Positions 1 through 64,000 of a DNA stretch of 64,000 nucleotides are shown piece by piece. The translations under genes were made by a program, and so were the position numbers. The first letter of the stretch is position 1; each line of letters begins with the position of its first letter. Source of the DNA: Nemania diffusa (lineage: Eukaryota > Ascomycota > Sordariomycetes > Xylariales > Xylariaceae); NCBI GenBank assembly GCA_038501195.1, contig JBBPUQ010000004.1:3038001-3102000 (forward strand), written 5' to 3'. A model generated the notes under the pieces. That model did no database searches. It worked only from the letters and a program-made list of their open reading frames with translations, and was not told the DNA's origin.

Positions 1-2
1 CA

Positions 3-596
<594 letters not shown>

Positions 597-2393
597 GGTG
601 TTGGTGTTTCTGGGTGGTAGATGGAGGACATACATGACGAGTGAAGCATACAATACTACAGGTATACGTGAAGCTGGTGTCTCGAACAAACAAGTCGCTC
701 TTTTCCCCAGATTTTTTTCCCCAGATTGTTAATGAATTGTTACTCTCACTTCAAAAAGGAAGTTAGCAATCTATATTTAAATTTGATCCACATCCTCTGT
801 CTTCTCTGTCCGGACTTTTCATGTATGTGTTGAACAGCCAATATCAAGGTCTTAATCAAGATTAAGGATTTTGGAGTTGGGAATTGAGATCTTCATATTG
901 GACACAACATCCATTAAACTACGAAGCTAAAAGTAACAAATGTAACTCGTTGATCGCTACGTAGGTATCCATAGCCTAATAATTTCTTATAAGGTTTAGA
1001 ATTCGCTTCCTCGACCACTGCAGCCTTCTTAGCAATGGCGTGGCATCAGATTACCCTTGGATTAGCGCCAGTCGTGGCCACTACATAGACTAGCTCCTCG
1101 ACAAGCACGACAGTTTCGAGTTCATCGGTGCCAGACTATACAGAAATACGACGAAGATAAGCGCTAGGTTGCAGGCTCGTCGGCCGACCATCTAGGCAAC
1201 TAACTAAGCTAGCACCCGAGCCCGCCTAGACCACCTAAGTAGGTGGTTCTACGGGCCTACAGGGCCTACCACACAACTTCTACACTACAACGCACACTTC
1301 TCGAGACACAATCGCAGCAATTACGAGACTGTTTTTACCTGCCCACCTCTTTCTTAACTAGCAGAAAGAGATGGCTTGAAAGCTAGAATAGCAGGTTGTG
1401 TTTTTTAGTTTTTGCTTTTAGTTTGGGCTGTTTTAGGCTAGTCTATGAGGCCTTATTGCTCTAGTTGCGAAGACATACCGCGATAGCTGTAGTTTCTACG
1501 CCCAGCTATCGACTTATCTGCGACTCGTAGATTAGCCTATTACACTCACGCTCCCCCAATACAAGTTCTATCTACTGCGATTATAGTGCTCTGGAGTGTG
1601 CTGTAGATGGTTAATATACAATTCGGATATGTTTTAGAACCAAAGTAGCTCAGGGTTCTAGGCTCATACTTGCCTTGGATATACCACCTCTCCTTCGCGC
1701 AGAACTACCTTGTGTTAAGAGTTATATGTGTTGTTATTAGTCCTTGACACGTCAATGAAGATAATAGCACGCCTATAATTCGTCTTGCTTAACTTTCCAC
1801 ATATCTCCAGCTTATTAGACGAGGTGACGTTGTCTAGAAAGTTAAAAGCAGCGATTTTAAGGTTAACTTCTATGCTAGCCCAACCCTTCGTTAGGACGTA
1901 GGTTTTTTTAATTATCTTTACGGTCCGAAATTAATAACTAGCATCATGAAGTCTGATTGATTGTTAGAGCTGAAAAATAGTAAAATTGTTGGAACTATAT
2001 TGTACGTACTGGTACGCAGTACGTACAACCTATTTGTACAACCTGTACAGCCTGTATAATAGTCACAACTTACAGTGTATAGTACTGTACGTGTACTGTA
2101 CACGTACAGTACTAGACCCTACAGGTCACCTGACCTGTACGGCCTTATATAGCCTGTACAGTAGCCCACACTACCCACATTCTAGACTTAGAAATTGTAG
2201 CATTTTGAAGACATAGATCCCTAGTGCTACCGCCTTGCGTACGACCTTTGGTCGTACAGTACTACCATGGTACAGCCAACCGACAAAAATAAATTATATT
2301 AAAAATATAAATATTACTTAGAATTTAATGAAAAATTGATCGTCAATCATTTCGTGACCCAGAAGCCGTTATCCTCCTTGAGATCCTAAATTC
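597..2393. other. AT-rich spacer with palindromes; no gene seen
   Basis: No supported gene in 1.8 kb. After the THI4 3' region the sequence is stop-dense in all frames. The part around 1000-1900 has somewhat coding-like composition but is full of stops and may be a decayed transposon; I could not identify a family. The part around 1990-2280 is rich in GTAC palindromes, described separately. Confidence 0.6.
2081..2113. repeat. 33-nt perfect palindrome
   Basis: Two 16-nt arms starting AGTACTGTACG are exact reverse complements around a single central T. A second, looser inverted pair (GTACGTACTG / CAGTACGTAC) lies at 2002-2026. It could form a cruciform or hairpin. No role can be assigned. Confidence 0.85.
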
Positions 2394-5094
2394 TTAGACC
2401 AGCACGAAAACCTGTGACTTGCCGTCCTTCAACATTTTCTCCATCAATTCTCCGTCCATAGCGCCTTCGACGAAGCACTCTCCAACTAGTTCATACTCTT
2501 TAGGGTCTTGCCCTGTCGCCTCACCCTCCTTGGCAACTGGCCGTAGGAGGTATGGCACTGTAGCCCCGTGAAGGAGCGTTATTACGTCTCCTTCCTTGGC
2601 CGACCATGGACACAAGCCGACATTGCCTTTCGAGCTGATGAAATAACACTCATCTAGACATGGAGGGATATATTCTGTTTGTGTAGCCGTCAATTTCAAC
2701 TGGGGGTGCACCATCTCTCGGATCAAGACATGCAGGGGTTTAGAATCCGGGAAGTAGCCCACGTGAGACTTGAGATGGTCCGCATACAAATCTATCCACG
2801 CTTCCGAGCTATGGCGCTCGGGCTGAGCCCAGTCACTCCGAAGACCCCTTTGAAACTGATCCGCACGGCATGGGTCGAACATAATATCTACTACTCTCTC
2901 GAGGCTAGGCTGATTGTTGTCAACTGTCGATAACGGCTGGGTATCTTGGAAGATAATGATGGGGACACCAAGCGCTACCATTAGTGTCAAGGGCTCGGGC
3001 TCCCTGAGATTGCAGTCCCTTAGAAGTTGACCGATCTTTATACCAACGCCGTCCGGGCCTCTGACGAAAGGCGGGTACCCCTTTACGACAATGCTTCCTA
3101 TCTCATAGCCGGCGACTTTTAGGAATCGATGATCAGAGGCATCTAGGAGCTGCCTGTCGGGTACCGTCCTGCCTCCTGCTCGGAAGGAGAACTGCTTGTT
3201 GAGGTTCGCACCGATGAGTCGCGTTTGGCCCTGGGGCCTGATACTCCAGCTCGGCCGCGCCACTTTAGGATCCCTATCGATTGCGCCTGGACTGACGTCA
3301 CAAAGCATACGGTTCCAAGTACGTCCAGGTTGGTAGTGCACCAAGGAGAGAGCAGCTAGGGAATTTTGCTGACTTATTACCCACTTGGTGAAATTGGGGT
3401 AGATCGTGTCTTTGAAATCCTCCTCGTAATTTGGCTTCAGCTCAGCTGGCAGCGCTGTTTTACAGAATGTTTCTTTGCCAAACGGTAGAAGGGCGTAGAG
3501 CTTGTCCCTTAAGTCAGAGGCGCTGAAGTCGAGGGTGTCGAGGAAGACATCTAAGATTGATTTTGCCGGACCGGTGCCATATTCACGATTAAGCGTTGTC
3601 CAGATTGGGGGCAACTGGACCTGAGGTTGATAATGGCGCCTGTAGAAATCTGATTTGTACCAGTCTGAGTCAAGCCGTCGGTGGAATCTCATTAGGTCCT
3701 TCCACGTCACCATCTCTTCACCATAGTGCACAACGGCAACCTTGGCTAGTGTTGCCTCCTGGATCACCCATACACGCCAGAACCAGGGGTGTCCGAACAA
3801 CTCGCTCATGAGAACGGATATGCCATACTCGGCATCAAAGCCCGGCGCACGGAATCCCTTTTCGGTAAGCCAGGCTCTGTATTTCTGGAAGATTATATCC
3901 ACAAAGGTCGAATTCGAATTCTTATGCTCTTCCATGTCCGGTCTCTCTGCCAGAAAGGCCTCCCGATTAATTCTGTGCTTCCACCCCGGGCGACAAGAGC
4001 ACTGGTCGTCACCAGCACAAACATCACCAGGCAGGGAATCGATGTTGCAGACATCACGGATGATCTGCAGGGTTAACTTGAGTATCTCGCTCTCTTTGCC
4101 GAGCCAGACATGCACCTGTGCCGCGCTTTTATATATTTCGCTCATCATGGCAACTTGTTCTGCACGTTCTTCTATATTACTCTGGTTGATGCAGACAGCA
4201 TCAATCCAGATCCTCAGGGTCTCTTTTGGATTTCGTAACCTTTGGAGGGCGTCCACGACATTTGGGGAAACAGGAAATCTCACGGTAGTGTTGAACGCGT
4301 CGCCAGGTTCACCCAGCGCAATCCTAAGCTTTTCCTTGTTACTCTCTTTTCCCCAGCAATACGACAGCGCGAAGAACTCCGGTGTTGATGATACCTTCTC
4401 GCTTGCGTCGGTTTGAGCCTTGGACAAATACACTGTTTCGAACCGTGCAACTATGAAATCCGAAGATTCTTCAGAGTCCGAAGAATTTTCTGGATCCACT
4501 ACGAGTAGGCGGATTTGTGAGTTCTTGCTATCGAGTTTCCCATGGTATAGTGACTTGAGCTGATCACTATCCTGATTTGCATCATCACTGCTCTCTTCGT
4601 CATACTCAATCTTAATGCTAGCCTCAGAGACGATGTTGGTCCATCCCTGTCCAAACGCCTTGGGCACGATCTGGATTGTGTCCCCAGGAAGGATGGAGGC
4701 TATCCATGCCTTGTATATTGGCAAAGTCGCGGGGTCGTCAGAGCGCCAGCAGTATAGGTGGTGTTGAAACTCTTCAACGGCGATTTTGTTGCGGCAGAAC
4801 GTGATTGGGTTGGCGTGGTTGCGTCCCGACTCTTTTGAGGACCGCTGTATGCACACGTCGTGCCATGTGCACGACACATGCCCATCCCCCCAACCTATTT
4901 AACAACTTAGTCTAGCCCTAGTTAAATAAAGCAATTGTGGGATATACGTTACCTTGATCTCTAGACTTGACACTAAGCTCTAAGCTACGGACACGGCCCG
5001 TCGTCAGAGGCACCTCAAGCTGCACATACGGCCGTGCGAAACACCCCTGGTGGACAGTATAATGCCCGGAGCGCGTTCCGATTTTTTCTGGCAT
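2394..5094 (-). CDS. HET-domain (heterokaryon incompatibility) protein
   Basis: Encodes about 880 residues in two exons (4953-5094 and 2394-4894) with a 58-nt intron at 4895-4952. The long second exon alone has no ATG. Adding the upstream exon gives a normal ATG at 5094 and a smooth join through SRDQGWGDGH. The HET domain covers roughly residues 215-370, with FFALSYCWG at its start, RIWIDAVCINQ in the middle and AQVHVWLGKES at its end. HET proteins trigger cell death on fusion of unlike fungal strains; many homologues have no tested role, so allorecognition here is inferred. The C-terminal 500 residues show no domain I recognise. It stands alone between AT-rich, gene-poor stretches, a common setting for HET genes. 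Confidence 0.9.
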
Positions 5095-7899
5095 TGTGCT
5101 ATAACCAAGTGATAATTGTATTGGACTTTTTAAAAGGTAACAAGATACGAAGACTGTTTGGTGGTTGTCTAGATAGTCTAGGCTCGTACTGAGACAGCCA
5201 GAGCATATATTTATATACTATTTTGTCCTGATTATCTAGAAACGAAATACGTACTAAAGCATAGGAGATTATTTTACATGTCTACAACTCTAGAAATGCG
5301 GTGAACCAACCTACTCGTTTACAATGCACAGCTGCCTTCAATGCGCGTTGTCATTTGTAACCACAAATGAAAACCTCACACGTCTGTCTATGAATTGTCG
5401 GCTACCTCAGTAATGCTTAATGTGGTAGTAGAGGGAGTGGGTTCATCGACATAGAATATACCGTGATGGGAAGTGTAGCACATAAACGATATGCGATGCG
5501 AATGCAATGTAGTAGTGTTTTTTGTCACCTGGTCGAAGTAGTAAGAGGCTGAAGTGGGATGGTTACAGCCAGCGCATTTATCGTCGCGCCACTCGGGTTT
5601 CCTTTCAAGGTTGTAGATATCTAGGCCAAACTGCATAATTTCCAATGGTGCCCAATGTTTCGTTGGCAGTCCTACGGCCTCATTGCCCCTTTACTATTTT
5701 ATTATAATGAGATATCGCCTACTTTAAGATATCTGCTAGTTTATAGTGTTGTGCTCTTGAACTAATAGCCTCATGGTAAGATTTCTTATACAGCTAGTTA
5801 TTATTCTAAACTGTATTAAGTCGGGAGGACCAATTGTGTTACTACAGCGTCACATATACAGTACCAAGTTATGTATAGATGTTGGAGAGGCTTAAGGCTA
5901 CGCTTAGTGTAAATTTTAATCGCTGATGATTAAGGTTTGCAAAAGCCCATGGGCTATATTGGGCCAAGCTTAATTTAGGCGCCCTATTGGGTAATGAGGT
6001 GCCTATTGATGTTACCTTCCCTATCAAGTTTCTGGAGAAGACCTGGCAACAGCCGTGGGGTGATAAGGTAGGCTGTGCTTCGTACTTTCCCCCCACGGCC
6101 CAAGCCTGTGTGTTTTCCCTTTTAAGCTCTTACTGCGTGATGGATGCCATATATTTGACTGTATGATCTAGACTTAATGCAATGTAAGCTCCATTGTTGC
6201 ATTCTCGCATAGTTCCACAGGGGCTGAAAGGCACATATGATGTAATAATGTAATCTATAATCTTTTCGGCAATTTTTCCTTGCTTGCATACTCTCTGATT
6301 ATGTGGTATGACTGGCAGCCTCGTTCATCTTGCTTCAAGGAGGGGTTTTTTTTTGGCAGGCATATAATAGATGTTCTGTCTTTTATATAGTAGCTATAAC
6401 TTAGCCTGATTATAACAACTTAATTCTATTGGAATTGCTACGTTTAAACATTTGGTTCGTTCTCTACTAGTCAGACTATCAATACAGTATGTGTGATCAA
6501 GTATATAGTGTGTGTATTGATTAGGTCTGGTTTGGTAACTCTTCGTTGAATTCTTCCTACATAAACCTAACTTAGAAATAGCCTTTCCAGGCCGGGGAAT
6601 TAATCAGTAGGATAGTCCCTCCTCTACCAAATTCACTTGATTTTTCTTGAAATTCTCTCGGGGTCTTTAGGTAGTTATTTGACAGTGGCTAAGTCTCGAG
6701 TTCGGAGTGGGTAGTTTAATTAGTTTACACGTTCCGTTTTACTATCTTAGGTATTATCTATCCAATCTTGGTTCTGTTGCTCTGCCGATATTCTAGCCGG
6801 ATTAACGCATTGGGGAGCCATATTAACTAACCAGGTCTCTGTCGGACCCGAATCAAGCAATACCAGTCCCTCCTTAAATAGTTCTAATCCTATTGAAATG
6901 GAACGTGTGCTTGGCACACACCGCACTTTGGAGACCTGACGAATAGCCACAATAGCACCCCCAGAGATTTTCGAGCTTTAACAATCTGGAGATTAAAATA
7001 ATAAGAATGTAGTGTAGAAAACATGCACTGCCTAGCTATCTCAGGCAGTCCCTAGACAGGATTATCAAGAATAAATATAAAAATTCAACGCGTATATGCT
7101 TCCGGGACCAACTTTGCAACAAAGCTCGAGGCTACCGCCATAGGTTCCTTAGAATTTATCAGAAGGAAACTTACGGTAAATGATGGAAGCCGCTTTTCAG
7201 AATGTTACTAAAGTAATAAGAGATGGTGCGCGACAGCTTCGCGGTGCCTGGGTGTTTACTTAGGTAGGGATAGTTAAGTTGGCAACTTTGAGTTGGTAAA
7301 AAGCGGAGGAGAACGGACAACAACTGGTTATAACGTACATAGTCACGCTAGTATCTGTGGTGACACTACATATTAAATAAGAATAATCCAAGGTATCCAA
7401 TTAGACACTGCTGTAACTTTAAGTATATATACTATGATAGGTAGTAGCAGCGTGAACTAATGCGATAGAACAGAACTGCAACGCTAAACCACAACACTAC
7501 CAAAAGTAGACCGCTGTCAAAGTGGGAATCTTGACCGTTTGCTAGTCTTATATATGGGACCGTGACAACTAAGTAGTGAATCCTCTCGTTACTACCCTTC
7601 GACTTTTTCTAAGATTAGAGAGATGGGGGTTATAATGTCCTCGTCTAGCATGACAAGTGGCATTGCCTACCTTGCTGCCTTGTTCGCGTATCTACAAGCC
7701 TGAGTATCACTATATTGTCCTCAAGCTGCTGTGCTACTGGCTTTTGAACAGCTCTGGGTGTTAACAAGATTACTCGTACTGTAGTAAAGAATGTGTATAA
7801 GCATACAACCACGGCATTTCTAATTTCTCACTTTAGTTTCATATATAATCTTAGCGTAGTCGGACTAAGACCAAAATGCATCGCTGGCCCATGCCACCT
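5095..7899. other. AT-rich gene-poor spacer
   Basis: About 2.8 kb of AT-rich DNA with dense stops. One minus-strand open stretch (5388-5636, 82 codons from an ATG, ending in STTTLSITEVADNS) and two shorter ones (5869-6096, 6747-6950) match no family I know. The composition suggests old repeats decayed by C-to-T mutation, but no ends or duplications were found. Confidence 0.5.
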
Positions 7900-9835
7900 C
7901 TAACTGCGACGGAGATGTCTAGGCGGGACGCCCTTCTTCACCTTATACAGTCGAAATAACATCGCAAACGCACCCATCCAACCCAGTTGTTCCTTGCGCC
8001 ACCTCTTCTTCCTCGCCCACTCATCTCTGCCAGGGCCGTATTCGGCATCTTGCGCAGCCGGGTTCCGCCAGTGGCGCTTCTCAACCATTCGATCCGGCTC
8101 CCCCTGCGCCCCATTCGCGTCAGCGTCGTCCTCGTCTTCGACCACCGCGGCTTCGGGCACGGGCACGGATATGGGCGTGGGCGTGGGGGAGAAGAAGATG
8201 GACTCCGCGAATCTGCCGACGGGGACGGCCTGCTCGACGCCCGGGGCGACCGGCACCCGCCTGAGCAGACCCGAGCCTATGTTCACCTCCTCGTCCGACG
8301 ACTTGCCGGACGCCGCGGCCGCGTCCTCGACCCACACCTCGGCCTTGCGGATCGAGTCCGCGTACATGACCACCAGCGTGAAGAGCACCAGGGGCACGGT
8401 CACGGCCCAGAACACCCAGAACTGTGAGTTCCCCGGCCCGTACGGCTCGTCGATCGCCAGGATGCCGGACACGACGGAGAAGGGGAGCAGGACGCCGCCG
8501 AGGTACGTGACGCGGTTGAGGCTGCGCTGGCTTTCGTTGGACGTCGAGGAATCCATGCTGGTATTGTAGCTATCTCTGGACTTTGAGTTGCACTTTGTGT
8601 CGCGACCATCTGCTAAGGATGCGTCTAAATCTGCGGCTGCGTTTGTTGGCGCGCTCGACTTCCCTGCCGGAGCTCCTACGCTTGCCATGACCGGGCGGAG
8701 ATGGCGCAAAAGTTGCGCCCGTCGATTGAGCCGAGAAAGTAGCACTTCCCATTCCGCCGTCGTAGATTGTGGTGTTGTGCCTAGAAGAGGGTATGTATCC
8801 GGAAGTGTCTCAATAGATCTATGCCTTATCTTAGCTCGCTGGCGCGAGACGCTTAAGTTACGCTCGAGAGAACTTAACGCTTGCGAAAACAGAGCCGTAG
8901 TTTCAACTAAGCCGACAGTTAGGTCGAGGCCTAGCGTCTCGAAGAACTCGTCCCATTTGTTCATCACAAGGTCTTCAAGGAGACCCATGAGGTCGTCGCT
9001 GCTAGAGAACCCGTTCCGTAGACTGCCATGAAGCATCATCTCAAGACTCGGGATCTCGTCTCCGAGGGTTGTCACATTACCATCAGCCTTGATCTCCATC
9101 GTGATCATGGAAACACTATTCTCGTCTGGTATTTTCTCCGTTGTATAAGCTTTATACCGCCTGGCGACTCCTGGCCGCGAGATTTTCCATGCTGCTCGAT
9201 CTAAATAGAGAACTGTGCCGGGATGCTTGTAAGTGCATATTCTAAAATGGGGGCAATGTGGAAAATAGATCTAGTTAAAACTCACTGTGCGCTTTTTCGG
9301 AGAGCCAAATAGATGCCCGACAGAACATGACACCGTCTCCGGTAGCAGAGGTTATATGCGTAGGGGGGTCGCCGATAACATCATGGGGGACCGCTTTCGG
9401 TTGCCTGTCGCTACAGGTAGTGGATTGGCGAATCAGCTCCGGGTAGTCATAATGCGCCCAGGAGGCCTTGGCCCTCTTCAGCGGTCTATAGCTTCTTCTC
9501 CCGGCGTGCGCTTCGATGAAGGCAACATCAATATCCACCTCCTCTTTTAACGCTACACCGTGGTCTACAGGTAACCCGCGGAAAACGAATAAATGATCCG
9601 TGAAATTGCTGTGTTCTTGAATACATGACCGAAGTTGGGTAAGGCCATGAAGATTTGTTTGTACCACTTCAGTATCTGTCCATTTTAATAGGTAGGCTAG
9701 TGCTATCTCATCCAGTTGGTCTGGATGCATTTGTGGACTTCTCTCATACTGGCCCCCGTTATTGGCGCTGGTTACTGGTGTTGGCGTCGACCCTGTCAAG
9801 TTCGCCATACTTCCCGGCGCGGTAACTGGAATCAT
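7900..9835 (-). CDS. CorA-like (Mg2+ transporter type) membrane protein
   Basis: Two exons (9286-9835 and 7900-9212) joined over a 73-nt intron give about 620 residues from ATG at 9835. The join reads ASIWLSEKAH-ILYLDRAAW, which fits the soluble domain of fungal CorA-like proteins. Near residues 410-470 there are two hydrophobic segments: YLGGVLLPFSVVSGILAI, then after EPYGPGNSQ a second, FWVFWAVTVPLVLFTLVVMY. This is the CorA hairpin layout. The canonical GMN motif is not evident, so ion transport should not be assumed. A basic, tryptophan-rich tail follows (KKRWRKEQLGW). The other acceptor considered, ending at 9249, breaks the frame. The family call is good; the substrate is unknown. Confidence 0.82.
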
Positions 9836-11051
9836 TGATCCTGTATCACTGGGCTCTCCATTTATGCATCGTGTTGTTTTGTTTTATCCTGGGTTAAGTT
9901 CTCTTAAAGAGCTAATGTAGTCGTATTAGGGGGCAGCTCCTTGAAAAACACGAGACCTACATATGGTTTAACGCTAGGAATACACTTCAACTTCTTTTTT
10001 TAGAGCTTTTTTAAGGCTCGTGGTTTCTGGCTGTATATTGTTCGTCGCGCGATGATTAAAGAAGAAGAAAAGCGAAGTCCGAGGTAATAATGTGATGATG
10101 TAATGATGTAATGAATGTCATGTGGTTCGTTCTGGCTTGGTGAAGCCAACGATTAATCGATTTAAGGCTATGTATATTGTATTTGCATTTGCAAGGCTAA
10201 ACGGATCAGCTGCATATACCTAAGTACCTACAATGCACGAACTAGACCGGGCTTCCGGGAGAGGTACAGCCAATAACATACAGGCAGCCAAAAATAAACA
10301 GAGGCTAAGACCAGTACCTACATTAGGTATGTAGCCTAACAAGATAACACCTTATCACCGGCGTTTACTCTTCGTTACTTTACGTCGACTTATAGGGATC
10401 TCGCACTACACTACCACGTGTTCTACTATAAAATGCCAAAATTCCCGATTGTCTCACAGCACCTCCCAATGGTACCGCGTAAACAGAAGAGAAGGGGCTC
10501 ACATGGCCTATTAGTATATTCCTCAAGCCGGCATCGTCGGATTTTCTTCCCCCTAATACGATGACAGTTCCTTTCATTCTAAGAATCGAATCCACCGATA
10601 CAGGGAGCAACCGTTAGGCATATATACATCGTTATCAATCGAATTGAGTGGCAAACCTATTTTTGAATGATGCTACCTAGAAATGAGGGTATGCTACTAC
10701 TAGTGTAGGAGTGATGTTCTGATTTGCTTCCATCCCTCTCCCTAACTCCTTGCGCCATTAGAAGATAGGAGAAAACGCCGCCTATTTGACTGAGTGTTCA
10801 ATGCTGTCTTTCGCATCCTCATAACCCTTCCGTACCTGTGTATACTTAACAACAATGGACGAAATGCAAAATCGATCGCCATAAATACGTCTTGCTAAGT
10901 TGTTTGGCCATCTCATGATACAATCGACGACCACAAAGGCGGCACGAACGTATGTTTCGTGACAAGGACTGTATAGAGTCTATGGTCAAAGTAATGCATA
11001 AATACCGGGCGTGTGACAGCTCTGTGCTGTCCATCAAATTATACCATGTCG
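9836..11051. other. Spacer between CorA-like and kinase genes
   Basis: No convincing gene. Small minus-strand frames at 10380-10610 and 10846-11037 lack family resemblance and start-site support. Confidence 0.55.
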
Positions 11052-13356
11052 TTACCGGACAGAATCGTGGTCACTGTAGTGTTCGTCCCCATCGTGATGT
11101 AAGGTTACACTGTTAAACTCTTCGAAGGGATCCGAAATCTCGTTGCCAGGTGTCGCCAGTCCACTATCTAAAGGCACTCCTTTGACTAAGCCAGGGGATC
11201 TGGAAGTCGTGATGTCGACGCTCTCGCTCTCTTTCACATTTCTAAAGTTAACGGTATCAATACCGCGACCAGCGTGGGGAACAATCGGCGGCTTCATGTG
11301 TCGAATCAGTGCCCACTGCGTTGTTCGGAAGAAAGCATGTGTTTTTATGTCCGATGCTCCAGCTCTTGCACCAAGTCGACGAGTTTCATCCTTGATAAGT
11401 AGTTTCCGGATAAGAGACTTACACAGACTAGTACATGTTAGCACTGCTAATTGCAGGTGACGATGGAGGGTAACGTACTTCGAGATTTGTGGTGCTCCAG
11501 AATGCTCAGGAAACGTAACCTCTTCGCGCAAGATATTCGCAAACGTGGCATTTCGGTTCTTACCCTTGAAAGGAGTGGTGCCGTAAAGCATCTCGAATAT
11601 GAGAATTCCTAATGTCCACCAATCTACAGCACTCGTGTGGCCGCTCCCTTTTATAACTTCGGGTGCGATGTATTCCTCAGTTCCGACGAATGAATTTGTT
11701 CGGAAGTTGGCTATACAAGACTTTGTGTCGATCGTCGGAAGAGAAGAGGTACTAGCTCCGTTCTTTCCCATGATCATAGTAGGCTTGCCACCAGGGCCGG
11801 ACTGTTTCGATAGGTCGAAATCGGAAAGCATGATGTGACCAGATTGGTGAAGTAGGATATCTGTGGTAGTGTTAGAGTCATGAACACGAAAATCAATTCT
11901 GGAAAGACCTACTTTCTGGCTTTAAATCACGGTAGATGAATCCCATTAAATGTAAATATTCTAATGCCGCCGTCACTTCGGCGGCATAGAAACGGGCATC
12001 GTCTTCAGGGATACATTTGCCCGGACGTGTCTGCAGCGCTCGAAAGAACTCTCCACCGCTGCAATATTCCATACACAAGTAGAGATGATCTTCTGACTGG
12101 AAAGAGTGATATAGCGTTACGATAAAAGGGTGGTTGCTGGTGGCTAGAATTTCCTGTTCAGCCAATGCTCGCTTGATCTTGTTGCGTTTGATCATTTCCT
12201 TCTTGCTCAGAACTACGCATGTTAGTATTAGGTGCAACTAGGGCTGTTATTATTCTTTTCGGCATAGTAGCTAACCTTTCATGGCATAAAGTCTGGCGCT
12301 CTTCTTCTCCCTCACGAGATAGACTTTCCCTACATCGCCCTTGCCGATCAACTTGATCTTGTCAAAGCTTGCAGGTCCGACTTCGACGGTACGGACTTTG
12401 ATCGAATTGGAGCTATACGTTCGGCGGAAGGCTAGGTTGTTGTGGCCGGGTGGGGGAAGAGCACCAAGCCCATCTCTATCGGGGACAGAGAGCGTTTTGG
12501 CGTCGGCGAGGGAGCCAGGCTTGGAATCAACCAGGCCAAGGGATGAAGCATGTCCGGTCTGAACGAGGGGCTCTTTTCCGAGCTCAGCGGTAGCCGGTCG
12601 CTCGCCGTCTGCCTTGCCCTGGTTGAACAGGCCCTGGGCATTGGGTGCACTGGCAACCCTCCGGAGCTTCCGCGCTAACTCTTCTTTGGTGGCATTGGTA
12701 GCATGCTCTTTGGTGTCGCCTGGACCGTCAATTCTTAGGATTGGGGTATCTGGCGGACTAGGCGGTACCGAACCTGTATCGTGGTGGCGAAGGCCGGGTT
12801 GGCCTTGATGAACGAAGTACGGGTTCGCACTTGCAGTTGGGCTCATGACATCGTCGAGAGGGTTTCCCTCACTGGCTGTCGTCGTAGACCGAAGCCTGCC
12901 GACGGTGGTGAAGAATCGTTTCGGCTGACGGAGGCTGGTCTTGGAATCGGGCTTCAGGGAACTCTCGGAGAGTTTTTCTTTGTCGGAAATACCACCGTGG
13001 TTGTTGATGCGGAAGAAATTCCTCAGCTTCTGATTGAAATGGCTGTTACCATTCGGGTGCGAGGGCGACTTGAGCGAGGGCATCTTGTCTGGGGCAGGGG
13101 GGTCCTGGCTTTGGTCGTGGTCTTGGTCGTGGTCCGGTTCGTGGTCACGGTCTTGGTCACGCTGACGGTTCGTGGGAAATTGTTGTTGATCAGGGTGCGG
13201 ATGCAGCCATGATGCAAGCCGCTGCTTGATTCGAAGACGGGGCAGGCGACGTTTGGGTGATGGAAATGGGGATTGGGGTTGAGGTGGAGGTGGAGGTTGA
13301 GGTTGAAGCGGTGGTTGTGAGGAAGAGGAGGAATGAGATGGATCGCCGGAGACCAT
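11052..13356 (-). CDS. nrc-2: AGC-family serine/threonine kinase, NRC-2/flippase-kinase type
   Basis: Four exons (12276-13356, 11913-12212, 11479-11860, 11052-11427) encode 712 residues. The chosen start is the ATG at 13356 ([14 protein letters not shown]), because the frame further upstream offers only GTG. The N-terminal 330 residues are low-complexity and rich in Pro, Gln, Ser and Asp. The kinase domain starts at [13 protein letters not shown], with Lys in YAMK at the first exon join. It continues with [17 protein letters not shown] (DFD in place of DFG, as in this AGC subgroup), and [10 protein letters not shown]. The tail has [14 protein letters not shown]. Close relatives are Neurospora NRC-2 and yeast Fpk1/2, which activate plasma-membrane lipid flippases and affect polar growth and conidiation; that role is inferred by family. 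Introns of 51-63 nt all have TAAC-type branch sites or normal borders. Confidence 0.93.
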
Positions 13357-14797
13357 GGCAGCTTTGCGGCTGTTTCTACCAGGTATGTAGACTATGCGTA
13401 CCACGGCGATACGATGCTACCAGGAACCAACCAACCTAGCCCTGGTTTGGCGTACTTCTGTACTTCTGTACCTATGTACAGTAGATACTCTAGATACTCT
13501 GTGTACTGTACAGAGTAGTAGCCCGCTCCCTACTATGCACTGTTTAGTCCTTGTTTGGATTGGTCCTGCTTGCGCTGCTTCGGCTCGGGCGCGTAGGAGG
13601 CTAGGATTCTTGGCACCGGTTTACTGGTTAGTTGGTCACTACCAGGTAGGCTACAGCGTACGGCAGCGTACTGTGTGCAGGGCACACGAGTTGCCTGCTG
13701 GGTGGGTTGGAAATGTTGGTCAGGGTGGGCTCGTGGAGTGGCGGAGCGCCTGAGGCCGGACCGTGGTACATAGCACTGTACTTACCTACCAGGCAGGTCA
13801 GTAAGGCAACGAGCCCATTGCTTGATAATCATCGATGATCACCAATCAATTGTATCAGTCGACTCTTCTGCCATTAACGCCGCTTGTGCAACGTGGTAGG
13901 GTAAACTTGGGGACAATAGAGACAATCGAGAAATAAAAATTAAATAACAATTTCTTTATTAGAAGAAGGTACTTCCTTATATGTAGGAGGTACAGGTAGG
14001 TATGTTAGGTAGTTTGGGTTAAATAGTACGGTGTAGATATGTACTCTGTACTTATTTGCCCCTATCTACCACCCTAGTAGGATACAGCTGAATCAGTGTC
14101 ACAGATACCTTGGGTAATAAATGTCTTAGGTAACATGGAAGGGGCAGTCAGCTACAGTACTGTGCGTATAGAATTATGTTCTACTTTCAGAATCATATTT
14201 CTGTCAATATTTACTTAGACCAACTAGACTAAAACTAACCTACCTACATATGTAGGTATGTAGCTTGATGGATGAGTAAGTACTTATATCTCTAGACCTA
14301 ACAAACCGGAAGCGTCAATTGGCAGCATACTTTAACTGAGTGGTTCGGATTTTTCTCATCAGTTGGGGTATTTAAGAAGGCCTGTATATGCGCACAAGAT
14401 TCAAAGCTGCCCAACAGTGAGTATGTTTCTTCATAACCACCGACTACATCTAAGACCCTTATTGTGCAGATATATTAAGCTTATTTTGGTCACATGGCTT
14501 AGCCATTAGCCAGGTATACTGAGCAGCCAACTACTAGTCACATCGAGCCTTTTTTGTTTAATTATTCCTCATCTGTATTATTGACTAGCGCCTTTCGAAA
14601 GTGAGTGGTCACTCACTAGATAGTCTGTTGCTTTCTGTAAATAACTACCCGGATATGGATGCAAAATGCCTAACCGCACGGCTCCTTATTTGGCTAGCTA
14701 TGGTAAGAGAGATTCCGTCTCTCTGTAGTCTGATAAAGGAAGCATCCGTTCTCTCAAGTCGCCTACCTAATCTCCGCATATATGCTGCATCTCCGAC
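13357..14797. other. Spacer with short GTAC/TAGG repeats
   Basis: No gene seen. This is the kinase 5' side and the 3' side of the next gene. It contains repeated TACTGTAC and TACCTACC-like motifs (13460-13520, 13770-13800, 13980-14060). Confidence 0.6.
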
Positions 14798-16030
14798 CTA
14801 AACTGTACCTAACATCTGCTGCATCCATTCTTCCTCGGACGGCGCATTCTCGTTCTGCTGAAACAGGAGTCTTCTGAGTCTGCGCTTACGCTCCTTGCGT
14901 TGGAGATCACTCTCAGGTCGTTGGTTTGTCACCGATGGTGTGACCTGGTTCCCGTGTTCGTCGAATAGGTAGGCGGGTAACTTGTCAGTTGTATTTTCGA
15001 GAGTTTCGATGCCATTGTTCTGGTAGCCTTCACCTAGATGCCACAAGTAGCCCGCAAAATGCTTTGTTTCCATGTGGTTTTCGAATTCATGCTCGGTCTT
15101 GAACCTCGGAGGTGGATTGTGGTCTCTGCAGCGTGGAAATCGGCATTCCAGCAGATCCCCATCACCATGAACAAGAAACACATGCCTCCGTAATGTATCC
15201 ATATTGTGGAGTTCTGCTGGGCATATTGACAGCTCTTGTTTCGTGGAATTATTTGATACTTCCCACTCGCACTTGTACGGAATATAATCTGGCTTTGATC
15301 GCAGATACTGTTCACGGACTGACGGGTCTGCAGGACGCGGAGGGCGGCCGCGACGTTTAGGCTCTTGGTTTTGAGCTCGGTCTTTACTTTGACCTGTGAC
15401 TTTTTCCTGGGCCAGAGACTCGGCTGCCCTCGCTTCTCTCATGCGATACCTAGACTTCGGATCTGTCGAATAGGCCATGCCTGGTTTCCATCCCTTTGGA
15501 CGGCCCCGTTTCTTGGGCTCAGAACTAGGTGCCTGGGAGCTTGCCCCTATGCTAGCAAGAGGATCAGGCGTAGGCAGCCGGATGGGTGTTTGAGTTCCTG
15601 CCGTCTGACCTCGGGTTCGGCCGAGTCTTGACGCAAGGGCCGACGGGCTACGGCTGGTTGGCGCATTGATAGGTGTGAATGGGATGATCGGCGACGACCT
15701 GATATGAACTGCTAACCGCATTCGCGAAGGTGATTGCTCGGGCTCAGCTGCGGCTTGTTGGCTCGCGCTTGCGCCGCTTGGAGTGTGTGGGCCTCCCATA
15801 CTTGAAGACAAGGTCTTTTTAGTTTTTAGTTGAGCTGGTCTTAGAACGTCCGATACAATTATTGGCATTGCCAGCTCGTCTTCTTCTTCGTCATCGCCTT
15901 TTATCATCTTCGTGGATTTTTCGCTGAACAATGCATTTCGCATACTTGCGCCGGTGACCAACTCTCTACTGGCCATTTCGCTTTTATGTCTATGCCCACG
16001 CTTAGTGACTTTGTGGTGCTTAGAATACAT
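14798..16030 (-). CDS. AT-hook and C2H2-type zinc-finger protein
   Basis: A single-exon frame of 410 residues from ATG at 16030. Two AT-hook-like motifs, KKRGRPKGWKP (about residue 170) and KRRGRPPRP (about 225), would bind the minor groove of AT-rich DNA. They are followed by a pair of atypical C2H2 fingers. The first has CEWEV then C..L..L.RHVFLVH. The second has LECRFPRCRDH then F.NHMETKH. The first half is disordered and rich in Ser, Pro and Ala. The end is basic (RKERKRRLRRLL). It is probably a nuclear DNA-binding protein; target and function are unknown. Both fingers have a long loop between Cys and His, seen in several fungal unknowns. Confidence 0.8.
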   Translation of the reverse strand: MYSKHHKVTKRGHRHKSEMASRELVTGASMRNALFSEKSTKMIKGDDEEEDELAMPIIVSDVLRPAQLKTKKTLSSSMGGPHTPSGASASQQAAAEPEQSPSRMRLAVHIRSSPIIPFTPINAPTSRSPSALASRLGRTRGQTAGTQTPIRLPTPDPLASIGASSQAPSSEPKKRGRPKGWKPGMAYSTDPKSRYRMREARAAESLAQEKVTGQSKDRAQNQEPKRRGRPPRPADPSVREQYLRSKPDYIPYKCEWEVSNNSTKQELSICPAELHNMDTLRRHVFLVHGDGDLLECRFPRCRDHNPPPRFKTEHEFENHMETKHFAGYLWHLGEGYQNNGIETLENTTDKLPAYLFDEHGNQVTPSVTNQRPESDLQRKERKRRLRRLLFQQNENAPSEEEWMQQMLGTV

Positions 16031-16687
16031 AAAATAAATCGAGGGAATATTATTGCTTTCCCATGAATGAAAGATACATAAGGAGTGTAAGGGAATACTA
16101 AATTTATGTATTTGGTTAAAGGTGAGGTGCTATGTGACTAAAAGGACGCGAGACAGGCGCGTCGGGAAGAGGAAATGCTCAAATTAAGATGTTTTGGGCC
16201 TTGCACTTACCTGGGAAGGCCTACCTAGTAGTGTGGGGTAGCTTTTTCAATTCGGTACCATGGGTAGGGTAGGTAGGTTAGGTTACCTTAGATAGTCTAT
16301 CTAGGTAGGAAGTAAGTACCTGGATAGATGTTGGTAAGTTGTAATTTTCACACACAAAGTTGGATGTGTATGAAACTCTCTCTGTTCATTCAACAAATTG
16401 TAGGTAGTCCCTTCTTTATTTCTATGTGCTTAATCGCTTTCTTAAACGACTTAGTTGCAGAGCCTTACTACCTAAGTGCCTTGTCTAATATACCTACGAT
16501 GACGTAAACAGCTCTAGTGCTGCAATACGCTTACATATCATACATACGTATATAGATATTGTTTGTGTTAATCATTTTCTCTTTACTTCATCGAATGATT
16601 GAAAGCTTTATTGCTGATCTATCTCATCCAGTCTATTCAGCTCTTCATCCATATTACTCGACGCCCCTCAACTAACGATCTCGTGAC
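16031..16687. other. Divergent promoter spacer
   Basis: 657 bases between two divergent genes. It holds TAGGTAGG-type repeats around 16220-16320 and pyrimidine-rich DNA just before the SDR start. No gene. Confidence 0.6.
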
Positions 16688-17635
16688 ATGTCATCCAAAC
16701 TATTCGCTATTGTCGCCGGAGCCGGCACAGGAACCGGCCGTGCAGTAGCCCTCCGTTTCGCCAAAGCATATCCAGTGGTGCTGATGGCGCGAAGACCTGA
16801 TTCGTATCAGAGTACTGTATCTGATATTACCCAGGCAGGCGGCAGAGCCGTGGGCGTTAGCGCCGACGTATCAGATGAGAAGTCTATGGCCTCCGCATTC
16901 GACACTATTAAGAAAGAGTTTCCGGGTTTTAAGCTGGCCGCCGCCATATACAACGTCTCATCCGGCTACATGATAAAGCCATTCCTTGAGCTCAAGCCCG
17001 AAGACCTAGATGGGAGTCTCTCAGGTAGTGCGTGAGTACGCCTTTCTCGGACTCAAGTTTCGCTACTACATATACCCTTCTTTACATATGCTGCACCATA
17101 CTGTTCGGACTCGTAGACCACGTATTCAGTGCCCAATATTTTGAACTACACGTAACGCTAACCTGCTGTTCCACAATATACAGCCGAGGTCTCTTTAACT
17201 TTGCCCAACAGACCATCCCTCTGCTCCTAGACGCCGTGTCCGAATCGGAGCACTCACCGACGTTGCTCATCACAGGCGCCACCTCTTCAATTCGCGGGTC
17301 TGCCAAGTTTGGAACATTAGCCGCAGGCATGTTTGCGCGCCGGGCGCTGGCTCAGTCACTGGCACGGGAATTCCATCCTCAGGGAGTCCATGTTGCCCAT
17401 GCTATCATCGATGGCATCATTGACGTGCCGCGAACGCGGGGTCACACCACTAACGGCGGAGTGGAGGACAGTAAGCTGAAGCCCGAGGGTGTAAGTACTC
17501 TTCCACTCATTGCATTTCCTCGCACTCTACTAATTGCCCCTGCAGATTGCCGAAAGCTACTGGCATTTGCACACTCAACCTCGTTCAGCTTTTACTCAGG
17601 AACTAGATATGAGGCCATACGTGGAAACTTTCTGA
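16688..17635 (+). CDS. Short-chain dehydrogenase/reductase, atypical active site
   Basis: Three exons (16688-17031, 17184-17490, 17546-17635) encode 246 residues. The donor GTGAGT at 17032 gives the frame-true join SGSA-RGLFNFAQQ. The last intron has CTAATTGCCCCTGCAG. The N-terminal Rossmann motif GAGTGTGRAVALRFA is intact. The region that normally holds catalytic Ser, Tyr and Lys reads TGATSSIRGSAKFGTLAAGMF. The serines are there, but the usual Tyr is Phe and the Lys position (GKF in relatives as I know them) is Met. The fold and NAD(P) binding are likely; catalysis is doubtful or altered. Its cytosolic substrate is unknown. The C-terminus (SAFTQELDMRPYVETF) is like other fungal SDRs of this group. 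Confidence 0.88.
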
Positions 17636-18139
17636 GGACCCCAGATGTTCAATTGACTGTGCTAAGAGGTGCACTGCCGCGTAACTTAAGAGATTTAGAA
17701 AATCATACTTCAAATTAAAAGCATAGAAAACTAACATTTTAAGTTATCCTACTATCATGAGGTCCCTAGAGCCTTATACTGTGGTTCGAAAGCCTGGCCA
17801 AAGTAGACAGCGCCTATTCTATTGCTTATTTAGCGTTTGGGAGAGACGCGTAAGATGACAGTATAGGCAAATTCCCCGACAGGGAAACGATATCACGAGA
17901 TATAAACATCGTTTAGATAGTCAATTGTATCTCGCGGCATCTTCGACAGTTTGCCAGTCATTCTGCCCAGCTCAACAGAGGGGCCGACTGATCAGAACCG
18001 CGGAGCCGCGTACTACGGGAATAACAGAGCACAATGAGTGCCCAGTCTCCTAATCCCCACACTTTCGACCTGTCACTTATCTTGGCGACCATGAATCGTT
18101 TGTTCGGCTTTCCTGTTGTGTGTCTTGCGATATATGTGA
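17636..18139. other. Convergent 3' spacer
   Basis: About 500 bases between convergent genes (SDR and TMA46-like). No gene or repeat seen. Confidence 0.6.
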
Positions 18140-19233
18140 TCAAGACCCATCACCAGTATCTGTAACTTCAGCTCCGGCTACTAAGCGCTCCTCTTCCTTC
18201 TTGTCTCTGATAGCCTGGGTTTCCTCTCGCAGTTTCTCCAGATTCCAAACATCGTCGTTTTCGTCTTCTGATGCATCGTCGTCCTCTGTAAACCTCCAGT
18301 TGCCGCTTTCAAATAGAGCACGGCCGGTCGATTCCTTGGCTTGCCTGGCTTGCTCTTCAGCAACCTTCTTGTCTATACGTTGTTTCTTCCATAGAGCAAA
18401 TGATTCCGGGGTCACTGGGGTAAGCGTTCCCGTGAGTTTGTGCCTCTCCGATTCCAAGAAGTCCTCAAGAGTCAGAGTCTTCAGCGGAGACTTATCAAGC
18501 AATGCTTTCTCGGCGGCACGTTGCTCTTTCGTCTTGAGCACGAAGCTAAACGAAGCGTTAGCACTACTATACAACGAGTCCTGAGGCGCAAGTCAACTTA
18601 CCCTGGTGGAAGAGCGTGTTTATATTTACACTTATCGCCTCCATTAGGACATATCCAAAACCAGCCGTACTTGCCGTCTTCGATTGCGTCGATAAAATAT
18701 TTGCAGACCTTGTCGGTGGAGGTAATTTGATTGCCCTTCTTCGAAAGGACGACCTTTCTCAGCTTTTCTTCATCCCAATCGTCTGAAGTCTCTTGTTTTT
18801 TCTTTTCTTCCTCTTCGGCCCTGCCGTCGGTATATAGGTTCTTCTTTTCTGTCTTCCGTTCCACGGCTAGATCGTGGGCGAACTTGCACTTTTTACCCTT
18901 CTCACAGTTACCCTTCCGCCAGAAGATGCAGACAACTGTTTTTGGATCGACACCGAAGGGTACTTTCTGTATCTGGCTGGGTCTAGCGAGTAGAGCCTCG
19001 GTTTCTCTTTTGGCATCCTCAGCGGCTTTCTTTTCTCGGAGACGTGCCTCCTTTTCCGCTTGCTTCCGCTTCTCGTCGGCGCTACCACCCGCTTTGGCTG
19101 TCGCTTCGAGTTGTTTGATATGCTTTTGGGCGACGGCTCCCTTTTTGTTCTTCATTCCGAAGGTTTTGTCCACGGCAACCTTAGCCGCTGACGGCTTCTT
19201 GCCTTTGACATCTTCCTTTTTTTTCGGGGGCAT
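18140..19233 (-). CDS. TMA46: CCCH zinc-finger translation factor, TMA46/DFRP1 type
   Basis: Two exons (18602-19233 and 18140-18545) joined over a 56-nt intron give 345 residues; the join reads [14 protein letters not shown] lysine-rich N-terminus ([15 protein letters not shown]) is followed by two CCCH fingers. The first is C102, C110, C116, H120, in [20 protein letters not shown]. The second is wider, with C177, C195, C202 and H206 spanning [18 protein letters not shown]. The C-terminal part ([14 protein letters not shown]) is the conserved DFRP region that binds and stabilises the DRG1-type GTPase (Rbg1 in yeast). The complex associates with ribosomes. Length and order match yeast Tma46 and human ZC3H15. 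The end is acidic. Confidence 0.93.
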
Positions 19234-19842
19234 CTTGACTTAATGGCAGTTGATTGGCATAGAAATAGTCTCGAGGGGGTATTTCAGCCGATTGAATTCG
19301 AACAATCCTATCTTTTTGAGAAGAGGAAAAAGTATAATCTAAGGTTAGTAGTGACAATCCGCTAAGGAGGCTGTAATGTAGCGTACTTAGTATGGATGCA
19401 GTAAATTGTTAGTGGGCTACGAGGCAGGGTGGGGAGTGTTTAAACATCCTACTACGTCACATGATTTCTATACTCCCCACTCTCCAGCCACACCGTAAAG
19501 ACCCGTAAAGCCACCTTGCAGTACAGAAGTACCTAGGTACTTACCTACAGGTGTCGCAAACACCTACAGTAGCAAGCTTGTTTCTGATGTTTCTGATACT
19601 ACCTAGAAAGCTTCAAGCTGTCCTCTCATTACCCCATGCACCTTACTTGATAATCTATCCTACGAACTCTATTTTGATCACATTGTCGCAAATTGTAAGT
19701 CTAGGAGGCCCAGGAATCTATCTTTAACCAACCCAGAAAGTTGACATCGCCAATTAACGCTATCTAGCCTACCTATTCCTCGCCCTTGTACATTTGAGCC
19801 CATCGAACGAGAAACCAAGTCTCATACACCGACTAGAACACA
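19234..19842. other. Divergent promoter spacer
   Basis: Shared upstream region of the TMA46-like gene and OST4. No gene. A short TACCTAGGTACTTACC-like repeat stretch lies near 19530. Confidence 0.6.
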
Positions 19843-20031
19843 ATGATTTCCGACGATGATCTGTATAGGCTTGCGATATTTCTTGGCTCTGTAGCCATGA
19901 TATTGATCGTGCTATACCACTTCTTCGAGGTGAATTCACAAGAGGACGCTACACTCGCCCAGAAAGCCCCAAGAAACACACCAGCACAACCTACGCCAGC
20001 AACAGTCAAACAATCACCAACTACGAAATAG
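19843..20031 (+). CDS. OST4: Oligosaccharyltransferase subunit OST4
   Basis: A 62-residue single-exon gene. The start MISDDDLYRLAIFLG and one membrane span (about residues 9-27, ending in LIVLYHFFEVN) match the tiny Ost4 subunit of the oligosaccharyltransferase complex, which sits in the ER membrane and helps the Ost3/Ost6 and Stt3 subunits assemble for N-glycosylation. The yeast protein is 36 residues; filamentous fungi carry a longer polar tail as here (Pro, Thr and Gln rich). ATG context ACACAATGAT is good. It is easy to miss because of its size. Confidence 0.93.
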   Translation: MISDDDLYRLAIFLGSVAMILIVLYHFFEVNSQEDATLAQKAPRNTPAQPTPATVKQSPTTK

Positions 20032-21164
20032 GTGCTAGAAATTGCACGTAAAGTCTAGGCCGGCGTTAGAAGGCGTACACGAACTTGCATTGTTTCAATT
20101 CGAGGGATAATTCGGATCTAAGTTCTGGTACCAATACTTGACTGCTTCGACAAGGGAACATGGAAGAGACAGTTGTAATGGCTGGAGGCAGTTAGAGCTC
20201 CTTCCTTTTGCTGAGAGCTAGGCCATCTTGTCGGCAAGACATAAGGCCTATTAGTGTTGTAGAAATCAAATGTCACATGGAAAAAAGCCTTACCCAACCA
20301 CTTGTAACTGGCAGCCCTAGTATAGCAATTTGCGATGATTTATATGGAGATGACTTGTTCTAAAGGTTTACTGGAAGCGATTGAGCTTTTTTTTAAGCCT
20401 AAGAATGAGTCCCGTCCTGTCTTTATGTGATTTAATTAGGTAGGCACTGGCGAGAGTGAGGTACCTAGGTACATATTAGATATCTCGCAGCCACTTCTCC
20501 ATGAGCATAGCCAGGTATGTGGCTGTGCAGCAGTGAGGCGATGTTGCCTAAAACGCGTAAACGAAAACAGTCTAAATAGCCTGGGCTGGAAGGTATCGCG
20601 CCGTTGATTGGTTCGTGGCCCATCCCTACCAATTAATGGGTCAATCAGTCCGACTACCCGTCACTACTGAGAGAGGTCTGCAAAACTGGCAAGGCCACCC
20701 GCCCCTTCTCTTGCTCCTCGTCCTAGTCACTTCCCATTCACTGCTCTTTTCTATTCTGCAGTGCATCGCAACAAACTTCACCTAAACATACTGATCAACC
20801 ACATTTTAATAATCGGGTTCTTTTCGCCAACACTACCCACAGACCCATCTTTCTTTTTCTTCTCGTCTGCTGTTCACTTATTAAACGCCAGGTCTCAACA
20901 TCAGCAGGCGCAACTTCTGCACAGCAAGTAGCAATCAGGCTTCCTCTCCTTTTTCATCGCCCCAGCCGCTACGCGTACCTACGATAGTATCCTACTGTGC
21001 AACAAATAATATACCCGCTGATTCTACACCGTACAAATATTGATACCCTTCCGAGTACGCTGATCAGGTTCACTCTGCGACTGCGACCTTCGCATCACCT
21101 GCCACTCGACAAACTCTGATCATCGACTTAGTCACATCTTCCTTCACGACAGCTATCCCTCAAG
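20032..21164. other. Upstream region of the Yra1/Mlo3 gene, CT-rich
   Basis: 1.1 kb with no gene. From about 20690 to 20900 the + strand is strongly CT-rich, as is usual before transcription starts of highly expressed fungal genes. Confidence 0.55.
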
Positions 21165-22975
21165 ATGTCTGGATCTGGCAAGCTCGATCAACCTTTGGAT
21201 GAAATCATCTCCACACAGCGCCGCGCTGCTGTTGGCGGCCGTCGCCGAAGTCAACGTCGCTCTACTGGCCGACCTACCCCAACGGCTCCCGTCGGCGGTG
21301 TCCAAAAGACAGCCAGACAACCACGCAACGCTGCGGCCAAGCAAGTCCCTGCTAAAGCTGCTGGTGGTAATGGTGAAAGTAAGGTGGTTGTTAGCAACCT
21401 GGTAAGTTAAGACCTTCTGTCGAGCCTTGTTTTTATGTCCACATACTAATAACCAGTATAGCCTAAGGATGTGAACGAAAACCAGATTAAGGTATGTTTC
21501 CTAGGGCACTTGCCTGTGGAATTTTGTCGACATCTTCCTTGAATCGCACTCGCGTAGCCTTCACACGATCGAGATGAATACCACTCAGCGGATCGCCTCC
21601 TACTTTGGAGCTGTCACAATGCCCAGTCTCCTTCCTTGATCATGCAAGCATACATTTTGAGCTGCAGTAGTTTCGGAAGTTGAGCAGGTCCCTGTTACCA
21701 TGCAGGAGTACTGTATGTCCTCAGGAAGGCTTGGCAACCCTCCATAATAGGCTTCAATACGTAGACCTTGGCAGGTTGTGGCACTAGTGACGAGCAATTC
21801 CGTATGCTTGATCCTAGAAGCGACGTCTTAGTCTAATAGCATTCTTTCCTATTGCTATGAATATGGATAAACTACGAGCACTGCAGTGAGCAACAGAGAC
21901 GCGTCAGTTCCTACGGCGTCGGCAGGCATTATCCAAGCGTCATACAGCGCTAAAGACGCAACCTGGGGAATACAGCAAAGCGATGACTCAATGTGTTTTC
22001 AGCTTGGCAGAGCAGCAGCATTGGCGGCACGAGAGCTGTGAAAGGAACTTTGGTCTTGAGAATTGATTCATGCGCATCATCCGTGGGTGACCTTCCTTCG
22101 TGGGTAACTAGCTGAAGTGGATCAGTGGGGTATGCTCTTGCTCTGCCAGCCGAACGATACAGTGTCATGGGGGCTATTGTGGGATGAACTGGCTCCTCGT
22201 GGACTTTCAGACTTCGAACTGATAACATTACTAACGCTCACTGCGTGCTCGTTGTTATATGCACGCCAATGGACTTTTAAGGAGCACGATCACGTCTGTC
22301 GGGTTCCTCGATATTCGATACTAGATCACACCGCGGATACGGATATAATATTTGATACTGACCTTCGTGCCCTCCATAGGAGTATTTCACCACCTCAGTT
22401 GGACCCATTAAGCGGGTGGAGCTTTCTTACGGCCCCAATAGTATCAGCCGTGGCATCGCTACCGTCACTTTCCACAAGGCTGATGGCGCAAGTAAGGCTT
22501 TCAATGTCTTAAACGGCATTCTAGTCGACAACCGTCCGATCAAGGTAAAATTCCTGGACCTCTTAACGCACATGCACATTAAGCTAATCTACTACATCGG
22601 TTAGATCGAAATTGTCGTCAGTGCTGCAAAAGCTGCTGCGATCATCCCTGCTCCGAAAACCCTCACTGAGCGGGTCACGCAGCCTAAGGCTCAACCTAAA
22701 TCTGCTGCAAACGACAAGAAGAAGGACGCCGGGAACGCTGTCGGTTCTGGTGCTCGGGGTCGCAAGAGACGCCCCGCCCGCAGTAGCCGTCCGGCTAAGA
22801 AGACAGCTGAGGAATTAGATTCTGAGATGGCTGACTACTTCAATTCTGGTGACCAGAATGAGAACGCCAGTGGTGCTGCTGCCAATGCTAATGGTGATGC
22901 CGCCATGGATGATGAGATTTCAGTAAGCCACTACATCACATTCACTAATAGCTTAGAGCTAACGGTTCCCAGTGA
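21165..22975 (+). CDS. mRNA export adaptor, Yra1/Mlo3/ALY family, with an 888-nt intron
   Basis: Exons 21165-21401, 21462-21491, 22380-22544, 22605-22922 and a last exon that is only the stop (22973-22975) give 250 residues. The start is MSGSGKLDQPLDEII, the N-terminal UAP56-binding-type motif, followed by an RG-rich segment. One RRM follows: SKVVVSNL, then PKDVNENQIK, EYFTTSVGPIKRVELSY, SRGIATVTFHKADGA and FNVLNGILVDNRPIK. The tail is basic, then acidic with DSEMADYF, as in Mlo3. These proteins load spliced mRNA for export through the Mex67 pathway in the nucleus. Intron 2 (21492-22379) is far longer than any other here and has no obvious coding content. Stopping by reading through 22923 would add 18 codons; the spliced end is preferred. 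Confidence 0.92.
21492..22379 (+). other. Long intron of the Yra1/Mlo3-type gene
   Basis: The intron starts GTATGTTTCC and ends CCTCCATAG. It is 888 nt, while its neighbours in the same gene are 50-60 nt. The best CTAAC branch sequence (near 22228) lies about 150 nt before the acceptor; a weaker TACTGAC lies close to it. Yeast YRA1 has a long, poorly spliced intron used for autoregulation. The likeness is in length and position only; no control element was recognised. Confidence 0.75.
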
Positions 22976-23718
22976 GTACTCTCATGATAAATGAGAGCGG
23001 CCTTTCATAAGGCGATCAATCAGAAATGGAGACCGAGGTCGCTGTGGCGCTGGTTCGGAATTTCCACGGAGGATTCTCGGTTGATTATGCTGCTTGCTTT
23101 CCGTGGTGTTTTTTTTTTTCCTTACTACGGTTCTGAGGGGCAAGAACGCTTGAGAGGCTGCTATTTAGCCTTGCTGGGATTGGTGGATAATTAGCAGTGC
23201 GCACACATAAACAACCCAAATTGTACTTTTGCCAAATCCCAATAGAGAAAGCCTGTCAATGGGAAGGACTTTGGTCTCAAAATATTAGAAATGCCGTGAT
23301 GAACCAAGCTTTGGATGATTGAACTATGAGCAGTAAGTTCCAGTTGCCCTTGGACGTCTAGGTTACACTATGATATCTACTGTAATAGTAATATGGATTC
23401 TTTGTAGAGAAAGGTAGACGTGCATTCCATTAGTCTCAGTGAATCTATCTTCGCGCAAGTGCGTGTATCACGAAACTCAAAGCATAAGAAAGTGTAGATA
23501 TAAAACCCGAGTCTGGTACAAATGGACGCCGTCTGCGCCTATGTATCCTTTATCCCTTCTAATGTAGATAGATACCTATCGTTTAAGGTGGAGACTTAGT
23601 TCTTATAGTTCTTGAATCTGTAAATATGGTCATGTCAGAATCTTATTCGGGGATGGCAAGTTGAATGGTAGGCGACAACAATTTATAGACTTGAAAATGT
23701 AGAAAGAAGCAGGTGGAC
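22976..23718. other. Convergent 3' spacer
   Basis: 743 bases between convergent genes. No gene, no clear repeat. Confidence 0.6.
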
Positions 23719-25815
23719 TCACTTCTGCACAACTCTCTCAATTCCGTCACAACCTCGCTTTAGCTCGTCGAGGCGGGGACCGTAGGACAAGCGCACGACT
23801 ATAATTACAACGAGAGTTAGAGGTTCAAGTTTACTCGGACTCAGGCCAGAATCTAGGAGGGAGATAGGGGGAGGTTAGAAAAGAATCTTACAGTGATGGC
23901 AAGGACTGTCGAACAAATCACGACGACGTGCGGGGTTGAGATCGAAGAAGATGCCAGGAACAACGATAACCTTCTCCTCAAGACAGGCTTGGAAGAAGTT
24001 GAGACCGTCGGCGATGGGACCAGGCAGATCTTGGAGATTGAGCCACAAATAGAATGTGCTATCCGGCACGTACTTGATTCTGAAATTCATGTCACGTAGG
24101 CGTTTAATCACGTAATCACGCTTGTCCTATTTGAATGGGGTAGGTTAGGGAATAGACGTTCTGTTCCATGAGATTCGAGCCTGAACTTACTCGGAAGTGG
24201 CGCTGGAGAGCTTGCATCTCCTTGCGAACAAGAGACGGCTCAAGCATGGGAACAGCAGCCTCTTGGAAGGGAGCATTGGCTCCACCATCGAGGTAAGAGC
24301 CACAAGAGCCGATTCTAGCAGAAGAATACGTGTTAATTAAGAGCGATATTCCTTTTGAGCTAGAGGGGTGGGGTTTTACTTACGCCTTAATGAATTCCTT
24401 AGGTCCAAGGATCCAAGCCACTCGCCACCCAGGTAGGCGAAATCGCTTGGTCAGACCGTCAATGATGAGAACATCGTCCTCATCAACATCCTCGATATTA
24501 TCAGCAGCTGAGATTACACTACCATCACAGTCACTGGTATAGTTGTAACCCGAGTAGAACTCATCGCTGATGAACGTTGCACGTCCACGGCAGAGGTCCT
24601 GGATCTCAGCAAGCTCGGGGTTGGCGACGACACGACCAGTAGGGTTGCGGGGATTCGAGGTCAGAATGACCGAAGTACCTCGAGCAATCTCGTGGGCAAT
24701 TACATCGGGTTGAATGTGGTAGCCATCCTCTTCCGAAAGAGGCGTGGGGATGGCAGCGAACTAGGGTGTGGGTAAGCAGAAGATCCTTGCCGAGGCGAGG
24801 AGATTGAAGCTTACGTTCTTGAAAAGAGACATCATTTCATTGTATGCCGTGTAATCGGGAATGAAGAAGCCAACATAAGCATTGTTGAGGACGGCAGCAA
24901 TGCGGATCAAGCCAGCTCGACCACCGGGCACAATAGCGACGTTCTCCCAGGAATATTGGCTCTCCTTGCCCTGGCGATGCATCTCGTTGTACATCCGAGC
25001 GACAGCAGCACGCAGGGGCTTGATGCCAGCGGTAGGGCCATATTCTCTGGCAGCAATAGAGACGTCGATGTGCGTCGGCCGAGGGAACGAGCCTTCAATG
25101 TCATCATCGACCTCGGGCGCACCCTGGCCTAGATTGGCCCACAGCTCGGGCTCATCAAGGAATCCATGTTCGGCAGCGCGCTCGGTGCACCACACGACGC
25201 CGGTAGACGCACGGGTCGCGTCGAGGCCGGCATGGGGCAGATGCCCGGGATTGGCAGCGCGGAACTGTCTGTGGATCTTCGAGCTCGTCTCTGCCAAGAA
25301 AAGGCGTCAGCACCACATCTCAGACAGCAGAAAACAGCAATGAGCCACCGCAAAGTGCAGACTGCAGTGCAGACTCGTTGAGAAATGAGGAGGGTCCATG
25401 GATGCCAAGAGCCAAGGCTAACACAAATGCGTCTCATCTTAGGGTACGGGTATCAGCTGGTTCAACGGCGAATGGACACAGAACCTGCGTAATTCTTGGC
25501 ATATATGTATGTCTGATACTGACGTGCGACTTCGTGTGAAGACCACGAGATTTAAACAATTCTTTTTATAAATAGGAAAGACATACCATTCGGACCAGCC
25601 TCACCGATACTGAATCTTCTTCTGGGAAGACCAGTGTTCTTGTTCCTAATTATAGGGTCAGTAAAACGATGTCCACGACGATACAGCACTATACAGTACA
25701 ACTACGCTACTCTTCAAGTAGGGCGGTGGTCTAGTGTGGGCAGCCGTAGTATTTACACACTGTATCGCTACACTCGAAGAGGGGCTTACATGGAGAACTT
25801 GCGGTTGTTGAACAT
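23719..25815 (-). CDS. PLP-dependent aminotransferase, class I/II
   Basis: Seven exons (25790-25815, 25587-25645, 24815-25290, 24384-24760, 24191-24314, 23892-24126, 23719-23798) encode 458 residues. The first two exons supply the true start MFNNRKFSMNKNTGLPRRR; without them only a TTG is available. Fold-type I motifs are: NLGQGAPEV (start of the core), SNPRNPTGRV (cofactor loop), SDEFYSGYNY (Asp and Tyr to the pyridine ring), and GLTKRFRLPGWRVAW (the Lys that holds PLP, near residue 290). It ends VRLSYGPRLDELKRG, with the substrate-binding Arg. It would move an amino group between an amino acid and a 2-oxo acid in the cytosol. Substrate cannot be told; the family holds aspartate, aromatic and kynurenine enzymes. 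The second intron (296 nt) is long and might hide a small exon. Confidence 0.88.
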
Positions 25816-27032
25816 TTTGGCGGTTGGTTTCGCAGTGCAGTCCAGACAAAAATGACAATCAACCGGAGCTGGGCGTTGGATATCTTGAAGTTTTGCTTAA
25901 GAAAGAAAGGAAGAAGGGAAGGCGGTTTGTGTCTGGAAAGGCACAAGTGGCAACTATACTGGTATTCGCAACACTGGTAAGGTGCTGCTACTTACTGGAG
26001 TCTAGAGGGAGGACGAGAGGCAAAGGAAGAAAAAAAGCAACCACACAAACCAGGTGTCAACGTCCCAGCTCTTGTCCCACTGACGCACACCCATAATCAA
26101 TCAAGTGCAATTCGGTCGACGCTTCTCCCTTCGAAACCCCCTACAGATAAAGTGGGGGTTCCGTCTCCAGATCGAAGGTATCAGGCAAATCAGAGCATTG
26201 AAATGCATGTGGATCGCCGGTTCTGATTCGGTGCTGCAGGTGCCTCAAGTAGATCGGTGTAGCGTACGTAGGCGTTGGCGTTGGTGGCCTCAGAGACATG
26301 CCCCTCTACTCTGTACTTTAGGTAGCTGGCCCTAGCACCAAGTAACTTTTGTTATCAGTGTTGCATCCTACGCTCAGCCCGATACCACCACCACCTACCA
26401 ATCTATACCTTAGACCCTAACAGCCTACCTTGTTACATGATATGTAGCATCGTAGGAGCACGGCATGGTCAGGACGAAAATAACGAGGGATGTTTTCTAT
26501 TATAAGTCGGCGATGCCGTCCGGATAGACCCGGTCAATCGATTACTTAACAATGTGCAGTGCCTTTAATAACGTCGGCTGAAGCCAGCTGGCGGTGAGTG
26601 GGGCACGTGCCTACTACCTATCCCTTTGGGTGCCGACTCGGCACAGCGACTTAAAAGTGGGGTGGCGGGGCCGAGCTTTATTTGCATATACCCAATAAAA
26701 CTATTATCCGAGCATGATTTTATACTCTTATTGGGTATATATAAATAAGGTTGGCCCCACTATGCAGCTTTTAAGTCACTGTGCCGAGTCGGCACCCAAA
26801 GGGATACGTACAGAGTAGTCTAGGTAGTCTAGGTAGTGGGTCATCATCCCGCAAGTGGCCCTAGCTTAACCCCTGCAGACGCGCTCTGAAATCAATTTAC
26901 GCGTTACCTACCTACGTTTAGAAGAGCTTTCTACAACCACTTCCTCTCAATCAGTCGAATCGCAACTGTGCCACGATAGATATTCTGTGTCTCCCAAACA
27001 AAGACTCCGTATCTACGAGTAAATGAATAAAG
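25816..27032. other. Divergent promoter spacer with MITE
   Basis: 1.2 kb between divergent genes (aminotransferase and RFC subunit). Apart from the MITE at 26621-26804 no gene is supported. Confidence 0.65.
26621..26804. mobile_element. 184-bp MITE, Tc1/mariner-like ends
   Basis: The two ends are inverted copies beginning TCCCTTTGGGTGCCGACTCG. The first 38 or so bases match with one difference (a C/T in CAGCGAC / CAGTGAC), and similarity continues inwards to TATACCCAATAA. The dinucleotide TA flanks both sides (26619-26620 and 26805-26806), as expected from Tc1/mariner-type transposases. There is no coding capacity. It lies in the promoter region shared by the aminotransferase and RFC genes. 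Confidence 0.9.
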
Positions 27033-28221
27033 ATGGCTCTCATAGTCGACAAACATCGGCCAAGGTCTCTCGATGCCCTGACTTACCACTCAGAGCTATC
27101 TGACCGCCTGCGGTCATTGGTATGTGCTTCATGACAGCGAATACGCCCCATATACGACTCTGTTAGGACAACATCTCACATATCTCTCCTTGATAGGCAC
27201 AAAGCGGCGACTTCCCACATCTCCTCTTCTACGGGCCCTCGGGCGCTGGCAAGAAGACTCGTATCGTCGCTACACTAAAAGAGCTTTACGGCCCGGGCGT
27301 AGAAAAGATCAAGATTGATGCGCGCGTCTTCCAGACCAGCAGCAACCGCAAACTCGAATTCAATATTGTAGCCTCGGTCTACCATCTCGAAATCACACCA
27401 TCTGATGTTGGCAATTACGATCGCGTCGTCATTCAAGACTTGCTCAAGGAAGTCGCTCAAACACAACAAGTCGATCAGTCCGCCAAGCAAAGATTCAAAG
27501 TTGTTGTCATCAATGAGGCAGATCATCTCACACGAGACGCTCAGGCTGCCTTACGAAGAACTATGGAGAAATACAGTCCAAATTTACGACTGATACTACT
27601 TGCAAATAGCACGGCAAACATCATTGCTCCCATCCGAAGTCGAACCCTCCTAGTTCGTGTCGCCGCCCCAACAGTGGATGAGATTTCTAGCGTATTAGCC
27701 GATTCAGCCAAGCGCGAGGGCTGGCCGGTAGTGAAAGGGCTACACAAGAGAATTGCTGAAGAAAGCGGACGTAATCTGCGACGAGCCCTCTTGATGTATG
27801 AGGCGGTCCATGCCCAAAAGTATGCCTAAAGCCCAGCCCACCTGTTTGTTCGCAGGGCTGACATTTCTGTAGTGAGAAAGTGACGGATACAACTCCCATC
27901 CCACCCCCGGACTGGGAGGCACTGATATCACAAATTGCGAAGGACATGATGGATCAACACACACCCGCACAGATTCTCATCATCAGAGCCAAGCTTTATG
28001 ACCTACTCACGCATTGTATACCGCCGACGACAATCCTCAAGACGTTGACATTTAAGCTAATTCCCCAAATCGACGACGATTTGAAATGGGAAGTGATCAA
28101 ATGGTCTGCCTTCTACGAGCATAGAGTAAGGACAGGCTCCAAAGTCATTTTCCACCTAGAGGCTTTCGTAGCCAAGTTTATGAGAATAATCGAGATGTAC
28201 CTGATGAGTATGGAGATGTAA
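27033..28221 (+). CDS. RFC5: Replication factor C small subunit (yeast Rfc5 / human RFC3 type)
   Basis: Three exons (27033-27119, 27197-27819, 27873-28221) encode 352 residues, very near the usual length. The start MALIVDKHRPRSLDAL is typical of this subunit. The P-loop GPSGAGKKTR lies near residue 40. The family-specific VVINEADHLTRDAQAALRRTMEKY gives Walker B-like NEAD (not DEAD) and the arginine-finger region follows. RFC loads the PCNA clamp at primer ends during DNA replication and repair; this subunit is in the pentamer shared by checkpoint loaders. Joins at QSGDF and AQ-NEKV keep frame. The C-terminal helical collar ends near LMSMEM. Confidence 0.95.
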
Positions 28222-30868
28222 TGGTAAAGGGCGGGTGCCCGCTGTTAAATAGGTGTAGCATCGGATGTGGTATGGGGCCTGATTCGGAGTTGAAGGAGTT
28301 TTAAATGGGGACATGTTTAGTCGGCATTCGGAGAACCTACATGGGCAGCCGAACGAGCGGAATGCTATCGAAAAGTTCGGGCCAAAACATATCACTTAAG
28401 CTCTTTGAGACATCTAGATCCGTTATCGGCAAAGACGATGTATAATGCCGGCAGGCAATCACACTCTTTCCTGCCATAACCGAGACCTGGTGCCGTACTT
28501 GGGTGTACACACTCCTTTTTCCGGTACGCCGGAGCAGCGGCTACGCGGCTGTATGGATCTGCCCTACATCCTCCTTTGATCAAAATATCGAGCCCGGTCT
28601 ACTCTACTACTATCTGTGTCCGGTACACATCACTTGTCATTACCTAGGTAAACATTATACCTGAGGTCGGATGACGCACAGGGCTATAAACCCCTGTTAG
28701 GATAGGTGGAATTCCCCGCGTGTGCCCAGACGCCTGGGTAGTTCTCGGCAACGTGACAAAGGGTGCTAGGTAGGTATCACTCCCTACACCACGCCACGAT
28801 TAGGGACTAGGGAGTAAACCGGGGGTCTGGATCCGCCAGGCTAGTGTCTTGCGCAAAGTGAAAGGCTGTCGTCCAGACGAATAATTGTTCCAGGATGTGC
28901 TAATCAAGCGAGGGAATACAAGGACTATATGGCTCGATTTTATGCTAAATATTCAAGCTGAGTCTAAACCTGAGCTTGAGCCTGGGTCAGCACTCGTGTG
29001 TAGCATAACGAGCGTATCAATTAAGGACGCCAAGCCATGACTGCGTGTGGTCAACTAGGATGCGCCGCACTGGAGTGCGGGGTTTGTCAGGTGAGGGGTC
29101 GGGACTGGTGTCTCTTGGTCTTGTCGTGGACTTTTTCACCTCTCTTAGACCGACTAAGGGGGTTGGCTCACTTGTCAACCAACCAGTATGCTCATATTTC
29201 TGTGCATCCGCATCTCCGGACCTAATTGAGCGACAGATTGTACTTCTACCTAGGCATTGTCAGCGCTACTGTGAGGTACTAGCTGCCTACCTATAAAGAA
29301 TAAGGCGGTACTAACGGAGTGCAAGCCCACTTACCTAACGAGTCTCTAAACCGACGGCGTTGCGTTCGCGCTCTGCCTACTCGGGCATGGCGACGATATC
29401 GCGAGCGATCCCTGTCCACTGCTCTTCAGCTTATTACATATCGTGGGGTTCAGTTACATTGGCCTGGCGGCATCGAACCGCCCAGCTCCCTTCGGAGACA
29501 CGTTTGCAGGACAGCGTAGGGTACCATAGCATGAACCACCAATCTGGGTCCTCATTCGAGGGGGTGGTAACGACGCCTCAGTCCTATTACAAGAGAATTC
29601 TACTATAACCCCCAGCATGTCCGCCGTTACTATCTATATCTCGACACCTAGGAAGATTTCCCGAGAGTACCTACAGTATGTCGACTGCCCGTCACTTGTA
29701 CAGTATTTGCGGGATGAAGACAACTGTACGCCTTAGAGAATGGGGCAGGCCAGAAGGCGTCCGAGCCGCCGGGCCTGGATCGCTCCACTATATCTTCGGA
29801 GTTGCTTTTGCTGTGATAGGTACGGAGGATATTTCTCTCGTGCGTGTGCGTAGACGAGCCGTAGGTCGTAGTCGACTTATATATGTATGTTAGGGAGGCC
29901 ATGATCTGATCCTGTTGAGGTTCCTTGCGCTTGTCACATTTCCCCAAGAAAAAAAACCGCACGATAAATCCGGGGAGACAGCCAACATCTCTCCAAGAGG
30001 ATCACCGTGCATATTCTGTCCAGGGCCTCAACAAACAACCCATCCACCCCTCTTTATTTTGTTGACAAGAGTATGCCAAGACTAGATAGCAGCTGTGTGA
30101 TTACTGTTAGTATACCTTTGTACAGCACTTAGACAGACCATGACACGGCGAGAGTCGAACGGTCGAACGGAAGTGGGGGATAAGCCCCACTCGAACCCCG
30201 GCTTTGGTCGAGCTCAGGGAGGGTAATACCGTACCTACCTCCTATTGTTAGGTAGGTACGTAACATACACTCCGCCTCAAGCCTTGCCATCGCAGCTACC
30301 TTACACGTGCCTAGTCTACGTACTATCTAATTAAGGGACTGGAGGTAAGGGAGGCGGGCGGCGGATGTACACACCTACGCGCGAGCTAGCGAACCGTGCT
30401 GTAGGTAAGTACCTGTACTCGGCCACAAGGGCAAGGTAGCGAAGAGCGAGCCACGAGTTACCTTGGTAAGGTGCGTCGCAGCGAGTGGATAAGGCGTGCG
30501 GGCAGTTACCGTGGTAGCGTCGTACTGTAGGATACCAGATGTAATACAAGACATCTACTTATACATAGCACGTAATACGTAATATGCGCGCTCTCTCGCT
30601 ACTCACTCTCCTGCATTTGCATTCCCATCAACATACAAAGCTTTGGTTATTCCCTCGTCAGCAGCCCTGCTCGTGTGATTTACACCCTCTTGTCCTTTGT
30701 CCCTCGGACTCCTCTTGCCAGCGCCCTTTTGTCTCCTTGCGACGGAAAACCCACGCCTCTGCCCATCTCCATACGTGTCTTCGCCCTCACTCTACCCCGC
30801 AGAATTACCACCCCACCACCACCACATTGTGCTCTCAGGCGTCGACAACCACCATCACCGCCGCAAAC
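28222..30868. other. Long spacer, no gene seen
   Basis: 2.6 kb upstream of acetyl-CoA synthetase. Small frames (for example 29037-29225, 29648-29962, 30331-30549) have no family resemblance. A short inverted pair GTACCTACCT / AGGTAGGTAC lies at about 30231-30257. The stretch 30584-30868 is open in frame with the next gene and is discussed with it. Confidence 0.55.
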
Positions 30869-33237
30869 ATGAGTGAAGAAGGCAAGGCGCCTGTGGTCGC
30901 CGAGGCCCATCTCGTCGACACATTCCGTAAGAACACCCCAATTGGCCCTGTGCGCATCGCTATATGCCACTCGACACTGCTGAGTAGACCAGGACACTGA
31001 CATCAAGTATATATATAGATCCTCCACAGAAGATGCTTGACAGTAAGCAGTTCGCCTCACGCATACACGCATCACAGTAGCTAACCTCGTGTAGAGCATC
31101 CTAGTAAACCACACATTGGAAGTAAGTCACCCCAGCATAAACATTGTCACTTTCTAGTCGGTCATGGGTTACTGACATCTCACAGGCGTCGAGGAATATC
31201 AACAACTATACAAGCAGTCTATCACCGAGCCTGATACGTTCTGGGCTCAGAAAGCTAGGGAGCTTCTAACATGGCAGCGTGACTTCGACACAGTTCGCTC
31301 CGGAACCCTGGCCAATGGCGATGTAGCTTGGTTCCCCGATGGTCAACTCAACGCCGCTTATAACTGCGTTGATAGGCATGCTTTCAAGGACCCTAATAAG
31401 GTCGCCATCATCTACGAAGCCGACGAGCCTGGCGAGGGCCGTAACCTGACCTACGGAGAGCTACTACGTGAGGTGTCCAAAGTCTCCTACGTACTCAAGA
31501 AGATGGGCGTCCGGAAAGGAGACACCGTCGCCGTCTACTTACCCATGATTCCCGAAGCGCTAATCGCCTTGCTTGCCATCACCCGTATTGGAGCTGTCCA
31601 CTCTGTTGTATTCGCCGGTTTCTCGGCCGACTCTTTGCGCGACCGTGTTATCGATGGCCAGTCCAAGGTCGTCATCACTTCTGACGAGGGCAAGCGAGGT
31701 GGCAAGCTCATTGGCACCAAGAAGATCGTCGACGATGCGCTCAAGCAGTGCCCGGATGTCACTGGCGTGCTGGTATTTAAGCGCACCGGTGCTGATGTTC
31801 CATTCACTCCTGGTCGTGACCTGTGGTGGCATGAGGAAGTCCAGAAGTGGCCATCCTATATCGCCCCTGAAGTCATGAGCTCCGAAGATCCCCTGTTCCT
31901 ACTTTATACTTCTGGATCGACCGGCAAGCCAAAGGGCGTAATGCATACCACTGCTGGCTACCTCCTGGGCGCGGCAATGACAGGAAAATATGTGTTCGAT
32001 ATTCACGACGGCGACCGATACTTCTGTGGTGGCGACGTTGGCTGGATTACCGGCCACACATACGTAGTTTACGCACCTCTACTTCTCGGTGTCTCCACCG
32101 TGGTGTTTGAGGGCACGCCGGCATACCCCAACTTCTCCCGGTACTGGGACATCATTGACCAACATGAGATTACCCAGTTCTATGTCGCGCCCACGGCTCT
32201 AAGATTGCTAAAGCGTGCGGGTGACGACTTTGTTAAAGCTCGTATGCCTAAACTGAGAGTTCTGGGATCAGTCGGAGAGCCAATCGCAGCTGAAGTTTGG
32301 AAATGGTACTTCGAAGTTGTTGGTAAGGAGGAGGCTCACGTCGTTGATGTAAGTGATGCCCTCGCCGACGTGATACGGACTGCCACTAATGAAATAGACC
32401 TACTGGCAAACTGAAACTGGATCTAACGTCATTACACCACTCGCTGGCGTAACACCGACAAAACCCGGGAGCGCGTCTTTGCCCTTTTTTGGTATCGAAC
32501 CTGCCATCATCGATCCCGTCTCCGGCGACGAGATACACGGAAATGACGTTGAAGGTGTCCTAGCTTTCAAACAACCGTGGCCAAGCATGGCCCGCACTGT
32601 CTGGGGAGCACACAAGCGATATATGGAGACATACCTGGACGTTTATAAGGGTTACTACGTAGGTGATTCTATCGTATATAATGAGACCTCTATTGACGGA
32701 GATGTAGTTCACTGGTGATGGAGCGGGTCGCGATCACGAGGGTTTCTATTGGATCCGGGGACGAGTTGACGATGTCGTCAATGTTAGTGGTCATCGTCTA
32801 TCGACAGCCGAAATAGAAGCAGCCCTTCTAGAGCATCATGCGGTGGCCGAGTCGGCTGTCGTCGGTGTTGCTGACGAGCTTACTGGTCAAGCGGTCAACG
32901 CCTTCGTCGCCATTAACAAGAGCACCGAGGCGTCGGATGCGCTGCGAAAAGAATTCATTCTGCAGGTTCGCAGGAGTATTGGACCTTTCGCTGCCCCCAA
33001 GGCAGTATACATCGTACCTGATCTACCAAAGACTCGTAGTGGCAAGATCATGCGCCGTATCCTGAGGAAGATCCTAGCTGGTGAGGAAGACCAGCTTGGT
33101 GACATAACGACGGTAAGTTTTATGACAATATTGTGCCTTCAGCGATCCAATGCTAATGTTGAATGTTTACGTAGCTCTCCGACCCGTCGGTGGTCGATAA
33201 GATTATCTCCATCGTCCATGAGGCGAGAAAGAAGTAA
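30869..33237 (+). CDS. facA: Acetyl-CoA synthetase
   Basis: Seven exons (30869-30926, 31019-31042, 31095-31121, 31186-32348, 32398-32658, 32708-33112, 33175-33237) encode 666 residues, the usual length. It joins acetate, ATP and CoA to make acetyl-CoA, through acetyl-AMP, and is needed for growth on acetate. Seen motifs: [11 protein letters not shown] (AMP-binding, about residue 276), TYWQTETGS (about 425), [14 protein letters not shown] (hinge) and [10 protein letters not shown] near 615, which holds the lysine that is regulated by acetylation in this family. The tiny second and third exons restore HPPQKML and [14 protein letters not shown], well kept in fungi. The upstream 95 codons from ATG 30584 are open and in frame, so a longer form is possible. 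The MSEEGKAP start is preferred by family length. Confidence 0.96.
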
Positions 33238-36200
33238 AAACCATAAAATACAAGTAGATATATGAGTAGGCAACTGTTGGCTATTGCGGGGCGGGGTTTT
33301 TGATACCACACTGTTACATTACTATGACGAGTTCTGAACGAATAGAAGCTCTTACGAGAAGCCCTTAATAAGATTCAATCTGGATAAGAAGAACATGCCT
33401 AATCTTCCTCACTCCCAGCGAGCTCTCTTAAAACCTCGTGATTGGCGGTCTCAAGACCGCTTGCTTGGCGGTGATGATGACGTTGGTGCGCTTCTCGTCC
33501 CATCCGGACAGGCGCATACAGACAAGGATTCCCCAGCTGGGGTCATATGTCGGTCGTTAAGGGACTCTCTAGGTGTCGGCTGAGGCGGCAACGAGAGGCC
33601 GTTGCTGCCAAGCCCAAGAAAACGTCAACAACAACTCAGAGAGGTAAGTCGAGTGAGTTACAACACGTTTCTAAGCGTGATACATACTGCGTAAGATCGT
33701 AAGTAGAGAGAGCAGCTAGCTAGCTACCTCTGCGAAACCGAAAGAATGCGTACGCGTCATTTGACTTGGCGAAGGCGCCTGAATGGTTGGTTGGTTGCGT
33801 TGCTAAGTTTGGCATAAGCCGCCCAGGCTACTTCCTTAAGTACACTACGCTAGACGTACCAAGAAATATTTGGGGGGATGATGAGACGGCGGATAGGTAT
33901 TAGTATCGTGACAGATGCGCAACGTGATAGTAGAGTTTGGTGACAAGGCGTATATAGTTTTGTTATTCTGTAATGTCCACGTGTTGTTGTAATTCACAGT
34001 CCGTGTAGTGTGTGTATGAGGGGGTTAGGTAGTCTTAGATGTTAGTAGGATGGTCGCTCTCCAGATTTCTGAGAATCTACGTAATGTACTCCTACGACAT
34101 ACAGAGAAGATAGCATTTCGTTAGTGTCGTTGCTATATTTTCTTTATTGTCTTCCAACTCTACGTAAGGTCTGTATAGGGAGACATCAGATCTATCCGCT
34201 CCCGCAGTGATAGGGATCGGGATGTTGAATGACGTAGGGAGATGTAGAAGAACACGAGGGAGGTATAATACGACAATATCCATCATTTTCAAGGTATTTC
34301 GCCTACCAGAACTTAGGGACACTAAAATATTTGGTATAACTAGGTAGGTGTGTTAATTGAGGATTGTGAATAGTAAGATATACTGGGTATAAGAAAAATC
34401 CTAGGTATGACTTGACAGGTCCGAGTTAGATAAATAACTTACTGAAAGGTATTTAACTCAAAGTTCGTATAATTTATATGATCTATATAAGTATTTAGTA
34501 GAGCGTGGTCGAGATACATTAGGTAGTTTAATACTCTTGTAGGTAGTTAATTAGTTGCGTTAGTTGTGCGTGCCTAGCATCGAACTTCTTCTTTCCTATT
34601 AATAGGCCATGGGCAATGGCGGTAGGCAACTTACTTAGTGTAGCCTTCTATTATACTGTACACTAGATGGGTAATGGTTTGTAATTTAGTATTTGTCAAT
34701 TACTGTCAGACAAATCTATCCAGATCCTTTCGTAAATCTACAAGTAGATAGTGTAATTACGGCTCGGTACGCATCCACCACTCTCTATAGCGGATACGTA
34801 CGTCAGCAGCAAGAAGGTTGCTTGCATACACAGACGCGAGGTAGCTATGGTAGTAGGCAGCTTGGTTGGGCAGGCTATACGAGTTTCCCGTGATAATACA
34901 TAGTACGTGCCTATTACTGTGTCTGTTGCGATGACGCCACACAGCTGTATCTTACTCTCCGAGAGGGGTTTATCGCTGTGTCGTGGTAGGTCACGTCGAC
35001 AGATAGTTTCTTCCGATAGGTCAATGGGTTGACTACCTACTTGTAGATATTGATAGGAGACGTACGTGTAGCTTTGGTGTCATGTTACTGAACTCTATGT
35101 CGCATTTTGGCGGTTGTCTACTTGGATAGTCCTGCCAAGAATCCAAGACAGGCTGTACACTTACGGCGTATGTATGTAGGCACACTACTTATAGCCGTTT
35201 CTTCCGAGCGGACAAGAGCCCAGAAGCTGTGGCTGTGTCCGTCCATCCATCTCACTGAAACATGATTTAAAGACGGGGTGCAGCCAGGCTCGTCTGGTTC
35301 ATTGGACCCGAGGTGAAACAGAATCCCCGGGGGCCTAGTCTTTGTTCTGCAATTAGCCCGTATCCAAAATCATCCATCCTTGTAAAGCCAAAAAGAATAA
35401 ATTCAACTCGACACTCGCAAGAGTGATATAAGATAACTTTCTATGCGTACGCGCTGAGTCGCGCGGAAAACGACTGGAAGAAACGAAAAGAAATATAAGA
35501 AGGATATCGTACAGAGAGGCAGGGAGAGCGCGTGCTTGCTTCTTACGGTTGCATTCTGTGGCGGTAGGTTGCTACGTTACCAGGTCCTACCTACCTACCC
35601 TCCTCATCAGGGGCCAATTCAGGCTTACCTACGCGTACCTACCTGCTCTTAACCTTAGGTACCTACCTATTTACACTTCTCTTTTCACAGTGCTAATAGT
35701 ACAGTGATAGTCCTTTATCTAAACTGTGTGCAGCACCTCGACCACTCACCAGCCCCCCCCCCCCCCCCCCCCCGCTGTAGATAGGGCCTACCACCGAGTA
35801 CCTACCTACGCTAGTCCACCCATCTGACAGGCGCGCGGGCGCTTTGGGTCTTCGGCCCCCCGGCAATCGCCCTACAGTTTTCGTCTCACCCTATTTCTGG
35901 GCGTGATCCTGCGAACTTCCAAGGTTCCCCTTCTCTGAACTGGCTGAACTGGCTGAACTTAACAAGATACCTTTGCCCATACATTGGCGCCCTGCTGTTT
36001 TCCTCCGATTTTTATGCGTGTTTTGAATTGATCTTTTTGCTGCTGCTGCTCTTGTTTAGTGTTGCACTCACTTTTGTAATCTTCTTCGCTGCTCCACTCA
36101 CCCACTCGCCATCTTGACCGCCGCTCCGAACAGACACAGACGCACTGTATCTAGACAGTCTGTAGGTATTCGGATGGGGGTTGTTGTGAGGACGTAGCCT

Positions 36201-36248
36201 TGTCCCGCCCGCGGGATTCCACAAACAACAACAACAAACATCTCGAAC
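33238..36248. other. Long spacer, no gene seen
   Basis: 3.0 kb without a supported gene. It has AT-rich stretches (34300-34700), TACCTACC-type repeats at 35585-35670, and a run of 21 C residues at 35753-35773. The last 250 bases are presumably the 5' UTR of the ADAM gene and include a CTG repeat near 36040. Confidence 0.6.
35753..35773 (+). repeat. Homopolymer run of 21 C
   Basis: Twenty-one C residues in a row. Such a run is slippage-prone and its length in the assembly may be inexact. Confidence 0.95.
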
Positions 36249-38663
36249 ATGCGCTTCTCCCTCCCCGCCGTTGCTGCGTTGCTATGCATAGTAGCGCGCG
36301 ACTCTGAAGCCCACTCGGTACAGCGAAACCCTCTAAACTATATTACCAGAGTTGACAGGCCGACCCTCCACACGCCGTCAAACCGCATCCATGCACATTC
36401 GTCTTTCCATATAAGCTTCCTCCTACACAACGAACAGGACAAGATACGGATAGAGTTGGAGCCGAATCACGATGTTCTGTCAGACGACGCCACAATTCGC
36501 TATCTCGCTCCCGATGGCACCGTGAGTCACGAGGAAAGGATAGACCGAAGAGACCATAGGATATATAAAGGGCATGCTTTTGTGCAGCACCCTCACCACG
36601 CAGAATGGCTCAATGCAGGCTGGGCCCGGATAGCAGTCCTCCAAGACGGGCGGCATCCCCTATTCGAGGGGACATTCAGGGTCAACGGAGATTATCACCA
36701 TATACAGCGGGCTTCGACGTATAGACAGACGCGCCTCCCCGAGGACCCCGAAGCCCACGACGCCGGCGATGACTACATGGTTGTTTGGAGGGACAGCGAT
36801 GTCTCGTACGATTTCTATGGCTCAGGATATGAGCTCAAGCGTGGACTTTCTGAGAATGCATCCGTCTGCTCGTCCGACTTGCTTGGGTTCAACAACCAAC
36901 TCGATCACCCCGTTCATTTGGGCCTGGATCTGCGGGATCTAACGTCGACCGACTCGAGCGTCCTCCTTCGCCGGCAGGGTGACCAGACAACCAGCGGTAA
37001 CGGCGCCGGTGCTAACCTTGCTAGCACTATTGGGTCGACCCAGGGCTGTCCTACGTCGAGGAAGGTTGCTTTAATCGGGATCGCGACCGACTGTACATAC
37101 ACGGCACAGTTTGCCGCCAAAGCTAACGTGACCCAGAACATCATCAGCGTGGTTAACATGGCGTCGGCACTATACGAATCTACTTTCAACGTCAGCCTAG
37201 GCATTCGAAATTTAACTATTAGCGATGCTACATGTCCCGGCTCCCCTCCGGAAGGGTCGCAGTGGAACCAACCTTGTAGTTCTAGTGTTGACATCAATGA
37301 CCGTCTAGATCTCTTCTCCAAGTGGCGAGGCCAATTCAGTGACAACAACGCCTATTGGACCTTGCTGAGCACCTGTGCCACAGACGCTGCCGTGGGGTTG
37401 GCCTGGCTGGGCCAGCTTTGTGCGCAGGGTTCCTCACCTAATGGTAATGACACTACAGCTGGCGCAAATGTAGTCGTACGGACTAGTACGGAATGGCAAG
37501 TCTTTGCTCATGAGACTGGTCATACATTTGGCGCTTATCACGACTGTACGGACGAGACCTGCGCGGACGGTACCCGATCGATGAATCAATGCTGTCCTTT
37601 ATCGACCTCTACCTGTAACGCCGGGGGAGCATACATCATGAATCCATCAACAGGCGCTAGCCTCACGCAGTTCTCGCCATGTAGTGTTGGCAACATCTGC
37701 TCCGCAATGTCGCGCAATAGCGTAAACGCAACCTGCCTCAGCGACAACAAGAACGTGGTAACTATAACAGGCAGTCAATGTGGCAATGGTATAGTCGAAC
37801 AAGGGGAAGACTGTGACTGCGGTGGTACAAGTGGCTGCCAAGGGAACTCCTGCTGTGACCCCGACACCTGCAAATTCACAACCAACTCTGTCTGTGACCC
37901 TGCCAACGAGGACTGCTGCACTGATCAATGCCACTTCGCCTCGAATGGAACGGTCTGCCGAGCTAGCAGTGGCACATGCGACCCCCAAGAAACCTGTAGC
38001 GGTACCTCGGCGACATGTCCAGCAGACATCAAGGCGCCAGACGGCCAGACTTGCGGCGCATCCAGTTCGGGTTTGAAGTGCGCCTCCGGTCAGTGCACGT
38101 CTCGCGATTTGCAGTGCCAGACTCAACTCGGCGGCTTGACGAACAGCACTGACATCACTGCCTGCGATGAGAACAGTTGTCTGGTGCGCTGCAAAACGCC
38201 AAACCTGCCACAGGGTTCGTGCGACGAGATACAACAGTATTTCCTGGATGGTACGCCCTGCGAGGGTGGCGGTAAATGCGATAATGGCACATGCAAAGGA
38301 GCCAGCGTTTGGGACAAGATCATGCTCTTCTTCCGCGACAACAAGGACATAATAATCCCGGTCGCATCAGTCGTCGGTGGTCTCCTCCTAATCGCGATCG
38401 CCGGTTGTTGTTGTTCTTGCCTAACCCGGCGAAGACGAAGGAGGAATCTGACGCAAAAAACACAACCCAATAGTAGCTGGGTTGGTGGCTACGGCGGCGG
38501 CAGTCCTGCAAATAACGGATGGGCCGCGTCAGCTATGCCCTCTCGTCCACCTATGGTACGTAATGGAGATGGTTCTCGAGGAGCTCCATACGGCCCACCA
38601 CAGCAACAACCACCGCAGGGATGGGCGCCACCCCCCAGGGCGAACTTGCCTCGCTACGCATGA
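36249..38663 (+). CDS. ADAM-type membrane metalloprotease
   Basis: A single exon of 804 residues. A signal peptide occupies about residues 1-21, followed by a prodomain of about 240 residues. The reprolysin catalytic domain carries the zinc site HETGHTFGAYHDC near residue 421 with an MNPS-type Met-turn after it. The disintegrin-like domain begins at CGNGIVEQGEDCDCGG (about residue 510) and a cysteine-rich region follows. A membrane span lies near 700-725 (IIIPVASVVGGLLLIAIAG), then CCCSCL, a basic stop-transfer (TRRRRRR) and a Pro/Gln-rich cytosolic tail. This is the full domain order of animal ADAMs, with fungal homologues ADM-A/ADM-B of Aspergillus. It would act at the cell surface or in the secretory path. 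Substrates are unknown. N-glycosylation sites are many. Confidence 0.95.
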   Translation: MRFSLPAVAALLCIVARDSEAHSVQRNPLNYITRVDRPTLHTPSNRIHAHSSFHISFLLHNEQDKIRIELEPNHDVLSDDATIRYLAPDGTVSHEERIDRRDHRIYKGHAFVQHPHHAEWLNAGWARIAVLQDGRHPLFEGTFRVNGDYHHIQRASTYRQTRLPEDPEAHDAGDDYMVVWRDSDVSYDFYGSGYELKRGLSENASVCSSDLLGFNNQLDHPVHLGLDLRDLTSTDSSVLLRRQGDQTTSGNGAGANLASTIGSTQGCPTSRKVALIGIATDCTYTAQFAAKANVTQNIISVVNMASALYESTFNVSLGIRNLTISDATCPGSPPEGSQWNQPCSSSVDINDRLDLFSKWRGQFSDNNAYWTLLSTCATDAAVGLAWLGQLCAQGSSPNGNDTTAGANVVVRTSTEWQVFAHETGHTFGAYHDCTDETCADGTRSMNQCCPLSTSTCNAGGAYIMNPSTGASLTQFSPCSVGNICSAMSRNSVNATCLSDNKNVVTITGSQCGNGIVEQGEDCDCGGTSGCQGNSCCDPDTCKFTTNSVCDPANEDCCTDQCHFASNGTVCRASSGTCDPQETCSGTSATCPADIKAPDGQTCGASSSGLKCASGQCTSRDLQCQTQLGGLTNSTDITACDENSCLVRCKTPNLPQGSCDEIQQYFLDGTPCEGGGKCDNGTCKGASVWDKIMLFFRDNKDIIIPVASVVGGLLLIAIAGCCCSCLTRRRRRRNLTQKTQPNSSWVGGYGGGSPANNGWAASAMPSRPPMVRNGDGSRGAPYGPPQQQPPQGWAPPPRANLPRYA

Positions 38664-39695
38664 TATTACATGATACGTGGAAACAAAAGCTAGAGAGGCG
38701 CGGGCGAGAACTGTAATGAATGCATTTGGGCATGGAAGAAATCGATTAGCATTCTTCATGGCATGGCGTTTAGGGGCACGTTACCTACCTTGGGGGTCCC
38801 CGTTCGGAATCATCCCTTCGACGGGCATTATGACTCTTTTCTTGGTATAGTTTGGATTGGATCTGCTTTGGATTTCTATCTTCGTATATAGAACACCGGC
38901 ATGTTATGGGCTGTACAGCATTTTTACAGCATGTTGGACTCCGGCAAGGTGTATACTTTGGCATCCTCGGTGGAATTGGAATAGGACTATTGCGTGATGC
39001 AATGGCATGACTTATGAGTATATAGAGAAAATAGCCGGTCCTCAATGCCGACTACGAGAGCTGAGGACAATGATAATATATTGGTTCTACGTCTGACTGT
39101 TATCAGTCTAGTTCGATCTTTTCTTGACTACTAAATGCAAAAGCGTTTTCATCAAGTAGTCGTTGGTACTCTGATAGTTAAGTGTAAGTGTAAGAGAACA
39201 AGTACCGAGCTTTTGACGAATTGATCAATAGTTCAATGAATGCTTAGGACCTACCTAGGTGCTAACCTCCCGAAGGGATAAGCTGTGACAACTCGTATAC
39301 AAAATACAGGAGCGAATAGCTTCTCTTAAAGATTTGTATTCCATGACTACGTGTGCTCTGAGTTTAAGACTACCATACCTCGCGCGTCCATGTCCTCTCC
39401 TACCGCCTCACCCGTGTTCGCCTTGTTCGCGATTTCAATTAATCAAAATACCCTTTCCTTCCATCCATACATGATAAGACCGGGCGCGTATAAGAAACAA
39501 GCCAATGAGACGATACACAAGGACGATCCGTAGCCTTCTCCTGGCTATACTAGAAGGGAAACAAGTCCACCTTAGTAGGCAGTAGTAGTCGAGCTCCCGC
39601 AAAAGAATAATAAACTGACGAGAGAGGAATAATGCGTGTACATATGTATGTATGGCGAACATAGTACCGCGCCGGGACTCAACGGCGCCCGCCGG
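38664..39695. other. Convergent 3' spacer
   Basis: 1.0 kb between the ADAM gene and the next minus-strand gene. No gene seen. Confidence 0.6.
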
Positions 39696-40505
39696 TCACG
39701 AACCCCCGCCATTCCCTGGCTGGCTGCGCTGCTTAGGCCGCTTGCCCTGCTTGTCAGGTCCTGGCGAGCGCCCTGCGCCGGTGCCTGCGCCGGGCGGGCT
39801 CGACGGCCTCGAGACGAGGGTGTACTGCTCCTCGACGCCGCAGAGCACGCGGGTGTACTTGAGGCGCGTGGCTGGGAGGCTCTGGTAGGCAGGTTAGCAG
39901 CTAGCTCGAGGAAGTGAGGCGATCCAAGTACGCGATGATCATCTCAGACCCGCGCGCATACATATCTACATGTGTTGTGTTGTTGCGAGTGTAGAGATGG
40001 GGTAGAGGAGATAAAACTCACCGCATCGTCGCGCATCGCTGCCATTATGAGGAGCTCCGGACTATCCAGTATCTGCGCAGCCATGCGCCTACGGTCGTAA
40101 ACGGCGAAGTGCTCGTCCCTCTTAGGTCTGCAGTTCATTTCAAGAGCAGGGCTGAGGTTAGCTGAAATTTCCTCATTCGCCCATTTTGCGTTCGTCCGGG
40201 AGAAACACTCACGCGCCAACACGCTTAAGCTCGCCCTCTCTAAGCGAGTCGCTACCGTTACCAGCACCGCTGATGAGGCTGCCGGGACCCTGGGCCGGGG
40301 GCGAGTCGCTGTCTTCCGAGTCCGAGTCGCGGTACGGGTCCTTGCCCCGTGCCTGGCGGTCCCGCATCTCGGCCGTGAAGTCCGATGTCGACGACGACGC
40401 TGACGATACTAATGACCCCGACGCCGCCGTCGCCGCTGCCGTCGTTGCCGCCTTGGTTTGTTTGGGGCTTCCGGAGTCACTCGTGGGTGACTGCGGAGAC
40501 GGCAT
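39696..40505 (-). CDS. Conserved fungal protein of unknown function
   Basis: Three exons (40213-40505, 40022-40151, 39696-39881) encode 202 residues. The joins KRVGA-PALEMNCRPKRDEHF and MAAMRDDA-SLPATRLKYT keep frame. The second intron is 140 nt with GCTAAC 14 nt before its acceptor. The N-terminal 80 residues are Ser/Ala/Thr-rich and disordered. The middle, with EMNCRPKRDEHFAVYD and QILDSPELLIMAAMRDD, looks like a compact conserved core that I recall in fungal unknowns without a name. The C-terminus is Gly/Pro/Lys-rich. No signal peptide or membrane span. I cannot assign a function. Confidence 0.75.
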
Positions 40506-41551
40506 TATGTAGTCGTTTGGCTTGTTTCTACTTTTAATTACTACTTTCGACCGTATTGTATTGCCTAATTAATTAATCGCGTAGTAATATCTCCCCTATT
40601 TAACGAGTCGGTTCTAAGTTGGGGGTGTGAGGCTGGCTTGAGATGGGTGGATGTTGGTTGAGAATAAGGATAAAATGTGGAGATGCACGTCAAGCTATTA
40701 TAAGTCGAATAGGTAGAGGGGAGCTCATTCCCATAGGTATTTAAACTACCTGTGTACTCTGTAATACATATGCTGCAGCTACCCATCTCTCCTGATGATG
40801 CAATGATCAAGCCCGTTCGTTAGATTACAGCACTTAACCTTAGGTAAGTGCATCTAGGTACTTGGGCACCTTATTGGTACAAAAGATTAAGAAAAGAAAA
40901 TAGATGCAAGGGTGGGAGGATCACTTGTTTGGTTTACCGTAAATACTTGGTTTATGGTTTAGGTTTAAATATAATGCATATACTCTAAACATATCTAAAT
41001 GCTAGTTTAAATAAGCAACGTTAAGCTGTACTTATGACCTAATCTGAGGGAGCTTTTAAGTTGAAACTCTTCCATTAGTTGGGACTGAGAGTACAGCCCT
41101 GGTTACCTAGGTATGTATCTATTTGTCGACGGACCAACAACGACGATCTACGGGCCTGCATGTATCAGCGGCTGAGCTGCCCAGCCCACCATCGGAGGGG
41201 CGGACCAAAGACTAGACACAAGACACAGCACAACATACAGGCGCACCAATCTCCGCGCACGTAGACGGATGGGAATTTCCCCGACCAAAGAATATATGCG
41301 CCCGGGAGACCCGCTTCCTCCGAAATGCTCAGATACACCGAAGAACGCGGAGAACGCCAGCGACACGACGGGTCTACTGACTTTTTAGACAATGTTATAA
41401 TAAGGGAAGGGGAGGAAGGGCTCTGTGCAAACAGCTCTCCTTGACTTGTATTATATGCAGAACATATTATTTATTTCATAGACAAATCGGACTAAATTTA
41501 TTATTTATTTATTATATATATTCAATACCCGGCCGCCGCTCCCCCCTCGTC
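40506..41551. other. Spacer upstream of the GH51 gene
   Basis: 1.0 kb, AT-rich in 40800-41050 and 41440-41520. No gene seen. Confidence 0.6.
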
Positions 41552-42331
41552 ATGACGACCTTCACCAGGCTTCGCGGGGATGAGACTCCGCTCATAGAAG
41601 TCGATGCGGCCAAACGGCTATCCAAGATCGATCCTATGACATATGGCGGGTTCACAGAGTAAGTGATACCAAATGAGAAAAGATAGGAATGAGGAAGCAA
41701 AGCAGCAGACTAACCTTACCCTGCTAGACACATGGGCCGGTGTATCTACGGCGGCATCTACGACCCGGGGAACCCCCTCTCAGACGCCAACGGCTTCCGC
41801 AAGGACGTCATGGACGCGCTGCGGGAGCTCGACGTGCCCGTGATCCGGTACCCGGGAGGCAACTTCGTAGCGACGTACCACTGGCAGGACGGCGTCGGGC
41901 CGCGCGAGAAGCGGCCGTCGCGCCCCGAGCTGGCCTGGCTGGGCACCGAGACGAACCAGTTCGGCACCGACGAGTTCATGGCCTGGCTGTCCGTGCTCTC
42001 GGAGGGCATGCCGAGCGGGAAGCGCGTGGAGCCCTACCTGTGCCTCAACATGGGCACCGGCACGCTCGACGAGGCGCTGGCCTGGGTCGAGTACTGCAAC
42101 GGCACGCGCGACACGTACTACGCGAACCTGCGCCGCGCCCACGGGCACCCCGAGCCGTACGCCGTCAAGTACTGGGCGCTGGGCAACGAGGTCTGGGGCC
42201 CCTGGCAGGTCGAGCAGATGACGGCGGCCGACTACGCCAAGAAGGCCGCGCAGTGGGCCAAGGCGCTGCGCCTGCTCGACCCCTCGCTCGTGCTCGTGCT
42301 CTGCGGCCAGGACGGCACCGCCTCCTGGGAC
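41552..42331 (+). pseudogene. GH51 alpha-L-arabinofuranosidase, 5' half (interrupted)
   Basis: Exons 41552-41658 and 41728-42331 encode the first 237 residues of an intracellular-type GH51 enzyme, which removes arabinose side chains from arabinan or arabinoxylan fragments. The join FTE-HMGRCIYGGIYDPGN is the family N-terminal strand. VIRYPGGNFVATYHWQDG and YWALGNEVWGPWQ follow; the Glu in GNE is the acid/base. The frame runs to CGQDGTASWD and is then broken by the 17.9-kb insertion; reading on gives a stop soon after. The nucleophile lies in the other half at 60229-61059. Very GC-rich third positions up to the break contrast with the AT-rich insertion edge. Likely inactive unless the element leaves precisely. 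Confidence 0.93.
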
Positions 42332-42342
42332 CAACTTAACCG

Positions 42343-42384
42343 CTGGAGGCTTGATTTTCCATTTTTAGCAAGATCTCAGCTCTG
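42343..42384 (+). repeat. Left terminal inverted repeat
   Basis: 42 bases beginning CTGGAGGCTTGATTTTCCAT, exact reverse complement of 60178-60219. Imperfect pairing continues to about 42465 through GGAGTCTGTTGCGGGAGTCT. Confidence 0.95.
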
Positions 42385-42470
42385 TAAACATGTTGCAGGA
42401 GTCTGTTGCGGGAGTCTGTCTTACTATGAAGAGTTTTAGACAGAAGTCTATTACGGGAGTCTGTTTTGCA
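42385..42470. repeat. Left subterminal AGTCTGT repeats
   Basis: Several copies of GGGAGTCTGT or GGAGTCTGTTG in direct orientation, spaced by about 12-45 bases. The right end has the same motifs in inverted orientation. Such arrays often bind the transposase of the element; that is inference here. Confidence 0.8.
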
Positions 42471-42581
42471 TACAAAGACGTCTCAATACTCTTATTATCC
42501 AGGCCTTTGTTTCCGCCCTGCGAAACATACATAGCCGGTCTCAAGATGAAGCTATTCCTAGACATACATACTACCACCAAT

Positions 42582-45500
42582 CTAATCAACGTCCGGTTTC
42601 GCAATTGCTTCGTAATATCCATATTCCTGAGACCTTCTCAAGTAAACCCAAACGACAACCTCTTGTGCTTGGACTGGGTCCCCTTGGCCTTGTACCTGTG
42701 GCAGCCACGCTTCATTAGTCCCGTCTTCTGTCTGATAAATAATACCGACTCGATACCTAATTGAAAGCGCTTTCTGGTCTGCCCAGGTCTGAAGACCGCA
42801 CTGTAGCACCTCAGGAGTAAACTCGTTCGTATCCGTAATACCTAGTTGTTGTTGAACAGTGCATACTGCAGACCTCAACACCTCCTGTCTCGGAATGGGT
42901 AGATCTTTGCCTGGGAATTGTCTCTCTAACGACTGAATCACAGAACGTACACCACGTGAAAGGCCTTCGCCGGAAGTCCAATGCCGCTGAAATGCTGCGT
43001 ATGGAAAAGCTTGAATAGCTGCAGAAGTAGCTTCCAAGTTCCAGTATGAGCCAATCTGCTCAATCTTATCGCTTGCTCGCCACTTAGCCTCACCAACCAA
43101 AACGCGTAAATGACAAGCCTGTGATAGCTTGCTAAGGTTAGGCAAAATCGGTTTTGTAGCAGGAGAGAGACTAAGCGTCGGGCTTGCAGAGCTAATCTTA
43201 GGCTCTTGTTGTATCAAAGACGGCTGTTTGTGAGTTAAAAACTCCGAGTCCGAGTCCGAGTCTAGCTCTTCTATATGCGACTCTGGTTTTACATCCGTGT
43301 TCAGCTTACGCTGTTTAGCCGGGTTGATTAGCTGTTTTTTTAGGTGTACAGCCTGTTTATGCCGCTTAAGCTTACTCTTTTCTGCAAAGGCAGCTCCGCA
43401 TATGTCACAGACAAATGGTTTCTTTCCAAGGTGTACAGCCTGTTTATGCCGCTCAAGATCACTTTTTTGCGCAAAGGCAGCTCCGCATATGTTACAGAGA
43501 AACGGTTTCTTTCCAAGGTGTACAGCCTGTTTATGCTGCTCAAGATTACTCTTTCGCGTAAAGGCAGCTCTGCATATGTCACAGACAAATGGTTTCTCTC
43601 TAAGGTGTACAGCCTGTTTATGCCGCTCAAGATCACTTTTTTGCGCAAAAGCAGCTCCGCATATGTTACAGAGAAACGGTTTCTCTCCAAAGTGTATAAC
43701 CTGTTTATGCTGCTCAAGACTACTCTTTCGCGTAAAAGCAGCTCCGCATATATTACAGGAAAACGGTTTCTCTCCAAGGTGTACAGCCTGTTTATGCTGC
43801 TCAAGATTACTTTTTTGCGCAAAGGCAGCTCTGCATATGTTACAGAGAAACGGTTTCTCTCCAAGGTGTACAGCCTGTTTATGCTGCTTAAGATGACCCT
43901 TTTCCGCAAAGGCAGCTCCGCAATCTTTGTAAGAGCATAAAAACATATCCCAATAATTTTTTACATTGCGGTTATATGCCTCGATATTTTCAGGATGTTC
44001 ATAGTCCTCGTGAAAGCGACAGGTTTCGCCCGAAAGAAACTTTTCCGAGCATAACCTGCAGTCGAACGTTATACCCAAGTAGTGATGATTAACCATATGA
44101 CGTGTGCGCGAGCCTACCGACAGCTGAGGCATATGACAAACCGGGCATGAAAAGTCATGCACTTCACCATTGATCCATGGCTCAACTGGCAGCAAAGCGC
44201 TACACGCAAATTGTCGCGGCGGGCATCTGACCTCTTCTAGCTGCAACTCAACCCCCCAGATCTTACTACCCATTGTATCACAGGGGGCAGCAAGTGCACC
44301 ATCCCACGGGATTGACTGGATAGCTGCGCTTACGTCTCGTGTGATGTCGGCATCGTACTCGCCTTGCCCGTGATTAGTTATTGTAGTAGTAAACTCCATA
44401 GTCGAGCGCCCTAAATTCCAACTAGAAACATAATCGAAATCTTGATCATCGGCAGCGCCTTGATATCCTGTCTCCATCGCGATATTATGTTGAGGGTAAC
44501 TCCCGATAGTTGCCTTTGTCGGATGGTTCACAAAAGGAACTAAAGGAAAACATGTTCGGTCAAGGCCAACTTCAAAGTGTAGTTTGTCCACATCTGAGTT
44601 TGGGGTTTTGGCCTTTAGCTGTTGCAGCTTAAAACATAGCTGATGTGCAATTTCGCATAAGAACCGTTCAGGCGTCAGATTCTTTTCGTTAACATCTAAT
44701 GCCACTGCAGCCCGATCGCATTTTTTTAGCATTTTGATTCGTGCTTTTGCCCAACCAAAAGTAGTATCGCAATCCCAGAATGTTAGTTGGGCAAAAGGGA
44801 CGCTCCATTTATGAAATGGGTAAAAAACCCTCTTTCCATAGTGGTTGACTGATGGAATTGTTAGATACATGTCAAACTCAGCTTGACTAATACCGTAATT
44901 CCGGGCGATCTGGAGCAAAATGCCATATAATTTATCATGTGGGCGATGATCAAATCGGCGATGTTCTTGTGTAGGGCATCCGTCGTAAGGCTGAAAGATT
45001 CGACTTCGGAATTGATTTGGCAATCGCAGCTTCCATTGTGATAAAAGCTTTTCGACAAGACTTGAGCAGATGCCAGTCCGTAGCACTTCGAGAAGCTCTT
45101 GAAACTGCATGTTGTCATTGTCGATAATCTGTTGTAGCTTGCCAAGTCGATTTGCGCGGTTCGGAATGCTTATGCCACAAAGAACATGGATCACTATGCA
45201 GTTTATCAAGGCGTAAAAAAGCCATCTTAGCTCGGGTTCTTTGGCTTTAAAATCGCGCTGATCATGCCAAGTACGCAACCACTGCCCTAATAAAGCAAGA
45301 ACAACCGGAGCCATATATCGCTTTGCAAAGTTTATGCAATTAAAACTTAGAAACAAGTTATTCTTTGCATGATTTGCTACGATATGACTATCGTTATCAA
45401 GGACAAGGCTTGCGCAGTTATATGCTGCATCAAGGGAAAGGCTAAAAAGACCAGAGTCTAATTGTAGCCGAAGCGCTGTCCAATCGCAGTACCCAATCAA

Positions 45501-46145
45501 CCGATCTTGATGTCCAACTTGATCTTGATGTCCAACTTGATCTTGATGTCCAACTTGGTCTTGATGTCCTTGATCTTGGTTTCCAGCTTGGTCTTGATGT
45601 CCTTGATTTTGGTTTCCAGCTTGGTCTTGATGTCCAACTTGATCTTGGTTTTCAACATGATCAAAGAAGGTCAATAGATATTCTAATGACTCTTTAATAT
45701 ATTGCTCTCGTGCTTTCTTTTCAACGTAAAACAACAAGCCGGGTTCTCCAAGGTCGTTCTGGCACTCGTGAGATATTTCTTTCTGAGTTGTCGCAAATAA
45801 ACGAACTTCTAAAAGCTTACGAGGCCCCCAAGTTGCATGGATTGGGTTTGAGTCGTGTTTTTTTTTTTTCACTTGTATATAGCCATGGTCATCTCGTGTC
45901 CGGTCGCCTTTTTCTCGGATCGGCTTTTCTGTGTCCAAACCAGCCAGCTCTTTGTTGACAGTATCAGGCAGCTCCTTGTCAACAGCATCAAGTAGCTCGT
46001 TCTCGGGGCTTAAGTCTGAAGCCTCTGAATTATCGTAACCACTATGGTCGGTATCATACTCCTCATCTTGAGCTTCATACTCCTCATCTTCCAAGTCCCG
46101 CACTTCAACATCATGATCGCTCTTGGCAGCGGACCTAGTCCGCAT
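42582..46145 (-). CDS. Element-borne large protein with nine C2H2 fingers
   Basis: One exon, 1187 residues from ATG at 46145 (MRTRSAAKSDHD); the frame further 5' has only TTG. An acidic start is followed at about residues 160-215 by a VGHQDQ/AGNQDQ repeat. Residues 220-660 form a region with no domain I know (motifs FCHKW-like YPFHKWSVPFAQLTFWDCD). Then come two divergent fingers (CPVCHMPQ and CRLCSEKF) and seven tandem TFIIIA-type fingers of 28 residues each, near-identical (for example CNICGAAFAQKSDLERHKQ). The last 200 residues include AKWRASDKIEQIGSYWNL. It could be the DNA-binding factor of the element, reading subterminal repeats, or even its transposase; neither is shown. It runs towards the left end, with its stop about 240 bases from the tip. 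Confidence 0.85.
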   Translation of the reverse strand: MRTRSAAKSDHDVEVRDLEDEEYEAQDEEYDTDHSGYDNSEASDLSPENELLDAVDKELPDTVNKELAGLDTEKPIREKGDRTRDDHGYIQVKKKKHDSNPIHATWGPRKLLEVRLFATTQKEISHECQNDLGEPGLLFYVEKKAREQYIKESLEYLLTFFDHVENQDQVGHQDQAGNQNQGHQDQAGNQDQGHQDQVGHQDQVGHQDQVGHQDRLIGYCDWTALRLQLDSGLFSLSLDAAYNCASLVLDNDSHIVANHAKNNLFLSFNCINFAKRYMAPVVLALLGQWLRTWHDQRDFKAKEPELRWLFYALINCIVIHVLCGISIPNRANRLGKLQQIIDNDNMQFQELLEVLRTGICSSLVEKLLSQWKLRLPNQFRSRIFQPYDGCPTQEHRRFDHRPHDKLYGILLQIARNYGISQAEFDMYLTIPSVNHYGKRVFYPFHKWSVPFAQLTFWDCDTTFGWAKARIKMLKKCDRAAVALDVNEKNLTPERFLCEIAHQLCFKLQQLKAKTPNSDVDKLHFEVGLDRTCFPLVPFVNHPTKATIGSYPQHNIAMETGYQGAADDQDFDYVSSWNLGRSTMEFTTTITNHGQGEYDADITRDVSAAIQSIPWDGALAAPCDTMGSKIWGVELQLEEVRCPPRQFACSALLPVEPWINGEVHDFSCPVCHMPQLSVGSRTRHMVNHHYLGITFDCRLCSEKFLSGETCRFHEDYEHPENIEAYNRNVKNYWDMFLCSYKDCGAAFAEKGHLKQHKQAVHLGEKPFLCNICRAAFAQKSNLEQHKQAVHLGEKPFSCNICGAAFTRKSSLEQHKQVIHFGEKPFLCNICGAAFAQKSDLERHKQAVHLREKPFVCDICRAAFTRKSNLEQHKQAVHLGKKPFLCNICGAAFAQKSDLERHKQAVHLGKKPFVCDICGAAFAEKSKLKRHKQAVHLKKQLINPAKQRKLNTDVKPESHIEELDSDSDSEFLTHKQPSLIQQEPKISSASPTLSLSPATKPILPNLSKLSQACHLRVLVGEAKWRASDKIEQIGSYWNLEATSAAIQAFPYAAFQRHWTSGEGLSRGVRSVIQSLERQFPGKDLPIPRQEVLRSAVCTVQQQLGITDTNEFTPEVLQCGLQTWADQKALSIRYRVGIIYQTEDGTNEAWLPQVQGQGDPVQAQEVVVWVYLRRSQEYGYYEAIAKPDVD
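43340..43930 (-). repeat. 84-nt tandem repeats coding the zinc-finger array
   Basis: Seven head-to-tail 84-nt units code fingers three to nine of the large zinc-finger protein. High DNA identity (the run AAGGTGTACAGCCTGTTTAT recurs in most units) points to recent duplication or gene conversion. Confidence 0.9.
45500..45655 (-). repeat. Short in-frame repeats (GHQDQ coding)
   Basis: Units of 15-18 nt coding VGHQDQ, AGNQDQ and GHQDQ lie within the zinc-finger gene, with TTGATCTTGATGTCCAAC on the + strand repeated. Low-complexity and likely variable in copy number. Confidence 0.85.
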
Positions 46146-46189
46146 ATTGTAGTAGTGATCAAGTAAATAGTTGAGACAGGGAAAGGTAG

Positions 46190-46420
46190 AAAAGCAAGGC
46201 TGGGAATAGAAGAAAGGGGCTCTAGATAAAGAAGTTGTGTCGGTGAAGTTGTGTCGATGTAGCAATAATAGCTAGAAGTAAAGACGATGTTGTAGTGTAA
46301 AAGAGCAAGGCTGAAGAAGGGGCTCTAAATGAAGACGATGTTGTAGTGTAGAAGAGCAAAGCTGGGAATAGAAGAAAGGGGCTTTAAATGAAGAAGTTGT
46401 GTCGATATAATAACTAGCTA
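46190..46420. repeat. Imperfect direct repeats upstream of the zinc-finger gene
   Basis: Three imperfect copies of a segment with GCAAGGCTGGGAATAGAAG, AAGGGGCTCTAAATGAAGA and AGTTGTGTCG-like motifs, in the likely promoter of the zinc-finger gene. Confidence 0.7.
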
Positions 46421-46505
46421 ATGTTTTCTTCTGCTTTTATCTGCTTTTTTCTACCTCCTTCTACCTTCTCCTGCCCTCTGTCGACCTCTACACACTCTTT
46501 GCTCC
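46406..46505. repeat. Segment duplicated at about 48848-48940
   Basis: ACTAGCTAATGTT followed by a pyrimidine-rich block with TCTGCTTTT, CTCCTGCCCTC, GTCGACC and ACACACTC occurs here and, in the same order, near 48848-48940. A direct duplication inside the element. Confidence 0.8.
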
Positions 46506-46809
46506 AGCTGTAAAAATATATTAGTGCTTGACCAAACGTAGACAAAAGTGTAGGTCGGAACGGGAAAGTCGCAGCGAGAACAACCCAGACGGTAAAAAAA
46601 GGTTCGCCTAGCAGTTTGTAGCCTTTTTTGTCTAGTTGTTGCAAAAACCTAAGGTAATAAAAGACGCGGCCTGGACGTAACCGTGGCCTCTTTAACCTAC
46701 AAGAGGTGAAAGAAATTTTATATCATAAGCATAAGCATCATTTGCATATTCCCAACTGTCATTTACATAGGACTACACACACCTTATTTATTACATACAC
46801 CCGTACACT

Positions 46810-47486
46810 ATGAGGTTTGCACGGAAGGTTTTTAGATTACCCCCTGGTCCCCCATCTCGCATCATCGTCTTTCTCCCCGAGACTCCAGGCTTGCTAGAGC
46901 ACGGAAACCAGCTAGGACTACACTATTGCAGACCGGTCCATCTTGCTATTTCTATGGCGCTTATTGCATTTGGCAAACATCCAGATCATTACCCACAGAT
47001 CAGAGAAGAGTTGGTAGACGTCTTTGGGCATCGAGGCGTAAACGAGAGAGAGAAGGTTCTAGAGCGCATCAAGAGGTTTGGTGCGCCTAAGCGTGTTAAG
47101 ACAGCTGCGGGCCTTGTGCAGTGGTACCTAGAGGTAGGCAATGTGCATGTCTCTTGTAGCTCTTGCTAATGAGATAGGAACGATTTCCCGCCCCAGGATT
47201 TGTTTATCTGCCCCGAGGCTGGGATGATAGCGATGACGATGGCGACCTAAAGAGGAGCAATGACGAAGATGAAAACGCTAACGATGCTGGGCGCAAAAGC
47301 GAGACTAAAGATAACAAAAATGGCAGCAAGACAGACGATGATAATAGCGCCAGCAGCAGTCGTAGCCATGCGCATGTCTTACCCAAACGCTCGGCTGATC
47401 AGGCGCTCGGCCAGGACGAGGCCGGGTCCGCCGTGGGAAAGCGAGTTCGATCCATGTCATTCGGGACGAGTGCAACAGGCGCCTGA
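46810..47486 (+). CDS. Element-borne small protein with acidic tail, unknown
   Basis: Two exons (46810-47133 and 47178-47486) with a 44-nt intron that ends GCTAATGAGATAG encode 210 residues. The join reads LVQWYLE-ERFPAPGFVYLP. The first 120 residues look globular, with basic runs (MRFARKVFRLPPGPP, ERIKRFGAPKRVK). The rest is hydrophilic and rich in Asp, Asn, Ser and Lys (GWDDSDDDGDLK, KTDDDNSASSSRS), ending in a basic cluster, so a nuclear protein is possible. No family recognised. It points away from the zinc-finger gene and shares its promoter region. Confidence 0.6.
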
Positions 47487-47629
47487 CCAGGCGAGACCGA
47501 TGCGAAAACCACGGCCATCACAAGGGGCACTACAGACGTACATCTAAGGAAAAAGGGATGTGTTTTCTAGGAGAAGTAGAGACGCAGGTGCGGAGGACTG
47601 CCAGAGTCGTTGTGTTCAGGGTTAACAGT

Positions 47630-47845
47630 AGTTGTTGGTAACAGTGCCTATAGCTTGTTGTAGCTGGAGTGCGAAAAGGATTGATCCGCATAGCATACTA
47701 TTACACTAATCAAGAGATCAAGGCAGGTCACACACACCTTCAGCACACTGAGTCAGAAAATAACCCTGCAGATGGCTTGACCAAGCCTTTTGATCGTACC
47801 AAACATGCAAAGTTTATAAAGTTGTTAAGTCTTAGTGAGAGGTAA
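47630..47845 (+). mobile_element. Ty1/copia relic, RNase H end
   Basis: A short open stretch ends the way copia polyproteins do: IRIAYYYTNQEIKAG, HLQHTESENNPADGLTKP, then FDRTKHAKFIKLL and a stop at about 47843. Only the last 54 or so codons of the RNase H domain remain; the rest of the polyprotein is gone. The segment is nested in the large element. Confidence 0.8.
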
Positions 47846-48440
47846 CTGATCATGTTGTTGACAATGGCAAAAGGTCAGGGCGGGACTAGGTCCCTATCAC
47901 CACCTTGACCAAGCCTCTTGATCGCACCAAGTAAGGTAACTAATCATGTTATTAAAAAGGGCGGTTGTTAAGTCTCAGTAAGGTAACTAATTATATTGTT
48001 GAAAATGGCAAAAGGACAGGCCGGGACTAGGTCCCTATCACCACCTCACATGTCAGGTGGTCAACTGCCGAAGCACGTCCATCGACCGACAGCGGTGAGG
48101 AGAGAGGTCATCTCTGACTACTCATTTACGACTTTACCCCCTTAAGGATTTGCACCTTCCGATGTTTCAAGGGTCATCGTCTCCTATGAAGCCTCCAGTT
48201 GATTGAGGTATGGTTAGAGGGGTTAGTTAGTGGGGTTTTTACTTACCTGCTTATGTGATTGGTCCAATCCCTCCTCCTGGTGGGTCCTGGTGGGTCCTTG
48301 GTCCTAGGTCCTGGGTCCTGGTATGGCCATTCCTGGTCCGGGGTAGGATCGGCCACTATTAGGTCTTATATACCCCCTGTGGTGTTGAGGGGTCAAGATC
48401 ATTGTTGAAGACATCTTCATTTGTGTGTGAATTGCACCAA
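47846..48440 (+). repeat. Probable remains of a copia LTR and duplicated 3' flank
   Basis: Right after the copia stop, GGCAAAAGG..CAGG..GGGACTAGGTCCCTATCACCACC occurs twice (about 47866 and 48004), and the coding end LTKP.DRTK recurs in decayed form near 47908, so the 3' part is duplicated. A TATATA-like promoter box near 48365 fits an LTR. Exact LTR ends were not found. The same spacer motif GTGCCTATAGCTTGTTGT (47643) recurs as GTGCCTGCGGCTTATTGT at 48644. Confidence 0.5.
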
Positions 48441-48545
48441 AGGATGATGGTGATGGAAATGTCAGAAACGACGGTTTTTGAGAAAAGTGGGGCCACTCCT
48501 AGAGCTGTTCCGGTGCGCCTGACCAATTGAAATGCAAATACATTG

Positions 48546-48630
48546 GGCCAATGGTCTAGTGGTATAATTGCACACCTTTTAGTGGAGAAGGGTCAAGAAG
48601 CGTGTTCAATTCCCACGATTGTTTAATTTT
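48546..48630 (+). other. tRNA-like sequence (pseudogene or SINE head)
   Basis: TGGTCTAGTGGTATAATT matches a tRNA A box and D arm of the proline type, and GTGTTCAATTCCCAC matches the B box and T arm about 45 nt further on. The acceptor stem halves (GGGCCAA and the bases after the T arm) do not pair, so it is not a working tRNA. It may be a tRNA-derived SINE or a decayed copy. Confidence 0.5.
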
Positions 48631-49007
48631 ACGAGGGGCAACAGTGCCTGCGGCTTATTGTGGCTGGAATGCAAGGAGGATTGAGGCGGTCTGTGTGTTA
48701 CAATAGTAAAGTGTTTATTAAGTGGGAACTGGACCGAGCTCTGCGCTACTGGTTTTACCTGTGTACTTGCCCCTAGATACGCACACTACTAACAATTTCT
48801 CGATATCTAAAGATTGCTACCTGCGCTGAGTGACGAAGCTTGATAGCAATGACTAGCTAATGTTATCCCCTGCCTTTATCTGCTTTTATCTACCCTCTCC
48901 TGCCCTCCGTCGACCCCCACACACTCGCTTTGTTCCGAGCCTCGCTTCAGTACTGTAGGTAAGTGTGTCGTAGTATGCTCAACTTTCCTTAAGCTGACAG
49001 GTAACAG
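48631..49007. other. Spacer inside the element
   Basis: Holds the second copy of the segment seen at 46406-46505 and otherwise nothing recognisable. Confidence 0.55.
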
Positions 49008-50577
49008 CTATGTAAACCAGGTCTCGACAACTCTCCACGAAAAGCCGCTCTGTGAGATAGCTGCTAGCTTAGCCGTAGTAGGGTCAGATTTGTTGCTGCG
49101 AGTCGTTTCCAAGTACGACTCCCACAACGCAGCGGTTCGCCGTACTTCCCTTATCCTCTCTTCCTCGCTACGGTCAGCGTGCTTTGCCCAAACATGGCCC
49201 CACAGGCTAGCAACCCTGCCAAAACCCTTGATACGGCTGCACAGCTGGCAGGCGAGGGCTGGGCGGCGGGGACCGCTTTGCCTTTGCGTGACCAGGTCGA
49301 GAGGTTCCGCCCGGACAGCCTCTAGCGACGAGGGGAGCTGGTTTTCGAATGTCGGATACCGGTGCCACGGAGGCCGGGCAGGGGGCGCCTGGCGGAGCCC
49401 GTGTGCCTGCCTAAAAATAGATACCTGGATGGTGCATGCTTCGAACATGGTGAGCGAGGCGTGCTACGTGGCTACCGTTAGCAAAGCGGCGGCAGAGCGC
49501 GGGGGCGCGACGGCCTACCTGCATCAGGCATGGTGGGTTATGGAGGTGACACTCTGGCGGGATGTCTCTGCCATGGGTCCGCAGGAATGATGCACGCTCC
49601 CGGCACACTTGGCGGTGGATGTTGCACGAAGCCGGCTCGTACACGAGGTGAGACGGGTTTACACAGAGCGGGTTGTGGCACCTGTGTGAGCCATCTTGCC
49701 GCTGGTATGGGCCAGATTCGAGGAAGGCGTCGAGCTGGGCTCCGGTCCGCGGCCAGTCCTTGAACCACGCGATCGCGCGCGCCAGGGTGGTCATGTGGTC
49801 GTCGTGCCTGTACATCTGCGGGCTACGTTAGCGTCGACCCCGGCAAGAGTAGTGCGTTGCCCCGGCACTTACTGCACGGCTGGAGCTGGCGAGGGCGCAG
49901 TTCTCGAACTTCAGTAGGCTAGCGAGAGCCTCTGGCTCGAGCGCCCGCCAATCCTCGGGCCAGACGACGCATGTGCCTGAGTGGGACGTGCCCAGCCCCC
50001 ACGATGCCATCAGCCGAGACACGTGGCCTTCTAGGTGGTCCTTCCCGCCCTGGGACAGCCACCGAATGCCCCTGATCTGGCCCGGATACTTCTTGGAGAC
50101 GACCGCTTCGTACGCCGGCATGACGTCTCGGAAGCGGGCGCGCCCCAGGAGCCCCTCAACCCCCAGGTAGTCTGCGTCGCGCGGGTCTCTTGCGCGGGTC
50201 ACCCGCCCCGGGTCCGGGAAAAGCGCCGATAGCGCCGGCAGTGCTGCCGCATGGGTTGCGAGTGTCTCTGGCACCCAGGGGCTCAGCGGAGGTAGAAATA
50301 CGCCGGGAGGGGTGCCGACGTCGATGCCGACGTCGACCGCTGCTACGCCCGACGACTGAGTCTTGTTAGTGCGGCTTCTGAAGGCTAGGGCCGGTGGCTA
50401 TACCTGGATGACGAACGTCGACGCCTTGCCGCGCTTGTTCTGCCCATGTTGCTCTCGGACGTGCCGCAGCAGATTAGCCGCTCTCGTGAAATTCAGGCCA
50501 CAAGGGGTGCCTCCGACCATCGTACTGCACGTATGTTGGCGGCCCGGCCTGCGGTGCTTCCAGATCTGTACACTCAT
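49008..50577 (-). CDS. Element-borne His-Me finger (I-PpoI-like) nuclease candidate with C2H2 fingers
   Basis: Four exons (50404-50577, 49873-50361, 49519-49815, 49008-49463) encode 471 residues. All joins are in phase 0, and the introns (42, 57 and 55 nt) each hold CTAAC. A C2H2-like finger opens the protein (C17, C26, H39, H44, in CSTMVGGTPCGLNFTRAANL). Around residues 265-292 HRCHNPLCVNPSHLVYEP, then N..R..C, resembles the zinc-binding loop and catalytic His-Me region of the I-PpoI homing endonucleases (SHxCHNxxCxNPxHLxxE....NxxR..C). Near 392-415 lies another finger, CQLCSRIKGFGRVASLWGHV..KH. The family call rests on the motif. A DNA-cutting role in moving or spreading the element is a reasonable guess. 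The ATG at 50577 follows an in-frame stop. Confidence 0.75.
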
Positions 50578-52543
50578 CTCGGCGGTCGAGAGCAGGGGGG
50601 ATAAGGTATGCGACTAGGTAAATAGGAGTAGTGACACCTTTAAGGAGGGAGCTATGTCGTAAAGAACGGCTAGTACTGGAGAAAGGGCGACCGAGGGACG
50701 ACTAACCCCTTTTACTAAGGCCTGCTGCTTCCCTGCTATGCCTTTTCTTTGTTTATTATTACTGGATCACGATACTAAACACTTCTGCTCTAGGAGTAAG
50801 ATGCGAAACATATCAGATGACGTGGGTGATTCTCTTGACCTCTAGCAGCAGAGCTAGTCCAATACTACCCGGTCATCTTAAAAACAACAACAAGCTAGAC
50901 ACGCTCTACCAGCCGTCCTAAACAACGTAAAAAGTGATGACGACTGGGCCGGCAGCAGCCTCTGCTCAAGACTCACAATACGAGCGTTGTCCAGGGCCCC
51001 TTTGTCCCTAGCTCTTCTAGCTCATCGCCAGTGCGTTTTTATACCTTGAAGCGGCGGCTTAAGTTATAGAAAGACCGTTAGAGCTCGTGGCCCATTTACC
51101 ACGGCCATCTTATACCAGAAAAAAAGCCGCGGCCTATGGCCCGTCACCATGCTGCACGGAAAGATAGGCCGGGCATAAGCACACCGCAACATATCACTTA
51201 TCTAAATCCACACCATTGCTACTAGTCAGAACCCCAGATGACAAATCGCAATACGGCATCTTTTGCTCCCCGCAAAGCCCTAGATGACGGAAACCACTTG
51301 CGTCAGCTAGACGAGCGAGCGCTATCGCCCTGTTGTCTGCCCCCTATTTCCTACTACATGAGCTCACGGGAGGAGAGTGGGCGCTGAGACAGGCGCAACA
51401 GACACAAGCCGCCCCCTCTGGTTCAAGCATATACGGCCTGATCAACCGATATATTGCGTGATCCAGGAGGCTTTCAGCGTGCCGATCCACCCTACTTTGC
51501 CGGTTCGGCCTTGGTTGAGACCTTATGAGCTACGAGTTTGGTGACTGTCATCCCCACTGATGACACGCGCCAGTCGGCGGCGCTCTCCCCCCTTCGCAAC
51601 AAACCCGTGAGCCCCTGGATGTCAGTTTCTACTAGCCTGTACGCGGGGCCTCGTCAGCCGTCCCAGTGCTTGACACGTCGATACGAAACCGACGCACAAC
51701 TGCATGCATATCCCAACACAGAGCAGAGCAACACCCGTGAGCCCCTGGATGTCAGTTTCCACCAGCCTGTACGCGGGGCCTCGTCAGCCGTCTCAGTGCT
51801 TGACACGTCAATACGAAACCGACGCACAACTGTATGTGCAAGACTACTCTAGTTTCCGGAAAGTTGAACGAGCCGGGGGGAGACCAAACAGAAGGTCTAA
51901 GAGGATGACATCCCATAGTTATTATGACGTAGCAGAAGGGTCGTGGGCAAGTCACGAGGCGTCCTGGTCTGGCCAGCCAGGACGCCGTCTCAGTGCTTGA
52001 CGCGTCAATACGAAACCGGCGCACAACTGAAAAGTTGAGGGAGCCCGGGGAGATTAAACAGAAGGTTTAAGAGGATGACATCTCATAGTATTATGACGTA
52101 GAAGAAGGGTCGTGGGCAAGTCACGAGGCGTCCTGGTCTGGCCAGCCAGGACGCCGTCTCAGTGCTTGACGCGTCAATACGAAACCGGCGCACAACTGAA
52201 AAGTTGAGGGAGCCCGGGGGAGATTAAACAGAAGGTTTAAGAGGATGACATCTCATAGTATTATGACGTAGAAGAAGGGTCGTGGGCAAGTCACGAGGCG
52301 TCTTGGTCTGGCCAGCCAGGACAGCCTCACGGCTCGCCTACGATACCGCGAACTCTTAGCCTGGCCAGCTAGATATTGCTTAATAAACCATGTTACTACT
52401 ACAGAAACTGCATTACCCTTTAATACTAAGCGGTCTCGGGTGCCCGCATACGTAAAGATGTAAACTGTGTTTCGTAAAATGCCCAAGACATTGCTGATCT
52501 AAAACGTCCGCGCTATCGCTACCGGACAAAGACGAGGCGATCC
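50578..52543. other. Element spacer with tandem repeats
   Basis: About 2 kb. 50600-51530 shows no clear gene; a 49-codon frame at 51239 (MTNRNTASFAPRKALDDG) might be an exon, without support. The repeats from 51556 on are listed apart. Confidence 0.5.
51558..52322. repeat. Tandem repeat array, about 169-bp unit
   Basis: Two near-identical 169-170-bp units start at GCCGTCTCAGTGCTTGACGC (51984 and 52153) and end GGCCAGCCAGGAC. They are preceded by diverged copies (from about 51601 and 51731) that share CCCGTGAGCCCCTGGATGTC and GTACGCGGGGCCTCGTCAGC. Each full unit carries GAGGATGACATC, TATTATGACGTAG and GGTCGTGGGCAAGTCACGAG. It lies upstream of the five-gene + strand group and does not code. 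Confidence 0.88.
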
Positions 52544-53542
52544 ATGCGGGCAGAGCAATCGCCTGTTCCCCTCCGTGGTGATCGCCCGGCCTCCTTCATA
52601 CCCTATAAGCATCTGCTCCGGCCGCTGAGCAGCCCGCCTCTTAGGTCCCCACCTAAGGTTCGACCCTACCAAGGAACCCTGCCGCAGAACCCTGCCACGA
52701 TAATGTGTCCCTCTGACCCCCCCGACGTAAGTGAGCCTCGGCAACCGTCCCCTGTCCCGTCACCGCGCCGAGACTGATGAGCAGCGCTGCAGGTGGTGTG
52801 TGGACGGCCTCTCGCCTTGGTTGCCACCAGGATCTGGTTCAGCCCGAAATGCAAGATCAAGAAGTCAGCCTGGCTAGCTTCTACTAAGGCCCAGATGCAG
52901 TCCGTCAGAACATGGCTCATGGACCAGCTGCTGCTTCAGATGTACGGGCCAGGCCGTAGCGACGAATACCGCCGCATAGTTGCTACCAAAGTAGGAAATA
53001 GCCTTCATTCCGAGCTGAGCCAGCTTGTCAAGGAAGGAGTGGTTGGAGCTAAGATGGCGCGGAACGGGTATGAGATAGTGTGGCCTGATTGGACAGAGGC
53101 CTGGTCTCAGCCATATTGGAACGGCAACAAGTCTGAGGAGGCGTCTAGGGCGGTTATGGAAACAACGCGTATTCCTCGACCTATTACACCTAGCCCTGCG
53201 GGTGATCGACCTGTGTTTCCGCCACTGGCCGTGCTGCGGGATGAGAGCGGTCGACCCGGGGCCGCCGCTCGGGATAAGACGTACCTTTTTGAAAGGCTGC
53301 GACAGTTAGCAGATCAAAAGGGCCGGATCAATAATGATCTGGCTAGCTGTGAGCACGAGACTCGCTTGTTAGAGGCCAGGGTTTGGAGTGAGTTGGGTGG
53401 TCAGGATGCTACGGTGCCAGGTGTGTGCTCGACGCTTGTAGCTAGCATCATCGGTAGCGGTCTGTACGAGAGGATGCTGGAGATGGAGAGTCAGAGGGAC
53501 CAGCTTGACACTCAGATGCTACAAGCATTAAAAGAGATATGA
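52544..53542 (+). CDS. Element-borne protein, unknown (gene 1 of the + strand group)
   Basis: Two exons, 52544-52726 and 52793-53542, with a GTAAGT...GCTGCAG intron, give about 310 residues; a start at the later in-frame ATG (52703) would give about 257. The second exon alone has only a GTG, so the upstream exon is needed. The first part is Pro-rich. The core, WLMDQLLLQMYGPGRSDEY and KMARNGYEIVWPDWTEAW, looks globular. The last 100 residues are likely helical or coiled coil (RLRQLADQKGRINNDLASCE, MLEMESQRDQLDTQM). No family recognised. It is followed after 300 bases by the J-like gene in the same direction. Confidence 0.6.
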
Positions 53543-53840
53543 GACAACGGGACAACAGCCCCAAGGAATAAAGTGGTTTTTATGTATCACGCTGGATCAA
53601 GAAAACCTTTTGACTCAGTTCTGTAACCTTAGTAAAAAAGCTTCCGACTCGGTTTTGAGACTACATCACACATTCCCGTCACCAGTTCAATCAAAGCACA
53701 TTTAAAGATATAAACTATTTACACCATCTTTTTTATTGTTATCTTAAAATCACAAGCCTTTCTATTGCCACCTTAGCAGAAGCATTATTCTACTCTTATT
53801 TCACCACAATACTATTACCATCACTTCATCAGATACTACA

Positions 53841-54286
53841 ATGCACTTGCCTGCCCCTAGCCTAATCATCACCTTGGTTGTCGCCATCGTTGCATCTATT
53901 CTAGGCTACTCGCAGTGGCCGACTTCCGATGGTAAGTATTCGATTCTAGCGCACCTACTATAGCTCCTGCTAACGTAGTACGTCTTATAATAGAGGTTTA
54001 TCTCCGCCATATCCACAACGACGTCACCCTATCAGTTCAAAACCCGAATGCGGACCTGTACTCCTACCTTGGGTTGCAGCAAGAAGCCTCTGCGGAAACG
54101 ATCTACGAAGCCTACAAGGACATGTATCTCCGCCTCGTGATGGACAAGGCGTCGACGGCAGACATAAGTCTGCTAAGTGGTGTGGTTACTGTTTTAACAT
54201 CTCCCCAGCTTAGGGACAGGTACAACCGGATGCTGCGTGAAAAAGGACAGATGTTGGACCTTAATTTTGGACAAAGGACCAGATAA
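53841..54286 (+). CDS. Membrane-anchored J-like protein lacking HPD
   Basis: Two exons (53841-53931, 53994-54286) with a 62-nt intron encode 127 residues. An N-terminal hydrophobic anchor (LIITLVVAIVASILGY) is followed by a segment shaped like a DnaJ J domain: ADLYSYLGLQQEASAETIYE (compare DYYKVLGV...EIKKAYR), a second helix, then LLSGVVTVLTSPQLRDRYNR (compare A..VLSDP..R..YD). The HPD tripeptide that switches on Hsp70 is missing; VMD stands at that place. So it may be a J-like protein that does not stimulate Hsp70. It is gene 2 of the + strand group. Family call from pattern only. Confidence 0.65.
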
Positions 54287-54641
54287 GGGGGAGGGGCGTG
54301 ATAGGCCGTCGCGTTAGCTGCGGCGAGAACGTGTATACTCTGCGGAATACACGTACTATATCAGATTCCCTAATAGCTGTGAACGCAATATCCGCCTCCC
54401 TCATCAGATCATAACCCTGCGCTTCTGATGACAAGTTGCGGACTAGTAGCCGTGGGCACGTATTTGCAGAAGCTTGATATGTGATCAATATTAAATTATT
54501 TCGGCAATAGGCAGTGTAGTAGTTGGCAGAGTCTTTCGTGTTATATATACATCTTCTTTTTACTCTGCTTGTTTTTTGCGCTTACACTTTGCTCATTACG
54601 CTTTTCTAAAGTGTTTGCTTACTATTTTTAACGAACTAAAG

Positions 54642-55916
54642 ATGCCAGTCAACGAGCAAATTCGGCGAAGAAATCTGATGGATGAGTTACGTGAACATCA
54701 ATTATGGAACTCCGGATATGACGCTGGCCTGGCGGAACGGGATACGTCGACTCCCAGTCACGGCACCGGCCCCTCAGTCACGGCACCAAACCTCTTCTGC
54801 AATATGACTCGGCCAGGTCTTAAGGTTCTTCTTCTCTTTGGTGCCTGTTTAATTGGTTATTATATAACTACATGGATGTATCCATCTAATTCGATGTACC
54901 AAATCACGTTGAACCCTATGGTGAATAAGAAGCTGCATCTGGACGTTGCACCCCCGGGCTTCTTCCGTAATGATGACACGCGCCAGTCGCCGGCACTCTC
55001 CCCCCTTCGCAACAACCTAGCTTTTTCCGCGGGCGTCCTGCGATCGGCCTGCGCAGCTGCCTCAGACCCCATGTCCCCCCATATCGGAGATAGCTATCGG
55101 GAGATAGCGGAAGCCATTCGACTTGTCCTAGAAACCGGTCATACCCGCCTCCGGCGCTTGTCTAACGCTCAACGCAAAGAGGTCGCCGCCTTAAGCATGA
55201 TCATAAAGGAAACTAGCCAGTTGCTTGAGACACGGTGCGGTGAAGACACTCGCTACCGCATTGTCGGCTGGATCTGGCCTAGACACGGATGCACCGACAT
55301 GTCTGCATTGGCGACCACGGACCAGATGTTAGAGCTGAAGGGCAAGCTGATAGGCCTCGCTTCGGGCAAGCCGCCTTTATCGACCTTTATAAGCCTTAAT
55401 GATGAAATTGCTACGTCTCTGCAGGAGATTGACTCTAGGCTAGAAACTGTGGGGCTCGCAGTTAGCCGCAGCTTTACCTGTGTCTCGCTAGGTTTAACCT
55501 TTAAGGATTACATTCGCTACTTTACCGAGTTCACCATCTTCGACAGCTTTCCAGTGCTCGGCCGCCTGTTCCGGTGGCCTAGGCTCTGGAGCTGGATTAC
55601 TGGTACCGACGATATGGCTATCCGGTTTCTGGCTCGCAGTGTGATAGGTCATACGCTTAGCGTGCGCGAAGACGTCGCTGCGGCGCGGGCCAGGTGCGAC
55701 GAGTGGACAAAGGCCTTTGCGGCGAGAGGAAAGACTTCGCCTGGAGACGAGTTGAATCTCCAGGGAATCGGCGCGGGCGGCCAGGGGCTGGTGGACGCCC
55801 TGCGTAGCATATTGGACGCGGCGCAGAAGATCAAGCGCCAGCGGGATATGGAGGAGCGCATGGCCTGGCGATACCTGGGTCCTTTGTTTAGCAGCAGAGA
55901 CACCGTCCCTGCCTGA
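54642..55916 (+). CDS. Single-pass membrane protein, unknown (gene 3 of the + strand group)
   Basis: One exon, 424 residues from ATG at 54642 (MPVNEQIRRRNLMDEL); the frame before it has only TTG. A short cytosolic head is followed by one membrane span near residues 60-80 (VLLLFGACLIGYYITTWMYP). The rest is mostly helical, with EAIRLVLETGHTRLRRLS, SRLETVGLAVSRSF and RSILDAAQKIKRQRDMEERM. No known domain. Bases 54971-55014 within it match 51558-51601 in the tandem-repeat region with two differences. With the J-like anchor protein next door, a membrane-linked job is suggested. Confidence 0.68.
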   Translation: MPVNEQIRRRNLMDELREHQLWNSGYDAGLAERDTSTPSHGTGPSVTAPNLFCNMTRPGLKVLLLFGACLIGYYITTWMYPSNSMYQITLNPMVNKKLHLDVAPPGFFRNDDTRQSPALSPLRNNLAFSAGVLRSACAAASDPMSPHIGDSYREIAEAIRLVLETGHTRLRRLSNAQRKEVAALSMIIKETSQLLETRCGEDTRYRIVGWIWPRHGCTDMSALATTDQMLELKGKLIGLASGKPPLSTFISLNDEIATSLQEIDSRLETVGLAVSRSFTCVSLGLTFKDYIRYFTEFTIFDSFPVLGRLFRWPRLWSWITGTDDMAIRFLARSVIGHTLSVREDVAAARARCDEWTKAFAARGKTSPGDELNLQGIGAGGQGLVDALRSILDAAQKIKRQRDMEERMAWRYLGPLFSSRDTVPA

Positions 55917-56060
55917 TATGCGTGGCTGTTCAATATGCGTGGCTGTTTGAGGATGACGTGTCGGGCGTAGCAGGAGACTTTTGAAGTGTTGCAAAATGTT
56001 GCGACATCTAGGTGCCATACTTGATATACGTAGCTGTCTTGGTATATAGATAAAAATAGT

Positions 56061-58310
56061 ATGCGAGTATCCGAGACATATTTACAAACGCAACGCGCAC
56101 AACTCATCATGGAAGCTGCCCCCTTGTTACTTGCTCCTTTCTGCCTCTTCTCTCCCATCTCGATCGACTACCACGCTTCTAACTTGAGATACAACGCGAT
56201 CACCTACTACCCATCAGCGCAAACCCCTTACGTTCCTCGAACATCTGTCAGAATGACAGCCCCGTCTGGGTCTATCCCTAGAGACCTCTTGAAAAAGAAC
56301 CGGGCGCAGATTGAACCGGAGAACATCGAGAGAGGCCTGTTGACCAACGGCAAGACGGTCAAGGTTCTCAAGACAGAGCGCATCATGTACGAGTTGCAAG
56401 TCCCGCAGCATCTCTGGGCCGACATGATAAGCAGCTTGGCCGCCTCTGACATGGCAGATGGCGACTGTCATGTCGCTACCCTGCAAGGTTACTTGGGCGA
56501 TGCGGGCCGGGCGACTAACGATACCTCTAAGGCCGGCCTCATCGAAGCTATCTTCAAGTATTGGGTCCAAGCCGGAGACCTAAGTAGCGTAAACCCGATT
56601 GATAAAAAGGTAACAGGGCTGTCGCATCAGGTTGTATGATCTAGAGCTAATTATCTCGGGGATGCTAGGGCACTTCTTCCCGTCCGAGCTCCAAGTCACA
56701 GGGGGAGACGGCCTCCGCTATGGAGCTGGCGACTCCAGTCACCAAGCGCGATGTCCCCGAGGACCTGCCCATCCTGAGGCCCCGAGCTGTCGCATACGAC
56801 CCCCCCACCGCTGAAGGCACGCACTTAGGTTCCCCGTCGCCGCTGCGTAACTAATCCTCGGTAGGTATCAGGGGCTCGGTTGTCCTGGCTTTGGACTCTG
56901 CTCCTGCAGGACCCGAGGAGCGGGAGATCTCGGACGCCTACCGCGCAAAGTACGCCCCAGACCAAAACCCTCGTGTTCTTGCGGGTTCGCGCCTAAGCCC
57001 CCTGTCATCGGGCAGATCCCATTCAGGCACGGATGACCCCAACGCCTGGGCCTCGGCCTTGACGTTAGAAGAGCTCGAGAAGCGGGTACAATTCTCCCGG
57101 GCCCAGTCGGAGTCGCGTAAAAAGAATGCCCAGGCCGATGCTGTCTTTCCCGCCACCCAAAGTACGCACTTCTGCATCCCGCTACCACAATGCAACTAAC
57201 GCCATATAGACAGGAACGACCCGGGCATTGCATACTCAGGCTTGGCCCCTAAGCAAGATAAGGATGTAGGAGCCTCGAGCGCCGGCTCTATACAACGCTC
57301 TGGTCAACCAAACCCTGCCAGCTTCTATAGCTACATAGACCAGGCCGTCGGTAGCACCCGTGTGGGAAGCAGGCCTTACGACAGCGTGCACACGTCTCCG
57401 GAGCTGCAGAATCGCGAGAATAAAGCTGCGCTTACAGCACTTCCCCCGAGGTCGCATCAAGAGCCTCCAAAGCTATCGCTAGTAGGAAAGCTCACCGAGG
57501 CTATCTTTCCTTCTTCTAAAGGTATTTTTGCACATAGGCATCATTTTCGTCCTGTTTTTTAAACTTAAACTAAATACCTTTGCAGCGATTCCTTCTCAAA
57601 TTCAGACTGATCTTCGCCCTCCAGTTCAGATTCAACCCTCCCCTCAGGTTCGAACTGATCCTCGCCCTCAAGTTCGAACTGATCCCCCTTATCAAGGTCA
57701 AAACCCACCCTACACTCAAATTCAGACTGATCCTCGCCCTCCAGTTCGGACTGATCCCCCTTACCAAGAGCAAAACCCACCCTACACTCAAATTCAGACT
57801 GATCCCCGTCCTCAAATTCAGATTCAACCCTCCCCTCAGGTTCAAACTGATCCTCACATCAAGGTCCCTACCTATCAACCTCTGGGATCTACCCCCCCTA
57901 TGCGTCAGGGCACCCACCTCGGAGAAAAGCCTCCAGATCAAGAATCAATCATGCGATCTATTAGCGATACTTTTAATGCTCTCGAGACAACCGCTCCTGA
58001 ACAGCTTTACACGGATTCCTACCCAACATCGATCAGCTGTGTCGTTGAGCTATCCGATTACCTGGACCGCTTAGAGCAGGCACGGGTAATATTAGCAAAG
58101 GAGTACTATTCTGCGTGTGGCCGTGTTGATTCGGGACTTCGTACCCACGCTATACAGAAGCTCAAGAAAGAGTGGACTTTTCCTCCGGTAGAGCAATGGA
58201 TCGCGGTTCGCGATTGTTATCAACAAGCCCGTGTCAAGCTAGACACGTACATTTCCCAGTGCCTGCGATATTTCGCGAGTCTTTTACAACGATTTCCATC
58301 ACCTCCATAA
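56061..58310 (+). CDS. Pro/Gln-repeat protein, unknown (gene 4 of the + strand group)
   Basis: Five exons (56061-56609, 56669-56828, 56865-57161, 57210-57521, 57586-58310) keep one frame for 680 residues. Introns carry CTAAT or CTAAC; the second is only 36 nt, so that border is less sure. The first 180 residues have a globular look (ERGLLTNGKTVKVLKTERI, QVPQHLWADMISSLAASDM). The middle is disordered. Residues of about 440-540 are a repeat of QIQTDPRP, VRTDPPYQ, QNPPYTQ blocks. A helical end follows (VELSDYLDRLEQARVILAKE, ARVKLDTYISQCLRYFASLL). No family recognised. Confidence 0.62.
57586..57880 (+). repeat. In-frame Pro/Gln-coding repeats
   Basis: Repeated CAAATTCAGACTGATCC and CCCTTACCAAG/CCCTTATCAAG blocks, about 72 nt per larger unit, within the last exon of the Pro/Gln-repeat gene. 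All copies stay in frame. Confidence 0.85.
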
Positions 58311-58659
58311 TGCATAAGCAAAGCAGTTCTGGCGAGACATAGGGGTTAGAGTGTATGACAGATAGCTTCTAGCATGTAGACATGCTTTGTTTCACTATAA
58401 TAAAATAGTTTTATTAAAGCTAGAAAATCTGCCAACTTATTTAATATACTTCTAAATCTATCTAATTATATCAGGTCTCGAGGCTTCTGCTATTTTCTCA
58501 GTAGTTCTAGCGTTTAGTTTTAGCTGCAACCTTAGATATCTACTTTTTTAATATCGACCTTGGTATAATAGCCTGCTAGGTCTAGTATTATTATTATTCC
58601 TTTACTTGATATCTGTTAAACGTGTTTTCTACTAGTCTCGGCACGTCGCTATTGATAAT
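58311..58659. other. AT-rich spacer inside the element
   Basis: 349 bases, AT-rich. Probable terminator and promoter of flanking + strand genes; nothing specific seen. Confidence 0.55.
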
Positions 58660-60033
58660 ATGGAGACTCCTCGGTCGTCTACCCGTTGTTCTAACAAGGG
58701 CATATCCGTCCCCTCGCCGAAAACGAACCGTCGGAACCAGAGGCATTCAACACCTCAGACTCACACCCCTCAGACCCAGAACGCCCAGACTACGGAGATG
58801 GCGACCCCTACTCCTCCCAAGATTATAAGCCTGTTAGAAGATGGCAAGATATGCTTCTTATCTGTTGCAGAAGTTACCGGCATACTAGATCGGGCAGAGA
58901 ATCCGACTGAGACGATCACAGAGATATTCCAAGAGGTGGCACGGTATCAAGACAGTATCGAGGACTTTCAGATATGGGTGTCTCACCTGTGGGATCTAGC
59001 GCTGGACAGAGAACTGTGGAAAGGCAAATACGACACCTTTAGGCAATGGGTGGGCGAGTCCCATAACGAGATATGCCACACCATTGCGAGGGAAGGGTAT
59101 AAGATCAGGAACAGGAAAACAGAGGTGATCAGGTCGCTCACCTTGCTCGGCGCAGCTGGCCCGCGGTTCCAGCACCTGATCCGGTCGGAATCGCGCAACT
59201 TTCTCAACGCGCTGCGGAATCAGATGGCGCGCCACAACCTGAGCTATCCCCTTGCCGCAGTGTTATCTAACATTCAGACGTATCACCGGATCGCGCCTGG
59301 GGCCGCGGGTCGGCGGGGCATCCAGAGGACCCCTGGTACGCAGACGATCGACATCACCGGCCTCGACGGCGTCGTCTACCGCAAGCTGACCGACGAGGAG
59401 ATGACGGCCGCCCGGGTGGTGGTCGGCCCGCACGGCTTCCTGGTAAGCGAGCTGTCGGCTCCAGCACCTATCGAGGACGCGGAATTCGACAAGGCCGTCG
59501 AGTCGTTCGAGGTAGGCAGGCGGGCTGGCGAACAGTCGTCCCCGCTCGCAAAGGCCGATCTTCCTAAATCGGGAGACGGTGACGCGGTGCCCGGCGCGCG
59601 TGCGAAGCCCGTGTCTGTGAGACCCGACACGTTTCAGTTCGTAACCCAGTGTTCCTGTGAGACCTCTGTCCCGTCCGATCTAAAGGCAGCCCTCGACAAG
59701 ATGCATTGGTCGGCGGGATACGATGTTTTAGAACCTCTTATGGGCACGGTGGCAGAGGTTAAAGGGGCAATGTGCGTGCGCCACTGCCAGATCTGGCTAG
59801 TGTGTGGCCTTGGCGTGAATCAGCTAAAACACCAGTTAGATACCGATTACCTTGTCGACGAGATAACGAACCGTATGTATAAGCTAGGCGTGCAGGTGGA
59901 AAAGAAGCCTAGTGCGAAGAAGGACTTTTCCGACATGAAGAAAGGCCTAGGTTTCTCTTGGGACGACCTTAGCTCGATTAAGGTCCCTAAGCGCAAGGCT
60001 GTGTGCCAGGGGGGTAAGAATACCAAACAGTAA
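58660..60033 (+). CDS. Element-borne protein, unknown (gene 5 of the + strand group)
   Basis: One exon, 457 residues from METPRSSTRCSNKGI. A Thr/Gln/Pro-rich head of 50 residues leads into a likely helical region (LLEDGKICFLSVAEVTGILD, IEDFQIWVSHLWDLALDREL, TIAREGYKIRNRKTEVIRSL). Then a basic segment (RFQHLIRSESRNFLNALRNQ), a linker, and a tail with C-rich spots (QCSCETS, CVRHCQIWLVCG) and a basic end (KVPKRKAVCQGGKNTK). It could bind DNA, and sits next to the right end of the element, so it is one candidate for a mobility protein. No catalytic motif was recognised. Confidence 0.65.
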   Translation: METPRSSTRCSNKGISVPSPKTNRRNQRHSTPQTHTPQTQNAQTTEMATPTPPKIISLLEDGKICFLSVAEVTGILDRAENPTETITEIFQEVARYQDSIEDFQIWVSHLWDLALDRELWKGKYDTFRQWVGESHNEICHTIAREGYKIRNRKTEVIRSLTLLGAAGPRFQHLIRSESRNFLNALRNQMARHNLSYPLAAVLSNIQTYHRIAPGAAGRRGIQRTPGTQTIDITGLDGVVYRKLTDEEMTAARVVVGPHGFLVSELSAPAPIEDAEFDKAVESFEVGRRAGEQSSPLAKADLPKSGDGDAVPGARAKPVSVRPDTFQFVTQCSCETSVPSDLKAALDKMHWSAGYDVLEPLMGTVAEVKGAMCVRHCQIWLVCGLGVNQLKHQLDTDYLVDEITNRMYKLGVQVEKKPSAKKDFSDMKKGLGFSWDDLSSIKVPKRKAVCQGGKNTKQ

Positions 60034-60177
60034 ATCTAGCTCTAGACACTGTCTAAAACTCGGAATAGCTTCATAGTAAGACAGACTCTTCATAGTAAGA
60101 CAGACTTCCGCAACAGACTTCTGTCTAAAACTCTTCATAAAGACAGACTCCCGCAACAGACTCCCAAAACAGGTCTT
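60034..60177. repeat. Right subterminal repeats
   Basis: TTCATAGTAAGACAGACT occurs twice in tandem (60070-60105), and AGACTCCCGCAACAGACT and related AACAGACTTCTGTC motifs follow. They mirror the left-end GGGAGTCTGT set in inverted orientation. Confidence 0.85.
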
Positions 60178-60219
60178 CAGAGCTGAGATCTTGCTAAAAA
60201 TGGAAAATCAAGCCTCCAG
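60178..60219 (-). repeat. Right terminal inverted repeat
   Basis: 42 bases ending ATGGAAAATCAAGCCTCCAG, exact reverse complement of 42343-42384. Confidence 0.95.
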
Positions 60220-60228
60220 AGACGTGAG

Positions 60229-61059
60229 GACGCCGTGCTGCAGGCCTGCGCGCCCCTCGTCGACATGCACAGCATCCACGTGTACACGGCCGCGGGGGCC
60301 TCGCACGTGCGCAACGTGACCGCGCCCCTGGCCGCCGAGCGCGCCATCCGCATCGCCGCCTCCCTCGTCGAGCTCGCCTGCATCGAGTGCGCCGGCACCC
60401 GCGCCGGCGTCGCCGGGAAAGCCCTCCCCCGCCCGCCGCCCAAGCTCTGCTTCGACGAGTGGAACGTCTGGGACCCCGAGCGCGCGCCGGGCGACAAGGG
60501 CGCCGAGGAGACGTACACGCTCTCCGACGCGCTGGCCGTCGCCGTCTGGCTCAACGTCTTCGTGCGCCAGAGCCGCTACATTGGCATGGCTAACATCGCC
60601 CAGTCCGTCAACGTCATCTCCCCGCTCATGACCACCCCATCCGGCCTCGTGCGCCAGTCCACCTGGTGGCCGCTGCTCCTCTTCTCCCGCCACATGCGCG
60701 GCTGGACCGTCGCCGCCCACGTGCGTGCCGGCGCCTACGACGGCGAGACCCAGCCCGCCTGGCTGCAGGGCACCTTGGAGGATGGCGCGCCGTGGCTCGA
60801 CGTCAGCGCGTCCGTCGATGAGCAGGGCTATGTCAGCCTCGCCGTTGTGAATGTCAGCGAGACGGAAGATTTCGCCGTCGAGGTCAAGGGTGTTGTCGCC
60901 GGGAAAGATGTCTCCGTGTACACGGTCACGGCGCCGCAGGTGACTGCCACGAATACCGCGGGCCAGGAAGAAGTTAGCATTGCCGAGAGCACATGGGATG
61001 GCCAGGGGTCATACAAATTTTTAAAACACTCGTTTACCATGCTAAGATGGAAATCCTAG
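60229..61059 (+). pseudogene. GH51 alpha-L-arabinofuranosidase, 3' half (interrupted)
   Basis: The remaining 276 residues of the GH51 gene, without a start of its own. VDMHSIHVYTAAG is the strand after the acid/base, and KLCFDEWNVWDPE holds the nucleophile Glu. IAQSVNVISPLMTTP and TWWPLLLFSRHMRG end the barrel; a beta-rich domain follows. It ends at TAG 61057-61059. With the 5' half it gives about 513 residues, normal for this type. GC-rich codon use equals that of the first half, so the two were one gene before the insertion. No added disabling change seen in either half, which suggests a recent event. Confidence 0.93.
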
Positions 61060-61783
61060 AATCTGTTGTACCAGACTAGTTAATGACTAATTGAACTGGC
61101 ACTAAACTTAATGCCTCTGGCAATGAGATCCAAGGTCTTCGATTCAATTACAATTGTTTATTTTGATTTTTTTTTTCGTTTCTGTCTTTTGATAGTCGTT
61201 CCGTTGTATTGTAGTAATCGCGTACGTATACAAATGAACCGTGCCGTGACGTATGCATACACCTTATGTCCTGCAGCTATACATACTGCTTTTTATTTGT
61301 TGTACAAAGAATTTCCCCGTCGTCTCCAATGCCTCCAAGATAGCAACCAGGTTGGGTATAATCCACCATGCAGAGTGCCGTTTTATCGTCTCTTGTCGTG
61401 ATGACCCAACATTAGTGTGACGTAAGACTTGAGTGATGACTTTCCGAATTCATACTCGTAATCCCAAAGCTACAAGACTGATTAGATATTCCGAACAATC
61501 ATTTTCTTCCAAAGCTGCGAGTCAACGCTTCTGGACCCACACGGGGTCAACGTGCGCGTTGACATGGCGAATTTCTAACGACGCGACTAGTGCCAATGTC
61601 TATCTACTGGTAGTGTAGTTTTTGGCGTTTATTGGATCAGGAACAGCGTAATGTTGAGGAATCTAATCGACTAATTTTCGTCAAGATATTAGGCGAATTG
61701 ATCGCCGACTAAGTGTTGTAGAATAATCATCCTACTGGGGTGTGTAATCGTAGAAATAATCATGCATCGTAATGGAAGCTTCA
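61060..61783. other. Convergent 3' spacer
   Basis: 724 bases between GH51 and the WD40 gene. No gene seen. Confidence 0.6.
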
Positions 61784-63945
61784 TCACCGGAAGTTGATAA
61801 TGGCAAGCTATGATATAGAGTAAGTAATAGTGTAGATACGGTAATCAGTCATGACTTACTCGGCTGTTCACACCGTAGGCTAACTTGTGGCCAGTAGAAT
61901 CCCAACCCAAGCAGTGCTCGTCTTCTTCATCTGACTCGGGATTCATCCGCGGGCTCAGCCAGCCGGGGTGGGGAAGACGGCTCCAGCTTGCACGTGGAAT
62001 GCCATGGTCGCCAACTTTCCAGATGAGTATCCTTTCGCTCGTCGCTCCTGCGAGAAATGCGCCATCCGGTGTAAATGCAAGCGCCACAATAGCAGGGCCC
62101 ATAGTCATCGAGCATTTTGCTGCGCCGTCAGTAGCAAGCGCATTCCATATGAATATAGCTCCGTCTTCGCCGCCTGATGCTAATAATCTTTCAGTTTCAA
62201 TAACGGGTGGCTGCGTTGGCTGCCAAGCTAACGCAGTGACTGCATCGCAGTGGGCTTCTATTGAACGCCGCTTGCCCGAATTATCCCATACCTAGATTCA
62301 GCGTCAATAGGAGAACTGCGAAAGTGTGAGAATTTCCTTACATCAACCACACCCTTCTCTCCGCACGTAGCAGCTAAGGAGCAATGTGGGTCGTATTGTA
62401 CCTGTGTTAAGGTATCTCCCTCTCTTGTCTCAAACTTCTGAACTTGTGAGATTCCTTTGTCGGAGTAACGCAAGAGCGCAAGCAGCTCCCCACCACACAA
62501 TAGAAATTCCGTTTCGGTAGTCCACGCGACATCGAGTGGTTCTGCACTTAAATCGTGGTTCGATAGAAAATACGTCAGCGAGTTGAGTGTTTGCGCATGA
62601 TATATTGTTATGAGCGTGCCTCCATTATCTGGGGCGATTGCTAGAATCGCCGTGCTAAGAGGACTCCAGCGAAGCTTGATGACAGGAGGCTCGGCGACTT
62701 CGAAGTGGTGGATGTGACTACCATCTGGGGCCCAGAGCGAAAGTCTGGCCTTGGAGTCTCCATCAGTAGCAAGAGCTATGGCGCTTCCATCCCAGTTCCA
62801 AGCCATCGCGGTAACCGTGGCCTTGGGTGATATGTCATCTTCGACCAGAGTATGGAAATCTGGGACGATAGGATTCACGTGATCGTCAGATGCAGGATCG
62901 GCTGCTGCCCCACGGGAGATGTTCCAGATGCGGGCTAGCGCATCGGTTCCAGCGGCCGCCAAGAGGGAGGGATCTCGCGGATGCCATTGGCAGTGTAGTA
63001 GCACTGGCGCACTATCACCGTTTACCCTGGATAAGGCGGTTACAGGCGAGAGGGCGGGTGCGTCGTCAAGACCCGAGCCGAGGGGGATAAATGTGGTTTC
63101 GGAAGCCAATTCTTCAACCTTATCGATCTGAGTGCCTTGTTCAGGGCCATCGGTGCGCGGAACAGGTGTCGACGCCTGCTCACCCTCCAGGGGGGATGGA
63201 TAAGCGTGATTGTCACCCTGGTGGTCCGGCCCATCTAATTCCATGGGGGTTGTGGCTGCATCCGCTCCATGTTCGTACCCATTGCTCAGTCGTGGTCGCT
63301 TGTTCGGCGAACCATTCGCCAGCGACTGTTGCTGCCTGTCACCCTGGCGCTTTCGGGAATTTTCCACCTCGACCCCCGATGATGGTGCTGCTGGTAACGC
63401 TGGCGTAGAAATTAGAGCTGGCGGCGGCTGCACATCTATATCAGGTTCTGCCTCGGCATCATCGTCGCTCTCCTCTAGTTGTTGCTGGTGAGGCAGTGGA
63501 TGCGCAACCAGTGGACCGAAAATCCCTAGCTGCATCGCCTCGGCCAGTGCCGCCTGCGCTGCTGCGTCACCAGGTACCTGCACAGAAACTGGTCAGTGCC
63601 AATGCCCATTTGGCCGGATCCTGGGCGACAATTTGGAGAAAATCAATTCGGTGTCCCATCGCCGGCGAGCGCCACGCCTCTTCTCGTTGGTTTCGTGTTT
63701 TGCCCGATGCACTGCACACAGGCCACAGAACAGAGACATTGGCTACGTATTATAACACATGCTGCGGATTTTAGCACGTACCTGGGATGTCTGTGCATGC
63801 TCCCTCTCTAGCGAGTGATACAGAAGACCTTTGTTTAAAACATTGACTAGCGCGTGACTCTTGACATATGGCGCGAAATCCAGCTGCCGATGGGGCTCTT
63901 GAATGTGCCATTCTTTCTGAAATTTGACCGCAGTCTCTCGGTAAT
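61784..63945 (-). CDS. WD40 protein of TBL1/SIF2 type, partial
   Basis: Four exons are inside the window (63782-63945, 62342-63577, 61860-62291, 61784-61807); the 5' exon(s) lie beyond the right edge and 63946-64000 is intron. The last exon codes just LAIINFR. The first visible exon, YRETAVKFQKEWHIQEP, continues a LisH-type N-terminal segment. An acidic, Gln- and Pro-rich linker with a basic patch (NKRPRLSNG) follows, then WD repeats: LHCQWHPRDPSLLAAAGTD then ARIWN, VTAMAWNWDGSAIALATDGD, QVQYDPHCSLAATCGEKG, VTALAWQ with FIWN, and LAFTPDGAFLAGATSE with ILIWKVGD. Homologues are subunits of the Set3 (yeast) or NCoR/SMRT (animal) histone deacetylase complexes. So a nuclear corepressor role is likely. 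Confidence 0.9.
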
Positions 63946-64000
63946 CTGCACAAGCTCAAAGTCAGTTCACATACCACAAACCTTCACCTGTCTCTTTCTC

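Follow-up and report, generated by a model that had tools for sequence, protein, structure and literature searches.

What kind of unit splits a host gene in the genome of the fungus Nemania diffusa, and by what means does it reach new sites? The window, that is, the whole stretch of DNA analysed here (64,000 nt; positions 3,038,001 to 3,102,000 of contig JBBPUQ010000004.1), had been given an initial annotation as carrying an eight-gene element with terminal inverted repeats at 42332-60227, flanked by a 4-bp duplication. Comparison of the ends of 23 pairs moves the borders to 42334-60230, with a one-nucleotide ambiguity (an A), and the whole element measures 17,897 nt. The earlier claim that the halves of the interrupted gene rejoin in frame held, and this gene is a GH51 (arabinofuranosidase) gene: its reading frame is restored on omitting exactly 42334-60230 and, in a test that takes this border as given, the GH51 alignment is gap-free without the element in all four alignments listed.

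Every one of the 23 end pairs consists of one A-end and one B-end (Table 1). The two leading bases of the A-tip are CC in 15 pairs, CT in four, AC in two and CA in two, and the right tip is other than AGGA in four. The 42-bp perfect inverted repeat described previously stands as to identity, since the outer 42 nt of the inverted ends are identical when compared by eye, but not as to terminal position, as it is subterminal, its arms being set in from the tips by 9 nt on the left and 11 nt on the right. The inverted ends continue inwards to a total of 80 nt at 93% (42343-42422 and 60140-60219, with inner pairs measuring 43 and 39 nt), and the short repeats on the left are possible, putative binding sites. 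Hairpins at the ends were considered and rejected, as the ends fold no better than shuffled sequences (z-scores of -0.59, -0.01, 0.83 and 0.50).

Table 1. Coordinates, in the window, of the element's ends, its genes and the host gene that it interrupts
Feature	Position	Strand	Remarks
Host GH51 gene, upstream part	41714..42333	+	41714 is the start of the open frame
A-tip	42334..42342	+	ACTTAACCG in the window copy; from end comparison
42-bp perfect inverted repeat, left arm	42343..42384	+	
Subterminal short repeats, left	42396..42467	+	GGGAGTCTGTCTT-like
Gene 1	42582..46145	-	1,187 aa; conserved N-terminal region, then C2H2 zinc-finger array; beside the A-end
Gene 2	46810..47486	+	two exons by eye; exon 1 alone scanned
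Gene 3	49008..50577	-	469 aa; four exons, spliced by script
Gene 4	52544..53542	+	exons by eye
Gene 5	53841..54286	+	two exons by eye; N-terminal hydrophobic stretch by eye
Gene 6	54642..55916	+	424 aa; one hydrophobic stretch by eye
Gene 7	56061..56639	+	192 aa
Gene 8	56720..58310	+	several exons by eye; last exon alone scanned
Gene 9	58660..60033	+	457 aa; conserved in Xylariales; adjoins the B-end
Subterminal short repeats, right	60049..60162	-	
42-bp perfect inverted repeat, right arm	60178..60219	-	
B-tip	60220..60230	-	TCCTCACGTCT read inward; unlike the A-tip; from end comparison
Host GH51 gene, downstream part	60231..61059	+	

The sequences that flank the copies follow one register. 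CCA precedes the A-tip in 20 of the 23 pairs, the other targets being CTA, TCA and TGA, and C or G follows the B-tip, likewise in 20. At insertions into genes for an aldehyde dehydrogenase, a class II aldolase and a GH43 protein, two extra residues are found at or beside the joined flanks in all three alignments listed for each. Taken with GH51, the host proteins across these four insertions indicate from sequence that the element enters at CCA/S (the slash marking the insertion point, S being C or G) with nothing duplicated beyond the ambiguous A, and a target duplication above 1 bp is very unlikely. An ordinary transposon with inverted repeats and a 4-bp GGAC target duplication was suggested by the GGAC found on both sides in the window; a 4-bp match occurs in one of the 23 pairs, that of the window itself, so that we take it for a coincidence and give this reading practically no weight. 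When the boundary was scanned across the 23 pairs, no position yielded a 4-bp match in more than one pair, nor a match of 5-8 bp in any, and the best boundary gave a flank match of at most 2 bp, in seven pairs; a wider scan, with two rows out of register, gave a single 5-bp match, located within the element. The 23 pairs include P8, whose right flank falls within another copy, while P10, the head-to-head pair at C3:3630-3688k and the copy at C1:1.58-1.60 Mb stand outside them, with an end missing, an end sequence absent from the comparison or an odd arrangement.

Copies were found, as the initial annotation had anticipated, although the 4-bp duplications expected with them were not. The 55.6-Mb genome holds 27 copies, counting that of the window, of which 23 supplied the pairs of ends compared, and at least 40 matches to the element ends; the copies share the same ends at unrelated genomic sites. 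Genome-wide, genes 9, 1, 6 and 3 lie at 27, 28, 27 and 25 loci, respectively, and all four occur together in 24 of the 27 copies, so that the gene set is fixed; variable cargo was rejected on this constant co-occurrence. The same figure lends no support to the proposal of a cargo carrier mobilised in trans, nor does the spacing of the ends: among the 40 matches listed, no convergent pair lies closer than about 17.6 kb. Some copies are longer (24-27 kb): the extra DNA falls in the interval from gene 3 to gene 6 in one (C9:2420-2445k), separates the A-end from gene 1 in another (C4:3695-3721k) and follows gene 6, before the B-end, in a third (C4:5125-5151k). These differing positions suggest nested insertions, and a separate lineage of long copies was rejected on the same ground. 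Ten other copies, aligned to that of the window, carry thousands of C-to-T/G-to-A changes, and the window copy is the sole intact copy found. It is virtually certain that this is a mobile family, and the proposal of a new family of large elements with inverted repeats is supported by the many copies, the defined ends, the single insertion register, the constant gene set and the relatives of three genes in other Xylariales.

Reading of open frames, with exons set by eye and spliced by script for gene 3 only, gives nine plausible genes where eight had been counted. Relatives of genes 9, 3 and 1 occur in Xylaria, Nemania and Hypoxylon, where they were seen at the protein level, without element ends. 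The homolog lists for genes 9 and 3 are lower bounds, drawn from the best 8,000 candidates by shared words. Gene 5 has a weak DnaJ match (22.4 bits against a cut-off of 27.8), and gene 8 contains a tract of 24-nt repeats (57595-57879). AlphaFold2 models reached a mean pLDDT of 31.6 for the N-terminal part of gene 1 (four sequences) and 40.4 for gene 9 (six sequences), values so low that a further enzyme fold may go unseen, and the PDB returned no match to the gene 9 profile or to the N-terminal sequence of gene 1. Searches within the element for tRNA and Rfam RNA found none.

The earlier statement that no mobility enzyme can be recognised agrees with the profile searches. Pfam identified no DDE transposase, tyrosine recombinase, Rep/helicase or polymerase in the frames scanned, with genes 2 and 8 covered in part, and NCBIfam and PHROGs, with six proteins each, named no mobility enzyme. 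A nuclease is present in gene 3, which opens with a finger-like CxxxxxxxC..HxxxxH motif, continues with an I-PpoI-like His-Me nuclease domain and has a CxxC..H..H stretch near its end. This protein matches PF05551 at 56 bits and I-PpoI at an E-value of 9.3e-05, and it retains the catalytic His and Asn of the nuclease, as do all nine homologs that hold that stretch. By its sequence, gene 3 is the leading candidate for the mobility enzyme, and it may be what makes the cuts, at somewhat less than even odds. PF05551 is found at eight other places in the genome, thus the domain can also arrive as a passenger.

Other enzymes have to be weighed against gene 3. A diverged DDE transposase, most likely in gene 1, could move the element without duplication; outside its fingers, gene 1 is conserved over a large region, and DDE elements usually have inverted repeats accompanied by subterminal ones. 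Unlike tips, however, are unusual in them, and Pfam finds no DDE family in gene 1, in its homologs P0016 and P0018 or in the other frames scanned. Even with the precedent of Spy, described as a DDE element without target duplication (PMC4482050), we consider this explanation unlikely. A short target core without duplication would suit integration as a circle by an unrecognised tyrosine or serine recombinase, encoded by the element or supplied in trans. The genome has three matches to DUF3435, the Starship captain domain, and one of these, interrupted by stops, is some 1.6 kb away from a fragment of the element (C1:1.43 Mb); yet none is on the window's contig, the frames scanned contain no recombinase family and long inverted repeats are not known as a hallmark of recombinases, which makes this mode of movement improbable. 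More improbable still is an origin as a linear virus or plasmid that had inverted termini and became integrated. Several genes between long inverted termini, with proteins of no known type, would fit it, but no polymerase, capsid or packaging family appears in the frames scanned, and IMG/VR yielded neither relatives of genes 9 and 3 (at a narrow pattern step) nor the exact 36-nt end core, negatives on which viral relatives were rejected.

Polintons/Mavericks encode a protein-primed polymerase B and a retroviral-type integrase, and Helitrons a Rep/helicase protein, with a hairpin at the 3' end. The former are similar to the element in size and inverted termini, whereas its scanned frames hold no polymerase, integrase or capsid family; the latter also insert without duplication, whereas the element's scanned frames contain no Rep-helicase family and its ends form no hairpin above shuffles. 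KolobokP shares with the element an I-PpoI-like His-Me nuclease that keeps the catalytic His and Asn, but places it alongside a DDD/E transposase, of which Pfam finds none in the element's scanned frames; in the view of the KolobokP authors, choice of the integration site is not a function of the nuclease (PMC9587614). KolobokP also has long terminal direct repeats, Kolobok makes TTAA duplications, and the phyla listed are those of animals (PMC9587614), in contrast to the inverted ends, the 23 pairs free of such duplication and the fungal host found here. The Spy group (PHIS superfamily) shares a preferred motif and the absence of target duplication; it prefers AAATTT, however, and has a recognisable PHIS-type DDE transposase (PMC4482050), whereas the element, 17.9 kb long, targets CCA/S and has none by family profile. 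Starships are likewise large multi-gene mobile elements of ascomycetes, but they are defined by a first gene for a DUF3435 tyrosine-recombinase captain and by flanking direct repeats (PMC12506042). The scanned frames of the element contain no such captain, and at the best boundary its flanks match over 2 bp at most. None of these described superfamilies fits the element on the points compared and, with no mobility enzyme recognised by the standard searches, it may represent a large transposon of a new type. We noticed no description of the family in the portions of the open-licence literature searched.

Our preferred reading is that the element is a giant DNA transposon, self-contained and belonging to Xylariales-type fungi, at a probability of about 0.45; the element is probably autonomous. 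A protein of its own would bind the ends and cut both these and the target, gene 3, with its zinc fingers and nuclease, being the best candidate and genes 1 and 9, next to opposite ends, perhaps acting with it. Insertion takes place 3' of CCA, usually before C or G, without duplication beyond the ambiguous A. A burst of near-identical copies was followed by RIP-like C-to-T wrecking, leaving the intact copy in the window. More doubtfully, the family would form a new superfamily among the giant DNA transposons of eukaryotes, with a zinc-finger His-Me nuclease as its mobility enzyme in place of a DDE transposase or of a tyrosine or HUH recombinase, and with insertion at CCA/S without target duplication.

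If the preferred reading is true, some fungi carry giant multi-gene mobile elements of two kinds, Starships and another that inserts differently. Gene 3 could then exemplify a homing-type nuclease turned into a tool of transposition, a matter that the KolobokP work left open (PMC9587614). With one intact copy against 26 mutated ones (ten aligned), the enzyme question is directly testable. The C-to-T conversion in the other copies is near-complete and affects all sequence contexts, which makes it interesting in itself for the study of genome defence in fungi.

The 17.9-kb element carries inverted repeats at its ends, and its borders were set from the ends of other copies. It splits a gene for a GH51 arabinofuranosidase, which becomes one open frame once exactly the element is omitted. 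As the initial annotation had proposed, the halves of the host gene rejoin in frame, with a gap-free joint in all four printed alignments with solved GH51 enzymes (best 8i0a, E 1.7e-45); this test takes the border for granted, whereas those on aldehyde dehydrogenase, class II aldolase and GH43 genes do not.

Positions of the element and of associated features (G000, host genome; C, its contigs; L, sequence pieces of other copies)
Feature	Location	Piece
Element (17,897 nt)	window 42,334-60,230	
Short stretch inside the element, reading TESENNPADGLTKPFDRTKHAKFIK (by eye)	window 47,721-47,830	
Inverted pair of mutated copies, two A-ends head to head	G000:C3 ~3,656.2 kb	L055:150-400
Junction of one copy's B-end with the gene 1 region of a second copy, which is truncated	G000:C3:4560798-4564070	L022, right flank
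Gene 9 fragment with a broken DUF3435 (Starship captain) match ~1.6 kb away	G000:C1:1432582-1435919	

Further copies bounded by the same ends, the search for which had been suggested as a check, were found: the left end has at least 40 matches in the host genome and, after grouping of rows by position, the locus count is 27 for gene 9, 28 for gene 1, 27 for gene 6 and 25 for gene 3 exon 2, giving 27 copies, the window's included, plus two fragments. All four genes are present in 24 of the 27 copies and three of the four in the other three; so constant a set of genes speaks for autonomy, and the element is probably autonomous. The nine other copies measured whole span 17.7-18.1 kb end to end; in five further end pairs the distance is ~24-27 kb, and in one it is 49 kb. 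In those longer copies that were traced the extra DNA lies at differing places, and it is therefore read as nested insertion.

Each of the 23 pairs having both ends of a copy consists of one A-end (left in the window copy) and one B-end (right in the window copy). TTAACCGC is identical in 20/20 A-ends, and each base of TCCT is held in at least 19 of 21 B-ends. The A-tip is preceded by CCA in 20 of 23 pairs (CTA, TCA and TGA in the remaining three) and the B-tip is followed by C or G, also in 20 of 23. When the flanks were joined unchanged, two extra residues appeared at the joint in class II aldolase and GH43 (3/3 printed alignments each) and within two residues of it in aldehyde dehydrogenase (3/3). 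The element therefore takes in six nucleotides of the joined sequence, usually CC from one flank and AGGA from the opposite one, which leaves CCA|S (S, C or G) as an unduplicated target; a one-nucleotide duplication of the A is indistinguishable from none. In a boundary scan of the 23 pairs, a 4-bp match was found in at most one pair, a 3-bp match in at most three and a 2-bp match in at most seven at any choice of boundary; GGAC, previously taken for a 4-bp target duplication, matches in the window copy alone and has to be given up as such. The 42-bp inverted repeat described earlier is present, but it starts inside two tips that differ from each other; short repeats lie further inward. Single-strand folds of the ends, as a sign of hairpins, were no better than shuffles. 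The B-ends fall into two subtypes, TCCTCACGTCT..AGCAAGATCT and TCCTTGCGTCC..GGCAGTGTCT, which suggests two element subfamilies. Only two nucleotides separate the ACTTAACC tips of the head-to-head A-ends, and both outer flanks resemble B-ends (L053, L054); the arrangement may be what end-to-end joining left behind.

The window copy is the only intact one among the copies found; at the loci of genes 9, 1, 6 and 3, every other row contains stops. Compared with it, ten other copies carry 5,571-7,657 C-to-T or G-to-A changes each, 7-104 reverse changes and 18-224 transversions (7-31 and 18-69 without P10, a copy whose piece extends beyond the element, so that its counts take in outside sequence), and GC is 7-22% versus 51%, the P10 value again including outside sequence. 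In these copies (L009-L028) none of the four dinucleotide contexts is spared: C is changed at 53-91% of sites, the most changed context being CA, alone or tied, in nine and CT in one. RIP is CA-biased, and the damage looks like RIP, here unusually complete. Such C-to-T change in every context, down to 7% GC, goes far beyond the CA-biased form. Transversion-based identity to the window copy is 99.6-99.9% in nine of the ten, and a burst of near-identical copies therefore preceded the damage. The escape of the window copy fits both arrival after the last RIP round and transfer.

Nine plausible genes were read in the element. Gene 1 has a C2H2 array at its end; gene 3 combines zinc fingers with an I-PpoI-like His-Me nuclease (PF05551, 56 bits), and PF00096 is annotated (precomputed) for its homologs P0008-P0010 and P0012. 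The gene 3 family profile matches I-PpoI (E 9.3e-05 over 31 residues), and the catalytic residues, His and Asn as designated in PMC9587614, are present in window gene 3 and in all nine homologs holding the stretch, which is absent from the tenth. Gene 5 has a DnaJ match under its cut-off, and no other telling family appeared in the frames scanned against Pfam, NCBIfam and PHROGs (genes 2 and 8 in part). The TESENNPADGLTKPFDRTKHAKFIK stretch looks similar to the RNase H terminus of Copia retrotransposons.

Movement would call for an element protein that recognises the subterminal repeats and makes cuts both at the tips and at CCA|S. Since it holds the sole recognised nuclease centre in the element, gene 3 is a tentative candidate for the cutting step (probability roughly 0.4). 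Against this count the eight other places with PF05551 in the host genome, and KolobokP, which according to PMC9587614 pairs a nuclease of this type with a DDE transposase, the nuclease apparently not choosing the target. The main rival, in which a hidden DDE enzyme moves the element, we consider rather unlikely. Less likely still is a recombinase supplied in trans, for which a DUF3435 remnant speaks that lies at C1:1.43 Mb, ~1.6 kb away from a fragment of the element. None of the eight further PF05551 matches (C14, C15, C11 and C1) contains a stop. Five of them on C14 and one on C15 have near-identical scores and may be tandemly arrayed nuclease genes.

The element has its nuclease type in common with KolobokP, the missing target duplication with Spy (PMC4482050), and large size and fungal hosts with Starships (PMC12506042). 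Each of these groups has one or more defining features that were tested for and that the element lacks, and it is therefore assigned to none; we regard it as a novel form of DNA transposon that may represent a superfamily of its own.

Relatives occur in other fungi: at least five for gene 9 (Nemania abortiva, 85%; three Xylaria species; one further source), at least ten proteins for gene 3, with Hypoxylon argillaceum first at 91% among the matches listed, and, for gene 1, Xylaria sp. FL0043, X. curta and one further source at 27%. These matches suggest that the host, too, belongs to the Xylariales. Genes 9 and 3 presumably lie on one contig in X. flabelliformis and in X. scruposa, as genes 3 and 1 presumably do in Xylaria sp. 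FL0043.
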